A stretch of DNA of 61,636 bases, taken from positions 1-61,636 of the forward strand of contig SAQE01000036.1 in the NCBI GenBank assembly GCA_004020545.1. The letters are read 5' to 3'. The notes below the pieces were generated by a model. It searched no databases. It saw nothing but the letters and a program-made list of their open reading frames with translations, and had not been told where the DNA came from. Origin of the DNA: Mesorhizobium sp. (lineage in GTDB: Bacteria > Pseudomonadota > Alphaproteobacteria > Rhizobiales > Rhizobiaceae). Of the stretch, positions 1 to 61,636 are shown one piece after another. Positions within the stretch are counted from its first letter, which is position 1. Each line of letters opens with the position of its first letter. Made by a program: the position numbers and the translations under genes.

Positions 1-121
1 TCCCCCTTCATCCTTTACCCACGGAATCACCAACCCGGTTCCGTGCAAAGGCCTCACAAGGGGAGAGGGTGGAGGCCTAGCCTTGGCATTTGCGCAGCCC
101 GGCCATCTTGCCTAAGTTGAC

Positions 122-139
122 GGTTCGCTCGGACGAACC
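122..139. promoter_or_regulatory. Short inverted repeat upstream of the dipeptidase
   Basis: Six-base arms GGTTCG and CGAACC flank a 6-base spacer about 25 bases before the dipeptidase start. It could be an operator or a leader hairpin. No T-tract follows, so it is not a terminator. Nothing else is recognisable in the first 164 bases. Confidence 0.2.
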
Positions 140-164
140 TTCGTCCCGCCTGCCCCCGAATTGA

Positions 165-1235
165 ATGGCTTCCCTGATGACCGAAATCGACCTGATCCCC
201 GTCTTCGACGGCCACAACGACACGCTGCTTCGGCTCTACCAATCCAAGGAAGCGGATGTCGAAAAGCTGTTCATCGAAGGGACGCCGGGCGGCCATATCG
301 ATCTGCCACGCGCCAACAAAGGCGGCTTTGCCGGCGGCATGTTCGCGATCTTCCCGCCGCCGATCGAAAAGACCAAGCGCAGCGTCGTGCCGCCGGCGCC
401 GAGCGACAATGAGCCCCTGCCGCCGGAACTGCCGCGCGCCGAGGCGATCACCTCCACCATCGGCATGGCCTCGATCCTGTTCAGGTTGGAGCGCGCCGGC
501 GCGCTGACCGTCTGCCGCAGCGCCGGCGATATCCGCGAGGCGATGGCGAAGGGCTCGATTGCGGCGGTGTTCCATATCGAAGGCGTCGAGGCGATCGATC
601 CCGAGCTTGCCATGCTCGACGTGCTGCACGCCGCCGGCCTGCGCTCGCTGGGCATCGTCTGGAGTCGCCCTAACGCTTTCGGCAATGGCGTGCCGTTCCG
701 CTTCCCCTCGTCGCCCGATACCGGGCCTGGCCTCACCGATGCCGGCAAGGCGCTGGTCAAGGCCTGCAACCAGCTCAGGATAATGATCGACCTCTCGCAT
801 CTCAACGAGAAGGGTTTTCGTGATGTGGCTGCGCTGAGCGATGCGCCGCTGGTCGCCACCCATTCCAACGTGCATGCGATCTGCGGCCATTCGCGCAACC
901 TGACCGATTGGCAGCTCGGCGCGATCCGCGAATCGGGCGGCATGGTGGGCCTGAACTTCGCCACCGGCTTCCTGCGCGAGGACGGCCGCATGAATGCCGA
1001 CACCGGCCTCGACATCATGGTGCGCCACATCGATTCGCTGCTGCAGGCGCTGGGCGAAGACGGCGTTGGCCTGGGCTCGGATTTTGACGGCGCCATGATC
1101 CCCGCCGTCATCGGCGACGTCGCCGGCCTGCCCAAGCTCATCGAAGCACTCGCCGCGCGCGGTTTCGGGCGCGCGCTGATCGATAAGATCGCCTATCGCA
1201 ATTGGTTGAGCGTGCTGGAAAGGACCATCGGCTAG
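165..1235 (+). CDS. Membrane dipeptidase, peptidase M19 (renal dipeptidase) family
   Basis: A 356-residue zinc dipeptidase of the M19/amidohydrolase fold, a usual length for the family. The metal-site residues can be placed in order: HxD near the N-terminus (H17, D19), the bridging glutamate in FHIEG (E139), histidines in DLSH (H212) and ATHS (H233), and the aspartate in GSDFDG (D306). Family members hydrolyse dipeptides, often with dehydro- or D-residues at the C-terminal position. No signal peptide is visible, so it is probably cytoplasmic. An internal ATG at 177 is an alternative start. It converges on the 85-residue gene. It could release amino acids or methylated amino acids for the surrounding catabolic genes, but the substrate is not evident. 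Confidence 0.9.
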   Translation: MASLMTEIDLIPVFDGHNDTLLRLYQSKEADVEKLFIEGTPGGHIDLPRANKGGFAGGMFAIFPPPIEKTKRSVVPPAPSDNEPLPPELPRAEAITSTIGMASILFRLERAGALTVCRSAGDIREAMAKGSIAAVFHIEGVEAIDPELAMLDVLHAAGLRSLGIVWSRPNAFGNGVPFRFPSSPDTGPGLTDAGKALVKACNQLRIMIDLSHLNEKGFRDVAALSDAPLVATHSNVHAICGHSRNLTDWQLGAIRESGGMVGLNFATGFLREDGRMNADTGLDIMVRHIDSLLQALGEDGVGLGSDFDGAMIPAVIGDVAGLPKLIEALAARGFGRALIDKIAYRNWLSVLERTIG

Positions 1236-1242
1236 GCGAGAA

Positions 1243-1500
1243 CTACTGCGCGTAGCCGATGCGCATCAGCCATTCCTTGCCGACGCCGCGGTCGCGGATG
1301 ATCGGCAAGGGGTCCTCGTGGTCGAGCCGCGCGCAGATGCGGTAGACCTCGAGCGTCTCGGCGTTCATCTCGCCGCGCTTGAAGAAATACATCGCCGCCG
1401 CGTAGCGGGTGCGGCCGGACCACATCTCGCCGAGCGGCGTGTTGACCAGCTCCCACTGCTCGGCGGCTTCCGCTTCCGCCTCTTCCAGATCGCTTGCCAT
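1243..1500 (-). CDS. Conserved-looking small protein (85 aa) in the GcvT operon
   Basis: An acidic-N-terminal 85-residue protein with no signal peptide or membrane segment and no domain I recognise. Its ATG lies one base after the stop of the GcvT-like gene, so it is almost certainly cotranslated with it. It contains a compact charged core (GEMWSGRTRYAAAMYFFKRG) followed by a segment about bases and guanidino-like residues that resembles no known fold to me. The tight linkage suggests a small subunit or chaperone for the folate enzyme or for the FAD oxidoreductases upstream. That role is inference from position only. Confidence 0.7.
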   Translation of the reverse strand: MASDLEEAEAEAAEQWELVNTPLGEMWSGRTRYAAAMYFFKRGEMNAETLEVYRICARLDHEDPLPIIRDRGVGKEWLMRIGYAQ

Positions 1501-1501
1501 G

Positions 1502-2737
1502 TCAGAAATCCGCCGGCGGGTTGGCGGTGCGGCGGTCGAGCTTGATGAAGGGCCGCGGCACCACCTTCGCCCGCTTCATCAGCTTCTGGTACTGCAGCTC
1601 GCGCATCGCGTAAATCTCGACCCAGAGGTCGTCGACGATCGTGTCGCCATAGGGCCGCTGCAATGAGGCGATGGCGATGTTGCGCTTGGCCATGGGCGAC
1701 CACATCGCCGAGCTCACCAGCCCGACCTCCTGGCTTTTGCGATAGTAGACGATGGCATGCTCGGCCGGGATGTTGCCTTCGATCTCAAGCCCGACCAGCA
1801 CGTGGCGCAGCTTCTTGCTTGCCCGGGCTTCGAGGATGGCGCGGCGTCCGTTGAAGTGGCCTTTCTCCGGATCGACCATCAAGCCGAGGCCGATCTCGTC
1901 CGGCATGCGCAGGCGGTTGGCGCGGACGGCGTGCACGGCAGTGGTGAAATCGGCATTGGCGACGATCAGCCCGGCTTCCAGCCGGGCTCGGTTCAGCGCC
2001 GTGTAGCCGATGGCGCGGATGCCGCGCAGCTCGCCAGCCGCCATCAGCCGGTCCCACAGGCTCAGCGCCTTGCCGGCAGGCACGAACAGCTCATAGCCGA
2101 GGTCGCCGGTGAAGCCGGTGCGCGAGATGGTGAGGGTGGCGCCGTCATGCGCGAATTCGGCGAGATCGAAAACCTTGAGCCGCTCGACACCGACAAAGCC
2201 GGCGTCGCGCAGGATGGCGAAGGAGGTCGGACCTTGCAAAGCGAGCCCGGCGACGGCCTCCGTCTCTTCCTCGACGCTCACCTCGAACCGAAAAGCGCTG
2301 TCGAGCAGCCAGGGCAGATGCCGCTCCTGCGAGCACAGCCGGAAGCGCGTCGGCGACAGCCGGAACAGCGTGCCGTCGTCAAGCACGAAGCCTTCATCGT
2401 CGCACCAGGCGGTGTAGTGAACGCGGCCGGGTTTCAGCCTGGTCACGTCGCGCAGCGTGACGCGGTCGAGATAAGCTTCGGCGTCCGGGCCCTCGATCCG
2501 GTATTTCGTCATCGGCGAGATGTCGAAGAGTGCTGCCTGGCTGCGGATGGAGAAATATTCGAGCTCCTCGTCCCACAGCGAATGCGGCGCGCGGTAGCCG
2601 GCCCAGTTATACCAGTCGTTCTTCAGCGCCAACGCGTCGATGCGCGGCTGGAAGGGCGTGCCCAGCCGCAACGTGCGGAAGTGGGATTGCGCGATGGCGC
2701 GGTCGGTTGATGGTTGGACGGTGGGATGATGGTTCAT
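1502..2737 (-). CDS. GcvT-like aminomethyltransferase / folate-dependent demethylase family protein
   Basis: A 411-residue member of the glycine-cleavage T-protein/DmdA family. Visible family features are the N-terminal segment WYNWAGYRAP, the FDISPMTKYRIEGPDA core, a RTGFTGDLGYELFVP segment that lines the folate site, and a C-terminal GcvT_C barrel (ALASLQRPYGD region). Relatives move a methyl or methylene group from an amine or sulfonium substrate to tetrahydrofolate. It is not accompanied by GcvH or GcvP, so it is not the housekeeping glycine-cleavage gene. It lies downstream of two FAD oxidoreductases with a palindromic repeat between them. A role in N-demethylation of an amine taken up by the island is a reasonable inference. 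Confidence 0.85.
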   Translation of the reverse strand: MNHHPTVQPSTDRAIAQSHFRTLRLGTPFQPRIDALALKNDWYNWAGYRAPHSLWDEELEYFSIRSQAALFDISPMTKYRIEGPDAEAYLDRVTLRDVTRLKPGRVHYTAWCDDEGFVLDDGTLFRLSPTRFRLCSQERHLPWLLDSAFRFEVSVEEETEAVAGLALQGPTSFAILRDAGFVGVERLKVFDLAEFAHDGATLTISRTGFTGDLGYELFVPAGKALSLWDRLMAAGELRGIRAIGYTALNRARLEAGLIVANADFTTAVHAVRANRLRMPDEIGLGLMVDPEKGHFNGRRAILEARASKKLRHVLVGLEIEGNIPAEHAIVYYRKSQEVGLVSSAMWSPMAKRNIAIASLQRPYGDTIVDDLWVEIYAMRELQYQKLMKRAKVVPRPFIKLDRRTANPPADF

Positions 2738-2751
2738 GACGGCGTTGCTTC

Positions 2752-2913
2752 GCGCCCCCCTCTGTCCTGCCGGACATCTCCCCCTCTTGAGGGGAGATTG
2801 GCTGTTGCCGGCGATTTCGCCAATCTCCGACGTTGCAAGAAAGGCGCCGACAGATCGAGCTGCTGATCTCCCTCCTTGAGGGGGAGATGCCCGGCAGGGC
2901 AGAGGGGGGCGCC
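2752..2913. repeat. Palindromic intergenic repeat element, type 1 copy A
   Basis: About 160 bases whose ends are near-perfect inverted copies: the left end reads GCGCCCCCCTCTG then TCCTGCCGGACATCTCCCC, and the right end is its complement. A second copy, with about 30 identical bases at the left arm, lies at 30453-30617. Such mosaic palindromic elements are typical of rhizobial intergenic DNA. It separates the FAD oxidoreductase pair from the GcvT-like gene and fills the only long gap of this operon, so it may affect readthrough or mRNA stability. Confidence 0.8.
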
Positions 2914-2948
2914 GTAGAACGCTGCGCTTGCAAATAGCGAATTCATCC

Positions 2949-4523
2949 TCATGCCCTCATCGCGATGACACGCCGCGCGGCGTTGAGGCCGGGCGCGCCG
3001 GAGACGCCGCCGCCCGGATGCGAACCGGCGCCGGCAAGAAACAGGCCTTCGAGCGGCGTGTCGTAGCCCGACCAGCCCGAAACCGGCCGCGACATCAGCA
3101 TCTGGTCGGCCTGCAACTCGCCGTGGTGCCAGTGGCCGCCGGGCATGCGATAGCGCGCCTCGATGTCGGCCGGCGTCAAAAGCTCGGCATGGCCGACCGT
3201 TGCGCCGATCCCCGGCGCGTAGGTTTCGAGCTGCGCCATGATTGCGTTCAGGAATTGCGGCTTGCCGGCGGACCAGCCCTGCCTCAACGCATAGGGGGCA
3301 TATTGCACCACGGCCGAGAGCACGCATGCGCCGGAGGGCGCTAGCATGGGATCGGTGAGGCTGGGCAGCGTGATCTCCATCACCGGCTCGGGCGAGAACT
3401 CGCCATATTTCGAGGGATTGAAGGCACGCTCGACATGATCGGGCGAAGGCGCGATGACGAGGCGGCCCTTGTGGCCAGCAGCATCAACGCCAGTGAATTG
3501 CGGCGGCTGGTCGAGCGCCAGATGGAGCTTTGCCGCATCGCCCTTCATGCGGATGTTCCTCACCTTGCGGACAAAGCCGGTGTCGACCTCGCGCGGGCCG
3601 ACCAGATCGAGGATCGTCGTTGCCGGGTTGATCGCGGAAACGACGGACTTGGCCCGCAGCGTCTCGCCGCCTTGCGTGACGACGCCGACGGCGCGGCCCT
3701 TTTCGACGATGACCTTGGCGACGGGCGATGCCTTGCGGATAGAGACGCCTGCCTTCTCGGCTGCCGAACGGATAGCGGCGACGACGGCGCCCATGCCGCC
3801 TTTCGGTAGGATCTGCGCCCCGGCGAGGCCGCCGATCTCACCGGCCAGCCGGTAGTAGAGGCCGAGCAGCGAGCTCGGCGAGCGCGGTCCGAGATGGGAG
3901 CCGAGCGTCGCGTCGAAGGCGAGCAGGCCCTTCAGCCTGTCGTCCGAAAGCTGCTCGTCGAGCAGGTCGTAGACATTTATCAGAAGCACGCGCAGGAAAT
4001 CGCGCATGTCTTCCTTGCCGAGTTTCTTCAATGCCAGCGCCGTCCGGCCGAGCCCGGTCATTTCGGCGAGCGACATGCCGGCAAGGTCTGGCGGGCGGCG
4101 CACCAGAAAAGGCTTCAGCACGCCGGCATAGCGCAGCAATTGCGCGCGCAGTTCCTTCCAGGCGGATTGTTCCGAAGGGCTCGCGCCGGTCAGCACCTCG
4201 CCATAGGCGCCGTGCAGCACCAGCGGACCGTCCTTCGACAATGCGACCGACGGCACGAAATCGCCGCGCTCGACCTTAAGCCCATGGCGTTCCAGCTCCA
4301 GCGTCTTCACCACATCGGGATGCAGGTGATTGAGCAGATGGGCGACCGCGGAGACGCGGAAGCCCGGCGCGAATTCCTCGGTGCGCGCGGCACCACCGAC
4401 CTCGTTGCCGGCCTCGAGCAGCAGCACCTTGCGGCCGGACTTCGCCAGCGTGGCGGCAGCGACAAGGCCGTTGTGGCCACCGCCGATGACGATGGCGTCC
4501 CAGTTCGCTTCAGATGACGTCAT
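2949..4523 (-). CDS. NAD(P)/FAD-dependent oxidoreductase, phytoene-desaturase-like (second of a tandem pair)
   Basis: A 524-residue flavoprotein. The N-terminal dinucleotide-binding motif IGGGHNGLVAAATLA (residues about 12-27) is followed by the acidic residue of the ADP-ribose site (LLLEAGNEVGGAAR). The C-terminal FAD motif is LFLAGAGSHPGGGVSGAPG. This architecture is that of the CrtI/CrtO-like amine-oxidoreductase superfamily. No other carotenoid gene is nearby, so carotenoid desaturation is unlikely. Its start overlaps the end of the upstream paralogue by 14 bases, implying coupled translation and probably a heteromeric or sequential function with it. Substrate unknown. An oxidation linked to the GcvT-like enzyme downstream is inferred. 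Confidence 0.85.
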   Translation of the reverse strand: MTSSEANWDAIVIGGGHNGLVAAATLAKSGRKVLLLEAGNEVGGAARTEEFAPGFRVSAVAHLLNHLHPDVVKTLELERHGLKVERGDFVPSVALSKDGPLVLHGAYGEVLTGASPSEQSAWKELRAQLLRYAGVLKPFLVRRPPDLAGMSLAEMTGLGRTALALKKLGKEDMRDFLRVLLINVYDLLDEQLSDDRLKGLLAFDATLGSHLGPRSPSSLLGLYYRLAGEIGGLAGAQILPKGGMGAVVAAIRSAAEKAGVSIRKASPVAKVIVEKGRAVGVVTQGGETLRAKSVVSAINPATTILDLVGPREVDTGFVRKVRNIRMKGDAAKLHLALDQPPQFTGVDAAGHKGRLVIAPSPDHVERAFNPSKYGEFSPEPVMEITLPSLTDPMLAPSGACVLSAVVQYAPYALRQGWSAGKPQFLNAIMAQLETYAPGIGATVGHAELLTPADIEARYRMPGGHWHHGELQADQMLMSRPVSGWSGYDTPLEGLFLAGAGSHPGGGVSGAPGLNAARRVIAMRA

Positions 4524-6129
4524 GGGCCGGGCTCATATGCAGGGTTGGCTTGGCGAGGTCGCGCAGGATCTCGGCGGCGGCGTTGCGTCCGGGCGCGCCC
4601 ATGACGCCGCCGCCGGGATGGGTGGAGGAGCCGCACATGTAGAGCCCACTGAGCGGCGAGCGGTATTGGGCGTAGCCCGGCACCGGGCGGTTGAAGAGCA
4701 GCTGGTCGAAGGTGAGCTCGCCCTGAAAAATGTTGCCTTCGGTAAGGCCGACCTCGGCCTCGATCTCGCGCGGCGTACGCACCTCCATATGGACGATGCG
4801 GTCGCGGAAGCCCGGCGAGTATTCGTCGATCTGCGCAATCACGCTTTCGGCGAAGCCATCGCGGTCGGCGCCGGTCCAGTCGCGACCTTCTATCCTGGGC
4901 GGCGCGTATTGGACGAAGCAGCTCATGAAATGCTTGCCCGGCGGCGCCATGGTCGGGTCGAGCGTGGTCGGGATCATCATGTCGAGGAAGGGGTCGGCCG
5001 ACCAGCGTCCGGCCTTCCAGTCGTCATAGGCGCGCTCCATGCGCTCGATGGAATCGGTGAAGTGCATGTCGGCGCGGTAGACCGGCGAGTCCTTCGGCAA
5101 GGCCGGAAATTCGGGGAGCGAATCCAGCGCGATGTTGACCTTGCCGGACGAGCCGCGGATCTTGAAGTTCCTGACCCTGCGCAGGAAGATATCGGGCAGT
5201 TCCTTTTCCTCGACCAGCTTCAGGAAGGTGCGCTTGACGTCGGCGTTGGAGATGACGAGCTTGCCGTAGACCTCCTCGCCGCCGGCAAGCACCACGCCCT
5301 TGGCCTTGCCGTTCCTGATCAGCACATGGTCGACCTCGGCGCCGGTGCGGATGGTGCCGCCGGAGGCCTTGAAGGAGGCGGCGAGCGCCTTGGTGACGGC
5401 GCCCATGCCGCCGCGCGCATAGCCCCAGGCGCCGACCGAGCCGTCGACCTCGCCCATATAGTGGTGGAGGAGCACATAGGCCGTGCCGGGCGACATCGGA
5501 CCGAGCGCGGTGCCGATAATGCCGGAAAGCGCGAAGTTCGCCTTGATGACGTCGGTCTCGAAATACTCGTCGAGGAAATCCGAGATCGACATCGTCCAGA
5601 AGCGCAAGGTCAGCGCCATCTCCTCGGCCGTGAGACCGGCGAATTTCCGGCCGAGATAGAGCAGCTCGCCGAGGTCGCGCGGCTTGAAGCTGGTCGGGTC
5701 GGGCGCGGTGCGCATCAGCAGCGGCTGGATGAAGCGGCACTGTCTTGTGACGTCGCGCGAGTAGCGGTCATAGGCCTCGGCGTCGCGCTTGGAAAAGCGC
5801 GCGAACTCGCGGCGGTGCGCATCGTGGTCGCGGTAGTTGGCGAGGTAGTCGCCGTCTCGGGTGAAGACCGCGCCGCCCTCGTAGGAAATCACCTGCAGGC
5901 CGAAGCGCGGCAGCTCCAGGTCGCGCATGATCTCGGGCCGGAACAGCGAGCAGACATAGGAGCAGTTGGAATAGAGAAAGCCCGGCGTCAGCTCACGGCT
6001 GGTGGCGGCGCCGCCGACCCAGTCGTTCTTCTCGACCACCAGCACGTCGAGCCCGGCGCGCTGCAGGTAACAGGCGTTGACCAGTCCGTTGTGGCCGCCG
6101 CCGATGACGATCGCATCCCACGCCTTCAT
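4510..6129 (-). CDS. NAD(P)/FAD-dependent oxidoreductase, phytoene-desaturase-like (first of a tandem pair)
   Basis: A 539-residue paralogue of the next gene. It has the same layout: IGGGHNGLVNACYLQ for FAD at the N-terminus, VVEKNDWVGGAA, and the C-terminal LYMCGSSTHPGGGVMGAPG signature. It is the first gene of the minus-strand operon, and its control region is shared with the divergent methyltransferase and carries a TTGAA-N6-TTCAA operator. Tandem CrtI-like pairs of this size recur in proteobacteria without carotenoid genes and are poorly characterised. No membrane anchor is seen. A redox role in amine or lipid-like substrate catabolism is inference. Confidence 0.85.
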   Translation of the reverse strand: MKAWDAIVIGGGHNGLVNACYLQRAGLDVLVVEKNDWVGGAATSRELTPGFLYSNCSYVCSLFRPEIMRDLELPRFGLQVISYEGGAVFTRDGDYLANYRDHDAHRREFARFSKRDAEAYDRYSRDVTRQCRFIQPLLMRTAPDPTSFKPRDLGELLYLGRKFAGLTAEEMALTLRFWTMSISDFLDEYFETDVIKANFALSGIIGTALGPMSPGTAYVLLHHYMGEVDGSVGAWGYARGGMGAVTKALAASFKASGGTIRTGAEVDHVLIRNGKAKGVVLAGGEEVYGKLVISNADVKRTFLKLVEEKELPDIFLRRVRNFKIRGSSGKVNIALDSLPEFPALPKDSPVYRADMHFTDSIERMERAYDDWKAGRWSADPFLDMMIPTTLDPTMAPPGKHFMSCFVQYAPPRIEGRDWTGADRDGFAESVIAQIDEYSPGFRDRIVHMEVRTPREIEAEVGLTEGNIFQGELTFDQLLFNRPVPGYAQYRSPLSGLYMCGSSTHPGGGVMGAPGRNAAAEILRDLAKPTLHMSPAHDVI

Positions 6130-6226
6130 GCGCGCTCACCCTCCATCCGGCCGCCCTTCATTTTTGCATGATCTTGGCCCTGATCGCCCGAATTTGGCAC
6201 GGCTAACGGCTTTTTGTCCAGGCATA

Positions 6227-6242
6227 TTGAATGAATGTTCAA
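6227..6242. promoter_or_regulatory. Candidate TetR-family operator, site A (TTGAA-N6-TTCAA)
   Basis: The 16 bases TTGAATGAATGTTCAA lie between the divergent FAD oxidoreductase operon (start 6129) and the methyltransferase-regulator operon (start 6310). The outer arms are a perfect inverted repeat with the same spacing as sites at 14424 and 17353. It is well placed for autoregulation of the TetR gene at 7111 and control of both operons. Confidence 0.6.
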
Positions 6243-6309
6243 CAAATTGTGTTGCGTTTTCCCGTTGATGCGCTAGGCTTTACCCCGCATTTCTGGAGGC
6301 CGAGATCCG

Positions 6310-7104
6310 ATGATCGAAACGGCTGACGCCGAGCCGGAATATGACGACACCGCCATTCGCTTCCTGGAAGCGCTCTGGGGCGATGGCTATCTGTCGCCGG
6401 GCGGTCCCGAAGAAGTCGACCGCGTGGTCGAAGGCCTGGCGCTCAAGGGCAAGACGATCCTCGATATCGGCTGCGGCGCCGGCGGCATCACGCTGCATCT
6501 GGTCGCGCGCCATGGCGCGGCGCATGCGATCGGCTTCGACGTCGAACGGCCGGTGATCGAGGCGGCGAGGCGAGGGGTGGCCGTGCAGGGTCTCCAAGAC
6601 CGTGTCCGCTTCGTTCAGGCGCCGCCTGGACCGCTGCCGTTTGCCGACGCTTCCTTCGATGTCGTCTTCTCCAAGGATGCGCTGTTGCATGTGCCCGACA
6701 AAGACGCGCTGTTCGCAGAAATCTTCCGCGTGCTGAACCCGGGCGGCGTGTTCGCCGCGTCGAACTGGATGATCGGGCATGACGGCGAGCCGTCGCCTGA
6801 GATGAAGGCCTATGTCGCAGCCGAGGGGCTCTCCTTCGCCATGGCCTCGCCGGCGCGCTACGCCGAAGCGATGCGGCGCGCCGGCTTTACCGACATCACC
6901 ATACGCGACCGCAATCCATGGTACCGCGAGGTCGCGCGGGACGAATTGGCGCGCCTGAAGGGGCCGCTTTATCAACCCGTCGCCGCTGCGGTCGGCGCGG
7001 CCTATGTCGACAAGAACATCCGGACCTGGGAGGCGATGCAGAAGGTGCTTGACAGTGGCGAGCACCGCCCCACTCATCTGCGCGGTTGGAAGCCGGTTGG
7101 ATAG
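6310..7104 (+). CDS. Class I SAM-dependent methyltransferase, possibly N-methyltransferase type
   Basis: A 264-residue Rossmann methyltransferase. Motif I is [15 protein letters not shown] (about residues 53-67), the acidic ribose-binding residue lies in IGFDVERP, and the motif IV region is [13 protein letters not shown]. The N-terminal [12 protein letters not shown] segment resembles the corresponding stretch of phosphoethanolamine and sarcosine-type N-methyltransferases, so a small amine is a plausible acceptor. It is followed six bases later by the TetR regulator, so the two are probably one transcript under site A. A methylating enzyme in an otherwise demethylating island is notable. It may act in reverse flux balancing or on a regulatory ligand, which is speculative. 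Confidence 0.8.
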
Positions 7105-7110
7105 CCGGCG

Positions 7111-7797
7111 ATGCTGGAGACCGTCACACCCATGAAGACTGCAGAGGCCACCGACAATGCCGCTGAATCGCTGCGCAAAGGCGATGCCGAAAAGCGCGGC
7201 CGCAAGGCCTCGAAAGAGGTCCGGCAGCTGCAACTGATCGAGGCGACGATCGATTCACTGGCCAAGCGCGGCTATGCCGAAACGACGATGGCCAATGTCG
7301 CGGATGGCGCAGGCCTGTCGCGCGGCATCGTCAACTTCCATTTCGAGAGCAAGGAAAAGCTCCTGATCGCCACGCTGCAGCACATGTATGACGAGTATTC
7401 GGCGCATTGGCGCACAGCCTTGCAGAAGGCGGGCGACGATCCGGCGCGACAATTGCAGCATCTGGTGTGGGCCGATTTCGATCGATCGATCTGCAACAAG
7501 CGCAAGCTCGCGGCTTGGCTCGCCTTCTGGGGCGAAGCCAAGTCGCGGCCGATCTACCAGGCGCTGAGCAGCTCGCGCGACAATCACTACCAGCAGGTCT
7601 TCATCGATCTCTGCACGACGCTCAAACAGAGCGGCGGCTATGCCTATGAGCCCCAGGCCATTGCGCTAGCGCTCAGCGCCATGCTCGAGGGCCTGTGGCT
7701 GCGGCTGATGATGGGGACGGAGGACACCACGCGCGAGACCGCGCTGCAGGCGGCGAACGCGTTTTTGGCCGCCGCCTTCCCGAAACACTATGGCTAG
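7111..7797 (+). CDS. TetR/BetI-like transcriptional regulator
   Basis: A 228-residue TetR-family repressor. The N-terminal basic segment (RGRKASKEVR) precedes a canonical helix-turn-helix: TIDSLAKRGYAETTMANVA, then GLSRGIVNFHFESKEKLL. The C-terminal ligand domain resembles the BetI class (WLAFWGEAKSRP). BetI-type proteins bind choline-like quaternary amines. It lies among amine transport and oxidation genes, which carry the three shared palindromes, making it the natural candidate for their repressor. A second ATG at 7132 is an alternative start, and neither has a strong ribosome-binding site. Assignment of the operators to this protein is inference. Confidence 0.85.
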   Translation: MLETVTPMKTAEATDNAAESLRKGDAEKRGRKASKEVRQLQLIEATIDSLAKRGYAETTMANVADGAGLSRGIVNFHFESKEKLLIATLQHMYDEYSAHWRTALQKAGDDPARQLQHLVWADFDRSICNKRKLAAWLAFWGEAKSRPIYQALSSSRDNHYQQVFIDLCTTLKQSGGYAYEPQAIALALSAMLEGLWLRLMMGTEDTTRETALQAANAFLAAAFPKHYG

Positions 7798-7862
7798 CAA
7801 AAGCCGGGGGTTCGCAACAGCCGGCCTACAAGACCGGCAAGACCAAAAGAGGATGGAACAGC

Positions 7863-8945
7863 ATGAAGAATCTTAGCCGACGCCTGACTTTGACCTTGGC
7901 GCTTGGGAGTGCGATCGCGGCTTCGGCGGCGGCGTTCGCCGTCGCCGCCGACAAGGACCTGACCGTGTTCGACTGGTCCGGCTACGAGGACCCGAGCTTC
8001 CACGGCAAATATATCGAGAAGAACGGCGACTCGCCGAGCTTCGCCTTCTTTGGCGACGAGGATGAGGCTTTCGAAAAGATCCGCTCCGGGTTCAAGTCCG
8101 ATCTAGGCCATCCCTGCTCGCAAAGCGTGGTGAAGTGGCGCGAAGCGGGACTGCTGCAGCCGCTCGACACTTCGAAGATCACCGGCTGGAAGGACCTCAA
8201 TCCCGGCATCATGGCGATGAAGGCCCTCGCCACCACGCCCGACGGCAAGGCCTGGTTCATGCCCTGGGACTGGGGCGACACCCAGCTCACCTACAATTCC
8301 GATAAGATCGCCGAAAAGGACGTGCAGTCGCTGAAGGCTTTCGCCGATCCGAAATACAAGGGCAGGGTCTCGATCCCCGACAATGTCGACGACGCCTATG
8401 CGCTGGCCAGTCTCGCCATCGGGTTGAAAGATTGGACCAAGATGACGGACGAGCAGTTCAAGCAGGCGTCCGACTTCCTGCGCCAGGTGCACAAGAATGT
8501 CCGCTCCTACTGGACCGACACCACCGACATCGTGCAGCTGCTCTCGGGCGGCGAAGTCGACCTCGCCTGGGCCTGGAACGATGCGACGGTGCAGTCGGTC
8601 AAGGCCGGCGTGCCGATCAAGTCCAAGAAGGGCACCGACGAGGGCATCTCGACCTGGGTGTGCGGCTACGTGCTGTTCAAGGACGCGCCCGGCAACATCG
8701 ACAAGGCCTATGACTACCTCAACGCCGTCAACGATCCGGAAATCGCCAAGGTGCTGGTCAAGGACTGGGGCTACGGCCAGGCCAACGCCAAGGGCATGGC
8801 CGGCGTCGACCGGGCGGTGCTGAAGGAAAAGGGCTACGACAACGTGGAAAAGTGGGTCGACAAGACGCTGTTCCAGCAGCCGCTGCCTTCCGAGCTCAAG
8901 CTCAAGATGATCGCCGAGTTCGAGAAGATCAAAGCCGGCTATTGA
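7863..8945 (+). CDS. PotD/PotF-like ABC transporter substrate-binding protein (copy 1)
   Basis: A 360-residue periplasmic binding protein with a cleavable signal peptide (basic MKNLSRR, hydrophobic run, cleavage near AVA-AD about residue 30). The mature part begins DLTVFDWSGYEDP, the spermidine/putrescine-type fold. The start at 7863 is preceded by AGAGGA, and upstream in-frame codons lie inside the TetR gene and are rejected. It lies 65 bases after TetR and is followed by a close paralogue. Both probably feed the PotBCA-type permease on the opposite strand. A linear amine or betaine ligand is likely, but the exact one is unknown. Confidence 0.9.
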   Translation: MKNLSRRLTLTLALGSAIAASAAAFAVAADKDLTVFDWSGYEDPSFHGKYIEKNGDSPSFAFFGDEDEAFEKIRSGFKSDLGHPCSQSVVKWREAGLLQPLDTSKITGWKDLNPGIMAMKALATTPDGKAWFMPWDWGDTQLTYNSDKIAEKDVQSLKAFADPKYKGRVSIPDNVDDAYALASLAIGLKDWTKMTDEQFKQASDFLRQVHKNVRSYWTDTTDIVQLLSGGEVDLAWAWNDATVQSVKAGVPIKSKKGTDEGISTWVCGYVLFKDAPGNIDKAYDYLNAVNDPEIAKVLVKDWGYGQANAKGMAGVDRAVLKEKGYDNVEKWVDKTLFQQPLPSELKLKMIAEFEKIKAGY

Positions 8946-8965
8946 GCGCTGGCTTGAGGTCTCGC

Positions 8966-8984
8966 CCGCTCCGCATCCGAGCGG
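8966..8984. other. Intercistronic hairpin between the two binding-protein genes
   Basis: CCGCTC and GAGCGG enclose a 7-base loop in the 115-base spacer between the two binding-protein genes. There is no T-tract. Such hairpins commonly protect binding-protein messages from 3' decay; here the role is inferred. Confidence 0.3.
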
Positions 8985-9060
8985 ACGGGCGGGCTCGCCA
9001 AAGCTACTGAATTCTCCTAACTTCCGCCAATGCGTTCGCGACGGGGGAGTTTTTCGCGCC

Positions 9061-10137
9061 ATGAAATCCGTGTTTCGCCGTTGTGCGCTTGCGGCCGTCG
9101 TCACCGTCGGCGCCGGTGCGGCCTATGCGCTTGCCGAGGGCGGCGGCGATCTCGTCGTCTTCGACTGGTCGGGCTATGAGGACCCGCTGCTGCATCCGGC
9201 CTACACCGCCAAATACGGCGCCGAGCCGAGCTTCTCCTTCTTCGGCGATGAGGACGAAGCCTTCGAGAAGATGCGCGCCGGCTTCAAGGCCGACATCGCC
9301 CATCCTTGCTCGCAGAGCGTGGTGAAGTGGCGCGAGGCCGGCCTGCTGCAGCCGCTCGACACCTCGAAGATCGCCGGCTGGAAGGACCTCAATCCCGGCA
9401 TCATGGCGATGAAGGATCTTGCCACCACCGCCGACGGCAAGGCGTGGTTCATGCCCTTCGACTGGGGCAACACCTCGCTGCTCTATCGCACCGACAAGGT
9501 GACGGCGGAAGAGGCGCAATCGCTGAAAGTGTTCGCCGATCCCAAGTTCAAGGGCCGCGTCACCATCGGCGACAATGTCGACGATGCGTATGCGCTGGCA
9601 AGCCTGGTCATCGGGCTGAAGGACTGGACCAAGATGACCGACGAGCAGTTCAGCCAAGCTTCCGCCTTCCTGCGCGACGTGCACAAGAACATCCGCTTCT
9701 ACTGGACCGACGACACCGACCTCAACCAGGCCTTCACCGGCAACGAGGTCGATCTGGTCTGGGGCTGGAACGAGACCTATGTGACGCTGAAAGGACAAGG
9801 ACTGCCGATCGAGATGAACCGCAACACCAAGGAAGGCCTGTCGACCTGGGTGTGCGGCTATGTGCTGATGAAGGACGCGCCGGGCAAGCTCGACCAGGCC
9901 TATGATTTTCTGAACGCCGTCAACGCGCCCGACGTTTCGGAGTATATGGTGAAAACCTTCGGCTACGGCCACGGTAACAATGCCGGCATGGCGGCGATGG
10001 ACCGGAAGCTGCTCACCGACCGCGGTTTCGACAATCTCGACAAGTTCCTCGATAAGACACTGTTCCAGCGGCCGGTCGCGCCGGAGCTCAAGCAGCGGAT
10101 GGTTGCCGAGTTCGAGAAGATCAAGGCCGGCTATTGA
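9061..10137 (+). CDS. PotD/PotF-like ABC transporter substrate-binding protein (copy 2)
   Basis: A 358-residue paralogue of the preceding gene. It has a signal peptide (MKSVFRRCALAAVVTVGAG, cleavage about residue 25) and a mature start DLVVFDWSGYEDP. Long stretches are identical to copy 1 (for example SFFGDEDEAFEKMRAGFKAD and LLQPLDTSKI), so the pair arose by tandem duplication. The ligand-contacting C-terminal half differs more, for example in the region after residue 220, suggesting different specificities. The stop codon overlaps the TTG start of the amine oxidase, linking uptake with oxidation. Confidence 0.9.
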   Translation: MKSVFRRCALAAVVTVGAGAAYALAEGGGDLVVFDWSGYEDPLLHPAYTAKYGAEPSFSFFGDEDEAFEKMRAGFKADIAHPCSQSVVKWREAGLLQPLDTSKIAGWKDLNPGIMAMKDLATTADGKAWFMPFDWGNTSLLYRTDKVTAEEAQSLKVFADPKFKGRVTIGDNVDDAYALASLVIGLKDWTKMTDEQFSQASAFLRDVHKNIRFYWTDDTDLNQAFTGNEVDLVWGWNETYVTLKGQGLPIEMNRNTKEGLSTWVCGYVLMKDAPGKLDQAYDFLNAVNAPDVSEYMVKTFGYGHGNNAGMAAMDRKLLTDRGFDNLDKFLDKTLFQRPVAPELKQRMVAEFEKIKAGY

Positions 10138-11432
10138 GCAGCAAAACCGAAAGGACCGACGTCATAGTCGTCGGCGCCGGTTTTACCGGCCTGTCGGCTG
10201 CGCTAGAATTGAAGCGCGCCGGCGTCGATTTCCTCGTCCTGGAAGCACGCGACCGCGTCGGCGGCCGTGTGGAAGCCATGCGAAACGGGCTCGGTGAGCT
10301 GATCGACAGCGGCGGCCAGTTCTTGTGCGAGGACATGCCGGAACTGATGGCGTTGGCCAAGGCGCGCGGCAAGACATTCGTCGAGACCTATGTCGATGGC
10401 GAATTCATTACCCACCCATCGATGTCCGTCGAGGAAGCCGAGCGGACCTACCGGATCGCGATGGCGATCCGCGAGCGCATGAACGGGATCGAGCCAGACG
10501 ATCCCTCGATCACCGGGCTGACCGTCGCGACATGGCTCGAACGCCAGAAGGACACGGCCGACGCCAAGGCCGCCTTTCGTTCGATGATCGAGGGCCTGTG
10601 GTGCCTGGCGCTGGACAAGGTGCCGTTGTGGCACCTGATCGACAACGATCGCCGCATCACCAACGAGGTGTTCGAACTGCAATATTTCTTGCGCGAAACC
10701 ATGCAGTCGCTGGCCGACGATCTGGCGGGTGATCTCGGCGACCGGCTGCGGCTCAATGAGGCGGTGACGCGCATCGAGCATGGATCGGATGGCGTTCGCG
10801 CAACCACCGCCGGGGACATCATCGAGGCGCGCGCAATGCTGGTCGCGCTGCCGCCCGCAACGGCCTCGAAGGTGGATTTCGCACCTGCCTTGCCACCGGC
10901 CTTGGCGAAGGCCTTAGGCGTTTGGGAGAGTGGCGCGGTGATCAAGATCCTGGTGCGCTATGCCAGGCCATTCTGGCGCGAGCGGAATCTGCGCGGCATG
11001 GTCATGTGGCGCGATCAGCCGGGGCTGTTTGCCTGCGACGCCAGCAAGGATCTCGACCATGCCGCGCTTATCGTCTTCATCGGCGGGCCTCTTGCGCTGC
11101 GCTGGCACGAACTGGACCAGACGGCGCTGCGCGCCGAGGTGACGGCGAGGCTGGTGAAAGCGCTCGGCCCGGAAGCGGCGGACATCGTCGATTTCAGCTC
11201 ACGCGACTGGACGCATGACCGTTGGAGCGGCGGCGCCTACAGCGACCTCATCATCGACGCCACGGCGAGGAACGCCGAGCGCACCATCCTTGCCGGCGCG
11301 CCGCCGGTCTATTTCTCGGCTTCGGAACTCTCGCCGTCTTTTCCCGGCTATGTCGAAGGCGCGATCGTAGCAGGGCGTATCGCCGCCAGGAAAATTCAGT
11401 CGGCCATCGCCACCAGCGCCTCGGGATCGTAG
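10134..11432 (+). CDS. Flavin-containing amine oxidase family protein
   Basis: A 432-residue flavoprotein of the monoamine oxidase family. The FAD motif VVGAGFTGLSAALELKRAG is followed by VLEARDRVGGRVEAM, a diagnostic stretch for amine oxidases, and the C-terminal FAD segment includes SFPGYVEGAIVAG. It starts at TTG overlapping the upstream stop (TTGA), so translation is coupled to the second binding protein. It probably oxidises a primary or secondary amine brought in by the adjacent importer, giving an aldehyde. The class III aminotransferase nearby is an alternative route for amine removal. Its 3' end overlaps the convergent ATPase gene by 37 bases. Confidence 0.88.
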   Translation: MSSKTERTDVIVVGAGFTGLSAALELKRAGVDFLVLEARDRVGGRVEAMRNGLGELIDSGGQFLCEDMPELMALAKARGKTFVETYVDGEFITHPSMSVEEAERTYRIAMAIRERMNGIEPDDPSITGLTVATWLERQKDTADAKAAFRSMIEGLWCLALDKVPLWHLIDNDRRITNEVFELQYFLRETMQSLADDLAGDLGDRLRLNEAVTRIEHGSDGVRATTAGDIIEARAMLVALPPATASKVDFAPALPPALAKALGVWESGAVIKILVRYARPFWRERNLRGMVMWRDQPGLFACDASKDLDHAALIVFIGGPLALRWHELDQTALRAEVTARLVKALGPEAADIVDFSSRDWTHDRWSGGAYSDLIIDATARNAERTILAGAPPVYFSASELSPSFPGYVEGAIVAGRIAARKIQSAIATSASGS

Positions 11433-12514
11433 GCGAGGCGGATCGGCGCGCCGACCGGAATGTCGTCGGCGCCGAAATCGTTGGTCTCGGTCACCGAGAG
11501 CGGTTTTTCCAACCCCGGGATCTCGACGATCAGATGCGTGATCTCGCCGAAATAGTGGCGCTCGACCACCTTGCCGGCGACCTCGAACTTTGCCGACGCA
11601 TTGTCCCACAGGACACGCAAACGCTCGGGCCGAATGCCAAGGGTCGCCGCGCCGCCATTGCGCACGAAGGCTTTCGGCTTGTCGGTTTTCACGCGGCCGA
11701 AGCCAAGCGTGTCGACAACCAGCGAAGCGCCGTTCTCCGCGACGATCTGGGCTTTCACAAAATTCATCCCGCCGAGGAAGTCGGCGACCTGGCGGTTGAC
11801 CGGGCGCTGGTAGATTTCCTTGGGCGAAGCGACCTGGGCGATGCGGCCGCCAAACATGACGGCGATACGGTCCGACATCGCCAAAGCCTCATACTGGTCG
11901 TGGGTGACAAGCACGAAGGTGATGCCGACGGCCTGCTGCAGGCGGCGCAGCTCGACCTGCATCTGCTCGCGCAGCTTCTTGTCGAGCGCCGAGAGCGGCT
12001 CGTCGAGGAGCAGCACCTTCGGGCGCATGACCAGCGCGCGGGCAAGCGCGACGCGCTGACGCTGGCCGCCGGAGAGCTCGGTCGCGCGCCTCTTGCCGAG
12101 GCCGGTCAGCGAGACCTGCGCCAGCGCCTCCTCGACGCGGCGTTTTTCTTCGCCGCCCTGCAGCTTCAGGCGCTTCAGCCCATAGGCGACATTCTGCTCG
12201 ACATTGAGGTGCGGGAAGATCGCATAGCTCTGGAAGACCATGTTGGTCGGGCGGCGATTGGCGGGGATGCCGTCCATCGGCTGGCCATCGACGGCGATCG
12301 AGCCGCTGGTCGGCGTGTCGAAGCCGGCGATCATGCGCAAAAGCGTGGTCTTGCCGCAGCCGGAAGGCCCGAGCAGCGAGAAGAACTCGCCTTCCCGGAT
12401 GTTGAGCGAGGCATCGTCCAGCGCCTTGAAGGCGCCGTAGCTTCGGGTGACATCGCGGATCTCGATCATGACGCGGTCCGATTGGGTGCGCTCCGGCTGG
12501 ACCCGCTCAAGCAT
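11396..12514 (-). CDS. potA: PotA-type ABC transporter ATP-binding protein
   Basis: A 372-residue ATPase of a spermidine/putrescine-type importer. Walker A is GPSGCGKTT, the Q-loop lies in MVFQSYAIFPHL, the signature is [15 protein letters not shown], and Walker B is VLLLDEPLSALD. The C-terminal TOBE domain follows (ATLGIRPERLRVL). The chosen ATG at 12514 forms an 8-base overlap, ATGCTTGA, with the stop of the upstream permease; the longer frame upstream is rejected. It energises the two permeases upstream and probably works with the binding proteins on the plus strand. The symbol denotes family, not proven substrate. Confidence 0.88.
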   Translation of the reverse strand: MLERVQPERTQSDRVMIEIRDVTRSYGAFKALDDASLNIREGEFFSLLGPSGCGKTTLLRMIAGFDTPTSGSIAVDGQPMDGIPANRRPTNMVFQSYAIFPHLNVEQNVAYGLKRLKLQGGEEKRRVEEALAQVSLTGLGKRRATELSGGQRQRVALARALVMRPKVLLLDEPLSALDKKLREQMQVELRRLQQAVGITFVLVTHDQYEALAMSDRIAVMFGGRIAQVASPKEIYQRPVNRQVADFLGGMNFVKAQIVAENGASLVVDTLGFGRVKTDKPKAFVRNGGAATLGIRPERLRVLWDNASAKFEVAGKVVERHYFGEITHLIVEIPGLEKPLSVTETNDFGADDIPVGAPIRLAYDPEALVAMAD

Positions 12515-13328
12515 AGAGGCCTCCCTCGTTCTGGGTGCGTCTGGCCGCGCGGCGGCGCAGGATTTCGGCAACGGTCATCAGCACGAAGGACGCCACCAGC
12601 AGCAAGGTGCCAAGCGCCAGCACGCCGGGGAGCTTGGCCGCAAAGCGGAGCTGGCCCCAGATATAGATCGGCAGCGTCGCTTCGGTGCCGGTGAGGAAGA
12701 AGGCGATGATGAACTCGTCGAGCGAGATGGTGAAGCAGACGAGCAGGCTGGAGATGATCGCCGGCGCGACCATCGGCAGCGTCACACGCCGGAAGGTACC
12801 GAAGGCGCTCTCGCCGAGATCGGCGGAAGCCTCCTCGAGGCTGCGGTCGAAACCTTCGAAACCGGAGGTCAGCACCGTCATCGAATAGGGGATGCAGACC
12901 AGCACATGGCCGAGCACCACGGTGAACAGCGACAGGCTGAGGCCGAGCTGCAGCATCACCAAGAGCATCGAAATGGCGACGATCACCTCGGGCAGCACCA
13001 GCGGCGCCATGATCAACCCGTTGATGGTGCGGCGGCCGGGATAGCGGTAGCGTGTGATCGAACGGGCGGCGAGGATGCCGAGCACGGTCGACAGGATCGA
13101 GGCCGAGACGCCGACCAGAAGACTGTTCCAGGTGGCGTCGATCAGCGCCGGCGTGCGCGGCAGGTCCTCATACCAATGAAGCGTGACGCCGGAGAGCGGG
13201 AATTTCGGCGTCGCCGCGGTGTTGATCGAGAAGATCGGCAGGAAGATCACCGGCAAATAGAGAAAGGCGACGTAGAGGATGGCGTAACTCGTGAGCCAGC
13301 TTGGCAGGAAACGTCGCATCGCCGTCAT
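12507..13328 (-). CDS. potC: PotC-type ABC transporter permease
   Basis: A 273-residue inner-membrane permease with about six hydrophobic segments and the cytoplasmic EAA loop (EEASADLGESAFGTFRRV) that docks with the ATPase. The chosen ATG at 13328 overlaps the upstream permease stop by four bases (ATGA), which is stronger evidence than any upstream codon in the long open frame. It pairs with the next permease to form the translocation channel. Confidence 0.88.
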   Translation of the reverse strand: MTAMRRFLPSWLTSYAILYVAFLYLPVIFLPIFSINTAATPKFPLSGVTLHWYEDLPRTPALIDATWNSLLVGVSASILSTVLGILAARSITRYRYPGRRTINGLIMAPLVLPEVIVAISMLLVMLQLGLSLSLFTVVLGHVLVCIPYSMTVLTSGFEGFDRSLEEASADLGESAFGTFRRVTLPMVAPAIISSLLVCFTISLDEFIIAFFLTGTEATLPIYIWGQLRFAAKLPGVLALGTLLLVASFVLMTVAEILRRRAARRTQNEGGLYA

Positions 13329-14242
13329 CGCGCCAGCCTCTGGATAGCGCGAATGACCAGCACGGTGGCGCCGGCCATTAGCGAGACGATGACCATGGTG
13401 GTGACCGAGAGCGCGGCGCCGAGCGGCCAGTTCGACGCCTTGCCGAACTGCGCCTGGATGGCGTTGGCGATCATGACGCCGTCCTTGCCGCCGACCAGCT
13501 TCGGCGTGACATAATCGCCGACGGTCGGGATCATGACGATCAGCGCGGCCGAGATGACGCCGGGCGCCGACAGCGGCAAGGTCACGCGCAGGAAGGAGCG
13601 CAGCGGCCCGTCGCCGAGGTCGGTCGCCGCTTCGACAAGCGTGCGGTCGACCTTCTCCAGCGAAACGAAGATCGGCAGGATGGCGAAGGTCGCCCAAGCG
13701 TGGGTGAGCGTGATGATGACGGCGCTGGAATTGTAGAGCAGCGCCGTCGACGGCTCGTGGATGATGCCGAGCCCTATCAGTCCGGAATTGAGCACGCCGT
13801 TATAGCCGAGGATCACCTTCCACGACATCACGCGCAGCAGGTAGCTGGTCCAGAACGGGATGGTGATGAGGAACAGCCAGAGACTCTTGTGGCGGCCGCC
13901 ATGGAAGGAAATGAAATAGGCGATCGGGTAGGCGAGGATCACTGTCAGCGCACTGACCGTCAGCGAGATGTAGAGCGAGCGCCAGAGAAGGTCGCGGTAG
14001 ATCGGCTCGGTGAGCGCGATCCGATAGTTCTCCAGCGTGAATGTGTGATCGATGGTGAGATAGTCCTGCGTCCAGAAGGAATGGGCGATGACGACCAGGA
14101 TCGGCAGGACGAGAAGGATGAGCGCGTAGAGGAAGGTCGGGCTGATCAGCGCAAAGCCCTGGACGGCTTCCGATTGCAGAAGGGGACTTCGTCTGGCTCC
14201 CGCCACGCGCAGCGGCGGCGACCCTTCCGCAGCCACCGTCAT
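13325..14242 (-). CDS. potB: PotB-type ABC transporter permease
   Basis: A 305-residue permease with an extended N-terminus and about six membrane segments. The EAA-loop is VEAATDLGDGPLRSFLRV. The start at ATG 14242 (MTVAAEG) is chosen; an in-frame upstream extension of 28 residues looks non-coding. It is the first gene of the minus-strand importer operon. Its control region, 14243-14526, is shared with the divergent aminotransferase and holds operator site B, so uptake and transamination can be co-regulated. Confidence 0.87.
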   Translation of the reverse strand: MTVAAEGSPPLRVAGARRSPLLQSEAVQGFALISPTFLYALILLVLPILVVIAHSFWTQDYLTIDHTFTLENYRIALTEPIYRDLLWRSLYISLTVSALTVILAYPIAYFISFHGGRHKSLWLFLITIPFWTSYLLRVMSWKVILGYNGVLNSGLIGLGIIHEPSTALLYNSSAVIITLTHAWATFAILPIFVSLEKVDRTLVEAATDLGDGPLRSFLRVTLPLSAPGVISAALIVMIPTVGDYVTPKLVGGKDGVMIANAIQAQFGKASNWPLGAALSVTTMVIVSLMAGATVLVIRAIQRLAR

Positions 14243-14392
14243 TGCAGCGCTCCGGGCGTGATTGCAGTTGCTGGCTCGGACTGTCCCGCCATGCGGCCTT
14301 CCCATTAACCGGCGCCGTGTTCCCAATTCTTATGCCTCGAGCAATCGCTCACTGGCTTGCCGGCTTTCTTTCATCATGAGCGTATCCGCTGA

Positions 14393-14439
14393 TTGAAATC
14401 AAGCGCTATTTCTGTAATATTGATTGAACGGACATTCAA
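14393..14439 (+). promoter_or_regulatory. Promoter and TetR-type operator, site B, before the aminotransferase
   Basis: A sigma-70-like promoter TTGAAA (14393-14398), 16-base spacer, TAATAT (14415-14420) faces the aminotransferase gene. Three bases after the -10 lies TTGAACGGACATTCAA (14424-14439), which shares the TTGAA-N6-TTCAA form and the CATTCAA half of site C. A repressor here would sit on the transcription start. It lies in the divergent region with the potBCA operon. I did not find an equally clear promoter on that side. Confidence 0.6.
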
Positions 14440-14526
14440 AATGAAGCGACGAAAAGCCGATTTTCAAGGGTTTGCCGCTTTGTTTCTGTCCAAGAAAAAT
14501 CGGCAACCGAACGATGCGAGGCTAAC

Positions 14527-15936
14527 ATGGCGGCTCAAAGCAAGATCAGCGAGATCATCGAGGACGGCGACGACGCGGTCGAGCTTGCCAAGCGTCATCT
14601 CGTCCAGCCTTGGCCCTATGCCGGCTCGGTCGGCGCCGAGGCGCGGGCGCTGATCGGCGGAGGCGACGGCATCTACGTCACCGACGCTTCCGGAAAGCGG
14701 CTGATCGACGGGCCGGCCGGCATGTGGTGCATCAATGTCGGCCATCGCCGCGAGGAGCTGGCGAGGGTGATGTACGACCAGGCAATGGCGCTCTCCTACA
14801 ACACGCCCTGGTACACGATGAATGCGCCGTCGGCCGAGCTCGCCAGGCGCATCGCCGACGCCGCTCCCGGCGACCTCAGCCATACCTTCTTCACCACCGG
14901 CGGCTCGTCGGCTGTTGAGACGGCGCTGCGCTTCATGCAGTTCTACAACAACGTCCGCGGCCGCCCGGAGAAGAAGCTGATCCTCAGCCGTGGCGGCGCC
15001 TATCACGGCTCGACCTATCTGTCGGCCTCGCTTAACGGCCGTCCGCGCGACCGCGACTGGATGGACGGCGCCGACGAACTGGTGGTGAAGCTATCTTCGC
15101 CCGATCCGTTCCGGCGGCCGAAGGACATGAGCATCGCCGCCTTCGCCGATTTCCTCGTCGACCAGTTCCGTGACACCGTCGCGCGCGTCGGCGCCGATCG
15201 GATCGGCGCCTTTGTCGGCGAGCCGGTGCAAGCGTCCGGCGGCGTTGTCGTACCGCCTGACGGGTATCTCAAGCGCATCCGCGAGATCTGTCGCGAGAAC
15301 GATATCCTTTTTGTCTCCGACGAGGTGGTGACCGGCTTCGGGCGGCTCGGGCACGTCTTTGCCTCGGGCGACGTGTTCGGTATCGACCCGGACATGATCA
15401 CCTTCGCCAAGGGCGTCACCTCGGGCTATTTCCCGCTCGGCGGCGTCATCATCTCGGAGCGGCTGCTGGAGGAGCTGCGCCGGTCCAACCATCCCGACGC
15501 GCTGTTCGGCCATGGCTTGACCTACACCAGTCATCCGATCGGCTGTGCGGTGGCGTTGAAGAACCTCGACCTCCTGGAAGGAGGCGTGCTTCAGCATGCA
15601 CGCGAGATCGCGCCCTATTTTCAGGCGCGGCTGAAGACGCTGGAGGAGCTGCCGCTGGTCGGCGAGGTGCGCGGCGTCGGCCTGATGGCTTGCGTCGAAT
15701 GCGTCGCCGACCGCGAGAGCAAGAACCCGCTACAGCTCGACAAGGATGTCGGAAAACGCATCGACGCGCATTGCCACGAGCTCGGCTTGCTCGTCCGGCC
15801 GCTGATCAACATGTGCGTGATGTCGCCGCCGCTGATCATCAGCCGCGAGCAGGTCGACGACATGGTCGCCATCCTGCGCGAGGGGATTTCGCGGACCATG
15901 GATGATCTCAGGAAAGAAGGGGTCTGGCGGGGGTGA
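14527..15936 (+). CDS. Class III aminotransferase (omega-amino acid/amine aminotransferase)
   Basis: A 469-residue PLP enzyme of fold type I, class III. Recognisable parts are the FFTTGGSSAVETALRF cofactor-phosphate segment, the conserved aspartate in FVSDEVVTGFGRLG, and the Schiff-base lysine K295 in FAKGVTSGYFPLGG. Family members move the amino group from omega-amino acids, diamines or polyamines to pyruvate or 2-oxoglutarate. The start ATG follows a GAGG site. Preceded by operator site B and divergent from the amine importer, it is probably the catabolic transaminase for the imported compound. Exact substrate is unknown. Confidence 0.9.
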   Translation: MAAQSKISEIIEDGDDAVELAKRHLVQPWPYAGSVGAEARALIGGGDGIYVTDASGKRLIDGPAGMWCINVGHRREELARVMYDQAMALSYNTPWYTMNAPSAELARRIADAAPGDLSHTFFTTGGSSAVETALRFMQFYNNVRGRPEKKLILSRGGAYHGSTYLSASLNGRPRDRDWMDGADELVVKLSSPDPFRRPKDMSIAAFADFLVDQFRDTVARVGADRIGAFVGEPVQASGGVVVPPDGYLKRIREICRENDILFVSDEVVTGFGRLGHVFASGDVFGIDPDMITFAKGVTSGYFPLGGVIISERLLEELRRSNHPDALFGHGLTYTSHPIGCAVALKNLDLLEGGVLQHAREIAPYFQARLKTLEELPLVGEVRGVGLMACVECVADRESKNPLQLDKDVGKRIDAHCHELGLLVRPLINMCVMSPPLIISREQVDDMVAILREGISRTMDDLRKEGVWRG

Positions 15937-15943
15937 CGTTCTT

Positions 15944-16123
15944 CCTTCTCCCCGTTTCACGGGGAGAAGGTGCCCGAAGGGCGGATGAGGGGCGGCGCCG
16001 ACCTTGGCGATTGGCCGTGGCCGCCGGACTTCAGAAGCTATCGCCCGGCTGAAACGATAATCTCATAAGCCGGCGCTGCCCTCACCTGCCTGCCGGCATC
16101 CTCTCCCCGTAGAACGGGGAGAG
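15944..16123. repeat. Palindromic intergenic repeat element, type 2
   Basis: Two related hairpins bracket about 130 bases: CCTTCTCCCCGT-TTC-ACGGGGAGAAGG (15944-15970) and CTCTCCCCGT-AGA-ACGGGGAGAG (16101-16123). Inner flanks (GGTGCCCGAAGGGCGGATGAGG and the CCTCACCTGCC side) are partly complementary, so the whole folds back on itself. It fills the gap between two convergent genes, where it may act as a bidirectional stop although no T-tract is present. It differs from the type 1 repeat. Confidence 0.75.
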
Positions 16124-16131
16124 GGACGCTC

Positions 16132-17334
16132 TCATCCCCTCGACCTCAGCGCGTCGTTCAATCCCCACATGTCCTTTTCCTCGGGCGCCGTCTCCAGGTT
16201 CAGCACCGGGACCTGCCTGCGCAGGTGGTCGTGATGGGTGCGCACGCCATATTCGAGGTCGGAGAGGTAGAACCCTCCGAAGGCTTCCGACAGCATGGAT
16301 TCGTTCGACCAGACCGAAAGCTGGACATCCTCGTTCATCGTGTCGCGGTCGATGCGGTAGGCGAGGTAACGCGCCGCCGCCTGCTCCCTGGTCTCGTCCG
16401 GATAGCGGTAGACCGCACCGCGCAGCAGCGTCTCGCCGGTCGACAGCGGGAACTCCTGATAGAACTGCACCGATTCCGGCATGATCGACAGCGCATTGTT
16501 GGGGAAGATGCCGTAATAGATCCAGGCCCGGCGCAGGTGCTCCGGCAAGTGCGCCGGCTCGGGCGCGATCCTGATGTACTGGCCGACGCTCCAGCGCCGT
16601 CCGGCATGCGGGTTGTAGGTGGCGAAGGACCGCGACACGCCATTGATGAAAGGCTCGTCGAAATAGGTCGCGCCATAGAGGTCCTGCAGCGCCGGATGCG
16701 CCATGGCGACGTGGTAGCCTTCATTGTCGACGTCGCGCACCGACTTCCAGTTGACCGGCGATTTCTGCGTCCAGATGCCCCAGGATGGCACCATGTCGGC
16801 AACGTGATAGTGGGCGATCTCCGCCTCGATCGGCTTCAAGAGCTCGGCTACCGAAGGCTGCGGGCCACCCTTGCGGAAACGAATGAAGATGAAGCCCATC
16901 CAGATTTCGAGGTCGAGCGGCATCAGGCCGAACTCGGTCTTGTCGAGCTCGGGGAAAGAGCGCGGGCGCGCCGCGCCGCGCAGCGTGCCGTCGAGATTGT
17001 AGACCCAGCCGTGGAACGGGCAGACCAACGCGTTCTTGCAGGTGCCCCGGCTGTCGGCGACGACGCGGCTGCCGCGATGACGGCACATGTTGTTGAAGGC
17101 GCGCACGACGCCGTCCTTGCCGCGCACGATCAGCGCGCGCTCGCCGATAACGTCCATGGTCAGATAATCGCCTGCATTCGGCACGTCGGAGACGTGGCCG
17201 GCGATCTGCCAGTGATTGCGGAAGACGTATTCCTTCTCGAGTTCGAGAAGCGCGTTGGAGTGATAACTCCACCCCGGCAAGCCCCGCCGGTCCCAATCGT
17301 TGGGGATCGCCACGTCACGGAGGTGCGGGTTCAT
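16132..17334 (-). CDS. Rieske [2Fe-2S] non-haem iron oxygenase, alpha subunit
   Basis: A 400-residue terminal oxygenase. The Rieske cluster ligands are C84-x-H86 and C105-x2-H108 (CRHRGS and CPFHGW). The mononuclear iron site is E-x2-H208-x4-H213 (NEGYHVAMAH), followed by the C-terminal catalytic domain. The pattern matches demethylases of quaternary amines such as glycine betaine or stachydrine oxygenases as much as ring-hydroxylating dioxygenases. The island context favours the former. No reductase gene is adjacent, so electrons must come from a partner elsewhere. ATG 17334 is chosen: the upstream ATG at 17364 lies inside the operator. Confidence 0.9.
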   Translation of the reverse strand: MNPHLRDVAIPNDWDRRGLPGWSYHSNALLELEKEYVFRNHWQIAGHVSDVPNAGDYLTMDVIGERALIVRGKDGVVRAFNNMCRHRGSRVVADSRGTCKNALVCPFHGWVYNLDGTLRGAARPRSFPELDKTEFGLMPLDLEIWMGFIFIRFRKGGPQPSVAELLKPIEAEIAHYHVADMVPSWGIWTQKSPVNWKSVRDVDNEGYHVAMAHPALQDLYGATYFDEPFINGVSRSFATYNPHAGRRWSVGQYIRIAPEPAHLPEHLRRAWIYYGIFPNNALSIMPESVQFYQEFPLSTGETLLRGAVYRYPDETREQAAARYLAYRIDRDTMNEDVQLSVWSNESMLSEAFGGFYLSDLEYGVRTHHDHLRRQVPVLNLETAPEEKDMWGLNDALRSRG

Positions 17335-17352
17335 GGAAGTGCTCTTTTTTTG

Positions 17353-17396
17353 TTGAATGATCATTCAATAAAAGCATATTTTATATTGAAATGCAA
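17353..17396 (-). promoter_or_regulatory. Promoter and TetR-type operator, site C, before the Rieske oxygenase
   Basis: Reading toward the oxygenase: TTGCAT (17391-17396), a 17-base spacer, then TTTTAT (17368-17373), immediately followed by the perfect palindrome TTGAATGATCATTCAA (17353-17368). The operator overlaps the end of the -10 and the expected start of transcription, the same layout as site B. It is the most symmetric of the three sites and probably the best binding site. Confidence 0.65.
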
Positions 17397-17794
17397 TGGC
17401 TTGTGAAAATATGGAAAACCCATGGCGGTGGGTTTGACCTCGCCCGGGCCGAGAAAATCCCGGAAAATCCGGGCCTTAGTCAGGGATGTGGAACAGCGGG
17501 TCCGGCCGCGGATTCGGGCGTTGCGAGAGGGTCCATTTCGGCACCTCCCGCGCTCCGGATGACCGCGACGGCCATGGCAATTCGGCGCCTGTGTGAGGTC
17601 GCTTACAGTCCGCCGCATCCGACAGGCGCATGTGTTTCTTTCGTAAACCAGAGGCGGTGAACGCTCGCCGGTCCCAAGCAGGAACAAAAGCGGCCGGCCC
17701 TGTTTCAATCCTGTTACACGGCCGATCGCACCCAATCATTCGGCTGTTACCTGGCGCGATTATGTTCGTTTCATAAGGAAAAGAAAGATAACGA
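17397..17794. other. Intergenic region without a credible gene
   Basis: About 400 bases between the divergent oxygenase and the 140-residue gene. Both strands are open in places but the translations look random and lack ribosome-binding sites. A small CCGG-type hairpin near 17459-17474 and an AAGGAAAAG purine run before 17795 are the only features noted. Confidence 0.5.
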
Positions 17795-18217
17795 ATGGAA
17801 CAGCCGATGTTTGCGAAAGTTCAGACCACCGATGCCAGCCGCCGCACAAACGGCCCGGAGCGCAATGATCGCCGGCCGAAGCTGGCGCTGCGCCAGCGCG
17901 CCAGCGATCATCCGATGGCGATGTTCATGCTGATCGGCATCTGCGCCTTCCTCAGCATGGTGGCCGCTCCGGCAGCGGGTCCCGCTTTCGCTTCGATCAA
18001 TCCCCCGGCCAATGTCGTGGAGGGCGCGCCGACCACGCTCAAGACCGCACGCCTGCCGCAGTCGCAGATCGAGTTCGCCTGCAAGGGTCAGAACTGGGGC
18101 GCCGAAAGCCCCGATTGCCTGCGCGTCATCGCCGAGCAGTCCGGCCAGCACCGGGCCCGCGCGGTGCGCATGATCGCCAACGCCGCGCCGCTCACCAACA
18201 CGCCGAACGTTTTTTAG
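17795..18217 (+). CDS. Hypothetical membrane-anchored or exported protein (140 aa)
   Basis: I do not recognise the family. The first 38 residues are hydrophilic and basic, then a hydrophobic run (AMFMLIGICAFLSMVAAPAAG, about residues 42-62) ends in a possible signal cleavage at AFA-S. The remaining 70 residues hold two cysteines (FACKGQNWG and SPDCLRV) that could pair in the periplasm. A second start at 17807 is possible. A strong terminator follows at 18251, so it is a single-gene unit. Similar short two-cysteine exported proteins are common in rhizobia, function unknown. Confidence 0.65.
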   Translation: MEQPMFAKVQTTDASRRTNGPERNDRRPKLALRQRASDHPMAMFMLIGICAFLSMVAAPAAGPAFASINPPANVVEGAPTTLKTARLPQSQIEFACKGQNWGAESPDCLRVIAEQSGQHRARAVRMIANAAPLTNTPNVF

Positions 18218-18250
18218 GGCTCCCCTGAGCGCACCCTCCGCGCTCCAGTC

Positions 18251-18290
18251 AGGCTCCCGCCGCAATGTCGGTCGGGAGCCTCTTTTTTTG
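18251..18290 (+). terminator. Rho-independent terminator after the 140-aa gene
   Basis: AGGCTCCCG (18251-18259) pairs with CGGGAGCCT (18273-18281) across a 13-base loop and is followed by CTTTTTTT. It ends the plus-strand transcript 30 bases after the stop codon. Confidence 0.9.
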
Positions 18291-18356
18291 GAATATGTGG
18301 CGATTCAGGTGAGGCCGGCCTGACTTGAATCGCTACATATCCTTGGCGCGCCGGAT

Positions 18357-20447
18357 TCAGCCTTCCACGGCCGCCGCCTGATCGGCGATAGCGGAGAGGA
18401 CCCCGCGGACGTCAAGCGTCGAGAACGGCTTCTCCAGGATCTGCGGGCGCTGGTGCGGCGGCAGCGCCTCGATCTCCGCCTTGGCGCCGATAAGATCGCC
18501 GGTGACCAGCACAAAGCGTTGCGCCATCCCCGGCCGTTCGGCCAGCAGCTCGCGGTAGATCGATATGCCGCTGGTGCCCGGCATGCGCAGGTCGGAAAAG
18601 ACGATGTCCGGCGGCATCTGCCCGCTCAGCACCTCGCCGGCGGACGTCCAGCTTGCGACGACGCGCGATTTCACCGCCATCAGCTCCAATATGTCGGAGA
18701 GAGAAGCGGCGACGTCAGGCTCGTCGTCGATGATCAGCGCATGGCGCAGCCCGCTCGAGCGTGCCGGACCTTCGCCGGTCTTTGCCATATCGCCGGCGAT
18801 CGCCGGCAGTTGGACGACGAAGCGCGCGCCGTGCGGCTGCACTTCCTCGAACCAGATGTTGCCGTTGTGGCGCTCGACGATCGACTTCGAGATAGAAAGG
18901 CCGATGCCGGTACCGACGCCGACGGGCTTGGTGGTGAAGTAGGATTCGAAGATGCGCGAGCGGATCGCCTCGGGAATGCCGGGACCATTGTCCTCGACGG
19001 AGAATCCGGGATTGCCGCGCTCGCTGCGAAAGGTCCGCACCTTGATGCGGCGCTCGCCGGTGACGCCGGCCAGCGCATGCTGGCTGTTGATGAGGAAGTT
19101 GGCCGCGACTTGCGTGACATGGTCGGCGTCCGCCATGGCGAGCAGCGGGCCATTGGCGAAGTCGGTGTCGATGATGATGCCGCTGGAGCGCGCGCCATAG
19201 GCGGTAACCTCAAGCGCCGAGCGGATCACATGGTTGAGGTCGGTTTCGGCCTGCTCGGTCGGATGCAGGCGCACCATCGACAGGAAGCTCTTGACGATGC
19301 GGCCGCAGCGTTCGGCGGCTGCGCGCACCTTTTCGGCGCGCACCTTGGTCTGTGGGTCGGTCGCGAATTCATGCAGCAGCGTCGATTGCGCGACCACCAC
19401 CGCGAGCGGGTTGTTGAGCTCGTGCGAAACGCCGGCAAGCAACGAGCCCATCGCCGCCATCTTTTCGTTCTGGTGCAGCTTCTCGCGCTGGCGGTTGATC
19501 TCTTCTTCGGCGTGCAGCTTCTCGCGCAGGTCGCGGATCGAGCCGAAGATCAGGCGGCGATCGGCAACACGCATCTCGGTCGCCGTCAGTTCGATGGGGA
19601 ACACCTCGCCGGCGGCATTCTGGGTAACGGTCTCCATCCGCTGGCCGACCATCGGCGCGCCGCGGCCCGACATGTAGTCGGCGCCCGAGGCATAGCCCTT
19701 GCGATAGTAGATCGGCACGATGGTGTCGAGCAGGTCCTTGCCGAGGATGTCAGAGCGCGGGAAGCCGAACATCTTCTCGGCCGCGGGATTGAATTCGATG
19801 ATCGAGCCCGCCTCGTCGATGACGATGATGGCGTCGAGCGAAGCCTGCAGCATGGTGCGGCGGATGACCTCGCTGGCATGCGCCTCGGAAGGGGAGTGTT
19901 CGATGGCGTCGCCGATGGCCAAAGCGATGATGTGCAGCGTCGCCTCTTCCTCGTCGGTCCATTCGCGTTCGGCGACGCAGTCGTTGACCGCCAGCGTGCC
20001 CCATAGATGGCCGTGGGCGAAGACCGACACGGACAGGAAGGACTTGATGTTCTGCTTCTCGAAATCGGCCCGCAGGAAACCATCCAGATTGCGCGTGTGG
20101 CCGGCAAAGACCTTGCCCTGGCGCTCGTCCTCCTGCAGCCGCTCCAGCAGCGGATCGGAGTTGATGATCGACTGCATGATCACCGTGGGCGATGCCAGCT
20201 CGCCGCCGAATGCAGGGTCGATCCAGTAGGCCGAAACGGATTGCGCAAAGCCCTGGCCGGGCAGTTCGCGCAGACGAAACAGAATGCCGCGCTGACAATC
20301 CATGGCCCGGCAGAGCGTTTCCAGTATGCCGTCCATCTCGCGCTGCCAATCGCCCGCCTCGCGCAAACGGCGAACGACGTGGACGGCCGCCATCGCGGCG
20401 CCTTGGCGGGAGCCGTGCATGTCCATCCGTGCGGCCTCAGCTGTCAT
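18357..20447 (-). CDS. Hybrid sensor histidine kinase (GAF-PAS-HisKA-HATPase-REC)
   Basis: A 696-residue cytoplasmic hybrid kinase. In order: a GAF-like domain (about 20-185), a PAS domain (about 200-300, DAIIVIDEAGSIIEFNPAAE), a linker coiled coil, HisKA with phospho-acceptor H342 in VSHELNNPL, an ATPase domain with the N and G boxes (NFLINSQHA, GTGIGLSISK), and a C-terminal receiver with phospho-acceptor D619 in FSDLRMPG and conserved lysine in LEKPFS. No membrane span is visible, so the GAF domain senses something internal. The OmpR-type regulator lies 148 bases upstream on the same strand and is the likely partner. Confidence 0.88.
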   Translation of the reverse strand: MTAEAARMDMHGSRQGAAMAAVHVVRRLREAGDWQREMDGILETLCRAMDCQRGILFRLRELPGQGFAQSVSAYWIDPAFGGELASPTVIMQSIINSDPLLERLQEDERQGKVFAGHTRNLDGFLRADFEKQNIKSFLSVSVFAHGHLWGTLAVNDCVAEREWTDEEEATLHIIALAIGDAIEHSPSEAHASEVIRRTMLQASLDAIIVIDEAGSIIEFNPAAEKMFGFPRSDILGKDLLDTIVPIYYRKGYASGADYMSGRGAPMVGQRMETVTQNAAGEVFPIELTATEMRVADRRLIFGSIRDLREKLHAEEEINRQREKLHQNEKMAAMGSLLAGVSHELNNPLAVVVAQSTLLHEFATDPQTKVRAEKVRAAAERCGRIVKSFLSMVRLHPTEQAETDLNHVIRSALEVTAYGARSSGIIIDTDFANGPLLAMADADHVTQVAANFLINSQHALAGVTGERRIKVRTFRSERGNPGFSVEDNGPGIPEAIRSRIFESYFTTKPVGVGTGIGLSISKSIVERHNGNIWFEEVQPHGARFVVQLPAIAGDMAKTGEGPARSSGLRHALIIDDEPDVAASLSDILELMAVKSRVVASWTSAGEVLSGQMPPDIVFSDLRMPGTSGISIYRELLAERPGMAQRFVLVTGDLIGAKAEIEALPPHQRPQILEKPFSTLDVRGVLSAIADQAAAVEG

Positions 20448-20595
20448 CGTCGAACGTCATCCCCGGGGCCATATCGGTAAACCATGAAATCCAGCACACA
20501 AGCCCCGAAAATCGATCACGGTTTTGCGCGGGCATGCGCTGGATCGGAATGCTACAGCGTCCTTCACCTATCCGGAAGGATGCGCGGCGCCGGAG

Positions 20596-21324
20596 TCAAT
20601 TGCCGTCGCTTGTCGGCAGCGAGAAGATATAGCCTTCGCCGCGCACCGTACGCAGGAATTTCGGGTTGGCCGGATCGGTTTCGATCTTCTTCCTGAGACG
20701 CATGATGCGGATATCGACCGCGCGCGACGATTCCGGGTCTTCCACGAAGCCGATCGCCTCCGAGATCGCCGCCCGCGTCAGGAGCCGGTTGGCGCGGGTG
20801 AGGAAAACCTCCAGCACGTCGAACTCGCTCTTGGCCATCTCGATGACCGCGCCGTTGGCGCCGGTGACCAGCCTGCCGTCGAAATCGGCCTGGAAGCCGC
20901 CGAAGTTCATGAAGCGGCGCGTGCCGGCTTCGGCCTTCGCGGCCTGAGGTGCTGCCGGCTGCGGCACGCGGCGCAGCACGCTGCGGACCCTCGCCAGCAC
21001 TTCGCGCAATTCGTAGGGCTTGACGATGTAGTCGTCGGCGCCGAGTTCCAGGCCGACGATGCGGTCGAGCGCGGTGCCGGCGGCGGTGGCATAGATGATG
21101 CCGATCTGGGTCTTCGAGCGCAGCCAGCGGCCGAGCGACAGGCCATCCTCGCCGGGCATGGCAATGTCGAGTATGGCAAGGTGGAAGGACTGCGCCTCAA
21201 GCAGGCTACGCGCCGCCGCGGCATTCTCGGCCGTGGCGACGTCATAGCCGTTTGCCCCGAGATATTCGGCAACCGCCTCCCTCAGGTCCGGCTCGTCCTC
21301 GACGACGATGATGCGCGCCTTCAC
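20596..21324 (-). CDS. OmpR-type response regulator
   Basis: A 242-residue two-domain regulator. The receiver has the acidic pocket VVEDEP, phospho-acceptor D53 (AILDIAMPGEDG) and the lysine in YIVKPYE. The C-terminal winged helix ends with the usual RTVRGEGYIF wing. The GTG at 21324 gives the family-standard N-terminus (MKARIIVVEDEP) and has a GGGAG site ten bases upstream. An ATG at 21372 would add 16 residues with no ribosome-binding site. It is upstream of the hybrid kinase and divergent from the pseudo-receiver gene. Confidence 0.87.
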   Translation of the reverse strand: MKARIIVVEDEPDLREAVAEYLGANGYDVATAENAAAARSLLEAQSFHLAILDIAMPGEDGLSLGRWLRSKTQIGIIYATAAGTALDRIVGLELGADDYIVKPYELREVLARVRSVLRRVPQPAAPQAAKAEAGTRRFMNFGGFQADFDGRLVTGANGAVIEMAKSEFDVLEVFLTRANRLLTRAAISEAIGFVEDPESSRAVDIRIMRLRKKIETDPANPKFLRTVRGEGYIFSLPTSDGN

Positions 21325-21417
21325 AATGGTCTCGCTCCCGCTTTCAGCGGAAAGTAGATTGGGTATAAACATGATGTCCAGCGCTCATCTCGAGTTGTCT
21401 CTGGCGGGGTGAAGAAA

Positions 21418-22104
21418 ATGGCAGCACGATCCGTCGTCGCGCTTGTGTCCGTCGCCGAAGTGGTGGCCGGCGACCTTGCCGACCATCTCGAACGGCGCGG
21501 GCACGATGTGCGCCAGGCACGCCAGCCCTGGGAGGCGGAGTCGCTGCTTTCCGCGGGGGGCATCGATGTCGTCGTCGTCGGTGACGATGTGACCCAGGCG
21601 GACGGTCGCGAACTGCTGAAGCGTTATGGCGGCGAGGGCGGCTCCGACTTCATCCTGATCTGCCGGCCACGCGACCTTGTCGACAAGGTGCTGGCGCTGG
21701 AACTCGGCGCCGCAGACGTAGTGGAAAGTCCGCTCAATGTGCGCGAGCTCGCTGCGCGCATCGGCGGCCTGCTGATGCGGCGCGGCCGCAACACCCAGGA
21801 ACTGATCGTGCTGGAGAACGCTACCGTCGACCTGAGGTCGGCTATGGTCATGCATCGCTCCGGCGCCGAGGATCAGCTGTCGCCGGGCCAAGTGGCGCTG
21901 CTCAGGCTGTTTCTGGCGAGCCCGCGAAAGGTGCTGACGCGCGACGACATCATCGCCGCCGCGCCGGCCGAGAATGCGGACGCTTTCGACCGCTCGATCG
22001 ATTCGCGGATCGTGAGGTTGCGCCGCAAGCTCGATACCGAGACCATCACCACGATCAGGGGCGCCGGCTATCGCTTCGATCCGCCGACGCCGCGCACCGA
22101 CTGA
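21418..22104 (+). CDS. Winged-helix regulator with degenerate (pseudo-)receiver domain
   Basis: A 228-residue protein with the OmpR/PhoB layout. The C-terminal winged helix is intact (SRIVRLRRKLD, IRGAGYRF). The N-terminal receiver fold is recognisable but has lost its chemistry: the acidic pocket is LVSVAEV instead of VVEDE, the phospho-acceptor aspartate aligns with glycine in VVVVGDDV, and the switch lysine aligns with serine in VVESPLN. It should therefore not be phosphorylated in the usual way. ATG 21418 has a GGGGTGAAG site; a GTG at 21409 is in frame. Divergent from the intact regulator, with which it might form heterodimers (inference). Confidence 0.82.
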   Translation: MAARSVVALVSVAEVVAGDLADHLERRGHDVRQARQPWEAESLLSAGGIDVVVVGDDVTQADGRELLKRYGGEGGSDFILICRPRDLVDKVLALELGAADVVESPLNVRELAARIGGLLMRRGRNTQELIVLENATVDLRSAMVMHRSGAEDQLSPGQVALLRLFLASPRKVLTRDDIIAAAPAENADAFDRSIDSRIVRLRRKLDTETITTIRGAGYRFDPPTPRTD

Positions 22105-22168
22105 GGCGAGGGCGGCCGGGTCATTTCCTTGATCTGGCATCGGATCCCCCCAAACCGATGCTTCGTGC

Positions 22169-22309
22169 TCAGCGCACCACGAGGACCGAGGGACCTGAGG
22201 GCAAGTCGGCGCTGGCGGTGATTTCGACATGGGCGCGCTCCTTCAAGAGCACGGTTGCGAGCGCGGCAAAGCCGAGCAGCCCTTGCGCGTAGAGCAATGT
22301 GGAAAGCAC
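22169..22309 (-). CDS. Small single-span membrane protein, possibly frameshifted at its start
   Basis: From GTG 22309 the frame encodes 46 residues: a hydrophobic segment (LLYAQGLLGFAALATVLL) then a short polar tail ending in VLVVR. It reads as a plausible small membrane protein. A better start, ATG 22334 with an AGGGG site seven bases upstream, is in another frame. It would join this frame if one A of the AAAA run at 22319-22322 were absent, giving 54 residues. Either a GTG-started gene, a sequencing error, or a recent frameshift. Confidence 0.4.
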   Translation of the reverse strand: MLSTLLYAQGLLGFAALATVLLKERAHVEITASADLPSGPSVLVVR

Positions 22310-22366
22310 GGAAGCTGCAAATCTGGTGTTCATGTCATAACCCCTAAATCGATATGTATCGGTGCT

Positions 22367-22699
22367 TCAGGAAACTCCCGAAGCGCCCGCGCCGCTGACG
22401 GAGCCCCCCGCTGCGGCGCGGGCCTTCGGTCCTCTCGGCAGCAAGTAGCCGGAGGGGCCGCGCGTCCTCATCAACCGAAGGCCGACCCGCCAGAGGGCCT
22501 TCAGCCGGTGGACGCGCAGGCTGGAAACGATCCAGACCGTGGCGATGAACAGTGCAGTGTGCAGCGTCGAAACCTCGCCCGAATTCATGGCGCCGAGCGT
22601 TGCCACGGGGTTGCCGGCGACAGAGCCGGCGCCACCGAGGATGACGGCCGCGACGCTGATCCTGAGAAGCCAGGAGCGCAGTTTCGATTTCCTGCCCAT
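22367..22699 (-). CDS. Hypothetical small membrane protein (110 aa)
   Basis: No family recognised. From ATG 22699 the protein has a basic N-terminus (MGRKSKLRSW), two hydrophobic stretches (LLRISVAAVILGGAGSVAG and TALFIATVWIVSSLRV, about residues 12-30 and 52-67) and a basic, glycine/alanine-rich tail. Positive-inside charge distribution is consistent with two membrane spans. The same frame stays open further upstream but the extra residues look random. Moderate confidence because no context supports it. Confidence 0.5.
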   Translation of the reverse strand: MGRKSKLRSWLLRISVAAVILGGAGSVAGNPVATLGAMNSGEVSTLHTALFIATVWIVSSLRVHRLKALWRVGLRLMRTRGPSGYLLPRGPKARAAAGGSVSGAGASGVS

Positions 22700-23040
22700 T
22701 TTCGTTTGCTGTTGTCTGTTCCCGTTGCGCCAACCTTGCTGCCGGCCTGTATCCGCATCATGCCGCGCAGGCCGCGTTTTGTTGCAATTCGGTTTCGAGA
22801 TTGGCGGAATGGCTTTCATATCAAAGCCATATGCGCTTTCGTTTACCGGTTTACTCCCGTCGCCGCTAACCATGACAGGTTCAAGAGCAGGGTTCTTCCG
22901 GGTCAGGGGCCGTTAACTTTGGGAAACAGATTCGAAACAATAACGAGCATCAAGCGAAATAGGCTTGAAACAGGCAGCCTCGATAAAGCGACCCATCGAA
23001 ATGAAACCGGCCTGACCGGCATAAAAAGAGAGGGATCGTC
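22700..23040. other. Intergenic region upstream of the L,D-transpeptidase
   Basis: About 340 bases without a convincing gene. An A/G-rich ribosome-binding stretch (AAAAAGAGAGGGA) precedes 23041. No clear operator or RNA gene was seen. Confidence 0.5.
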
Positions 23041-23493
23041 ATGCATACCGCCATTTCCGCCAAGCTCATCAATGTCACTGCCGCCGCGCTCACCGGCGCG
23101 GCATTGCTTTTCGGCAGCAACGCCGCCCACGCCAATCAGATCGTCGCCCGGGTTTCGCTGTCGCAGCAGATCATGGAGGTCACGGTCGACGGCCGTCCGA
23201 CCTACACCTGGAAGGTGTCGACGGGTGACAGGAGGCACATCACGCCGACGGGATCGTTCAGGCCGACTCGCCTGCATGAGATGTGGTATTCGAAGAAGTA
23301 CGACAATGCGCCGATGCCGCATTCGGTGTTCTTCAGCGGCGGCTACGCGGTGCACGCCACCTATGCCATCAACCGTCTCGGCCGGCCTGCCTCGCACGGC
23401 TGCGTGCGCCTGCATCCCGATGCCGCGGCCGATTTCTACCAGCTCGTCGAGGTCTTCGGCCCGGCCAACACCAGCATCGTCATTGTTAAATAA
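23041..23493 (+). CDS. L,D-transpeptidase (YkuD family)
   Basis: A 150-residue exported enzyme. The signal peptide ends near residue 31 (AHA-N), followed by a single YkuD domain. The catalytic motif ASHGCVRLHP places the nucleophile at C121 and the partner histidine at H119, with an upstream conserved HATYAI histidine. It cross-links peptidoglycan 3-3 or attaches proteins to it. Rhizobial genomes carry many such short single-domain paralogues. It stands alone and ends at the terminator at 23563. Confidence 0.92.
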   Translation: MHTAISAKLINVTAAALTGAALLFGSNAAHANQIVARVSLSQQIMEVTVDGRPTYTWKVSTGDRRHITPTGSFRPTRLHEMWYSKKYDNAPMPHSVFFSGGYAVHATYAINRLGRPASHGCVRLHPDAAADFYQLVEVFGPANTSIVIVK

Positions 23494-23562
23494 CGGGCTG
23501 GGTCAAGTAGCGGGCGGATTGCCGCCTTCGGCGATTTACGCCGAAGCCGTGAGGCCACCGCC

Positions 23563-23596
23563 AAAAAAGAGGCCGGAATTTTCCGGCCTCTTTTCG
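23563..23596. terminator. Bidirectional terminator between the L,D-transpeptidase and RND genes
   Basis: AAAAGAGGCCGGAA pairs with TTCCGGCCTCTTTT across a two-base loop. A-rich and T-rich flanks on both sides let it work for the plus-strand transpeptidase and the convergent minus-strand efflux operon. Confidence 0.9.
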
Positions 23597-23621
23597 TTTG
23601 GAGCGGTTCCCTGAATCTGTT

Positions 23622-26600
23622 TCAGGTCGGCAGCGCCGGCATCAGCTTCGGATCGGGTTTCTCGGCGAGATGCGGGAGATCCTTGCTGGCGATGAAGGTG
23701 TAGAACATGGGCACGACGAACAGCGTGAACATCGTGCCGACCAGGATGCCAGTGAAGATGACGAGGCCCATCGAATAACGGGCCGCGGCGCCGGCGCCGC
23801 TGGAGATGATCAGCGGCACGACGCCGAGCGCCATCGCCGCCGTCGTCATCAGGATCGGCCGCAGGCGCACCTTGGCCGAGGCAATGATGGCGTCGCGCCG
23901 CCGCATGCCATGGATTTCGCGCTGCTGGTTGGCGAACTCCACCAGAAGGATGCCGTGCTTGGTGATGAGGCCGATCAGCGTGATCAGTCCGACCTGGGTA
24001 TAGATGTTGAGCGTGCCCAGGCCGATGTTGAGCGGCACGATGGCGCCGAAGATCGAAAGCGGCACCGCCATCATGATGATCAGCGGATCGCGGAAGCTTT
24101 CGAACTGGGCCGCCAGCACCAGATAGATGACGAGCACGGCCGCGGCGAAGGCGATCAGGATGGTGTTGCCCTGCTCCTTTTCCTGCCGCGACTGGCCGGA
24201 ATAGTCGATGAAGAAAGTGTCCGGCAGCGTCTCCTTGGCAAGATCCTCCAGCACCTTCAACCCGTCCCCGGTGGTGACGCCCGGCAGCGGCAGCGCCGAA
24301 ATCGTCGAGGAATTGAGCTGGTTGAACTGCTCGATCGCCGCCGGCGAGGCGTTGGTCGAAATCTTCACCACCGCCGACAGCGGCACCATTTTGCCGTCCT
24401 CGCTGCGAATGAAGTATTCGCCCAGCTTCTCCGGATTGTCGCGGAACTCCTGCGGCACCTGCGGGATGATGTCGTAACTGTTGGAATCGCGGTCGAACTG
24501 CGCCACTTCGGCGCCGCCGACCAGCAGCGTCAGTGTGCGGCCGACGTCGGCGATCGGCAGGTTCAGCGCCGCCGCGCGCTCGCGGTCGATGGTGACGGTC
24601 ACCTGTGGCGCGTCATAGGCCATCGAGTTCTGAACGACGATGAAGCGGCCGGAAGCCTGCGCCTTGTTCTTGATTTTTTCCGCCTGGTCGAAAACCTCGG
24701 ACGGATCGCCGGTCGAGCGAACCACCATGGAGATGGGCAGGCCACCGCCCGAGCCTGGCAAAGTCGGCGGCGCGAAGACGAAGGCCTCGACGCCCGCCAC
24801 CTTGGCGAGGCGCCCTTGGATGTCGGCCTGCAGCTCCTTCGAACCGCGCTTGCGGTCCGCCCAGTCCTTGAAGGCGAAGCCGACGAAGGCGCTGTTGGTC
24901 GCGCCGCCGAAAGCGACGGCCGAGAACTGTGCCCTGGTCTCCGGGATGTCCTTCACCAGGCCGAGCATCTGGTTGACGTAGGTTTCCGTGTAGTCCGACG
25001 TCGCATAGCGCGGCGCGGTCACCAGCGAAAGCAGGAAGCCCTGGTCTTCTTCCGGCGCCAGCTCGCTGGAGGTCTTGGTGAACATGAAGCCGGTAAGCGC
25101 GACCAGCGCGACGACGATGATCAGCGTCACCGGCCGGTTTCTGAGCGAGGCGGTGACCGCCCGCTCATAGACACGCTCGACACGGCTGAAGGTGCCGTCG
25201 ACGATGCGCTGGAAGCGGCCGTGCGCGCCGGCCTTCAAGAGGCGCGCCGACATCATCGGCGTGATGGTGACGGCGATCAGGCCGGAGAGCACCACCGAGC
25301 CGGCGAGCGTCACCGCGAATTCGCGGAACAATGCGCCGGTCAGGCCGCCGGTGAAGGCTAGCGGCGCGAACACGGCGGCAAGCGTGATGGTCATGGCGAC
25401 GATGGCCGAGAAGATTTCGCGCATGCCGTTGAAGGCCGCCTGCATCGGCGACATGTGGTCTTCCTCCATGTGGCGGTGGATGTTCTCCACCACCACGATG
25501 GCGTCGTCGACGACGAGGCCGATCGCCAGAACCATGGCGAGCAGCGACAAGAGGTTGATCGAGTAGCCGACCGAAAACAGGATGAAGCAGACGCCGATGA
25601 GCGACAGCGGGATGGTCACGATCGGCATCATCACCGAGCGGAACGAGCCAAGAAACAACAGGATGACCACAATGACGATGGCGACCGCTTCGCCGATGGT
25701 CTTGAACACCTCTTCGATCGAGGCGCTGATCTGCCCGGTGGCGTCGTAGACGACCTCGATCGTCATGCCTTTCGGCAGCGTCTCCTGAATCTGCGGCACG
25801 AGCTTGGTGACCGCCGCCGCGGTCGTCAACGGGTTGGCGGCCGGCGTCGGGAAGATGGCGAGGAAGGTGCCAGGCTTGCCGTTGAAGCTCACCCTGGTGT
25901 CGGTGCTTGCGGCGCCGAGCTCGACGCGCGCCACGTCGCGCAGACGCACGACCTGGCCGTCCGTCGAGCGGATCGGGAGCTGCGAGAACGCTTCCGGCGT
26001 CTGCAAGGTCGAGTGAACCGTGATCGACGAGACAACATACTCGTTCTGGGTGTTGCCGGGCGCGGACAGGAAGTTGGAGTTGTTGATCGCGGTCAGCACG
26101 TCGGCGGCGGTGGCACCGCGGGCGGCAAGCCTGACCGGGTCGATCCAGACGCGCATGGAATATTCCTCGGCGCCGAAGATCTGCACGTCGGCGACGCCTT
26201 CCACCGTCGAGATGCGAGGCCGGATGACGCGCTCGATATACTCGGTGAGCTGCTCCTTGGTCATGTTCGGATTCTGCATCGAGATATACATCATCGCGAA
26301 CTGCTGCCCGGTGCCCTTGACGATCACCGGGTCCTTGGAGGCGTCCGGCAGGGTGCCGCGCACGCCCTGGACCTTGGAGAGCACCTCGGTCAGCGCCACG
26401 TCCGGATTGGAGCCGAGCTTCATCTGCACGGTCACCGTGCTGGAAGACGGGCGGCTCGACGAGGTCACGTAGTCGATGTTCTCGGTCGAGGCGACGGCGC
26501 GCGCGATCGGCGCGGAGATGAAGCCCTGGATCAGGTCGGCGCTGGCGCCGGGATAGGCGGTGGTGATGGTGATCGCCGTCTCGTCGACCTTCGGATACTG

Positions 26601-26705
26601 GCGGATCGACAGGTTGAAGATGGCCTGGAAGCCGAGGAGCAGGATCATGCAGGCCAGCACCGTCGACAGCACGGGCCGGCGAATGAAGATATCGGAAAAG
26701 CTCAT
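23622..26705 (-). CDS. RND multidrug efflux permease (AcrB/MexF-like)
   Basis: A 1027-residue inner-membrane proton antiporter of the HAE-1 class, full length. The N-terminal SDIFIRRPVLSTVLA segment is typical. Proton-relay residues are the paired aspartates in LVVDDAIVVVENI (TM4) and the lysine in ITKHGILLVEFANQ (TM10). It forms the pump of a tripartite system with the adaptor immediately upstream (ATGA overlap). No outer-membrane TolC-like gene is present in the operon. Controlled by the divergent TetR at 28144. Confidence 0.93.
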   Translation of the reverse strand: MSFSDIFIRRPVLSTVLACMILLLGFQAIFNLSIRQYPKVDETAITITTAYPGASADLIQGFISAPIARAVASTENIDYVTSSSRPSSSTVTVQMKLGSNPDVALTEVLSKVQGVRGTLPDASKDPVIVKGTGQQFAMMYISMQNPNMTKEQLTEYIERVIRPRISTVEGVADVQIFGAEEYSMRVWIDPVRLAARGATAADVLTAINNSNFLSAPGNTQNEYVVSSITVHSTLQTPEAFSQLPIRSTDGQVVRLRDVARVELGAASTDTRVSFNGKPGTFLAIFPTPAANPLTTAAAVTKLVPQIQETLPKGMTIEVVYDATGQISASIEEVFKTIGEAVAIVIVVILLFLGSFRSVMMPIVTIPLSLIGVCFILFSVGYSINLLSLLAMVLAIGLVVDDAIVVVENIHRHMEEDHMSPMQAAFNGMREIFSAIVAMTITLAAVFAPLAFTGGLTGALFREFAVTLAGSVVLSGLIAVTITPMMSARLLKAGAHGRFQRIVDGTFSRVERVYERAVTASLRNRPVTLIIVVALVALTGFMFTKTSSELAPEEDQGFLLSLVTAPRYATSDYTETYVNQMLGLVKDIPETRAQFSAVAFGGATNSAFVGFAFKDWADRKRGSKELQADIQGRLAKVAGVEAFVFAPPTLPGSGGGLPISMVVRSTGDPSEVFDQAEKIKNKAQASGRFIVVQNSMAYDAPQVTVTIDRERAAALNLPIADVGRTLTLLVGGAEVAQFDRDSNSYDIIPQVPQEFRDNPEKLGEYFIRSEDGKMVPLSAVVKISTNASPAAIEQFNQLNSSTISALPLPGVTTGDGLKVLEDLAKETLPDTFFIDYSGQSRQEKEQGNTILIAFAAAVLVIYLVLAAQFESFRDPLIIMMAVPLSIFGAIVPLNIGLGTLNIYTQVGLITLIGLITKHGILLVEFANQQREIHGMRRRDAIIASAKVRLRPILMTTAAMALGVVPLIISSGAGAAARYSMGLVIFTGILVGTMFTLFVVPMFYTFIASKDLPHLAEKPDPKLMPALPT

Positions 26706-28003
26706 TGCTGAACCTGCTTGTTCGCCGATTTGGTAGGATCGATGGTGTTGTCGACGGCAACGGACATGCCGTTGAAGAGCCGGTTCTGGCCGGCGGTGAC
26801 GACCTGGTCGCCTGCCTTCAGACCCTCGGGGATCTCGACCATGCCGTTGTTGCGGCGGCCGAGCTTGACGAACACCTGCGACAGAACGAGCGCCGGCTGC
26901 TGCCCGGCTTCGGCCGGCTTCTGAGCGTTGTCGGCGGGCTTTGCGGCATTGTCGGCGGACTTTGCCGTGTCGGAGGCCGGCTTCGAGGCATCGGCCTGCG
27001 GCTTGGCGGCGTCGCCGGCCGGCTTCTCGGCGCCGGTCTTCTGGTGATCCGGTTTGGCCGGCGCCGCAGCGCCACCCTCGGCAGGCTTTGCCGGAACAAC
27101 AACGAAAACGAAGTCGCCGTAAAGGCTCGACGTCACCGCCGTCTGCGGCACCGAGATCACGTTGTTTTCCTCCGGCAGCTCGACGCGGATCTGCACGAAC
27201 TGGCCGGGGGTCAGCCTGCCCTCCGGGTTGGCGACCTCGCCGCGGATCGATACCAGGCGGCTTGCCGGGTCGATCTTGGGATCGATGCCGCGAATGGAGC
27301 CGGCAAAGGGCATGTCGGCCACGCTGCCGCCGATCCGCACCGTCTGACCGATCTTCAGCAACGGCAGCTGCTGCTCGGGCACCGTGAAGTCGACCCGCAT
27401 CGTGTCCAGGTCCTGCAGCGTGACCACCGAGTTGCCCGGCGCGAGATACTGGCCGATGTCGATCCTCGGAATGCCGACCGTGCCGTTGAAGGGCGCCGCG
27501 AGCTGTTTCTGATCGAGCACGGCCTGCAGCTTGTTCACCTGCGCGGCCGAAGCGGTCGCCGCCGCGCGCGCGGCGTCAAGCGTCGCGTCGGTGCCGACGC
27601 CACGCCGCTGCAATTCCAGCGCACGGGTCAGGGCCGCCTGATCGGACGCGGCCTGCGCCTTCTGCGCCGCCAGATCGGCCTTCTCGACGGCGTCGTCAAG
27701 CTGCAGCAGCACGGCGTCGGCCGCGACCTTCTGGTTGGCGTGGAAGAGGATGTCCTTAACGATGCCGGTCGTCTCGACGGTCAAGTCGACGCCGCGCACG
27801 GCGTTGACGGTGCCGATCGCCTCGATGCCCGGCGTCCAGTTCGAGGGTCTCGCGACGACGGTCGAGACGGTCGCGGCCGGCGGCTTCATGGTGGCGAAAA
27901 ACTGCTTGATGCCGTTGTCGCGCAGGATGTTGAAGCCGACGATACCGACGCACACCAGAGCGAGCAGAAGCAGGAATACGGTGATGATGATAAAGCGCTT
28001 CAC
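26702..28003 (-). CDS. RND efflux periplasmic adaptor (HlyD/MFP family) with low-complexity insert
   Basis: A 433-residue membrane-fusion protein with an N-terminal anchor (MKRFIIITVFLLLLALVCVG), lipoyl-like and alpha-hairpin parts (about 60-180) and a beta-barrel. Unusually, near residues 315-385 the barrel is interrupted by about 70 residues rich in Ala, Lys, Pro and Asp with a repeating AAKPAD/DAKSAD pattern. The GTG at 28003 has an AGGGG site eight bases upstream and is preferred over the ATG further upstream. It links the pump to the outer membrane. Confidence 0.88.
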   Translation of the reverse strand: MKRFIIITVFLLLLALVCVGIVGFNILRDNGIKQFFATMKPPAATVSTVVARPSNWTPGIEAIGTVNAVRGVDLTVETTGIVKDILFHANQKVAADAVLLQLDDAVEKADLAAQKAQAASDQAALTRALELQRRGVGTDATLDAARAAATASAAQVNKLQAVLDQKQLAAPFNGTVGIPRIDIGQYLAPGNSVVTLQDLDTMRVDFTVPEQQLPLLKIGQTVRIGGSVADMPFAGSIRGIDPKIDPASRLVSIRGEVANPEGRLTPGQFVQIRVELPEENNVISVPQTAVTSSLYGDFVFVVVPAKPAEGGAAAPAKPDHQKTGAEKPAGDAAKPQADASKPASDTAKSADNAAKPADNAQKPAEAGQQPALVLSQVFVKLGRRNNGMVEIPEGLKAGDQVVTAGQNRLFNGMSVAVDNTIDPTKSANKQVQQ

Positions 28004-28083
28004 GGACAGTCCCCTCGGGCCGGCAAAACGAATGCCGGGACACATACCGACGATGCGTCCCGATTTCAAATTTCGGGCGCTTT

Positions 28084-28111
28084 ACTGTACCGTCTGGACG
28101 GTCTTGTCAAT
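28084..28111 (-). promoter_or_regulatory. RND operon promoter with TetR operator in the spacer
   Basis: Reading toward the adaptor gene: a consensus TTGACA (28106-28111), 16-base spacer, and TACAGT (28084-28089). The spacer holds a perfect inverted repeat, ACCGTC-TG-GACGGT (28089-28102). A dimeric repressor bound here would block RNA polymerase. The divergent TetR gene begins about 40 bases away, so it may be autoregulated. Confidence 0.7.
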
Positions 28112-28143
28112 TCCGCATAAGCTAATGTAAGGGGGAAGGCGTG

Positions 28144-28677
28144 ATGAAAGCTCGCAGGGCAAATTCGCGCGACAGGATACTTGCGGCGGCCGCCGACGTG
28201 GCGCGCGAGGCGGGCCCCGGAAGCCTGTCGCTCGACGCCGTCGCCAGCCGCGCTGGTGTCTCCAAGGGCGGCCTGCTCTACAATTTCCCGACCAAGGCCA
28301 AGCTGATGCAGGGGCTGGTCGAGAACTACCTCAAGGAGTTCGAGCAGGCGCTCGAAACGCGTGTCGCAGAAGGCGGCCATGAAGGCGCGCTCTCGGCCTA
28401 TATCGAGCTTTCGGCCGACGATTGCGAGAAACCAAAACCTTCGGCTTCGTGGATGTTTTCCGCGATCGCCGAGGATCCGGATTTCCTGGCGCCGATAAAG
28501 GCGTTCAAGCGGCAGCTCTTCGAACGGCTGAAAGGGGAGACGGACGACCTCGGCTCGCTGCTGGTCTGCTTCCTCGCCATCGAGGGACTGCGCAGCATGA
28601 ATCTTTTCGATTCCGACGTGCTCTCGCCGGAGGAGCACAAGCTCCTGGTTTCCTCGCTTCTCAAGATAGCCGGATAG
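28144..28677 (+). CDS. TetR/AcrR-family repressor of the RND pump
   Basis: A 177-residue TetR protein. The helix-turn-helix is SLDAVASRAGVSKGGLLYNFPTKAKL (about residues 31-56). The remaining effector domain is short. A GTG at 28141 immediately precedes the ATG. A GGGGGAAGG site lies upstream. Divergent orientation to the adaptor-pump operon and the operator between them mark it as the local repressor; induction would follow binding of a pump substrate. Confidence 0.87.
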   Translation: MKARRANSRDRILAAAADVAREAGPGSLSLDAVASRAGVSKGGLLYNFPTKAKLMQGLVENYLKEFEQALETRVAEGGHEGALSAYIELSADDCEKPKPSASWMFSAIAEDPDFLAPIKAFKRQLFERLKGETDDLGSLLVCFLAIEGLRSMNLFDSDVLSPEEHKLLVSSLLKIAG

Positions 28678-28758
28678 GTTGCAGGGCGTCACACCAGCTT
28701 CATCCTGGGGACATAGCGTCTTCCCGGTTCTTTGCTGCAATGCAAATGGAGTGGGACA

Positions 28759-30360
28759 ATGGTGGACGTGGTTTCCAGTGAGGCGGGGATTCCGAGACCG
28801 GATCATCCGTTGGAACATTCAAGCGGGGCGAAGTGGTTCCTGCCTGCCTTCGGCGTGCTGGTCCTGGCCGGCATTATCTATGTCGGCTATGCACTGAGCC
28901 AGGACTTGGCGGTCGCCAAGACGGTGCCTTGGATCCTGCTCGGCATCGCCCTGCTGATCGCGCTCGGCTTCAAATTCGTCAACGGCTTCCACGATACCGC
29001 CAACGCGGTGGCGACGGTCATCTACACCCGTTCCCTGCCGGCGGAATTCGCCGTCATGTGGTCGGGTGTATTCAATTTCCTCGGCGTCTTGACCTCGAGC
29101 GGCGCGGTCGCCTTCGGCATCCTGTCGCTGCTGCCGGTCGAACTCATCCTGCAGGTCGGTTCGTCCTCCGGCTTCGCCATGGTGTTCGCCTTGCTGGTCG
29201 CGGCGATCCTGTGGAACCTCGGCACTTGGTTCCTCGGCCTGCCTGCGTCGAGCTCGCACACGATGGTCGGCTCGATCATCGGCGTAGGCCTCGCCAACCA
29301 GTTCATGGCGCCGGCCGGAAGCGCCACCAGCGGCGTCGAGTGGGGACAGGCAACCAATGTCGGCATGTCCCTGCTAGTCTCGCCCCTCGTCGGCTTTTTC
29401 GCCGCCGCCATTCTGCTCTATGTGATGAAGCTCCTCGTGCGCAATCCGGCACTCTATGAGGCGCCGAAGGGCAACACCCCGCCGCCGTGGTGGATTCGCG
29501 CGCTGCTCATCTTCACCTGCACCGGCGTCAGCTTCGCGCATGGCTCCAATGACGGCCAGAAGGGCATGGGCCTGATCATGCTGATCCTGATCGGCGTGGT
29601 GCCGACCGCCTATGCGCTCAACCGCACGCCCGACATCAACTATCTCGACGCCTACAAGTCGGCTTCCGCCGCCGTCGAGCAGTCGCTGGGCAAATACGTC
29701 AAGCCGGGCGTCACCGTCACGGATGCCAAGGCCGCGGTTCAAGAGGCTGTCCGCTCCAAGAGCTGGAGCGATCAGACGACGCTCGCGCTGCAGACCTACA
29801 TCCACGATACGACCGCCGGGCTGCAGCCCTACGCGACCGTCGACAAGGTTCCGACCGACCTGGTCAGCAACGCCCGCAACGACATCTATCTGATCGGCGA
29901 GGCGCTGAAGCTGATCGACAAGAAGAAGCTGCTGCCGATGCAGGACGCTGACCTGCAGGCGGTGACGAGATACCACAAGGCAGTCGACAACGCGACGAAG
30001 TTCATCCCGCTCTGGGTCAAGATCGCCGTGGCGCTGGCGCTCGGCCTCGGCACCATGGTCGGCTGGAAGCGCATCGTTGTCACCGTCGGCGAGAAGATCG
30101 GCAAGAGCCACCTGACTTATGGCCAGGGCGCCGCAGCCGAGCTGGTCGCGATGGTCACGATCGGCATGGCCGACCGCCTCGGCCTGCCGGTGTCGACCAC
30201 CCACGTGCTGTCGTCGGGCGTTGCCGGCACGATGGCAGCGAACGGCTCCGGCCTGCAGTGGGCGACCGTGCGCAACCTTTTGCTCGCCTGGGTGCTGACG
30301 CTGCCCTGCTCGATCGCGCTGGCCTTCGGGCTGTTCGTGGTCTTCCGCCAGGTGTTCTGA
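28759..30360 (+). CDS. Inorganic phosphate transporter, Pit family
   Basis: A 533-residue low-affinity phosphate/proton symporter. The two duplicated Pit signatures are present: GFKFVNGFHDTANAVATVIY with the following GLPASSSHTMVGSIIG, and the second-half FAHGSNDGQKGMGL with GLPVSTTHVLSSGVAG. The middle (about residues 295-430) is a long hydrophilic loop. ATG 28759 is chosen because GGAG lies eight bases upstream; an ATG at 28732 lacks one. It ends at a strong terminator. No PhoU-like partner is adjacent. Confidence 0.92.
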   Translation: MVDVVSSEAGIPRPDHPLEHSSGAKWFLPAFGVLVLAGIIYVGYALSQDLAVAKTVPWILLGIALLIALGFKFVNGFHDTANAVATVIYTRSLPAEFAVMWSGVFNFLGVLTSSGAVAFGILSLLPVELILQVGSSSGFAMVFALLVAAILWNLGTWFLGLPASSSHTMVGSIIGVGLANQFMAPAGSATSGVEWGQATNVGMSLLVSPLVGFFAAAILLYVMKLLVRNPALYEAPKGNTPPPWWIRALLIFTCTGVSFAHGSNDGQKGMGLIMLILIGVVPTAYALNRTPDINYLDAYKSASAAVEQSLGKYVKPGVTVTDAKAAVQEAVRSKSWSDQTTLALQTYIHDTTAGLQPYATVDKVPTDLVSNARNDIYLIGEALKLIDKKKLLPMQDADLQAVTRYHKAVDNATKFIPLWVKIAVALALGLGTMVGWKRIVVTVGEKIGKSHLTYGQGAAAELVAMVTIGMADRLGLPVSTTHVLSSGVAGTMAANGSGLQWATVRNLLLAWVLTLPCSIALAFGLFVVFRQVF

Positions 30361-30385
30361 GCAGAACGCAAGAGCGCTTGAACGA

Positions 30386-30418
30386 AAGGCAGCGCCGGCG
30401 ACCGGCGCTGCCTTTTTT
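30386..30418 (+). terminator. Rho-independent terminator after the phosphate transporter
   Basis: AAGGCAGCGCCGG (30386-30398) and CCGGCGCTGCCTT (30402-30414) form a perfect 13-base stem with a three-base loop, followed by a T-tract. Confidence 0.95.
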
Positions 30419-30452
30419 GCTTGATGGCTATCCTCGAAACGCAGGCGGGACA

Positions 30453-30617
30453 GCACCCCCCTCTGTCCTGCCGGACATCTCCCCCGCAAGGGGGGAGATT
30501 GGCGGCTTAGGCGCCGCGCCCTTCTTTCAACGTCGACAATTGGCGAAAGCTGCGCAACATCCGATCTCCCCCCTTGCGGGGGAGATGGCCGGCAGTGAAG
30601 GAACTCGACGGGTGCTC
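30453..30617. repeat. Palindromic intergenic repeat element, type 1 copy B
   Basis: Left arm AGCACCCCCCTCTG followed by TCCTGCCGGACATCTCCCC, right part GGGGGAGATGGCCGGCAG with a decayed GGGTGCT end. It contains its own smaller hairpins (CCCCCGCAAGGGGGG). The left arm is nearly identical to copy A at 2752, while the centres differ. Confidence 0.78.
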
Positions 30618-30659
30618 GTCAGTTAGTGGAACCGGCTCGTCGAATTTCCTTACGAGACC

Positions 30660-31820
30660 CTACGTCGGATCTTCGCGGTGCAGGTCGTGGATAGCCACGC
30701 CTTCGACGTTGGTCGGCAGCATCAGCCACTGCTTGTGGCGCAGCGTGCGTTCGGTGTCCTCCAGGCCCATCTCCCAGTGCTCGCGCATCGAGGTTCCCGA
30801 GAACTCATAGTCCTTGGCGTGGCCCTCATAGCCTTTGTGCTGGTAGATCAGATGGACGATGTTGACGACGCCCGCGTCCGAATAGTCGGCGATAAGTTCC
30901 CTCTCGCCGTCCCTGAGCTCATCCGGCGGAACGCGCTTCAGCGCATCGAGAAGCTTCATCTTGAGCGCATGGATGCGCTGGAAATTATCGGTGTTCTGGC
31001 GCGTGCGGCTCGAATACATGATGTCCTTGTGGCGCGACAGCACGTCGGCCATGCCGCGCGGCAGGGCGCCGCGTGCGCTGAACAGGTCGACCTGGAACAC
31101 CAGCGAGGAGCGGTCCTCTTCCTGGTCGAGCAGGTATTGCAGCGGCGTGTTGGAGACGATGCCGCCGTCCCAATAGTACTCGCCCTCGATGCGGACCGAG
31201 GGGAAGGCCGGCGGCAGCGCGCCGCTCGCCATGATGTGCTCCGGCCCGATGCGGACCTTCTCGGTGTCGAAATAGACGAAGTTGCCGGTCCTGACGTTGA
31301 CCGCGCCGACGCTCAAGCGCTTCTTGCCGTCGTTCAGCACATCGAAGTCGATCAGGCTCTCCAGCGTGTCCTTCAACTCGGCGGTGTCGTAGAAGCTGGT
31401 GGCACCCTCGGCACCCGACAGCTCCAACCATGGATTGGGATTGCGCGGCTTGAAGAAGCCGGGCTGGCCCATCATCATCGTCATCCACGACGAGGTGCGG
31501 TTGCGGATGTCGCGATAGATGTCGCCTTCGGGCGTATAGGCCCAGATCTTGCGGCCGGAGATCGTCTGCCAGAACTGCTCCAGGCGCTGCAGGCGCCGGC
31601 TCGGCTCGTTGCCGGCGATGATCGATGCGTTGATGGCGCCGATCGAAACGCCGGAGAGCCAGGTCGGCTCGCAGCCGGCATCGGAAAGCGCCTGATAGAC
31701 CCCTGCCTGATAGGCGCCCAGCGCGCCGCCGCCCTGGAACACCAGGGCGATGCGGTCATACTGCGCCGAAATCTCCTGGATGGTGGCGGCGACCGCCTTG
31801 TTTCGGGTCCGTTCAAGCAC
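30660..31820 (-). CDS. Patatin-like phospholipase family protein (with C-terminal DUF3734-type region)
   Basis: A 386-residue serine hydrolase. The oxyanion loop is [13 protein letters not shown], the nucleophile is S59 in GVSIGA, and the catalytic aspartate is D218 in [10 protein letters not shown]. The C-terminal part beyond the patatin domain matches the extended form seen beside hydroxybutyrate dehydrogenase genes. GTG 31820 is chosen: GGAG lies seven bases upstream and it overlaps the decarboxylase stop as GTGCTTGA. It may release 3-hydroxybutyrate from polymer or act on phospholipid; context favours polyhydroxybutyrate metabolism, which is inference. Confidence 0.85.
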
Positions 31821-32601
31821 GAGCTTTCTCCGGCTGGATTGCGCTGGTCGCGGAGTGGCTGCGGTCCGCGAGATAGTCATGAACCACTTCGCCAAGCCCG
31901 AGCGTCAGATCGGCGGTGAAATGAACGGCCGAGACGACCTCGAGCACCGGCAGCTTAGCCACGTCGGCCATGACATGGGGCCGAAGGTCGAGCGCGGCCG
32001 GCGCGGTCCAGGCTTCCTTCAGCGTCACATCGGTCAGGTAGTAGCGCACCAGCTCGCAGATGCGCGGGCTTCCGTCGACGTGCGGGATGATCTTGATCAG
32101 GAAGTTGGGCGAGGCGAGCGAGGCCAGCACGGAATCGTGGTCGGCCTCCCGGTGCTTGTAGCCCATGGTGCCGGTAGCGCAGAGCACGCTGCCGTAGTGC
32201 AGCGTGCCAACCACCACTTCGCCTTCATGCACGATCTTGGGGCTGGCGAGCTTCTTCGGGAAGCCCCACAGCTCGCGGCCGCCGGCGATCGGTGCGTCAT
32301 CGTCGAGATACATGGAATGGACATAGCCGCCATGCTGCCCGCCAAAGCGGACAGGAATTACCTGGCCGGTCTCGGTGTAGTCGCCGAAGCCGGTCGAATC
32401 CGGCATGCGGATGAACTCGTACTTGACCAGCGGCTCATCGATCTCCAGCGGCGCCGGCACCACCGCCTCCAGCGCTTCGCGCGTCGTGCGGTAGGTGATG
32501 ATGATGTATTCGCGGTCGAAGAAACGATAGGGGCCGGGCGGGAAGGAAGGGTTGGTGAGCGGCATCGCATAGGCGCGCTTCACGACATCGTCGATTTCCA
32601 A
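31813..32601 (-). CDS. adc: Acetoacetate decarboxylase
   Basis: A 262-residue enzyme closely matching the clostridial family along its whole length ([37 protein letters not shown]). The Schiff-base lysine pair is K116/K117 in GFPKKL, the same place as in characterised enzymes. It converts acetoacetate to acetone and carbon dioxide. TTG 32601 is chosen since it fits the family N-terminus and has a GGGTGA site; an ATG at 32670 lies inside the palindrome upstream and is unlikely. Coupled to the patatin gene. Confidence 0.88.
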
Positions 32602-32665
32602 GCTATTCACCCATCGGTTGAGGAATGACACACGCGAGACGCGCAGGGGGAGAATGTTGCACGGC

Positions 32666-32689
32666 ACCATGACAGTGCCATGTCATGGT
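32666..32689. promoter_or_regulatory. Perfect 24-bp inverted repeat between adc and bdhA
   Basis: Nine-base arms ACCATGACA and TGTCATGGT flank a six-base spacer GTGCCA. It lies 65 bases before the decarboxylase start and about 140 bases before the divergent dehydrogenase. No A- or T-tract is present, so it is more like an operator than a terminator. The cognate regulator is not encoded nearby. Confidence 0.55.
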
Positions 32690-32826
32690 CCTCGGGCGCC
32701 AGCCTGATGGCTCTCGGACAGCATCACAACATTGTAATCGCAACGACATATGGCCATGGCATTGTCATGCTGCGGCGCACAAACTATGTGCCTGCATAGT
32801 CCCTCCCACCTGTCGCGAGATTTTTC

Positions 32827-33615
32827 ATGGGTTCCCTATCTTCGAAGAATGCGCTGGTCACCGGCTCGACCAGCGGCATCGGGCTTGCAATCGCCCGCGC
32901 CTTTGCCGCCGAGGGCGCCAACGTCACCATCAACGGGCTCGGTGACGCCGCGGCCATCGAGCAGGAGCGTGTCGGCATCGAGAAGGATTTCGGCGTTAAG
33001 TGCCGCTATTCAGGCGCCAACATGATGGACGGCGCCGCGGTCACCGCCATGATCCACGAGGCCGAAGAGGCATTCGGCAGCCTCGACATCCTGGTCAACA
33101 ATGCCGGCATCCAGCATGTCGCGCCGATCGACGAGTTTCCCGACGACAAATGGGAGGCGATCATCCGCATCAACCTGCTGGCTGCCTTCTATGCCATCAA
33201 GGCGGCGCTGCCCGGCATGAAGAGCCGCAAATGGGGCCGCATCATCAACACGGCCTCGGCGCATGCGCTGGTCGCCTCGCCGTTCAAGTCGGCTTACGTC
33301 TCGGCCAAGCACGGCATTGCCGGCCTGACCAAGACGGTGGCGCTGGAAGTCGCGCAGGACGGCATCACCGTCAACGCGATCGCCCCCGGCTATGTCTGGA
33401 CGCCGCTGGTCGAGAAGCAGATCCCCGACACGATGAAGGCGCGCGGCATGACCGAGGAGCAGGTCAAGCACGACGTGCTGCTCGCCGCACAGCCGACCAA
33501 GGAGTTCGTCACCGTCGAGGAGCTTGCCGCGCTGACGCTCTTCCTATGCTCGGATGCCGCCAGGCAGATGACCGGCACGACCTTGCCGATGGATGGCGGC
33601 TGGACGGCGCAGTAA
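32827..33615 (+). CDS. bdhA: 3-hydroxybutyrate dehydrogenase (short-chain dehydrogenase)
   Basis: A 262-residue SDR. The NAD motif is TGSTSGIGLAIA, then NNAGIQHVAPIDEFP, and the catalytic serine, tyrosine and lysine lie in TASAHALVASPFKSAYVSAKHG. The QHVAPIDEF and PGYVWTPLVEKQI segments are diagnostic of 3-hydroxybutyrate dehydrogenases. It oxidises 3-hydroxybutyrate to acetoacetate, the substrate of the divergent decarboxylase. Together with the patatin these genes make a route from stored polymer toward acetoacetate and acetone. Confidence 0.92.
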   Translation: MGSLSSKNALVTGSTSGIGLAIARAFAAEGANVTINGLGDAAAIEQERVGIEKDFGVKCRYSGANMMDGAAVTAMIHEAEEAFGSLDILVNNAGIQHVAPIDEFPDDKWEAIIRINLLAAFYAIKAALPGMKSRKWGRIINTASAHALVASPFKSAYVSAKHGIAGLTKTVALEVAQDGITVNAIAPGYVWTPLVEKQIPDTMKARGMTEEQVKHDVLLAAQPTKEFVTVEELAALTLFLCSDAARQMTGTTLPMDGGWTAQ

Positions 33616-33713
33616 GCGCGCTTCCCTAAAGGGGGCGCTGTCGCGGCGCAAGGCTTAACTCGCGCTGCTTCCTACTATCCTTCCCCTGGCGCAGTCCGTG
33701 CCGGTCCCCATGG

Positions 33714-34910
33714 CTATTGAAGTCGCCCGTAGTGGCTCAGGACGAGGCCGACGGCTCCAAGCAGCACATCGTTTTCGGTATGCTTGCCGATGATTATTCG
33801 CGTGCGCCTGTCGGGGGCGACGTCCCGCGCCTTGATTAGGGTGTGCCGTTCATAGGCTGCAATGAGCGGCGTAAGCAGGATGTCGCCGGCGAGCGCCATG
33901 CGTCCTCCGATGATGATGAGAGGCGGGTTCAGAACGGATCCAATCATGCCCAGGCCGCGGCCCGCCATTTCGGCCGTATCCTCGATCATGCGCAATGCTC
34001 CGACATCCCCCTGCTCGGCCATGCGGATCACGTCGTCCATCGTGACGCGCCGGCCCGTCACGCGCGCGATCTGCTCCAATGGCCGGTTGAAGCTGGCGTA
34101 GAGTTCCAGGCAGCCTCGATTGCCGCAGCGGCAAAGATCGCCCGATGGATCGATGCTCATGTGACCGAATTCGCCCGCGCCGCCGGCAATTCCGGTCACG
34201 ACGCGTCCGTGCTGGACGATCGCGCCGCCGACCCCGAGGTCGATCTTGAACAGGACAAAGTCCTCGTAACCGACGGCGGCGCCCCACATCATCTCGGCAA
34301 TGGCGGCGCAGTTGCTTTCATTGGCTGCGAAGATCGGCTGCTCCAGCACCGGCCCAAAGACATGTCGGATGTTGACGCCAGCCCAAGTGGGAACGATGCT
34401 GGCCCGCTGGACGAAGCCTTCGGGGCTGACCGGTCCCGACACAGAAACCCCGACACCCAGGAGGCCGGACGCAGACAAGCTGTTCTCCTCGTAGCATTGC
34501 GCGATCGCTGCCTTGGTGAGCTTTGCCGCCCGGTCCGGAGGATAGTCCAGGCCGAGGGGGATAATTTTTTCAGAAATGAATGAATGCGAGACGTCGGCCA
34601 CAGCGACCCGAATCTCGTCGAGACTAAGATGAACGCCAACGCAGGTGCCGGCTTCAGGATTGAGCGTCAGCGTCGCCGGCGGCCGGCCGACGCCCTTGGT
34701 CGTTTCGTCAGCCGCCGCCAGTTCCACCACGATCCCTGACTTCTTCAGGCCAGTCAAAGCCGTCGAGACGGTCGAGCGGGCCAAGCCGGTGAGCCGGGCG
34801 ATCTGCGCGGCGGAAATGGCGCCGCGCTGGCTGAGACAGCGGACAATCAGACTTTCAGGCGTGCCCGGAGGTTGACCGTCCAGCAGCGATCTAAGCAGGC
34901 TTTTTGTCAT
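33714..34910 (-). CDS. ROK-family transcriptional repressor
   Basis: A 398-residue regulator: N-terminal winged helix (ISAAQIARLTGLARSTVSTAL) followed by a ROK sugar-kinase-like domain. The zinc motif CxCGxxGCxE is seen as CRCGNRGCLE. The ATP loop region (LGVGGAIVQHG) is partly retained. ROK repressors release DNA on binding sugars or sugar phosphates. ATG 34910 is chosen over an in-frame 40-residue upstream extension. It is divergent from the broken sugar-binding-protein gene and is the likely local regulator. Confidence 0.88.
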   Translation of the reverse strand: MTKSLLRSLLDGQPPGTPESLIVRCLSQRGAISAAQIARLTGLARSTVSTALTGLKKSGIVVELAAADETTKGVGRPPATLTLNPEAGTCVGVHLSLDEIRVAVADVSHSFISEKIIPLGLDYPPDRAAKLTKAAIAQCYEENSLSASGLLGVGVSVSGPVSPEGFVQRASIVPTWAGVNIRHVFGPVLEQPIFAANESNCAAIAEMMWGAAVGYEDFVLFKIDLGVGGAIVQHGRVVTGIAGGAGEFGHMSIDPSGDLCRCGNRGCLELYASFNRPLEQIARVTGRRVTMDDVIRMAEQGDVGALRMIEDTAEMAGRGLGMIGSVLNPPLIIIGGRMALAGDILLTPLIAAYERHTLIKARDVAPDRRTRIIIGKHTENDVLLGAVGLVLSHYGRLQ

Positions 34911-34951
34911 TTTTGTCTTAAAACTCCTTGACTGTCGATCGTATTTGATCA

Positions 34952-34969
34952 TTCTAGAAAAAACTAGAG
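34952..34969. promoter_or_regulatory. Candidate ROK operator, TTCTAG-A6-CTAGAG
   Basis: TCTAG (34953-34957) and CTAGA (34964-34968) flank six A bases in the intergenic region between the ROK gene and the sugar importer. ROK regulators often recognise such A-tract-centred palindromes. The assignment is inferred from position. Confidence 0.4.
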
Positions 34970-35044
34970 ACTTTCTGCGATCGGCGGGCGGTCTCGACGA
35001 AACGGTCGTGATGAACCGTGCTGAAATCAAATGGGAGTGAGACG

Positions 35045-36309
35045 ATGAGATATCTGAGGGCGACCCTTGTCGCTATGGCGGCATTTGCCTTTCTCGCAAA
35101 CACAGCACTCGCCGAGCCGAAGACCAATCTGCTCCACCAATGGGCGACCGGATCGGACGCGCAGGCCATCGCCAAGCTTGGCGAGATGTTCGAGACGAAG
35201 GGCGGAAAATGGCAGCAGACCTCGATCGCCGGCCATACCGCCAACACGCTTGCCAAGCTGCGCGCCGACGTGATCGCAGGCAATGCTCCGCCGGCGGTTC
35301 AGCTCAAGGGTCCCGAGATCGCTGAATGGAACAAGACCGGCATGACCGCCGATCTGGATGATCTCGCGAAGGCGGAGAATTGGGAGAAGGTGGTGGCGCC
35401 GGAATTGCTGCCGGTGATGAAGCCGAGCGGCAAGTGGGTTGCGGCACCCATGAACATCCACCGCTCAACTGGATATGGGCATCGCCAAAAGTCATGCAGG
35501 CCGCCGGCGTGACGGAAGTTCCGAAGACCTGGGCGGAATTCAACGCAGCCTGCGACAAGATCGTGGCCACCGGCAAGATCTGCATCTCGCACTCGACCGC
35601 CGACTGGACCGATTCCACCGTCTTCGAAGTCGTCGTCTACGGCCAGGACCTCGACCTCTATCGCAAGGCCTTCGTCGAAGGCAACGTCGACGCCATGCGC
35701 AGCGACGGCATGGTCAAGGCCTTCGAGCAATTCCGCATCATGACGTCCAAGTACATGGACTCCGGGATGAACGGCCGCGACTGGGATTCGATGTCGGCTC
35801 TCGTCGGGCGCGGCGAGGCGGCGTTCCACATCATGGGCGACTGGACGATCGGCTTGCTCACCGCCGCCGGCTTCAAGGAGGGCACGGATTATGTCTGCGC
35901 CCAGGCGCCGACCGACTGGGGCAAGCCCGGCTTCATCCTGAACTCCGATTCCGTCGTGTTCTTCCAGCAGAAGGATCCCGACTATGTGGAGGGCCAGAAG
36001 CTGCTCGCCAGCACCATCCTGTCGCCGGAGTTCCAGACCGTCTTCAATCAGGCCAAGGGCTCGATCCCGGCGCGCCTCGACGTCGATCTGTCGAAGGGCT
36101 TCAATCCCTGCCAGCAGAAGTCCCAGAAGGACCTGCAGGCCTCGATCGAGGCGGGCACGCTGGTCCGCTCAATGGCCCACAACATGACCATCCCGCAAAA
36201 GGTCCGCGGCGCCATCATGGACACGATCACCGAATTCGTCGCGACGCCGGACATGTCCGCCAAGGATGCGGCCAACGCCATGGCCGACGCCGCCGAAGCG
36301 CAGGAATGA
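35045..36309 (+). pseudogene. Sugar ABC transporter substrate-binding protein, frameshifted
   Basis: Two overlapping frames together make one family-1 sugar-binding protein of about 421 residues, similar to glucose/mannose GtsA-type proteins. The first frame has a GGAG-preceded ATG, a signal peptide (cleavage near ALA-E, residue 23) and ends at 35512; the second runs from about 35464 to 36309. The junction lies in ATCCACCGC|TCAACTGG near 35464, where one base appears missing; adding it restores the typical PMNIHR-NWIWASP stretch. The permeases and ATPase downstream are intact. Either a real recent mutation or a sequencing error; the rest is fully conserved, favouring a very recent event or an error. 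Confidence 0.85.
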
Positions 36310-36364
36310 CGTGCGGAGAGCGCCGGCGCGACATCGCGCCGGCGCCCGGCCGGCAGGAAGCCCA

Positions 36365-37300
36365 ATGTCCATCCACGACCTTTCCGTTCCGATTGCCGTG
36401 CCCGCCCGCTCGTGGCGGGATCGTCTGGGATCGATCGTGCCGATCCTCGTGCTCGCCCCTTCGCTCGCGGCGAGCTTCGTCTATGTCTTCGTGTTCACGG
36501 GCTGGACGCTCTATCTGTCGCTGTCCGACTCGACACTTTTGCCGAGCTACGGCCTTACGGGCCTCGACAACTACGCATCGCTCTGGTCCAACCGGCGCTG
36601 GAACATCGCCTACACCAACCTTTTCCTCTTCAGCGGCTTCTATATCGTGGGCTCAATGGCGGTCGGGCTGCTGCTGGCCATCCTGATCGACCAGCGCGTG
36701 CGCGGCGAGGCGGTGTGGCGGACGATCTTCCTCTACCCGCTGGCGGTTTCCTTCATCGTCACCGGCACCGTCTGGAGCTGGCTCTACAATCCGGTCGACG
36801 GCATCCAGGCGCTGGTGCGCGGGCTGGGCTGGAGCGACTTCAGCTTCGCGCTCACCAGCGATCGCAACCACGCGATCTATGCGGTGATCATCACCGGCGT
36901 CTGGCAGTCTTCCGGTTTCGCCATGGCGCTCTTTCTGGCCGGCCTACGCTCGGTCGATCCGGATCTGGTGAAGGCGGCGCAGATCGACGGCGCATCGGTC
37001 GTGCGCACCTACAGGAAGGTCATTCTGCCAACTATCGCGCCGATCTTCCTTGCGGTCGCCGTCATCCAGATCCAGTTCGCCATCAAGACGTTCGACCTCG
37101 TCGCCGCCCTGACCCGCGGCGGGCCGGGCATCTCGACCACGTTCCCCGCCATCTACGTCTACGATCTGATGTTCCAGCGTGGCGAGATCGGCGAGGGCGC
37201 GGCCGCCGCGGTCATGATGCTGGCGGCGCTTGCCGTGGTGCTGGTGCCCTATTCGCTGTGGGTGGTGTGGCGCCGCCGGGCGGAGGCAGGAAATGGCTGA
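36365..37300 (+). CDS. Sugar ABC transporter permease (GtsB-type)
   Basis: A 311-residue inner-membrane permease of the CUT1 class, with about six spans and the EAA-loop AAQIDGASVVRTYRKV. ATG 36365 (MSIHDLSV) is chosen; the long upstream frame is random. Its stop overlaps the next permease by eight bases. Belongs to the ROK-controlled importer. Confidence 0.9.
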   Translation: MSIHDLSVPIAVPARSWRDRLGSIVPILVLAPSLAASFVYVFVFTGWTLYLSLSDSTLLPSYGLTGLDNYASLWSNRRWNIAYTNLFLFSGFYIVGSMAVGLLLAILIDQRVRGEAVWRTIFLYPLAVSFIVTGTVWSWLYNPVDGIQALVRGLGWSDFSFALTSDRNHAIYAVIITGVWQSSGFAMALFLAGLRSVDPDLVKAAQIDGASVVRTYRKVILPTIAPIFLAVAVIQIQFAIKTFDLVAALTRGGPGISTTFPAIYVYDLMFQRGEIGEGAAAAVMMLAALAVVLVPYSLWVVWRRRAEAGNG

Positions 37301-38189
37301 ACTGGCCGCCGCCATCGACCTGGAAGCGGCTGCAGCGAGCCGCAGGCACTTCTGGAGCCGGTTCGCGATCTATGGCCTGCTCACGGTCTTCGCCGCAATC
37401 TATCTGATCCCGCTGCTCGTGGTCGTCTTCAATTCCTTCCGCGAGCAGGCGGAGATCGCGCGCGACGGGCTCATCTCGCTGCCAAAGACCTTCCGGCTGG
37501 AGGCATGGGCGCAGGCCTGGAGCACTTATTGCATCGCCGGCACTTGCCAGGGGATGCAACGGAATTTCCTGAACTCGCTGTGGATGACCATTCCGGCGAC
37601 GATCATTTCCACGCTGCTCGGCGCCGTGAACGGCTACGTGCTGTCCAAATGGCGCTTCAAGGGCTCGGAGGTCCTGTTCACCCTGATGCTGCTCGGTGTC
37701 TTCATGCCGGGGCAGATCGCGCTGATGCCCTGGGCATTCGTTCTTGGAAAGCTCGGTCTGACCAACTCGACCTACGGCCTGATCCTGGTGCATGTCGTCC
37801 AAGGAATTTCCTTCACCACCCTGTTCTGCCGCAACTACTATATCGGCATCCCCGACGACCTGATCAAAGCGGCGCGCATCGACGGCGCCGGCTTCTGGCG
37901 GATTTTCTGGAAGATCATAATACCGCTGTCGCCGCCCATTCTGATCGTGACCGTCATCTGGCAGTTCACCGGCATCTGGAACGAGTATCTGTTCGGCGTG
38001 GTCTTCACGTCCGGTCAGGCGCAGCCAATCACAGCCGCGCTCGTCGCGCTGACGGCGAGCGGCACGACCGCCCGCAGCTACGACGTGATGAGCGCCGCCG
38101 TGCTGATTGGCGCGCTGCCGCCGCTCCTGATCTATCTCTTTGGCGGCAAATACTTCGTTCGCGGTCTGACACAGGGCGCCATCAAATGA
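37293..38189 (+). CDS. Sugar ABC transporter permease (GtsC-type)
   Basis: A 298-residue partner permease. The EAA-loop is AARIDGAGFWRIFWKI and the C-terminus ends in the usual KYFVRGLTQGAIK motif. The start overlaps the preceding stop (ATGGCTGA) and its stop overlaps the ATPase start (ATGA), so the three are one translational unit. Confidence 0.9.
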   Translation: MAELAAAIDLEAAAASRRHFWSRFAIYGLLTVFAAIYLIPLLVVVFNSFREQAEIARDGLISLPKTFRLEAWAQAWSTYCIAGTCQGMQRNFLNSLWMTIPATIISTLLGAVNGYVLSKWRFKGSEVLFTLMLLGVFMPGQIALMPWAFVLGKLGLTNSTYGLILVHVVQGISFTTLFCRNYYIGIPDDLIKAARIDGAGFWRIFWKIIIPLSPPILIVTVIWQFTGIWNEYLFGVVFTSGQAQPITAALVALTASGTTARSYDVMSAAVLIGALPPLLIYLFGGKYFVRGLTQGAIK

Positions 38190-39307
38190 CGAGCCAATCC
38201 CTATCCGCCCTGACCATTCGCAATCTCTACAAGAGCTACGGCGCCGTGGACGTCTTGAAGGGCATCAACCTCGAAGCACAGCCGGGAGAGTTCATCGCTC
38301 TCGTCGGACCTTCCGGTTGCGGCAAGTCCACCCTGCTTGCCATGATCGCCGGACTTGAAAGCGTGACGTCGGGTGAAATCCGCATCGGCAACCGGCTCGT
38401 CAATTCCGTGCCGCCAAAGGACCGCGACATCGCCATGGTGTTCCAGTCCTATGCGCTCTACCCGACCATGACCGTGCGCCAGAACATCACCTTCGGCATG
38501 GAGAGCCGCGGCGTGCCGAAGGCCGATCAAGCCGAAGCCGTCAAGCACGTCGCGGCGCTGCTGCAGATCGAGGCGCTGCTTGGCCGCAAGCCCGGGCAAC
38601 TCTCCGGCGGTCAACGCCAGCGGGTCGCCATGGGCCGGGCGCTGGTGCGGGACCCGAAGCTTTTCCTGTTCGACGAGCCGCTTTCCAACCTCGATGCCAA
38701 GCTGCGCGTCGACATGCGCACCGAGATCAAGAAGCTGCACAACCGTGTCGGCAAGACCACGGTCTATGTCACCCACGACCAGGTGGAGGCGATGACGCTC
38801 GCTTCGCGCATTGCCGTCATGCATCAGGGGTCGGTGCAGCAGTTCGACGCCGCGCAGATGATCTACAGCCGCCCCGCCAACATGTTCGTCGCGGGCTTCA
38901 TGGGCTCGCCGGCGATGAATTTCATTCCCGCCGAGCTCGGCGACGGGGCGGGCCGGCCCTGCGTCACGGTTCGGACCGCGGATGGCGGCACCGCAGCGTT
39001 GGAACTTGCCCAGCCGGTGCCGGCCGGCGCGCCGAGGAACGTCGTGCTTGGCGTGCGGCCGGAACATATTTACCGCTTTTCGGACGACTTGAAGCACCGC
39101 AAGCGCGCCATCGCGGCGGTGAAGGCCCCGGTCGAGCTGGTCGAGCCCACGGGTGCCGAGACCCTGGCGGTACTTCGCTTCGGCGATCTCGAAGTCACCG
39201 GCCGTTTCGACCCGGACGGCGCCCCCCGGATGGGCGAGACAATGACGCTCGGCATCGACATGGCGCGGGCTTGCCTCTTCGATCCGACGACCCAATCCCT
39301 TCTTTGA
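38186..39307 (+). CDS. Sugar ABC transporter ATP-binding protein (UgpC/MsmK type)
   Basis: A 373-residue ATPase: Walker [11 protein letters not shown]-loop MVFQSYALYPTM, signature [15 protein letters not shown], Walker [13 protein letters not shown], with a C-terminal TOBE domain (GVRPEHIYRF). UgpC-type ATPases can serve several importers. It ends the transport part of the operon; the dehydrogenase genes follow 12 bases later. Confidence 0.92.
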   Translation: MTSQSLSALTIRNLYKSYGAVDVLKGINLEAQPGEFIALVGPSGCGKSTLLAMIAGLESVTSGEIRIGNRLVNSVPPKDRDIAMVFQSYALYPTMTVRQNITFGMESRGVPKADQAEAVKHVAALLQIEALLGRKPGQLSGGQRQRVAMGRALVRDPKLFLFDEPLSNLDAKLRVDMRTEIKKLHNRVGKTTVYVTHDQVEAMTLASRIAVMHQGSVQQFDAAQMIYSRPANMFVAGFMGSPAMNFIPAELGDGAGRPCVTVRTADGGTAALELAQPVPAGAPRNVVLGVRPEHIYRFSDDLKHRKRAIAAVKAPVELVEPTGAETLAVLRFGDLEVTGRFDPDGAPRMGETMTLGIDMARACLFDPTTQSLL

Positions 39308-39318
39308 AAGCTTAGCCT

Positions 39319-40086
39319 TTGACATTCGCCACCTATCCAAGCCTCGCAGACCGTGTCGTGCTGATCACCGGAGGAGCCTCTGGGATCGGCGCCGAAATGG
39401 TTCGCGCCTTTGCGGCCAACGCGGCGCGAGTGGCCTTTCTCGACATTCAGGAAGCGGCCGGCCGGGAACTGAAGGCGGAGCTTGCGGGCGCCACGCGCCA
39501 CGCGCCTCTGTTCCTGCCATGCGATGTGACCGACATCGCGGCCCTGCGCGCAGCGATCGAGAATGTGCGGGAAAAGGCTGGGCCGGTTGCTGTCCTGGTG
39601 AACAACGCCGCCAATGATGACCGCCACGCAGTCGCTGAAGTGACGCCGGACTACTGGGATCATGCCCAAAACGTCAATCTGAAGCATCAGTTCTTCGCCG
39701 CCCAGGCCGTCCATCCGCAGATGAAGTCGCTGGGCTTTGGCTCCATCATCAACCTTTCCTCGACCTCCTGGCGCTTCGGCGCCGACCAGATGACCGCCTA
39801 TGCCACGGCCAAGGCCGCGATCATCGGCATGACGCGGTCGTTGGCCCGCGCCTTCGGTCCCGACAATATCCGCGTCAACGCCATCGAGCCGGGCGCCGTG
39901 ATCACCGAACGGCAGCGCCGTCTTTGGTACACGACGCCGGAGTCCGTCGATCGGATGGTCGGGCGCCAGTTGATCAGGCGGGTTCTGCTGGCCGACGAGA
40001 TCGCCCGCACGGCGCTTTTTCTCGCCGCCGACGACAGCCGCATGATCACCAAGCAATCCATCACCGTCGATGCGGGCCTGCGCTGA
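39319..40086 (+). CDS. SDR oxidoreductase, aldose 1-dehydrogenase-like
   Basis: A 255-residue SDR with TGGASGIGAEMV for NAD, NNAANDDRHAVAEVT, and catalytic Y/K in YATAKAAIIG. The NDDRH...YWD...NVNLKH pattern and ERQRRLWYT closely resemble the Caulobacter-type xylose 1-dehydrogenase, so it probably oxidises an aldose to a lactone. TTG at 39319 is the only start that fits the family N-terminus (ATYPSL); the ribosome-binding site is weak. It is the first catabolic gene after the importer. Confidence 0.85.
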   Translation: MTFATYPSLADRVVLITGGASGIGAEMVRAFAANAARVAFLDIQEAAGRELKAELAGATRHAPLFLPCDVTDIAALRAAIENVREKAGPVAVLVNNAANDDRHAVAEVTPDYWDHAQNVNLKHQFFAAQAVHPQMKSLGFGSIINLSSTSWRFGADQMTAYATAKAAIIGMTRSLARAFGPDNIRVNAIEPGAVITERQRRLWYTTPESVDRMVGRQLIRRVLLADEIARTALFLAADDSRMITKQSITVDAGLR

Positions 40087-40126
40087 TGCAGATTCTCCGT
40101 TTCCCCTCGTTGGATCGGCTGGCCTG

Positions 40127-41128
40127 ATGCTCCGCGTTGGTTTGAACCCCTATGGGCTTACCTATCATCTTGGGCTGCAGGGCCGCGGCACGCCGCGCGC
40201 CAACCCCAAGGGCGCGGGGCTCGAAGGCTTCATCGCCCTGGCCGAGGAGCTCGGCGCACGCACGCTCGAGATCTACGATCCATGGCTGGCGGAAATGTCC
40301 GATTCCGGGCTGACCGCCCTGAGGGAGCGGCTCGATGGGCTTGGGATGACGCCCGTCGTCAGCGCCGGGCTCAACATGATGGGGCCGCTGGAGAGCGCGT
40401 TCCGTTCCGCCCGCGCGCTCGGCGCGAAGACCATCCGGCTCGGCCTGACACCGGTTCTGTGCGGTGACCGCAATGCCTGGGGCGGCAAATGGGGTGAGCT
40501 CAACGCCTCGATCAGGTCGGCGCTTCAGCAATGGGGGCCGCGGGCCGAAGCCGAAGGCCGCGTGCTCGCGATCGAGAACCATCAGGATTTCGGCAGCGCC
40601 GAGCTGGTGGCGTTCTGCGAGACGGGCGGGCGAGGGGTCGGCATCACGTTCGACACCGGCAATACGTTTCCCGTCGCCGAGGCGCCGCTCGACTTTACCC
40701 GCCGCATCGCGCCCTATGTGCGACATGTCCACCTGAAGGACTACCGCGTTCAGTTCACGGGCGAAGGATATCGGCTCGTGCGCTGCGCCATCGGCGACGG
40801 CGCCGTGCCCTTCAGCGACCTCGCGGCCCTGCTCGGCGACCTGCACGACGAACTCACCGCCGTGCTCGAGCCGGGTGCGCTCGAGGCGCGCCATGTGCGC
40901 TTTCTTCTCGACGACTGGTGGAACGGCTATCCGCCGAAAACCGCGCGCGAATTCGCCGCCTGCCTTGCCGCCGCGCAAAAGAATCGCCTGCCCGACGATG
41001 CCGATTTCCGCACTCCCTGGGAGCGCGGGGACGACGGCGCCCTGGTTTCCTACGAGCTCGACATGATCCGGCGTAGCGCCGCCAACATGAAGGAGCTCGG
41101 CCTCATGACTCTGGAGAACCCTTCATGA
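40127..41128 (+). CDS. Sugar phosphate isomerase/epimerase family protein (TIM barrel)
   Basis: A 333-residue xylose-isomerase-like barrel. Likely metal ligands are the glutamate of AIENHQD, aspartate of FDTGN, histidine of HVHLKDY and glutamate of VLEPG. ATG 40127 overlaps a stop (TGATG) of a 13-codon frame that follows the preceding gene. Its own stop overlaps the next gene by four bases. It probably isomerises or epimerises a keto-sugar or sugar acid of the local pathway; substrate unknown. Confidence 0.8.
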   Translation: MLRVGLNPYGLTYHLGLQGRGTPRANPKGAGLEGFIALAEELGARTLEIYDPWLAEMSDSGLTALRERLDGLGMTPVVSAGLNMMGPLESAFRSARALGAKTIRLGLTPVLCGDRNAWGGKWGELNASIRSALQQWGPRAEAEGRVLAIENHQDFGSAELVAFCETGGRGVGITFDTGNTFPVAEAPLDFTRRIAPYVRHVHLKDYRVQFTGEGYRLVRCAIGDGAVPFSDLAALLGDLHDELTAVLEPGALEARHVRFLLDDWWNGYPPKTAREFAACLAAAQKNRLPDDADFRTPWERGDDGALVSYELDMIRRSAANMKELGLMTLENPS

Positions 41129-41937
41129 CAACTCGCGAACTCAGCGGCGTCACCGCCTTCGTCACCGGTTCCGGACGCGGCCTCGGCCACGTCATGGCGG
41201 ACCGGCTGGCGGAACTCGGGGCGGACGTTGCAATCCACGACCTGGACTGGACCCAACCGGCGAAGTATGGCGAGTTCGCCGACCTCGGTGAATCGGCAAG
41301 GCACTTGGGACGACACGGCACACGGGTGACCGCGGTCACCGGCAATATCGGCGACCGTGCCGCCGTTGCCGAGATGAAGCGCAAGATCGAGGCGGAACTC
41401 GGCGATGTGCATGTGCTCGTCAACTGCGCGGGCGGCGACATCGGCGCCAAGGGAACCAAGCCCAACCCCAACAATGCCCTCGACATCGATTACGAGGACA
41501 TAAAGGTGCTCACCGAAAACAACCTGATCGGCACCATGCTGGTTTGCCAGGCCTTCGTGCCGCCGATGGTGAAGCGCGGATCAGGGTCGGTGATCAATAT
41601 CGCCTCGGCGGCCGCTCACCTCGGCTGCTCGCCGGAGGTCGTCTATTCGACGCTCAAGGCTGCTGTCGTCCACTATACCCGTTGCCTCGCCAAGGAACTG
41701 ATCGACGAGGGCGTGCGGGTCAATGCAGTCAGCCCCGGGGCGACGAAAACCGCCCGGTTTCAGGCGACACGCGTCGTCGATCCGGCAAGGATGGATTCGT
41801 CGAAGCGTTCCCTGAACCGCTATGCCGAGCCTGAAGAGATTGCCGAGGCTGTCGCCTTTCTCGCTGGATCGCGCGCCCGCTTCATCAACGGCCAGGTGAT
41901 CCGCGTGGACGGCGGCTTCACGATCTTTCCGGGGTGA
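41125..41937 (+). CDS. SDR family oxidoreductase
   Basis: A 270-residue short-chain dehydrogenase: TGSGRGLGHVMAD for the cofactor, VNCAGGDIGAKG in place of NNAG, and the catalytic serine and Y-x3-K in IASAAAHLGCSPEVVYSTLKAA. The loop between 70 and 140 is longer than usual (GTKPNPNNALDID). It is coupled to the barrel gene and overlaps the next SDR by one base. Specific substrate not recognisable. Confidence 0.82.
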   Translation: MTTRELSGVTAFVTGSGRGLGHVMADRLAELGADVAIHDLDWTQPAKYGEFADLGESARHLGRHGTRVTAVTGNIGDRAAVAEMKRKIEAELGDVHVLVNCAGGDIGAKGTKPNPNNALDIDYEDIKVLTENNLIGTMLVCQAFVPPMVKRGSGSVINIASAAAHLGCSPEVVYSTLKAAVVHYTRCLAKELIDEGVRVNAVSPGATKTARFQATRVVDPARMDSSKRSLNRYAEPEEIAEAVAFLAGSRARFINGQVIRVDGGFTIFPG

Positions 41938-42725
41938 TGCACGTGACGATGAGGGAAACTGCCATCAAGCGCTTCGACCTTTCCGGCCGGCTCGCGCTGG
42001 TAACCGGATCCTCGAAGGGGATAGGCTTCGCGATCGCCCGCGGCTTGGCCGAAGCAGGTGCGGAGCTGATGCTCAACGCGCGCAACGAAAGCGTGCTGGA
42101 GGAGGCGCGGGCACGGCTCGCCGCCGAAGGCCATAAGGTTCACGCTCGCGCCTTCGACGTGACCGACGCGGCCGCCGTGACGGCAGCGATCGATGCCATC
42201 GAGAGCGAAATCGGTCCGATCGAGATCCTCTTCAACAATGCCGGCACGCAGTTTCGCGCGCCGCTCGAGGAATTTCCGCTGGATGCCTGGGAAAGGCTCA
42301 AGGCGACCAATATCGACAGCGTGTTCCATGTCGGCCAGGCTGTGGCACGCCGCATGATCCCGCGCGGACACGGCAAAATCGTCAACATCGCCTCCGTGCA
42401 GAGCGAGCTGGCACGCACGAGCATCGCGCCCTATACGGCGACCAAGGGTGCCGTGAAGATGCTGACTAAGGGCATGGCGACCGACTGGGCGCGATATGGC
42501 CTGCAGGTCAATGCGATCGGTCCAGGCTATTTCAACACCGAACTCAATGCCGCCTTGGTCGCCGACGCCAACTTCACCGCCTGGCTGGAGAAACGCACGC
42601 CTGCCGGCCGCTGGGCAGAGGTCGAGGAACTGATCGGGGCGGCGGTCTTCCTGGCTTCCGATGCATCAAGCTTTGTCAACGGCCACGTCCTCTATGTCGA
42701 CGGCGGCATCACGGCATCGCTCTGA
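41937..42725 (+). CDS. Gluconate 5-dehydrogenase-like SDR
   Basis: A 262-residue SDR. FDLSGRLALVTGSSKGIGFAIA, NNAGTQFRAPLEEFP and YTATKGAVKMLTKGMATDWA match 5-keto-gluconate reductase/gluconate 5-dehydrogenase enzymes. TGATG joins it to the preceding gene; a GTG at 41934 is also in frame. With two other SDRs and the barrel, it suggests oxidation and reshaping of a sugar acid, though the pathway is not one I can name. Confidence 0.84.
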   Translation: MHVTMRETAIKRFDLSGRLALVTGSSKGIGFAIARGLAEAGAELMLNARNESVLEEARARLAAEGHKVHARAFDVTDAAAVTAAIDAIESEIGPIEILFNNAGTQFRAPLEEFPLDAWERLKATNIDSVFHVGQAVARRMIPRGHGKIVNIASVQSELARTSIAPYTATKGAVKMLTKGMATDWARYGLQVNAIGPGYFNTELNAALVADANFTAWLEKRTPAGRWAEVEELIGAAVFLASDASSFVNGHVLYVDGGITASL

Positions 42726-42864
42726 CGGGACGAGCGTAGAAGCTCTTCCTTGACAATCGGCGGGGATCATTCCAGCATCATTGCAAGGGGTTCCCCGCGA
42801 CGACCCCGTGAGGCGTCAGCCCAACGATCGCGTCCAAACTCTCTTCGTTCAGGAGGTGGACGCC

Positions 42865-43683
42865 ATGCCATCAACCACTGCAATAACCGTCCCGCAGCTT
42901 GCCCGTCTGGTCGGCCTGCCGGATGCCCCAGTTCTCATCGACGTGCGCATCGATGACGATTACCAGGCCGATCCACGCCTGCTGCCGGCCTCCCGCCGGC
43001 GCGATTTCAAAACCGTCTCGACCTGGGCTGCCGAGTTCTCCGGAGCAAAAGCGGTCGTCATCTGCCAGAAGGGGCAGAAGCTCTCACAAGGCGTCGCCGC
43101 GTGGCTGCGCCACGAAGGCATTCCTGCGGAATCGCTCGAAGGCGGCTTCGAGGCCTGGGCCGCCGGCAATGCCCCTTTGATCACGTCCAGCGCCATCCCG
43201 CCCCGTGACGAGAAGGGCCGCACCGTGTGGGTCACCCGTTCGCGGCCGAAGGTTGACCGCATTGCCTGCCCGTGGCTGATCCGCCGCTTCGTCGATCCCG
43301 GTGCGGTGTTCCTGTTCGTCGACCCGGCCGAGGTGCCCCTGGTGGCCGACCGTTTCGCTGCAGTCCCCTTCGACATCGAAGGCGTGTTCTGGAGTCATCG
43401 CGGCGATCGCTGCACCTTCGACACGATGATCGAGGAATTCGGCCTGCGCATCGAAGCGCTCGATCGTCTGGCGCTGATCGTGCGCGGGGCAGACACGGCG
43501 CGTCTCGATCTCGTCCCGCAGGCGGCTGGGTTCCTCGCCGCCTCGCTCGGCCTGTCGCGCATGTTCCGCGACGATCTCGAGCAGCTCGAAGCCGGCATGC
43601 TGCTCTACGATGCCTTCTTCCGCTGGTGCCGCGACGCCACCGATGAGACGCACAACTGGCCAGCCGGAGGCAAGGCACAATGA
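42865..43683 (+). CDS. chrB: Rhodanese-ChrB fusion (chromate resistance regulator/accessory protein)
   Basis: A 272-residue two-domain protein. The N-terminal rhodanese-like domain (residues 1-105) keeps an active-site cysteine loop, VVICQKGQKLS. The C-terminal domain (about 120-265, KVDRIACPWLIRRFVDPGA) is the conserved ChrB-type domain. A perfect AGGAGG lies six bases before the ATG. It overlaps chrA by four bases (ATGA). The usual ChrB N-terminal domain is replaced by rhodanese, which suggests a sulfur-linked chromate response. Confidence 0.85.
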   Translation: MPSTTAITVPQLARLVGLPDAPVLIDVRIDDDYQADPRLLPASRRRDFKTVSTWAAEFSGAKAVVICQKGQKLSQGVAAWLRHEGIPAESLEGGFEAWAAGNAPLITSSAIPPRDEKGRTVWVTRSRPKVDRIACPWLIRRFVDPGAVFLFVDPAEVPLVADRFAAVPFDIEGVFWSHRGDRCTFDTMIEEFGLRIEALDRLALIVRGADTARLDLVPQAAGFLAASLGLSRMFRDDLEQLEAGMLLYDAFFRWCRDATDETHNWPAGGKAQ

Positions 43684-45068
43684 CGGTGCTTGCCAAGGAC
43701 GGCGCCGCGCGGCCGGCCGAAGTCCCGGCCGCGCCGACCTTCCGCGAGGCGACGCGGCTGTGGGCCAAGATCGGCCTGCTCTCCTTCGGCGGGCCGGCCG
43801 GACAGATCGCAATGATGCACAAGGAGCTGGTCGAGGAGCGCCGCTGGATCGGCGAGGAACGCTTCCTGCACGCGCTCAACTACTGCATGCTCTTGCCTGG
43901 CCCCGAGGCGCAGCAGCTCGCCGTCTATATCGGCTGGCTGCTGCACCGGACAGCGGGCGGCCTCGTCGCCGGCACATTGTTCGTATTGCCGGGCGCGCTG
44001 GTCATGCTCGGCCTGAGCAGCTTCTACATGCTCTACAATGACGCGCCGGTCATCGAGGCGCTGTTCTTCGGCGTCAAGGCGGCGGTGCTTGCGGTCGTCG
44101 TCGAGGCGGTGATCCGCATCGGCAAACGAGCGCTGAAGAACCGCGCCATGGTGGCCATCGCGGTGGCGGCCTTCCTGGCCATCTATGTCCTCAAGCTGCC
44201 GTTTCCGCTGATCGTGCTTGCGGCAGGACTGATCGGCTGGATCGGCAATCGCTTCGCGCCAGGGCTGTTTTCCGGCTCGGCGCATGGCAACGGCGGTACC
44301 GCCACCGACAGAAGCGGCGTGGTCGACCTGATGTTCGAGCGCGGCGAGCTCGGCCACACCGTGCCGACCAAATGGCATGCGGCCCGCACCATCGCCATCT
44401 GGCTGCCGCTCTGGCTCGGACCGGTGGCTCTGATCGCCGTGCTGGCGGGACCGGGAAGCGTGTGGGCGCAGATCGGCGGCTTCTTCAGCCTGATGGCCGT
44501 CGTCACCTTCGGCGGCGCCTATGCGGTTCTCGCCTATGTCGCTCAGGCGGCGGTGACTTCGTTCGGCTGGCTTTCGCCTGGGCAGATGGTCGACGGGCTC
44601 GGCCTTGCCGAAACGACGCCCGGACCGCTGATCCTGGTGCTGCAATTCGTCGGCTTCGCCGCCGCCTACCGTCACGCCGGCGCGATCAACCCGTTGCTTG
44701 CCGGATCGCTTGGGGCGGTGCTGACGCTCTGGGCCACCTTCACGCCCTGCTTCTTCTGGATATTCCTCGGCGCGCCCTACATCGAGCAGTTGCGGCAGAA
44801 CAGGGCTCTGTCGGCGGCGCTCGGCGCGATCACGGCGGCCGTCGTCGGCGTCATCATGAACCTCGCGCTGTGGTTCGCACTGCATGTCGTCTTCGGCAAG
44901 GTCGAGAGTGTCGGCTGGGGCGTGGAGGTCCCGGTCCTCTCCTCGCTCGACTGGCGCGCGGCGCTGCTGTCGGCGGCGGCGATGGTCGCCATGCTCAGGC
45001 TGAAAGCCGGCATGTTGCCAACGCTCGCGGGATCGGCCCTGGCGGGACTGGCTCTGCAGGCATTGTGA
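43680..45068 (+). CDS. chrA: Chromate efflux transporter ChrA
   Basis: A 462-residue long-form CHR transporter with two homologous halves. Each carries the family signature: LLSFGGPAGQIAMMH...LLPGPEAQQL in the first, and VTFGGAYAVLAYVAQ...LAETTPGPLILVLQF in the second. About ten hydrophobic segments are visible. It exports chromate (and perhaps sulfate) across the inner membrane. Cotranslated with the rhodanese-ChrB gene. Confidence 0.93.
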   Translation: MTVLAKDGAARPAEVPAAPTFREATRLWAKIGLLSFGGPAGQIAMMHKELVEERRWIGEERFLHALNYCMLLPGPEAQQLAVYIGWLLHRTAGGLVAGTLFVLPGALVMLGLSSFYMLYNDAPVIEALFFGVKAAVLAVVVEAVIRIGKRALKNRAMVAIAVAAFLAIYVLKLPFPLIVLAAGLIGWIGNRFAPGLFSGSAHGNGGTATDRSGVVDLMFERGELGHTVPTKWHAARTIAIWLPLWLGPVALIAVLAGPGSVWAQIGGFFSLMAVVTFGGAYAVLAYVAQAAVTSFGWLSPGQMVDGLGLAETTPGPLILVLQFVGFAAAYRHAGAINPLLAGSLGAVLTLWATFTPCFFWIFLGAPYIEQLRQNRALSAALGAITAAVVGVIMNLALWFALHVVFGKVESVGWGVEVPVLSSLDWRAALLSAAAMVAMLRLKAGMLPTLAGSALAGLALQAL

Positions 45069-45105
45069 AAATCTTTCCGACCGCAGCCAAGCGTGATCGA
45101 TCTGC

Positions 45106-45115
45106 TTGTTTACAA
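45106..45115. promoter_or_regulatory. Candidate GntR/FCD operator TTGTTTACAA
   Basis: A near-palindrome TTGT-TT-ACAA lies 57 bases before the aldolase start. It fits the TTGTnnACAA form bound by many GntR regulators of the FCD class; the FCD gene at 46079 is the likely partner. Inference only. Confidence 0.4.
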
Positions 45116-45171
45116 CTAACATGTCAGCATGATACGGCTACCTGCAGATTGATGAATTTGGAGACTTTGCA

Positions 45172-46056
45172 GTGGCGTCGCGCTTTGGTCTGTCGGTTGC
45201 CCTCACTACGCCCTTCGATGCATCCGGGCGGATTGTCATCCCGCTGATGACCGCGCATGCCAGAGCCTGTCTCGATGCCGGCTGCAACAGCGTGACGCTG
45301 TTCGGCACCACGGGCGAAGGCGCTTCCGTCGGTACGGCGGAGCGGCAGGCGGTTATCGATGCCATGCTTGCGTCAGGTATTTCGGCCGATCAGCTCGTCG
45401 CCGGCGTGCTGGTCGATGCGGCGGAAGATGCCGCGGAGCAGTGCCGCCAGGCCCTGCAGCGCGGCGTCCGCAACATCCTGCTCGCGCCGCCGAGCTACTT
45501 CAAGAATGTCGGCGACGACGGGCTGTTCGGCTGGTTTGCGGCCGTGTTCGCCGCGCTTGGTCCGCTTGCCCGCGGCATGCTGCTCTACAACATCCCCTCG
45601 GTCACGACGGTGCAGCTCTCGCTCGACCTGATCGGCCGGCTGCGCAGGGCCTATCCAGGTGTGGTCGCCGGGGTCAAGGATTCCGGAGGAGACTGGGCCT
45701 ACAGCGAAGCGCTGCTCAAGGCGCATGGCGACCTGATCATCCTAATCGGCGACGAACGGCATCTGGCGCCCGCGGTGCGGATCGGCGGCCAGGGCGCGAT
45801 TTCCGGCATGGCCAATTTCGCCGCCGGCGAGCTTCGCGCCATGATCGAAAGCGGGCGCGACGATTCCCGTGTGGAGGGCTTCGTCCTCGAATTGCTCGGG
45901 CATCCGGTCATTCCGGCGGTGAAGGCCATGGTGGCGCGGCAGACCGGCGACGAACGCTGGCTGACGGTCCGGCCGCCGCTCGATGCGGTGGCATTGCAGC
46001 AGCGGCAGCAGCTTGGTGCCGCTTACGACAGGTTGTTTTCGACACAGGCGGCATGA
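45172..46056 (+). CDS. Dihydrodipicolinate synthase-family aldolase
   Basis: A 294-residue class I aldolase of the DapA/NanA superfamily. Schiff-base lysine K169 lies in VVAGVKDSGGDW, the catalytic tyrosine is Y139 in LLYNIPS, and the GTTGEG motif is present (LFGTTGEGASV). A GTG start has a GGAG site. Surrounded by a GntR regulator and a sugar importer rather than lysine genes, it most likely cleaves or dehydrates a keto-deoxy sugar acid. The exact reaction is unknown. Confidence 0.85.
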   Translation: MASRFGLSVALTTPFDASGRIVIPLMTAHARACLDAGCNSVTLFGTTGEGASVGTAERQAVIDAMLASGISADQLVAGVLVDAAEDAAEQCRQALQRGVRNILLAPPSYFKNVGDDGLFGWFAAVFAALGPLARGMLLYNIPSVTTVQLSLDLIGRLRRAYPGVVAGVKDSGGDWAYSEALLKAHGDLIILIGDERHLAPAVRIGGQGAISGMANFAAGELRAMIESGRDDSRVEGFVLELLGHPVIPAVKAMVARQTGDERWLTVRPPLDAVALQQRQQLGAAYDRLFSTQAA

Positions 46057-46078
46057 GCGGCGGAGGACGCTGATCGGC

Positions 46079-46738
46079 ATGGACGACACGAGCGAACCGG
46101 CAACTCTGAGGGAAAAGGCTTATGCCAGCTTCACGCGGCATCTGCTGGCCCGCGACCTCAGACCGGGCCAGTTCGTGTCGCAGCGCGAACTGGTCGCCTT
46201 CACCGGCCTGCCGCTTGGCGCCATCCGCGAGATCGTGCCGCGGCTCGAGGCGGAGGGGCTGCTGACCACGATCCCGCAGCGCGGCATGCAGATCGCGCAT
46301 ATCGACATCAGCCTGATCCGCGAGGCCTTCCAGTTCCGTCTCTTCATGGAGCGCGAGGCGGTCGCGCTGTTTGCCGTCAACGCTTCCGATGCCGAGATTG
46401 CGCGGCTGCGGCGCGAGCACGAGGACATGCTCGCCCAGGCGCTGGCGCAGACCCCGACGCCGGAAATGGAAGCCAAGGCACAGAACATCGACTGGGCCAT
46501 GCACGACACCTTCATTAGCGCACTGGGCAACGAGATCATCGCCAAGGCCTATCTGGTGAACTCGGTGAAAATCCGCCTCATCCACCAGGAGCGCTTTCGC
46601 ATTGACGGTCGCGTCGTGCCGGTCATGCGCGAACATCTCGCGGTGATCGATGCGTTGGAGAAACGCGATCCGCAGAAGGCGGTCGAGGCGATCAGCCAGC
46701 ACATCGACAATGCGCGCCGGCTGGCGCTCCAGATCTGA
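46079..46738 (+). CDS. GntR/FadR-like transcriptional regulator (FCD domain)
   Basis: A 219-residue regulator. The N-terminal winged helix (SQRELVAFTGLPLGAIREIVPRLEAEGLLTTIPQRG) is followed by an all-helical FCD domain with the conserved histidine, aspartate residues expected for metal-ligand binding (DWAMHDTF, MREHLAVIDAL). ATG 46079 follows GGAGG. It sits between the aldolase and the second sugar importer and probably controls both. Confidence 0.88.
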   Translation: MDDTSEPATLREKAYASFTRHLLARDLRPGQFVSQRELVAFTGLPLGAIREIVPRLEAEGLLTTIPQRGMQIAHIDISLIREAFQFRLFMEREAVALFAVNASDAEIARLRREHEDMLAQALAQTPTPEMEAKAQNIDWAMHDTFISALGNEIIAKAYLVNSVKIRLIHQERFRIDGRVVPVMREHLAVIDALEKRDPQKAVEAISQHIDNARRLALQI

Positions 46739-46802
46739 GGAAGCAGGACCGCGCCGCAATCGTCGCGGCGCAATCGACAACGACAGCAACCGGGAGGAAG
46801 AA

Positions 46803-48140
46803 ATGTCGTCCAATCCGTTCAATCCAACCAGGAGGCAGCTGCTCCAGGGCACCGCCGCGCTTACCGCCGCCGGCCTTGCCGGTCTTCGTCCGAGCTTCGC
46901 CGCTGGCGTCGACTGGAAGCGCTTTGCCGGCACGACGCTCGACGTCAATCTGGTCAAGAGCCCGCGCAGCGACACCATCCTGAAGAACCTGGCCGAGTTC
47001 GAGGAACTGACCGGCATCAAGGTCAATGCGGAGGCGACCCCCGAACAGCAGCAGCGCCAGAAGACGGTGATCGAGCTCAGCTCCGGCAAGCCGAGCTTCG
47101 ACGTCGTGCATCTGAGCTACCATGTGCAGAAGCGGCAGTTCGAGAAGGGCGGCTGGCTTGCCGATATTTCCGGCTACCTTGCCGATCCGGGCCTCACCGA
47201 TCCTGGGCTGGTCGAAAGCGACTTCGCCGAGGCCGGCATGCAGTTCGCCAAGGACGACAAGGGCGTGCTGCGCTCGCTGCCGTTCTCGGTCGACTACTGG
47301 ATCCTCTACTGGAACAAGGAGCTGTTCGACGCCAAGGGGCTGAAATATCCCGAGAGCTTCGAGCAACTGGTGGCTGCCGCCGAAGTGCTGACGGACCCGT
47401 CGAGCAACACCTTCGGCTTCGTCGCCCGCGGCCTCAAGAACGCCAACACGCCGGTGTGGACGTCGCTGATGCTCGGCTACGACATGACGCCGCTCGGCAG
47501 CGACGGCAAGCTGCGCACCACGTCGCCGGAAGCGGTCGAAGCCGCAAGCCTGTACCAACGGCTGATGACCAAGGCCGCGCCTCCCGGCGTCACCGGCTTC
47601 AACTGGGCCGAGGCGCAATCCGCCTTCCTGCAGGGCAAGATCGGCATGTGGTTCGACGGCGTGGGCTTCGCGCCGCCTATGGAAAATCCGGAGAAGTCGC
47701 GGGTGGTCGGCAAGGTCGGCTATGGCGTCATGCCAAAGGGGCCGAAAGCCCATGCCGCGGGCACGTTCGGCGACGGCATCGGCGTGACCTCCGCCAGCAC
47801 GAAGAAGGAAGCGGCCTATCTCTTCTGCCAGTGGGCGGTATCGCCGGCCATGGGCGCGCGCCTGCTGCAGGCCGGCGCCGGCGTGCCGTTCCGCAAGTCG
47901 GTGCTCGAAGACCCCAAGGTGCGCGAGGGCGTCACCATGCCGCCAAGCTGGCTGGACGCCGTGGTCGGCTCCGGCAACATCAGCCGGCTGGCGCTGCCGG
48001 TCATCATCCCGGTCACCGAGTTCCGCGACATCTATGGCGTGGCGCTGACCAACATGATTGCCGGCGCCGATCCGGCCGCCGAGCTGAAGAAGGCCACCGA
48101 GCAGTTCCAGCCGGTTCTCGACAGGAGCGAGCAAGGCTGA
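46803..48140 (+). CDS. Sugar ABC transporter substrate-binding protein (family 1)
   Basis: A 445-residue binding protein. The N-terminus carries a twin-arginine-type signal (TRRQLLQGTAALTAAGLAG, cleavage near FAA-G, residue 34), so it may be exported by Tat. The rest is a family-1 solute-binding fold with the region KIGMWFDGVGFAPPM. GGGAGGAAG precedes the ATG. First gene of a complete CUT1-type importer. Confidence 0.9.
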   Translation: MSSNPFNPTRRQLLQGTAALTAAGLAGLRPSFAAGVDWKRFAGTTLDVNLVKSPRSDTILKNLAEFEELTGIKVNAEATPEQQQRQKTVIELSSGKPSFDVVHLSYHVQKRQFEKGGWLADISGYLADPGLTDPGLVESDFAEAGMQFAKDDKGVLRSLPFSVDYWILYWNKELFDAKGLKYPESFEQLVAAAEVLTDPSSNTFGFVARGLKNANTPVWTSLMLGYDMTPLGSDGKLRTTSPEAVEAASLYQRLMTKAAPPGVTGFNWAEAQSAFLQGKIGMWFDGVGFAPPMENPEKSRVVGKVGYGVMPKGPKAHAAGTFGDGIGVTSASTKKEAAYLFCQWAVSPAMGARLLQAGAGVPFRKSVLEDPKVREGVTMPPSWLDAVVGSGNISRLALPVIIPVTEFRDIYGVALTNMIAGADPAAELKKATEQFQPVLDRSEQG

Positions 48141-49078
48141 TGTCCGCCATCACCCCGGAACGCGCAGGGGTGACGACGCAAGCCATCGAAGAGAGCCAGC
48201 CGGTGCGGCTGGCTCCCAACTACTGGCCTTTCGTCGTCCCGGCGCTCGTCGTCGTCGGCGCCGTGATCGTCTTTCCCTGGGCCTTCACGCTGTGGATGAG
48301 CGTCAACAGCTGGACGCTTGGCCAGTCGCGGAGCTTTGCCGGGTTGGAGAATTATCTGCGCCTGGCGAGCGATCAGCGCTTCTGGGAATCGCTCTGGCAT
48401 ACCTTGACCTACACATTCCTGTCCGTCGTCGCGCCGATGTTCCTCGGCACTGTCGCCGCCCTCATCTTCGACGCCAGGTTTGCCTTGCGTGGCCTGCTGC
48501 GCGGCATCTTCGTGATGCCGATGATGGCCACACCCGTTGCCGTGGCACTGGTATGGACCATGATGTTCCATCCGCAGCTCGGCGTGCTCAACTATCTCTT
48601 GTCGCTGGTCGGCATTCCGGCGCAGGAGTGGATCTTCAACGCCAACACGGTCATCCCTTCGCTGGTCGCGGTGGAGACCTGGCAGTGGACGCCGCTGGTG
48701 ATGCTGATCGTGCTGGGCGGGCTGGCTTCCGTGCCGCGCGAGCCGTTCGAGAGCGCCGAGATCGACGGCGCCAACGCCTGGCAGCAGTTCCGCTACCTGA
48801 CCTTGCCGATGATCGCGCCGTTCCTGATGATCGCGGTCATCATCCGCACCATCGATGCGCTGAAGAGCTTCGACATCATCTACGCGATGACCCAGGGTGG
48901 GCCGGGCACGGCGTCGGAGACGATCAACATCTATCTCTACAACACCGCCTTCTCTTACTACGACATGGGCTATGGCTCGGCCATGGCCGTCGTCTTCTTC
49001 ATCGTCATCGTGGCGCTGTCCTTCATCCTTTTGATGTTGCGCCAGCGTTCGCAATGGATCGACGCGGAGGGCAAATAA
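48140..49078 (+). CDS. Sugar ABC transporter permease (MalF/UgpA type)
   Basis: A 312-residue permease with six spans; the EAA-loop is SAEIDGANAWQQFRYL. The ATG overlaps the binding-protein stop (TGATG). The long upstream frame is a shadow of that gene and is excluded. Partner of the next permease. Confidence 0.9.
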   Translation: MSAITPERAGVTTQAIEESQPVRLAPNYWPFVVPALVVVGAVIVFPWAFTLWMSVNSWTLGQSRSFAGLENYLRLASDQRFWESLWHTLTYTFLSVVAPMFLGTVAALIFDARFALRGLLRGIFVMPMMATPVAVALVWTMMFHPQLGVLNYLLSLVGIPAQEWIFNANTVIPSLVAVETWQWTPLVMLIVLGGLASVPREPFESAEIDGANAWQQFRYLTLPMIAPFLMIAVIIRTIDALKSFDIIYAMTQGGPGTASETINIYLYNTAFSYYDMGYGSAMAVVFFIVIVALSFILLMLRQRSQWIDAEGK

Positions 49079-49900
49079 ATGAGCTCGCGGCTTCTCAACA
49101 AGCTGGGCCTGTTCTTCGCGGCGCTGGTGCTGGTCTCGCCGGCCATCCTGTTCTTCCTCTGGATGATCTCGCTGTCGCTGAAGTTCGAGATCGACAACGG
49201 CGCCTATCCGCCGATCCTGATCCCCGAGCGCTTCGCCTGGTCGAACTATGCCAAGGTGTTCGAGGAGAACAATTTCCTGCTCTATATGTGGAATTCGGTG
49301 CTGGTGACCGGCACGGCGACGCTGCTGGCGCTGTTGATCGGCGTGCCGGCGGGTTACGGCATTGCCCGCCTCAAGGCGGAGCGCTCCGCGGTCGTCATCA
49401 TGATCGCCCGCATGACGCCGGGGCTCTCCTACCTCATCCCGCTGTTCCTGTTGTTCCAGTGGCTGGGAATCCTTGGCACGCTCTGGCCGCAGATCATCAT
49501 CCATCTGGTGGTGACTGTGCCGATCGTGGTCTGGGTGATGATCGGCTATTTCGAGACGACCCCGATGGAGCTGGAAGAGGCGGCCAACATCGACGGCGCA
49601 ACCTCCTGGCAGGTGTTCCGGCTGGTGGCGCTGCCGATCGCCAAGCCCGGCATCGTCGTCGCCTTCATCCTGTCGATCATCTTCTCGTGGAACAACTTCG
49701 TCTTCGGCGTGGTGCTCGCCAGCCGCGAGACACGAACGTTGCCGGTCGCCGTCTACAACATGCTGTCCTACGAGCAGGTGAGCTGGGGGCCGCTCGCCGC
49801 CGCCGCGCTCGTGGTTACGCTGCCGGTGCTGGTTCTGACCATGTTCGCGCAACGGCAGATCGTCGCGGGGCTGACCGCAGGCGCGGTCAAGGGCGGCTGA
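49079..49900 (+). CDS. Sugar ABC transporter permease (MalG/UgpE type)
   Basis: A 273-residue permease with six spans; the EAA-loop is [18 protein letters not shown] and the C-terminus ends in the [15 protein letters not shown]-type motif. It follows the preceding stop without a gap. Confidence 0.9.
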
Positions 49901-49937
49901 GCGCCTGATCCGCCGTCACTTTCTTTGGAGAGACGCA

Positions 49938-50996
49938 ATGGCATCGGTAAGCATCAACAATGTGCAGAAGGCTTTCGGAGCCACCAAGATCATCCACGAC
50001 GTCAGTGTCGATATCGCCGACGGCGAGTTCGTCATCCTGGTTGGGCCGTCGGGCTGCGGAAAGTCGACGCTGCTGCGCATGATCGCGGGGCTCGAAACGA
50101 TCTCGGGCGGCAAGATCGCGATCGGCGAGCGCACCGTGAACAACCTCAGGGCACGGGACCGCAACATCGCCATGGTGTTCCAGAACTACGCGCTCTACCC
50201 GCACATGACGGTGGCCGACAATATGGGCTTCGCGCTCAGGATCAAGAAGGCCGATCCGGCCGATACCGCGAGCCGGGTCAAGCGGGCGGCAGGCATTCTC
50301 GGCCTCGAAAAGCTGCTCGACCGCTATCCGCGGCAGCTTTCCGGCGGCCAGCGCCAGCGCGTCGCCATGGGCCGTGCCATCGTGCGCGATCCGCAGGTGT
50401 TCCTGTTCGACGAGCCGCTCAGCAACCTCGACGCCAAGCTGCGCGTCCAGATGCGCGGCGAGATCAAGGCGCTGCACCAGCGGCTCGGCACCACCACGAT
50501 CTATGTCACGCACGACCAGATCGAGGCCATGACAATGGCCGACAAGATCGTCGTGCTGCATGACGGCCTTGTCGAGCAGATCGGCGCGCCGCTCGATCTC
50601 TACGACCGCCCGGCCAATCTGTTCGTCGCCGGCTTCATCGGCTCGCCCGCCATGAACTTCATCCCCGGCCACATCGAAGAGGGCATCTTCCGCAGCGCCG
50701 GCGGGCTGACGCTGCCGCTGCCGGAAAGCATACAGCCGGGCGAAGCGGCGGGCAGGGAATTGGTTTACGGCATCCGTCCCGAACATATCCGGGCGACCGG
50801 CCAGGGTCTCCCCGGCACCGTCACGCTCATGGAGGCGACCGGCTCGGAAATCTTCGCCATGGTGGACTGTGGCGGCGAAGCGATCTCCTGCCTGTTCCGC
50901 GAGCGGCTGGCGTTGAAGCAGGGCGAGGGTGTGCGGATCGAGGTCGACCGCGCCTTGGCGCATCTGTTCGACGCCAAGACCGGCAGGCGCATCTGA
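49938..50996 (+). CDS. Sugar ABC transporter ATP-binding protein (UgpC type)
   Basis: A 352-residue ATPase: Walker [11 protein letters not shown]-loop [12 protein letters not shown], signature [15 protein letters not shown], Walker [17 protein letters not shown] domain with [19 protein letters not shown] site precedes the ATG. It closes the second sugar importer operon. Similar to the ATPase at 38186, so the two systems may cross-energise. Confidence 0.92.
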
Positions 50997-51032
50997 TCGC
51001 TGCAATCCTCGCTCTCGAGCGTCGAGTGACAA

Positions 51033-51054
51033 TCGATCACGTCAGTGTGATCGA
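51033..51054. promoter_or_regulatory. Inverted repeat after the importer ATPase
   Basis: TCGATCAC and GTGATCGA flank a six-base spacer and are followed by an A-tract. On the minus strand this would resemble a terminator reversed; on the plus strand it is more like an operator upstream of the sigma gene. Confidence 0.35.
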
Positions 51055-51071
51055 AAAAAGACTGATCATTC

Positions 51072-51099
51072 GGGAATAACCCGCCGGTTCCATCGGTCT
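51072..51099 (+). promoter_or_regulatory. Possible ECF-type promoter
   Basis: GGGAATAAC, then about 15 bases, then GGTCT resembles the GGAATA-type -35 elements of some alphaproteobacterial ECF sigma promoters. If so, the sigma factor downstream is autoregulated. The -10 part is weak. Confidence 0.2.
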
Positions 51100-51436
51100 T
51101 CTGGGCATACGCCGCTCATGGCGTTGCGGGAGACCGACATGACCCATCGCGACAATGCGAACGCCGGGAGGCAGGGCATAGGCCGGCGCCGGCCCCTGGA
51201 GCGGCTGAGCTGGACCAAAGTGCTTTTGGCATCGCCGTCCTGCCACCGGGCCTGACCTGGTGATGCGCCGTTCCCTTCCGAGGCGCTTGACTCCGGTGAC
51301 ACCTATGCCTTCACCTCCACCAAAGCAGGCGCCTTCGCCTGCAATAGCGATCTTCACCCGCACGAGCAGGGACCGACCGCCGCCACCCGCTGAAGGTGGC
51401 CGCAAAGCCCCGGCGGGAGCGCCTGACGGTGGAACG

Positions 51437-51979
51437 GTGTTGAGCGAGAAAATGCTGGCCGCGCGTTTTGCCGAGGTGGTGCTGCCGCATCTCGGCGACG
51501 CGCTGTCGCTCGCCCGCTGGCTGACCGGTAACGCAGCGGACGCCGAGGATGTGGTGCAGGAGGCTTGCCTCAAGGCGCATGCCGGCATTGCCGGTTTTGC
51601 CGGCGGCAATCCGCGCGCCTGGCTGCTCACCATCGTTCGCAACGCCTCCTACACCTGGATGGCTCGCAACCGTCCTCGCGCTGTGGTTGCCGTCGGCGAT
51701 CTCGCCGATCTCGACGATGTCTCGCCGCCGCCCGATGGCGACGCAGACAGCCCAGAGGCGGCGCTGATCGCCAAGGCGAACTCGGCGGTGGTGGAGGCGG
51801 CGATCGCAAGGCTGCCGGACGCGTTTCGCGAAACGCTGGTGCTGCGCGACATAAACGGTCTCAGCTATCGCGAGATCGCGGCCATGCTCGGCGTGCCGCA
51901 AGGCACGGTGATGTCGCGGCTGGCGCGGGCCCGCAGCCTGCTGATGACGGATATTGGAGGGCGCCATGAGCCCGCGTGA
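51437..51979 (+). CDS. ECF (extracytoplasmic function) RNA polymerase sigma factor
   Basis: About 180 residues with sigma region 2 (ARWLTGNAADAEDVVQEACLKAHAGI) and region 4 (LSYREIAAMLGVPQGTVMSRLARARSLL). The start is uncertain: GTG 51437, TTG 51440 or ATG 51452; upstream frame is rejected as random proline-rich sequence. It overlaps the anti-sigma gene by 14 bases, a classic regulator pair responding to envelope or oxidative stress. Confidence 0.88.
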   Translation: MLSEKMLAARFAEVVLPHLGDALSLARWLTGNAADAEDVVQEACLKAHAGIAGFAGGNPRAWLLTIVRNASYTWMARNRPRAVVAVGDLADLDDVSPPPDGDADSPEAALIAKANSAVVEAAIARLPDAFRETLVLRDINGLSYREIAAMLGVPQGTVMSRLARARSLLMTDIGGRHEPA

Positions 51980-52871
51980 GGACGGATTGCCGCAAGACCC
52001 GCAGGATATGAAGCTGATGATCCATGCCCTTGTCGATGGCGAGCTCGACGCCGCGGCGGCCCTTGCCGTCGAACGGCGCATCGCAGCCGATCCCGAGCTT
52101 GCCGCCGAGCATGCCCGTATCGTCGCGCTGCGCATGGCTGTCGGCAGCGTGCTGCGGCCGGCGGTCAGCGACGACTTCCTGGCGCGCATCGCGTCGATCG
52201 CCGAGGCGAAAGGCGCCGACGAAGCCGAGGCCGCGCAGGCCGAAGTCGTGAAGGCGGAGCCGCAGCCGCAGCAGCACCAGGGCGAAGTCATCGAGATGCG
52301 GCCGCGCGCTTCGGCACGCTGGTTCAACTCCTTCGACTGGCGCCAGATGGCGGCCTCGATCGTGCTCACGGCGTTTGTCGCTAGTGGCGCGACGCAATGG
52401 CTGATGGTGGAGAATGCGCCCGACAGCTTTGCGGTCGCCGTCGCCAACGGCCATCGCCGCAGCCTGCTCGCCGCAACCCCGGTCGACATCGTGTCGTCCG
52501 ACCGCCACACGGTGAAGCCGTGGCTCGACGGCCGGATCGGCGTGTCGCCGCCGGCGCCCGACATGGCCAAGGACGGCTACGCGCTGCTTGGTGGGCGAGT
52601 CGAAGTGATCGGCGACAGACCGATGCCGGCGCTGGTCTATCGCCACCATGAGCATCTGATCACCCTGGTGGCAGCACCACAGCAGACTGGAGGTGCATCC
52701 GTGCCGGTGGCGGACGATCTCTCGGCGGGCGGCTTCCTGCTGGTCCACTGGACCGACGGCGCCTTTTCCTATTGGGCGATCTCGGATGCCGAGCGGCCGG
52801 CGCTCGACGATTTCGCCGCCCGTTTCCGGGCCGCCGCGGCAGCCAATCCGGCGGCCGGCAGCCCAGGTTGA
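51966..52871 (+). CDS. Anti-sigma factor (membrane-bound)
   Basis: A 301-residue protein: N-terminal cytoplasmic anti-sigma domain (MIHALVDGELDAAAALAVERRIAADPEL, the zinc-less class), a glutamine/proline-rich linker, one membrane span at about residues 129-147 (MAASIVLTAFVASGATQWL), and a periplasmic domain. ATG 51966 has a GGAGGG site and overlaps the sigma gene. It should hold the sigma factor inactive at the membrane until a signal arrives. Confidence 0.87.
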   Translation: MSPREDGLPQDPQDMKLMIHALVDGELDAAAALAVERRIAADPELAAEHARIVALRMAVGSVLRPAVSDDFLARIASIAEAKGADEAEAAQAEVVKAEPQPQQHQGEVIEMRPRASARWFNSFDWRQMAASIVLTAFVASGATQWLMVENAPDSFAVAVANGHRRSLLAATPVDIVSSDRHTVKPWLDGRIGVSPPAPDMAKDGYALLGGRVEVIGDRPMPALVYRHHEHLITLVAAPQQTGGASVPVADDLSAGGFLLVHWTDGAFSYWAISDAERPALDDFAARFRAAAAANPAAGSPG

Positions 52872-52923
52872 ATACAGGCCCCTGTCAGGAACGGGCCAAC
52901 CAAACCGGCAGCATTCAACAGTG

Positions 52924-52951
52924 GGAACGACGCGCCTCGAAGCGCCGTTCC
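52924..52951. other. Hairpin between convergent genes
   Basis: GGAACG-A-CGC pairs with GCG-C-CGTTCC (one mismatch) in the gap between the anti-sigma gene and the convergent acyltransferase gene; a second small TCCGG/CCGGA hairpin follows near 52980. No T-tract, so only weakly terminator-like. Confidence 0.35.
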
Positions 52952-53008
52952 GGACCCCGTGCGAACGCTGCGCCGAATCTGTCCGGTTTCCGGACCATAG
53001 GGAGCCGA

Positions 53009-54631
53009 TCAGGCACCCGCATGCTCCACAGCCGGCAGGCTTGTCTTGGTTGGCTCCCGTTTGATATAGCAGGGGCTCGCATCCTCCTTGAGCTTTTGCA
53101 ACTGCAGTCGTGTCTTGGCGCGGAGCACCGGGTCGACGGGTTTGTCGGCTTTCTCCTGCACCGAGCTCAGAATCTTGGCGGCTTCGTCGACTTGCCGGAG
53201 CTGTATCAGGCTGCGGCCGAGCCCGTATTGCGCGCCGGGCAGTTCAGGATTGAGTTCGAGCACCTTGCGGAATGCGTGCGCGGCGTCTGCATGGCGGCCA
53301 AGCGCCTGATATTCCAAGGCGAGCCTGGACCACGCCTTCACCGAGTTGGGGGCGACCTCCACGAGCGAGGCGAATGTATCGACCGCCGACCAGTGATCGC
53401 TTCTGGCGGCCAGCAATTGCCCCAGGCCGTAAAGGGTACGGGCATGGCGGGAATTGACCTCCAGAATCTGGCGATAGGCGTTTTCGGCGTTGGTCAGGTT
53501 GCCCGCTTCATGGAATTTGGTCGCCTGCTCGAGAACGCTTCCGACGGATCTCGCATCAAGCCTGTCGCCGAGATTACGCCCGGTCCTGGTCTTGACCAGG
53601 AAACAATGGATCGTGGTTTCCTCGACACCGTATGAGTATTTGTAGGTCTCGTTGCCGCGCAGGAAATCGTAGACGCGGAAGCCCTGCTCGATGGCCCGGC
53701 GAATGCAATAGGCATGCAGCACCAGTCCCGACGGGATGTCGTTGGCGGTCTCGTCCCGGCCGGCGAGATGGAACAGCATTGTCTTTTTTACGTCGTCCAC
53801 CAGGAACGCCAGGCCGCCGAGCGGCTTGTCGCGCTGCCAAAGGATGGGCAGGAACAGCGTCCCGCTCTCGAATGCGTCCTTGAACAGGATCCGGTTGGAC
53901 CTGATGAGACCGGGCAGGAGGCTGCCCTTCCGCGGCGCCCATTTGATCCGCCACATCTCGAGGATGATGCCGATGTCGCGATCAATCGTCGAGGCGTCGG
54001 CGTTGGTGATGCGAAACTCGTCGGATCCGTCGAGCTTGCGCAGGAAGCGCCTGATCTTCTGACGCGTGTTCGAACTGGTCTTCCGCTCGAGATAGCTGTC
54101 CCAGTCGCCCGGCAATTCGGTGGCCGGGCAGACGCAATTGTCGACATTGTCCGTCTTGTTGAAACGCGCCACCTTCTGCGCGGTGAGCCGCTTGTCGACG
54201 AGGTTGTCGAGCAGCAGGCGTCGCCGCTTCTCCGACATGCGCAGATTTTCGAGATGCAGCTTGGCCCAGTTCATCTTCATCAGATGCCTGGCAAGGGCCG
54301 GGATCGCGCGCTGGGCATATCCCGGCGAGCAAACAATCCCCGCATAGTCGGCCGCGTAGTTGCCGGCCATGTTGATCTCGTTGTGGCAGAAGCCGGTCTT
54401 CTTGTTCAGCCTGGTGCGCAGCCTGAGCGGCAACAGGGCGACATAGGGCGAGCCCGGCGGTCCTGGGCGTGCCGCGAGGATCGACCAGGCATCTTCATAG
54501 CGTCGGACGTAAGACGACAGGAACGTCCAGGAGAGGAAGAACTGGGCCTCGGGATCCTTTTCGTAGAGATCGTCCCAGTTCTTTCGAAGCCGGTTCAGTT
54601 CCTCCCGTGTGGTGATGACGTCGACCCGCAT
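53009..54631 (-). CDS. GNAT/FemAB-like acyltransferase fused to TPR repeats
   Basis: A 540-residue two-part protein. The N-terminal 340 residues resemble the GNAT/CelD-FemAB superfamily, with the acceptor segment KKTMLFHLAGRDETAND and RVYDFLRGNETYKYSYG near the end of that domain. The C-terminal part (about 365-500) carries about four TPR units (ENAYRQILEVNSRHARTLYGLGQLL and repeats). ATG 54631 has a GGGGGAA site; a GTG at 54667 overlaps the adaptor stop and is an alternative. As the last gene of the secretion operon it may acylate an exported protein or polymer; that is inference. Confidence 0.8.
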   Translation of the reverse strand: MRVDVITTREELNRLRKNWDDLYEKDPEAQFFLSWTFLSSYVRRYEDAWSILAARPGPPGSPYVALLPLRLRTRLNKKTGFCHNEINMAGNYAADYAGIVCSPGYAQRAIPALARHLMKMNWAKLHLENLRMSEKRRRLLLDNLVDKRLTAQKVARFNKTDNVDNCVCPATELPGDWDSYLERKTSSNTRQKIRRFLRKLDGSDEFRITNADASTIDRDIGIILEMWRIKWAPRKGSLLPGLIRSNRILFKDAFESGTLFLPILWQRDKPLGGLAFLVDDVKKTMLFHLAGRDETANDIPSGLVLHAYCIRRAIEQGFRVYDFLRGNETYKYSYGVEETTIHCFLVKTRTGRNLGDRLDARSVGSVLEQATKFHEAGNLTNAENAYRQILEVNSRHARTLYGLGQLLAARSDHWSAVDTFASLVEVAPNSVKAWSRLALEYQALGRHADAAHAFRKVLELNPELPGAQYGLGRSLIQLRQVDEAAKILSSVQEKADKPVDPVLRAKTRLQLQKLKEDASPCYIKREPTKTSLPAVEHAGA

Positions 54632-54663
54632 GGTTTCCCCCGAATTTGTTCCCTTGGTGTAGG

Positions 54664-56004
54664 TCACTGTTCCATGAAGGCTCTCGCCATGCTGTCGGCG
54701 ATCGGCTTCGTCAGATAGCTGAAGAACGTCCGTGGGCGCTCCTGCACCATTATTTCGGCCGGCATGCCCGGCGTTGGCGAAAAGCCGTGCACTTTCGCCA
54801 ATTCGCTCGCAGGCACGCGCACGCGGGCAAGGTAGACTTCCTTTGGCACCGGGCCCTGCATCTCAGGCAAGGCATCGGCCGAGACATAGTAGACCTCGCC
54901 CTCCAGTACCGGCGTGGTGCGGCGGTTGAGCGCGATCAGCCTGATCGAGGCCTTCTGCCCGACCTTGACGTTGTCGATATCGGTGCGCGGGACCTGCGCC
55001 TCGATGACCAGAGGCACATCGGAGGGCAGGATCTCGAGTATGGCCCTGCCGCTTTCGATGACGCCGCCGGCCGTGTGGTAATACATGCGGATGATGGTGC
55101 CGGGCACCGGGGCATTGATGGTCACGCGGCGGAGCACGTTGTCGGCTTCGCGTGATTGCTCGCGCACCGCGTCGAGTTCCGCTTCCAGGCTTTGCAATTC
55201 CTGAAGCGCTGCTTGCCGATAGGTGTCATTGGTCTGTGTGATCTGCTGCTCGAACCTGACGATCTGTTCGCGGTTTTCGGAGACTTCGGCGACCATCTTG
55301 CCGATCTGGCCCTCGGCGTCCGCCATCGCTCGCTGGATCGCCTTCACCTCGGTTCCCCGGATCAGGCCTTGGTCGAGCAACTTCTGCTTGCCCTGGTATT
55401 CCTCTTTGAGGAATTCGAGTTGCCGCCGCACGGAAGAGATCTGTTCGTCGATCCCTTCGTTGCGGAACTCCATTGCCTTTATGTTCTGATCGAAGAGCGC
55501 GATATCGCTCTCGCGTTTGCTCTCGGCCGCATTGAAATTGAGCTGCTGACTTTCCATGATCGGCGAGACTTCCGCGTCGCTCCGGTTATCGAGGATGATT
55601 GGGGGGAACTGAATCTTGCCGCTGCCCTGCACCTCGGCATTGAGCCGCGCCGAGATGGCCTCGAGCCTCGCCATCCTCAGAAACAATTGCCGTGCGTTGG
55701 TCTGGGCGGCGGTTTCGTCGAGCTTGATCAGCGGCTGGTCGAGGCCGACATGGTCGCCTTCGTTGACCAGGATTTCCTTGATGATGCCGCCTTCCAGATG
55801 CTGGATGATCTTGTTTTGGCCGGTGGCGACGAAGCTGCCCTGAGCGATGATGGCCGAAGCCAGCGGCGCCGTGGACGCCCAGGTGCCGAAGCCGCCGAAG
55901 GCGACCGCGATCAGGACCAGACCGAAGGCGGTCTGCTTCCAGATCGAGCGCGGTACTTCCGAGTACCACTGGATGTCGTGAACTTTTGCGATGTCGGCTG
56001 TCAT
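54664..56004 (-). CDS. Type I secretion membrane-fusion protein (HlyD/PrsE family)
   Basis: A 446-residue adaptor with an N-terminal anchor (SIWKQTAFGLVLIAVAFGGFG, about residues 20-40), a lipoyl-type motif (HLEGGIIKEILVNEGDHVGLDQPLIKLDET), a long coiled-coil hairpin (about 100-290) and the C-terminal barrel with HGFSPTPGMPAEIMV. ATG 56004 is preferred over GTG 56013 because GGGGG lies eight bases upstream. It joins the ABC exporter upstream to an outer-membrane TolC not encoded here. Confidence 0.92.
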   Translation of the reverse strand: MTADIAKVHDIQWYSEVPRSIWKQTAFGLVLIAVAFGGFGTWASTAPLASAIIAQGSFVATGQNKIIQHLEGGIIKEILVNEGDHVGLDQPLIKLDETAAQTNARQLFLRMARLEAISARLNAEVQGSGKIQFPPIILDNRSDAEVSPIMESQQLNFNAAESKRESDIALFDQNIKAMEFRNEGIDEQISSVRRQLEFLKEEYQGKQKLLDQGLIRGTEVKAIQRAMADAEGQIGKMVAEVSENREQIVRFEQQITQTNDTYRQAALQELQSLEAELDAVREQSREADNVLRRVTINAPVPGTIIRMYYHTAGGVIESGRAILEILPSDVPLVIEAQVPRTDIDNVKVGQKASIRLIALNRRTTPVLEGEVYYVSADALPEMQGPVPKEVYLARVRVPASELAKVHGFSPTPGMPAEIMVQERPRTFFSYLTKPIADSMARAFMEQ

Positions 56005-56018
56005 CTTCAACACCCCCG

Positions 56019-58847
56019 CTACTGGATCTGATGACCGAACGAGCCGCCTTCGATGCTCAACCCGCGGCTCGCCAGGGCCTGCAGAACATCCTGGCGCATG
56101 CCGAACAGCGCGACGGTGCCGTTGACGAGCAGCAGGATCTTGTCGACGCTCTTCAGCAGGGACGGCCGCTGGGTGATGGTGATGACCGTGATTTTGTTTT
56201 CCTTGGCGTGCTGAAGGGCTCGTTCCAGCGCGGCATCGCCCGCCGAGTCCAGGTTCGAGTTCGGCTCGTCGAGAACGACCAGGCGGGGATTGCCGAAGAA
56301 TGCGCGCGCGAGCGCGACGCGCTGCTTCTGTCCGCCGGAAAGCGGCGCACCGTCGGCGGTAACGAACGTCTCGTAGCCGTGCGGCAGGGTGGAGATCATT
56401 TCATGCACATCCGCCAGCGCGGCGGCCTGGTAGATTTCGGCATCGGTCACGTCGTCGCGCATACGCGCGATGTTGGCCTTGATCGATGCGGGGAATAGCT
56501 GAACGTCTTGCGGTAGATAGCCGATGTTCTCACCGAACTGGCGCGGATCCCAGTTGCGCAGATCCATCAGGTCGAGCCGGACATTGCCTGATGTCGGCAG
56601 GATCGAGCCGACCAGCATCTTGCCGAGCGTCGTCTTGCCGGCGCCCGAATTGCCGATGATCGCCAGCGAGTCGCCTGGCGAGAGAGAGAACGAAAGACCG
56701 TTCAGCACCACGCGCTTGGTTCCCTGCGGCACGAAGAGAAGTCGCTCGACGTCGAGCCGGCCCTCGGGGCGGGGCAGGCTCAGCCGTTCGAAATTCAATG
56801 GAGAGGTCTGCAAGAGCGACGCGATGCGGCCATAGGCGGCGCGGGCATGCACGACATGGTTCCAGCCTTCGATGGCGCCTTCGATGGGACCAAGCGCGCG
56901 GCCGGCTATGATCGATGCGGCAATGACCATGCCGCCGGTGAGATGGCCATCGATCGACAGATGAGCGCCCCAGCCAAGCATGGTCACCTGGGTGAGCAGC
57001 CGCACCGCCTTCGACAGCGAAGCGAAGACGATGTTGCGATCCTGCGCGATGACCTGTGCGCGAAGCGAGTTGGCGGTGTCTTTGCCCCAGATCTTCACTG
57101 CCTCGGGGATCATGGCGAGCGCGTTGATGATCTGCGAGTTCCGCGACATGGAATCGAGATGGATGTTGGCCTTGCTCTGGTGCGCGTTGGCTTCGCTGAA
57201 TGCCGCGGCCGTCGCGCGCTGGTTGATGAGAGTGATCGCGAGCAGCAGCAGGGCCGAGGTCGCGACGATAAATCCTTGATGCGGATGGATCAGAAACACC
57301 GCCAGCATCATGATCGGGGCCATCGGCGCGTCGAGGAACGACAGCAGCGTGCCGGAGGTCAGGAACGTCCTCAGTTGCTGCAGGTCGCCAAGGACCTGAT
57401 ATTCCTTTCCGTTGCTGTTGAGCGCGGCTCTGGCCGCGGCGCTCAGGATCGGCGCGCCCAACTGGGCTGCGACTTCCACGGCAGTGCGCATCAGAATGAA
57501 GCGGCGAAGCGCATCGAACATCGCCTGCAGGACCACCGCGCCGACAATCACCACGGTCAGCATGATCAAGGTGTCGGCGGAACGGCTGGTAAGAACGCGA
57601 TCCGAGATCTGGAACAGATAGATCGGGATCGCCAAGACCAGCATGTTGCACGCGACCGTGAACATCATCACGATCAGCAGGTTTTTCTTGACCGCGCGCA
57701 GGCCGGCTTTGAGAGCGCCGCCGAAATCGACCGGGCCGAGGCGCTTGTGGAAGGCGCCGCCGCCGCCTCCGCCGCCACGCCGGCCGTTTTCATCTCCACC
57801 GCCCGGCGGGGATCCGCCCTGATGCACCTTGATGGGACCAGTGTCGCCCTCGATCGTGATCATGCCTGGCGACTTCGATGCGTCCTTCATCTCGGTTACC
57901 GACGGCTTGGCTGGGGCTTCGGGCGCCGCCTTGGCCTGCGGTTCGGCGGGCCGCTGGGGCGCAGGCGGCGGCCTTGTCGATACCGGATCAGCCGGCGCGC
58001 CTTGTCTCTCGATCGTCGCTGCCGACCTTGGCTCCTGCGCCGGCCGCGTTGGTTCCGCTTGGGGTCCTTGCGTTGCAGCCCGCCGCTCGGGAGCCGCCGT
58101 CGAACCCGCTGCCTGAGCGCCGGCGGAGCCGACTGTGCTCGGCTGCGGAGCCGGTTCCGGTTTGGACGGCTGGCGCTGTGCCGTGAGGTTCGACCTGTCA
58201 GGGACAGGCGTGGTTTTCGGGGTCGGCGCGGCAGCCGGGAGATGTGCGGCACCGGGGCGCATCTCACCGGGCGGGTTCGAAGGACGGCCCGAATGCGGCG
58301 TCGCCTGCTGAGTTGGATGCGCTTTCTCCTCGTGCCGCTTCTCCTGCGGGGCAGGGGCGGATCTACCAAGGTCGGCCTCCGGCTTTCTTGCCGCCGCAAC
58401 CTGTGAGTTCGTGGTTGAAGGCGGCGTGGTGGCTTGCTCGTGCACGTTGCTCTGCGCCGGCGCGGCTTGCGCCGTGGCGGCAGATGCGGACACTGCGGCT
58501 GGCGCGACTTTGGCCTGGGACGCTGGCAGAGGCGGTGTCGCCTGCTCCGGAGCGGGCCTTGCCTTCGGCTGACTGGTCGCGGCGTTCCGGATGTCAGCTT
58601 GGGGCAAGCGCCGGTCCTGGCCGACCCTCACCTCAGGACGGGCCACGACGTCATGCAATTGACCGACGACGTTGTCGATTGGCTTCATGGTGCGGTCGAT
58701 CGCCCGCTCATGCTGTTGCAAGGCACTGGAAAGTGTCCTGCGGGGCATTTCGGAACTCGCCCCCGGCGATCCCTGGTCGTCCTCTTGCATCGCTGCTTCG
58801 AGGTCCTCGGCAAACGTGTCCCAAGGCAGGTCGCGATCGTCGGTCAT
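56019..58847 (-). CDS. Type I secretion ABC exporter (PrsD/HlyB-like) with long Pro/Ala-rich N-terminal extension
   Basis: A 942-residue exporter. Residues about 1-370 are low-complexity, rich in Pro, Ala, Glu, Arg and Gln (PAEPQAKAAPEAPAKP), with no recognisable domain. Then a fused membrane domain (about 390-650) and nucleotide-binding domain: Walker A GNSGAGKTT, signature LSGGQKQRVALARAF, Walker B RLVVLDEPNSNLD. PrsD-type exporters are about 570 residues, so the extension is extra. It is probably cytoplasmic, and may recruit the cargo. RBS GGGGGA precedes the ATG. Confidence 0.9.
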   Translation of the reverse strand: MTDDRDLPWDTFAEDLEAAMQEDDQGSPGASSEMPRRTLSSALQQHERAIDRTMKPIDNVVGQLHDVVARPEVRVGQDRRLPQADIRNAATSQPKARPAPEQATPPLPASQAKVAPAAVSASAATAQAAPAQSNVHEQATTPPSTTNSQVAAARKPEADLGRSAPAPQEKRHEEKAHPTQQATPHSGRPSNPPGEMRPGAAHLPAAAPTPKTTPVPDRSNLTAQRQPSKPEPAPQPSTVGSAGAQAAGSTAAPERRAATQGPQAEPTRPAQEPRSAATIERQGAPADPVSTRPPPAPQRPAEPQAKAAPEAPAKPSVTEMKDASKSPGMITIEGDTGPIKVHQGGSPPGGGDENGRRGGGGGGGAFHKRLGPVDFGGALKAGLRAVKKNLLIVMMFTVACNMLVLAIPIYLFQISDRVLTSRSADTLIMLTVVIVGAVVLQAMFDALRRFILMRTAVEVAAQLGAPILSAAARAALNSNGKEYQVLGDLQQLRTFLTSGTLLSFLDAPMAPIMMLAVFLIHPHQGFIVATSALLLLAITLINQRATAAAFSEANAHQSKANIHLDSMSRNSQIINALAMIPEAVKIWGKDTANSLRAQVIAQDRNIVFASLSKAVRLLTQVTMLGWGAHLSIDGHLTGGMVIAASIIAGRALGPIEGAIEGWNHVVHARAAYGRIASLLQTSPLNFERLSLPRPEGRLDVERLLFVPQGTKRVVLNGLSFSLSPGDSLAIIGNSGAGKTTLGKMLVGSILPTSGNVRLDLMDLRNWDPRQFGENIGYLPQDVQLFPASIKANIARMRDDVTDAEIYQAAALADVHEMISTLPHGYETFVTADGAPLSGGQKQRVALARAFFGNPRLVVLDEPNSNLDSAGDAALERALQHAKENKITVITITQRPSLLKSVDKILLLVNGTVALFGMRQDVLQALASRGLSIEGGSFGHQIQ

Positions 58848-58862
58848 GACATCCCCCGGATC

Positions 58863-60902
58863 TCAGCCCAATGTATGCACGCCGTCCGCCTGAACGTGAT
58901 CGGGCGTCGGGACTATCGGATGGTCTATCTGTGCGTTGTCGTCCGTGGCGTCATCGGCGAGGAACGCAACCGCTTCGTTCACCAGCGCATCCGGATTCTG
59001 CCCGCCGAGTTCCGGATCGGTGGAGATGATGTCGGCCTGGATCAGGATTTCGTGCGAATAATGCTCACCGCCGACATAGGTCTTGTCGGCCCCGTCGACG
59101 TCGACGATACCGGCGAAGTTGGCCACTTGGTTGCCGCCGGTGGTGACGGTCCATTCGGCTTCGGGGTGGGCGACGAACTGGTTCATCGCCAGCGCCACCT
59201 GATCGCTGTCGCCCAGCACATTCGTCTGCGACACGTACTGCACGTTGAGCAGGTCGCCCGAAATGTAGAGAACGCGCAGCGCGCCGCTACCGGCGAAGGC
59301 CTCGTCCTTCAGGATGTCGCCGGGGTCGGCGTCCTTGCCAGCCGCCAGATCCTGAGCTGCCTTCAGATAAGAGGCCGGCAAGGCATCGAAATGGTTCTGT
59401 CCACCGACATTGATGATCGTGGCGTCGTTCCACAGCAGGTTTCCGGCGGTCGAGTAGGAACCTTCTCCAGAGGTCTGGAAGCCGTCCACCGCGCCAATGA
59501 GATCGTTGTCGATCAGGACGTTGAGCTGGTGGATGATGTTGGCGTCGTAGATGTTGCCGCCGATGATGATCAGGTCGTAGTAGTGGCCGAGCTCATTGAG
59601 CGACACGTCGTTTATCGCCGTGTTGTCGCCGGTGCTCACGCTGGTCCTGACGCCGGACGACGACAGGATCGTGGTGTCGTTGTCCGTGATGAAGCTGTAC
59701 TGCTGGATCCAGTTCGTGATGATGAGATCGCCTGTGACCTGCGTCACCACCCAGGCGGCGGGGAAACTGTCGGCCGGTGCCGGCGCGGCGCTGCCAGCCG
59801 ACGGATCGATGTGTTTGAACGCAGCGATGTTGAAGCTCTCGTCGGGCGCATTGCCAAGCGTCCACCCGTTCAGGCTCGAACTGACCGCGTCGGTATCGCA
59901 GCGCGCGTTGATTTGAATGATGGCGTTGATTTCATAGCTGTCTCCGACAGCGGCGACGACGGACGTGGTCGTCCAGTTGTTGGTCAGCACGGCGGAGTTG
60001 ATCAGGGTGTTGCCGCCGGTGTCCAGCTCCACGCAAGGGTTCAACAGGCCGTCGCCCCAGCCCGACATGAAGTCGGAGGAGTCCGGCGAGGTGTTGTAGT
60101 CATCCTTGCCAGGACCGCCGCTGGCGGTCTCGTCGTCCTGCTTTTCCTTGAGGATGTTGAGGTGGTCCTCCGCCTTGGGCGCGTCGGCTTCGTCGACCAG
60201 CTGCCCATTGACATAGGTTCCCGAAATATGTCCCGAGGCCGCGTCCGGGCGCAGGACGAAGACATTCGCCTCTCCGTCGGAACCGCCGGAGCATGCCTCG
60301 ATCCGCGCGCCCATCGTGACGACCGCGGCAGCCATGTCGTCGGGAGTACCCAGCATCGTCACATCGTCGATCGGCGACACGGCCGCGGCGGCGTTCATCA
60401 GGGAGGCCAGATGGCTGCCGTCGTCGATCGCGGGCGTGAATTTCAGGCCGTGTCCGCCGGCGCCGACATAGTCGTTGTCCGACAGGCGGATCTCCTGGTT
60501 GATATAGGCGGCGACCGCGCCTGGCGGCTCGACTTGCGGCAGGATCATGCCGCCGCCGACACCTGGCAGGTGGGGGAGATGAAAATGATGGTGGCCGGGA
60601 CTCAGATGCCCGTATTGATGGATTTCGATCGGCGTGTACCAGAAGCTCGAGCCGACGGTGTTCAGCACCAGATCCGGCTTGAGCCCCATATACGGAACGT
60701 GCGGATCGAAATCGTCCAGCGTGTAGGGCGCCTTCACGTTGACATTCGTGTTTGGAAGGTCGGGGTTTTCTTCCTTGGTGGCCTCGGCAATCTTGAAGTC
60801 GTCGTAGGTCTTTAGCTGCCGTGCTTCCTCGACCGAGATTTCGAACATGCCGATGAAATGCGAGATTGCCTCGGTGATCTTGTCCAACTGCATGGCGTAC
60901 AC
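58863..60902 (-). CDS. Putative type I-secreted protein with degenerate beta-type repeats (679 aa)
   Basis: Not a family I can name. GTG 60902 has GGAGG five bases upstream (an ATG at 60893 is in frame). No signal peptide, consistent with type I secretion. The N-terminal 100 residues are amphipathic. The rest is acidic and rich in Asn, Asp, Gly and Ile. Five related segments appear near residues 319, 389, 446, 549 and 609, each of the form GG/D-x6-8-I/V-x-Q-x-N/hydrophobic-...-D-x-D, for example GGNIYDANIIHQLN and SGDLLNVQYVSQTN. Located directly before the exporter genes, it is the likely cargo. Confidence 0.75.
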   Translation of the reverse strand: MYAMQLDKITEAISHFIGMFEISVEEARQLKTYDDFKIAEATKEENPDLPNTNVNVKAPYTLDDFDPHVPYMGLKPDLVLNTVGSSFWYTPIEIHQYGHLSPGHHHFHLPHLPGVGGGMILPQVEPPGAVAAYINQEIRLSDNDYVGAGGHGLKFTPAIDDGSHLASLMNAAAAVSPIDDVTMLGTPDDMAAAVVTMGARIEACSGGSDGEANVFVLRPDAASGHISGTYVNGQLVDEADAPKAEDHLNILKEKQDDETASGGPGKDDYNTSPDSSDFMSGWGDGLLNPCVELDTGGNTLINSAVLTNNWTTTSVVAAVGDSYEINAIIQINARCDTDAVSSSLNGWTLGNAPDESFNIAAFKHIDPSAGSAAPAPADSFPAAWVVTQVTGDLIITNWIQQYSFITDNDTTILSSSGVRTSVSTGDNTAINDVSLNELGHYYDLIIIGGNIYDANIIHQLNVLIDNDLIGAVDGFQTSGEGSYSTAGNLLWNDATIINVGGQNHFDALPASYLKAAQDLAAGKDADPGDILKDEAFAGSGALRVLYISGDLLNVQYVSQTNVLGDSDQVALAMNQFVAHPEAEWTVTTGGNQVANFAGIVDVDGADKTYVGGEHYSHEILIQADIISTDPELGGQNPDALVNEAVAFLADDATDDNAQIDHPIVPTPDHVQADGVHTLG

Positions 60903-60953
60903 GGTAGCCTCCGTATCTTGGGATTTCGGGGCGGCATGTCTCCCGGATCGGAA

Positions 60954-60981
60954 GGACTGCGCGGAAAAGTCCGCGCAGTCC
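60954..60981. other. Perfect 12-bp hairpin between the two secreted-protein genes
   Basis: GGACTGCGCGGA and TCCGCGCAGTCC enclose a four-base loop, without a T-tract on either strand. It lies between the glycine-rich gene and the 679-residue gene, so it may stabilise or process the message, giving unequal amounts of the two products. Confidence 0.5.
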
Positions 60982-61016
60982 GCTGTTGCTGATCTGCTTA
61001 GAGATCAGTCGATCAG

Positions 61017-61636
61017 TCATGCACCGGTATGATCGTCAGTGCCTTCACCGGCCACGGTATGATGGTAGTCGCCGCCCACCACGGTCTGAGAGACCAGGTT
61101 TTCTTGCAGGTTGGCGCCCATCACGATCTGCTGGTTGAACATGCTGGGGGAGATCAAGGCGTCCGCCGAGGCCTGGCTGTCGCCAGTCACGTACCCGTCG
61201 TGGCCATTGCTCGAGCCCCAGGTCCCGCCGTCGCCGCCGTCGCCGCCGTCACCATTGTAGGCGTAGCCGCCGGCACCGCCGTCGCCTGCAGCACCACCCA
61301 TGGTGAAGCCACCCTGGGCATCGCCGCCGGTGCCATCGGCCCAGGCGCCGCTCAGCGCATGGCCGCCGTCACCGCCGAAGGCCGTCGCGAAGCCACCGAG
61401 GCTGTCGCCGCCGGCCGCGCCGCCACTGGTTGCAGCACCGCCGGTTCCGTCGCCGCTGTAGCCGTCGCCGCCGGTTCCAGCGCCACCCGTGCCGCCAGCA
61501 CCACCGGTGCCTGCGCCCACGCCTGCGCCGTAGCCCGCGCCGTAGCCCGCGCCGAGGGCATCGCCACCGTAAGACTCGGAGTCGCCGCCATCGGAATGGG
61601 CATTGCCGCCGTCCGACTTGGCATTGCCGCCGTCAG
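61017..61636 (-). CDS. Glycine-rich repeat protein, probable secreted cargo (5' end outside window)
   Basis: At least 206 residues, open to the window edge. The visible N-terminal part is Gly/Ala/Asp-rich with a repeating GGNAKSDGGNAHSDGG-type pattern and GAGYGAGYGAG runs. The last 70 residues change character (MFNQQIVMGANLQENLVSQTVVGGDYHH) and share the Q-x-hydrophobic and VGGDYH features with the repeats of the next gene, so they may carry the same secretion or assembly module. No signal peptide can be judged. It is first in the visible part of the type I secretion operon. Confidence 0.75.
   Translation of the reverse strand, partial: DGGNAKSDGGNAHSDGGDSESYGGDALGAGYGAGYGAGVGAGTGGAGGTGGAGTGGDGYSGDGTGGAATSGGAAGGDSLGGFATAFGGDGGHALSGAWADGTGGDAQGGFTMGGAAGDGGAGGYAYNGDGGDGGDGGTWGSSNGHDGYVTGDSQASADALISPSMFNQQIVMGANLQENLVSQTVVGGDYHHTVAGEGTDDHTGA

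Follow-up and report, generated by a model that had tools for sequence, protein, structure and literature searches.

Three copies of a 16-bp palindrome, TTGAA-N6-TTCAA, stand at the control regions of a catabolic gene cluster in Mesorhizobium sp., and the same palindrome recurs before the same genes in close relatives and across genera of the family. We think it very probable that these are the operators of one dedicated local regulon: the TetR-family protein encoded at 7111 would bind them, repress the cluster along with its own gene, and be released by a compound of the pathway. Such a local regulon would be of a common sort, and this reading is well supported.

The first-pass annotation had reported three sites with identical geometry, and a pattern count in the window (the whole 61,636-base stretch that we analyzed) found all of them. 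Given without a strand, they are site 1 at 6227-6242 (TTGAATGAATGTTCAA), site 2 at 14424-14439 (TTGAACGGACATTCAA), and site 3 at 17353-17368 (TTGAATGATCATTCAA). Shuffled versions of the window had 0.01 copies on average, and none of 100 shuffles had at least three. In the entire genome (G000, 6,993,374 bases or ~7.0 Mb), there are 11 copies versus 2 for the backwards pattern. The core that the three sites share, YTGAAYGNNYRTTCAR, occurs at three places in the genome, and these are sites 1-3 only (the backwards control has 1 strand-hit). If one mismatch to TTGAAYGNNCRTTCAA is allowed, then there are four places (control, 1): sites 1-3 and one more, which lies within an ORF that is predicted to encode a protein of the solute-binding type.

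We annotated the cluster by scanning its proteins with Pfam and NCBIfam profiles, and gene direction and spacing suggest that it has five likely transcription units. The first is on the minus strand and would comprise FAD2, a CrtO/phytoene-desaturase-like FAD-dependent oxidoreductase (4510-6129; PF01593; NF045689, 298.8 of 1000); FAD1, a second and CrtO-like FAD-dependent oxidoreductase (2949-4523; PF01593); and a GcvT-like folate-dependent protein (1502-2737; PF01571), whose best sequence match among solved structures is the trimethylamine N-oxide (TMAO) demethylase 9q5a. The second, on the plus strand, would begin with a SAM methyltransferase (MT; 6310-7104; PF13649), which is divergent from FAD2, and site 1 lies between the two. 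The unit would continue with the BetI-like TetR-family regulator (7111-7797; PF00440 and PF13977, above cut-off), which is the proposed repressor; two polyamine-type solute-binding proteins, SBP1 (7863-8945; PF13343, with a PotD-like match below cut-off; the start is a chosen in-frame ATG) and SBP2 (9061-10137; PF13416); and a MAO-like flavin amine oxidase (10134-11432; PF01593) whose sequence matches the amine oxidases 8i6i and 6lqc. The third unit is an ABC transporter on the minus strand, with an ATPase (11396-12571; PF00005 and PF08402) and two permeases (12507-13697 and 13325-14326; both PF00528, with coordinates that give the extent of the ORF). The fourth is a class III aminotransferase (AT3) on the plus strand (14527-15936; PF00202; NF005447 at 720.4, above 618). 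The last is a Rieske oxygenase of 400 amino acids on the minus strand (16132-17334; PF00355 and PF00848).

Because the transporter is divergent from the aminotransferase and site 2 lies between its second permease gene and the aminotransferase, this site can serve both units. A longer ORF for the Rieske oxygenase starts at an ATG at 17364, which site 3 overlaps. Because the conserved start is at 17334 instead, site 3 is in the leader of this gene, and it ends 18 bases ahead of the conserved start codon. Given the gene order and the positions of the sites, three sites can cover all five likely units. So every site does lie in the control region of a catabolic or transport unit, as first proposed, and these are the likely units of one cluster. 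The TetR gene at 7111, inside a unit that site 1 would control, is the only one in the window, and its presence follows that of the sites across genomes. The original list of regulon members (two FAD oxidoreductases, the GcvT-like enzyme, the methyltransferase, an amine importer, the transaminase, and the Rieske oxygenase) holds up but was incomplete: the MAO-like enzyme, two binding proteins, and the ABC ATPase and permeases on the minus strand would also belong.

The label "amine-catabolic" was part of the same proposal, and for the substrate class it depends on enzyme families only. Taken together, a carnitine/betaine-type Rieske oxygenase, a GcvT-like protein, FAD enzymes, an amine oxidase, an aminotransferase, and a polyamine-type importer suggest that the substrate is a methylated amine. 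The Rieske oxygenase is of the same general type as GbcA and CntA, the monooxygenases for glycine betaine and carnitine, and by sequence it matches the carnitine monooxygenase 6y9c. However, its score for the GbcA-like family is far under the cut-off (129.5 of 670), and its neighbours, unlike those of GbcA and CntA, include CrtO-like FAD enzymes as well as an aminotransferase and an importer of the polyamine type. In the open-access literature, we found no paper that names the cluster or the regulator in its title or the start of its abstract, and the substrate could not be identified that way. Apparently, the regulator has not been described.

Judging by its profile scores, the protein at 7111 is BetI-like but is not BetI, the choline-responsive TetR repressor of the bet genes. 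Its DNA-binding domain (TetR_N, PF00440) scores 47.8 bits, above 24, and NF001978 scores 126.9 bits, narrowly above the curated cut-off of 118, but the BetI model TIGR03384 gives 124.5 bits, under the curated cut-off of 201.3. In a tree, the 24 cluster regulators from the family are split from 74 BetIs by a branch with support of 100/100, although the bootstrap had not settled. None of the proteins that we scanned around the regulator are betA, betB, betT, choX, or cho gene products. The true BetI of this genome is at C134 (253.8 bits), and another match above the cut-off is at C113. The betI gene at C134 has the palindrome TTGATTGATCCGTCAA 53 bases upstream of its matched start, and no TTGAA-N6-TTCAA was found upstream of it. 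So the two regulators share a C-terminal domain (PF13977) and NF001978, and both go with 16-bp palindromes with outer TTGA...TCAA, as are found before betI in this family, but base 5 is T at the site of BetI and A at the cluster sites, and their target genes differ. (The predicted structure of the regulator at 7111 had a mean pLDDT of 49.4, and we did not use it as evidence.)

Two BetI-type regulators with separate boxes and targets in one alphaproteobacterium have a precedent. According to PMC12442346, the boxes of the two BetIs of Ruegeria pomeroyi differ, and that of BetI1 is ATTGACG*CGTCAAT. In R. pomeroyi, both BetIs serve choline-O-sulfate and choline, whereas the paralogue that we describe belongs to another cluster. 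BetI is listed as a single-target regulator in E. coli in PMC8249747, and it is part of a predicted network in S. meliloti in PMC4560400.

If the sites are operators, then they should be conserved in related genomes, and they are. For close relatives, we aligned 24 TetR orthologues, scanned species genomes with them, and retained the 80 best loci out of 524; 77 of the 80 carry the name Mesorhizobium. A locus was considered testable for a site if we found the flanking gene and the sequence extended far enough, which left out 5 of the 80 loci for site 1, 5 for site 2, and 26 for site 3. (For sites 1 and 2, some of those left out were short and some were decayed, with the flanking gene missing.) Of the testable loci among these best 80, 74 of 75 have site 1, 73 of 75 have site 2, and 52 of 54 have site 3. 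The five misses are from four decayed clusters (L056 with two, L099, L115, and L118). Another locus, L125, was testable at no site, and all five of these clusters have lost parts. Four of them (L099, L115, L118, and L125) retain a full-length match to the TetR with no such site beside it, which counts against our main reading. The genomes of L099, L118, and L125 (G101, G102, and G103) each have a single site, and it lies directly before a relocated Rieske orthologue with 91-92% identity. The genome of L056 (G105) retains site 2, and a search of the genome of L115 (G104) found no site. Two Mesorhizobium genomes with complete chromosomes (L085 and L109; the chromosomes are NZ_CP034448 and NZ_CP015318) each have three hits and no more, every one of them in the cluster, and no hits to the control.

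Across the family, we sampled 101 genomes from 100 genera, and 24 of these have an orthologue of the TetR by our chosen cut-off. The Rieske oxygenase is found in the same 24 genomes and in G089, which is a fragmented assembly; FAD2 is found in 21 of the 24. We counted a site upstream of an orthologue if no more than one of its ten outer bases was mismatched. By this criterion, the Rieske gene is preceded by a site in 23 of 25 genomes (15 of them exact; G046 and G087 lack it), FAD2 in 19 of 21 (9 exact; G046 and G075 lack it), and the aminotransferase in 21 of 22 (15 exact; G069 lacks it). The aminotransferase count does not include G089, which was dropped as a contig-edge artefact, or G015 and G087, which have no aminotransferase orthologue in their fetched stretch. 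If upstream regions are resampled with an order-1 model, then just 1.2% for Rieske and 0.9% for FAD2 have a site; this null covers only those two genes. Some exceptions count against us. In G075, the site before FAD2 is recognizable only at two mismatches, and G046 has two TetR genes in its cluster, with FAD2 and the Rieske gene lacking a site. Also, the TetR of G087 (48% identity) has TTGACTGATCAGTCAA upstream, and we found no TTGAA-type site in the stretch from that genome. Two relatives from the Rhodobacterales (L229 and L230) have no TTGAA site at the control regions of their clusters; in L230, TTTGAGCGCTCAA is found before FAD2 and before the SBP.

Who binds the sites? The position of site 1 suggests that the regulator controls its own gene, as it is upstream of the MT-tetR unit. 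In L040 and L041, which have no methyltransferase gene in between, the site is flanked by FAD2 on one side and by tetR itself on the other. The motif and the regulator also occur together. The 24 genomes with the TetR average 5.0 strand-hits of the motif (0.29 for the control), and 23 of them have at least one; the other 77 genomes average 0.91 strand-hits (0.25 for the control), and 30 have at least one. Nevertheless, the motif alone does not name its binder, because in 5 of the 9 loci that we inspected with hits outside the main clusters (L131-L135), the hit precedes a BetI-like gene. In four of these (L131, L132, L133, and L135), a gene for a choline-binding protein is on the other side of the hit, and the BetI-like regulator of L135 is under the cut-off.

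An alternative is that the sites are read by the true BetI or by another BetI paralogue, which would make the cluster part of the choline or betaine response. True BetIs with TTGAA-N6-TTCAA upstream exist in 6 of the 74 genomes from the family that we examined, so this motif can accompany a BetI-type protein, and G002 has both regulators and the motif at both. On the other hand, of the 22 cluster-bearing genomes whose BetI we examined, 19, including the genome studied here, have TTGAT or TTGAC in the best palindrome before betI. (The remaining three are G002, which has TTGAA, and G030 and G031, for which none was found.) Also, motif hits are about 5 times as dense in the 24 genomes that have the cluster regulator as in the other 77. 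We consider control by BetI to be unlikely.

A residue in the recognition helix gives another view of this question. We compared 74 BetIs, one per genome, from 77 genomes with a match (G027, G072, G079, and second paralogues were left out), and we searched for operators in the TTGA-N8-TCAA frame only, so operators in other frames could be missed. In that frame, 64 BetIs have palindromes other than TTGAA-N6-TTCAA, 6 have TTGAA-N6-TTCAA, and none was found for 4. At the SxA position of the helix, 68 BetIs have alanine, while 6 BetIs and the 24 cluster regulators have glycine. All 6 of the glycine BetIs have TTGAA-N6-TTCAA and none of the 68 alanine BetIs do (59 have TTGAY...RTCAA, 5 have another palindrome, and none was found for 4). 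This pattern fits the view that the cluster TetR, and not BetI, would read TTGAA. But the six glycine BetIs form one group in the tree, with the cluster regulators in another group far away, so there are only three lineages to compare. Furthermore, the 24 cluster regulators were assigned their operator type as a block, not operator by operator, and G087 differs. As a general code, glycine versus alanine is weakened by the G087 regulator, which has glycine with TTGACTGATCAGTCAA, and by E. coli BetI, which has glycine with ATTGATTGGACGTTCAAT; none of the glycine proteins from outside the family that we compared has TTGAA-N6-TTCAA. So glycine is not sufficient for TTGAA. It is a tentative idea, and one that we are inclined to doubt, that a single base in each half-site separates the paralogues, through the residue at the Gly72 position (glycine for TTGAA...TTCAA and alanine for TTGAY...RTCAA), which would let the cluster regulator control a widespread and undescribed pathway for an N-methylated amine without cross talk to choline metabolism.

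If the regulator at 7111 is the binder, then a dimer of it would bind each palindrome (approximately TTGAAYGNNYRTTCAA), on or just past the promoters, and would block RNA polymerase. Site 1 would control FAD2-FAD1-GcvT and MT-TetR-SBP1-SBP2-amine oxidase, site 2 the transporter and the aminotransferase, and site 3 the Rieske oxygenase. Because tetR is in the second unit, we propose that the regulator represses itself. By analogy to its protein family, it would be released by the pathway's substrate or by an intermediate, and this compound is probably an amine that is N-methylated or quaternary.

The promoters are less clear than the operators. Two of the sites were first described as lying right after a plausible -10, which appears by eye to be so for sites 2 and 3, with weak support from scans, while site 1 gave no clear call. 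In most aligned rows, sites 2 and 3 have a -10-like hexamer, rich in A+T, that ends within a few bases of the operator. Before site 2, a promoter scan found a weak pair, TTGAAA-17-AATATT (14393-14421, plus strand), that ends 2 bp before the operator, and something resembling it is visible at the same place in most aligned rows. This prediction is weak because the region yields 5 hits in scans of this kind, versus 2.3 (sd 1.6) in shuffles. At site 1, we looked for a promoter and could not place one. In the operator alignments, conservation of the outer bases was 0.95-0.97 versus 0.61-0.65 for the flanks, but this is partly by construction, as only rows where a site had been found were aligned.

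These details bear on whether the protein at 7111 could instead be an activator or a dual regulator. Site 1 has no clear promoter overlapping it and is flanked by CTGTCCAG- and TTGC-like blocks in most rows, which speaks for such a role. On the other hand, sites 2 and 3 start a few bases from a -10-like hexamer, which is a blocking position (although this evidence is weak), and BetI is a choline-responsive repressor in several bacteria, according to PMC12442346. So activation seems quite unlikely to us. That the palindromes arose by chance or are structural repeats with no regulatory meaning is hardly credible: the genome does have 11 copies versus 2 for the backwards pattern, but across many genomes the sites are conserved ahead of the same genes, which contradicts this.

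Under our preferred reading, of a local regulon under its own TetR repressor, the catabolic cluster now has a closed list of genes, together with a candidate for its regulator and an operator that is conserved. The difference in operators between the cluster regulator and its paralogue BetI is interesting, and the two proteins of the same genome are a pair with which the divergence of specificity in the TetR family could be tested. Marker genes of the cluster are present in 21 to 25 of the 101 genomes that we sampled from the family. With the operator and the regulator in hand, the inducer, and hence the substrate, of this pathway can be sought by reporter screening.

Four clusters in close relatives that have lost parts (L099, L115, L118 and L125, at about 10001-10681) retain full-length matches to TetR, the BetI-like proposed repressor, and to the amine oxidase, and no TTGAA site (TTGAA-N6-TTCAA, the candidate operator) adjoins these retained matches in any of the four. 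A second BetI-like TetR (35% identity) adjoins FAD2 in one of the family genomes, G046 (L140:8444-8992), and in that locus both FAD2 and the Rieske gene are without the TTGAA site; CTGAGTAATCACTCAA is found upstream of the Rieske gene in this genome. In the cluster copy of Parasedimentitalea (L230, NZ_CP033222.1), a Rhodobacterales relative, TTTGAGCGCTCAA replaces the TTGAA site in two control regions, at 11842-11983 and 20361-20508.

Within the window, GC-rich repeats of one element, both inverted and direct, lie between the aminotransferase and Rieske genes (15943-16126). We also note that the Rieske matches in two other genomes (L291 in G011 and L294 in G054) are each listed with one internal TGA. 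In the window, the cluster is followed on the minus strand (18357-26705) by a hybrid histidine kinase together with a response regulator, and by a pump of the AcrB type.

Close to the cluster copy in Rhizobium sp. SL42 (L228:961-8751, NZ_CP063398.1) are iolG and genes for sugar transport, as well as those for a MocE-type ferredoxin and for an FAD oxidoreductase. Judging from these neighbors, it looks like this copy sits in a rhizopine-use neighborhood.
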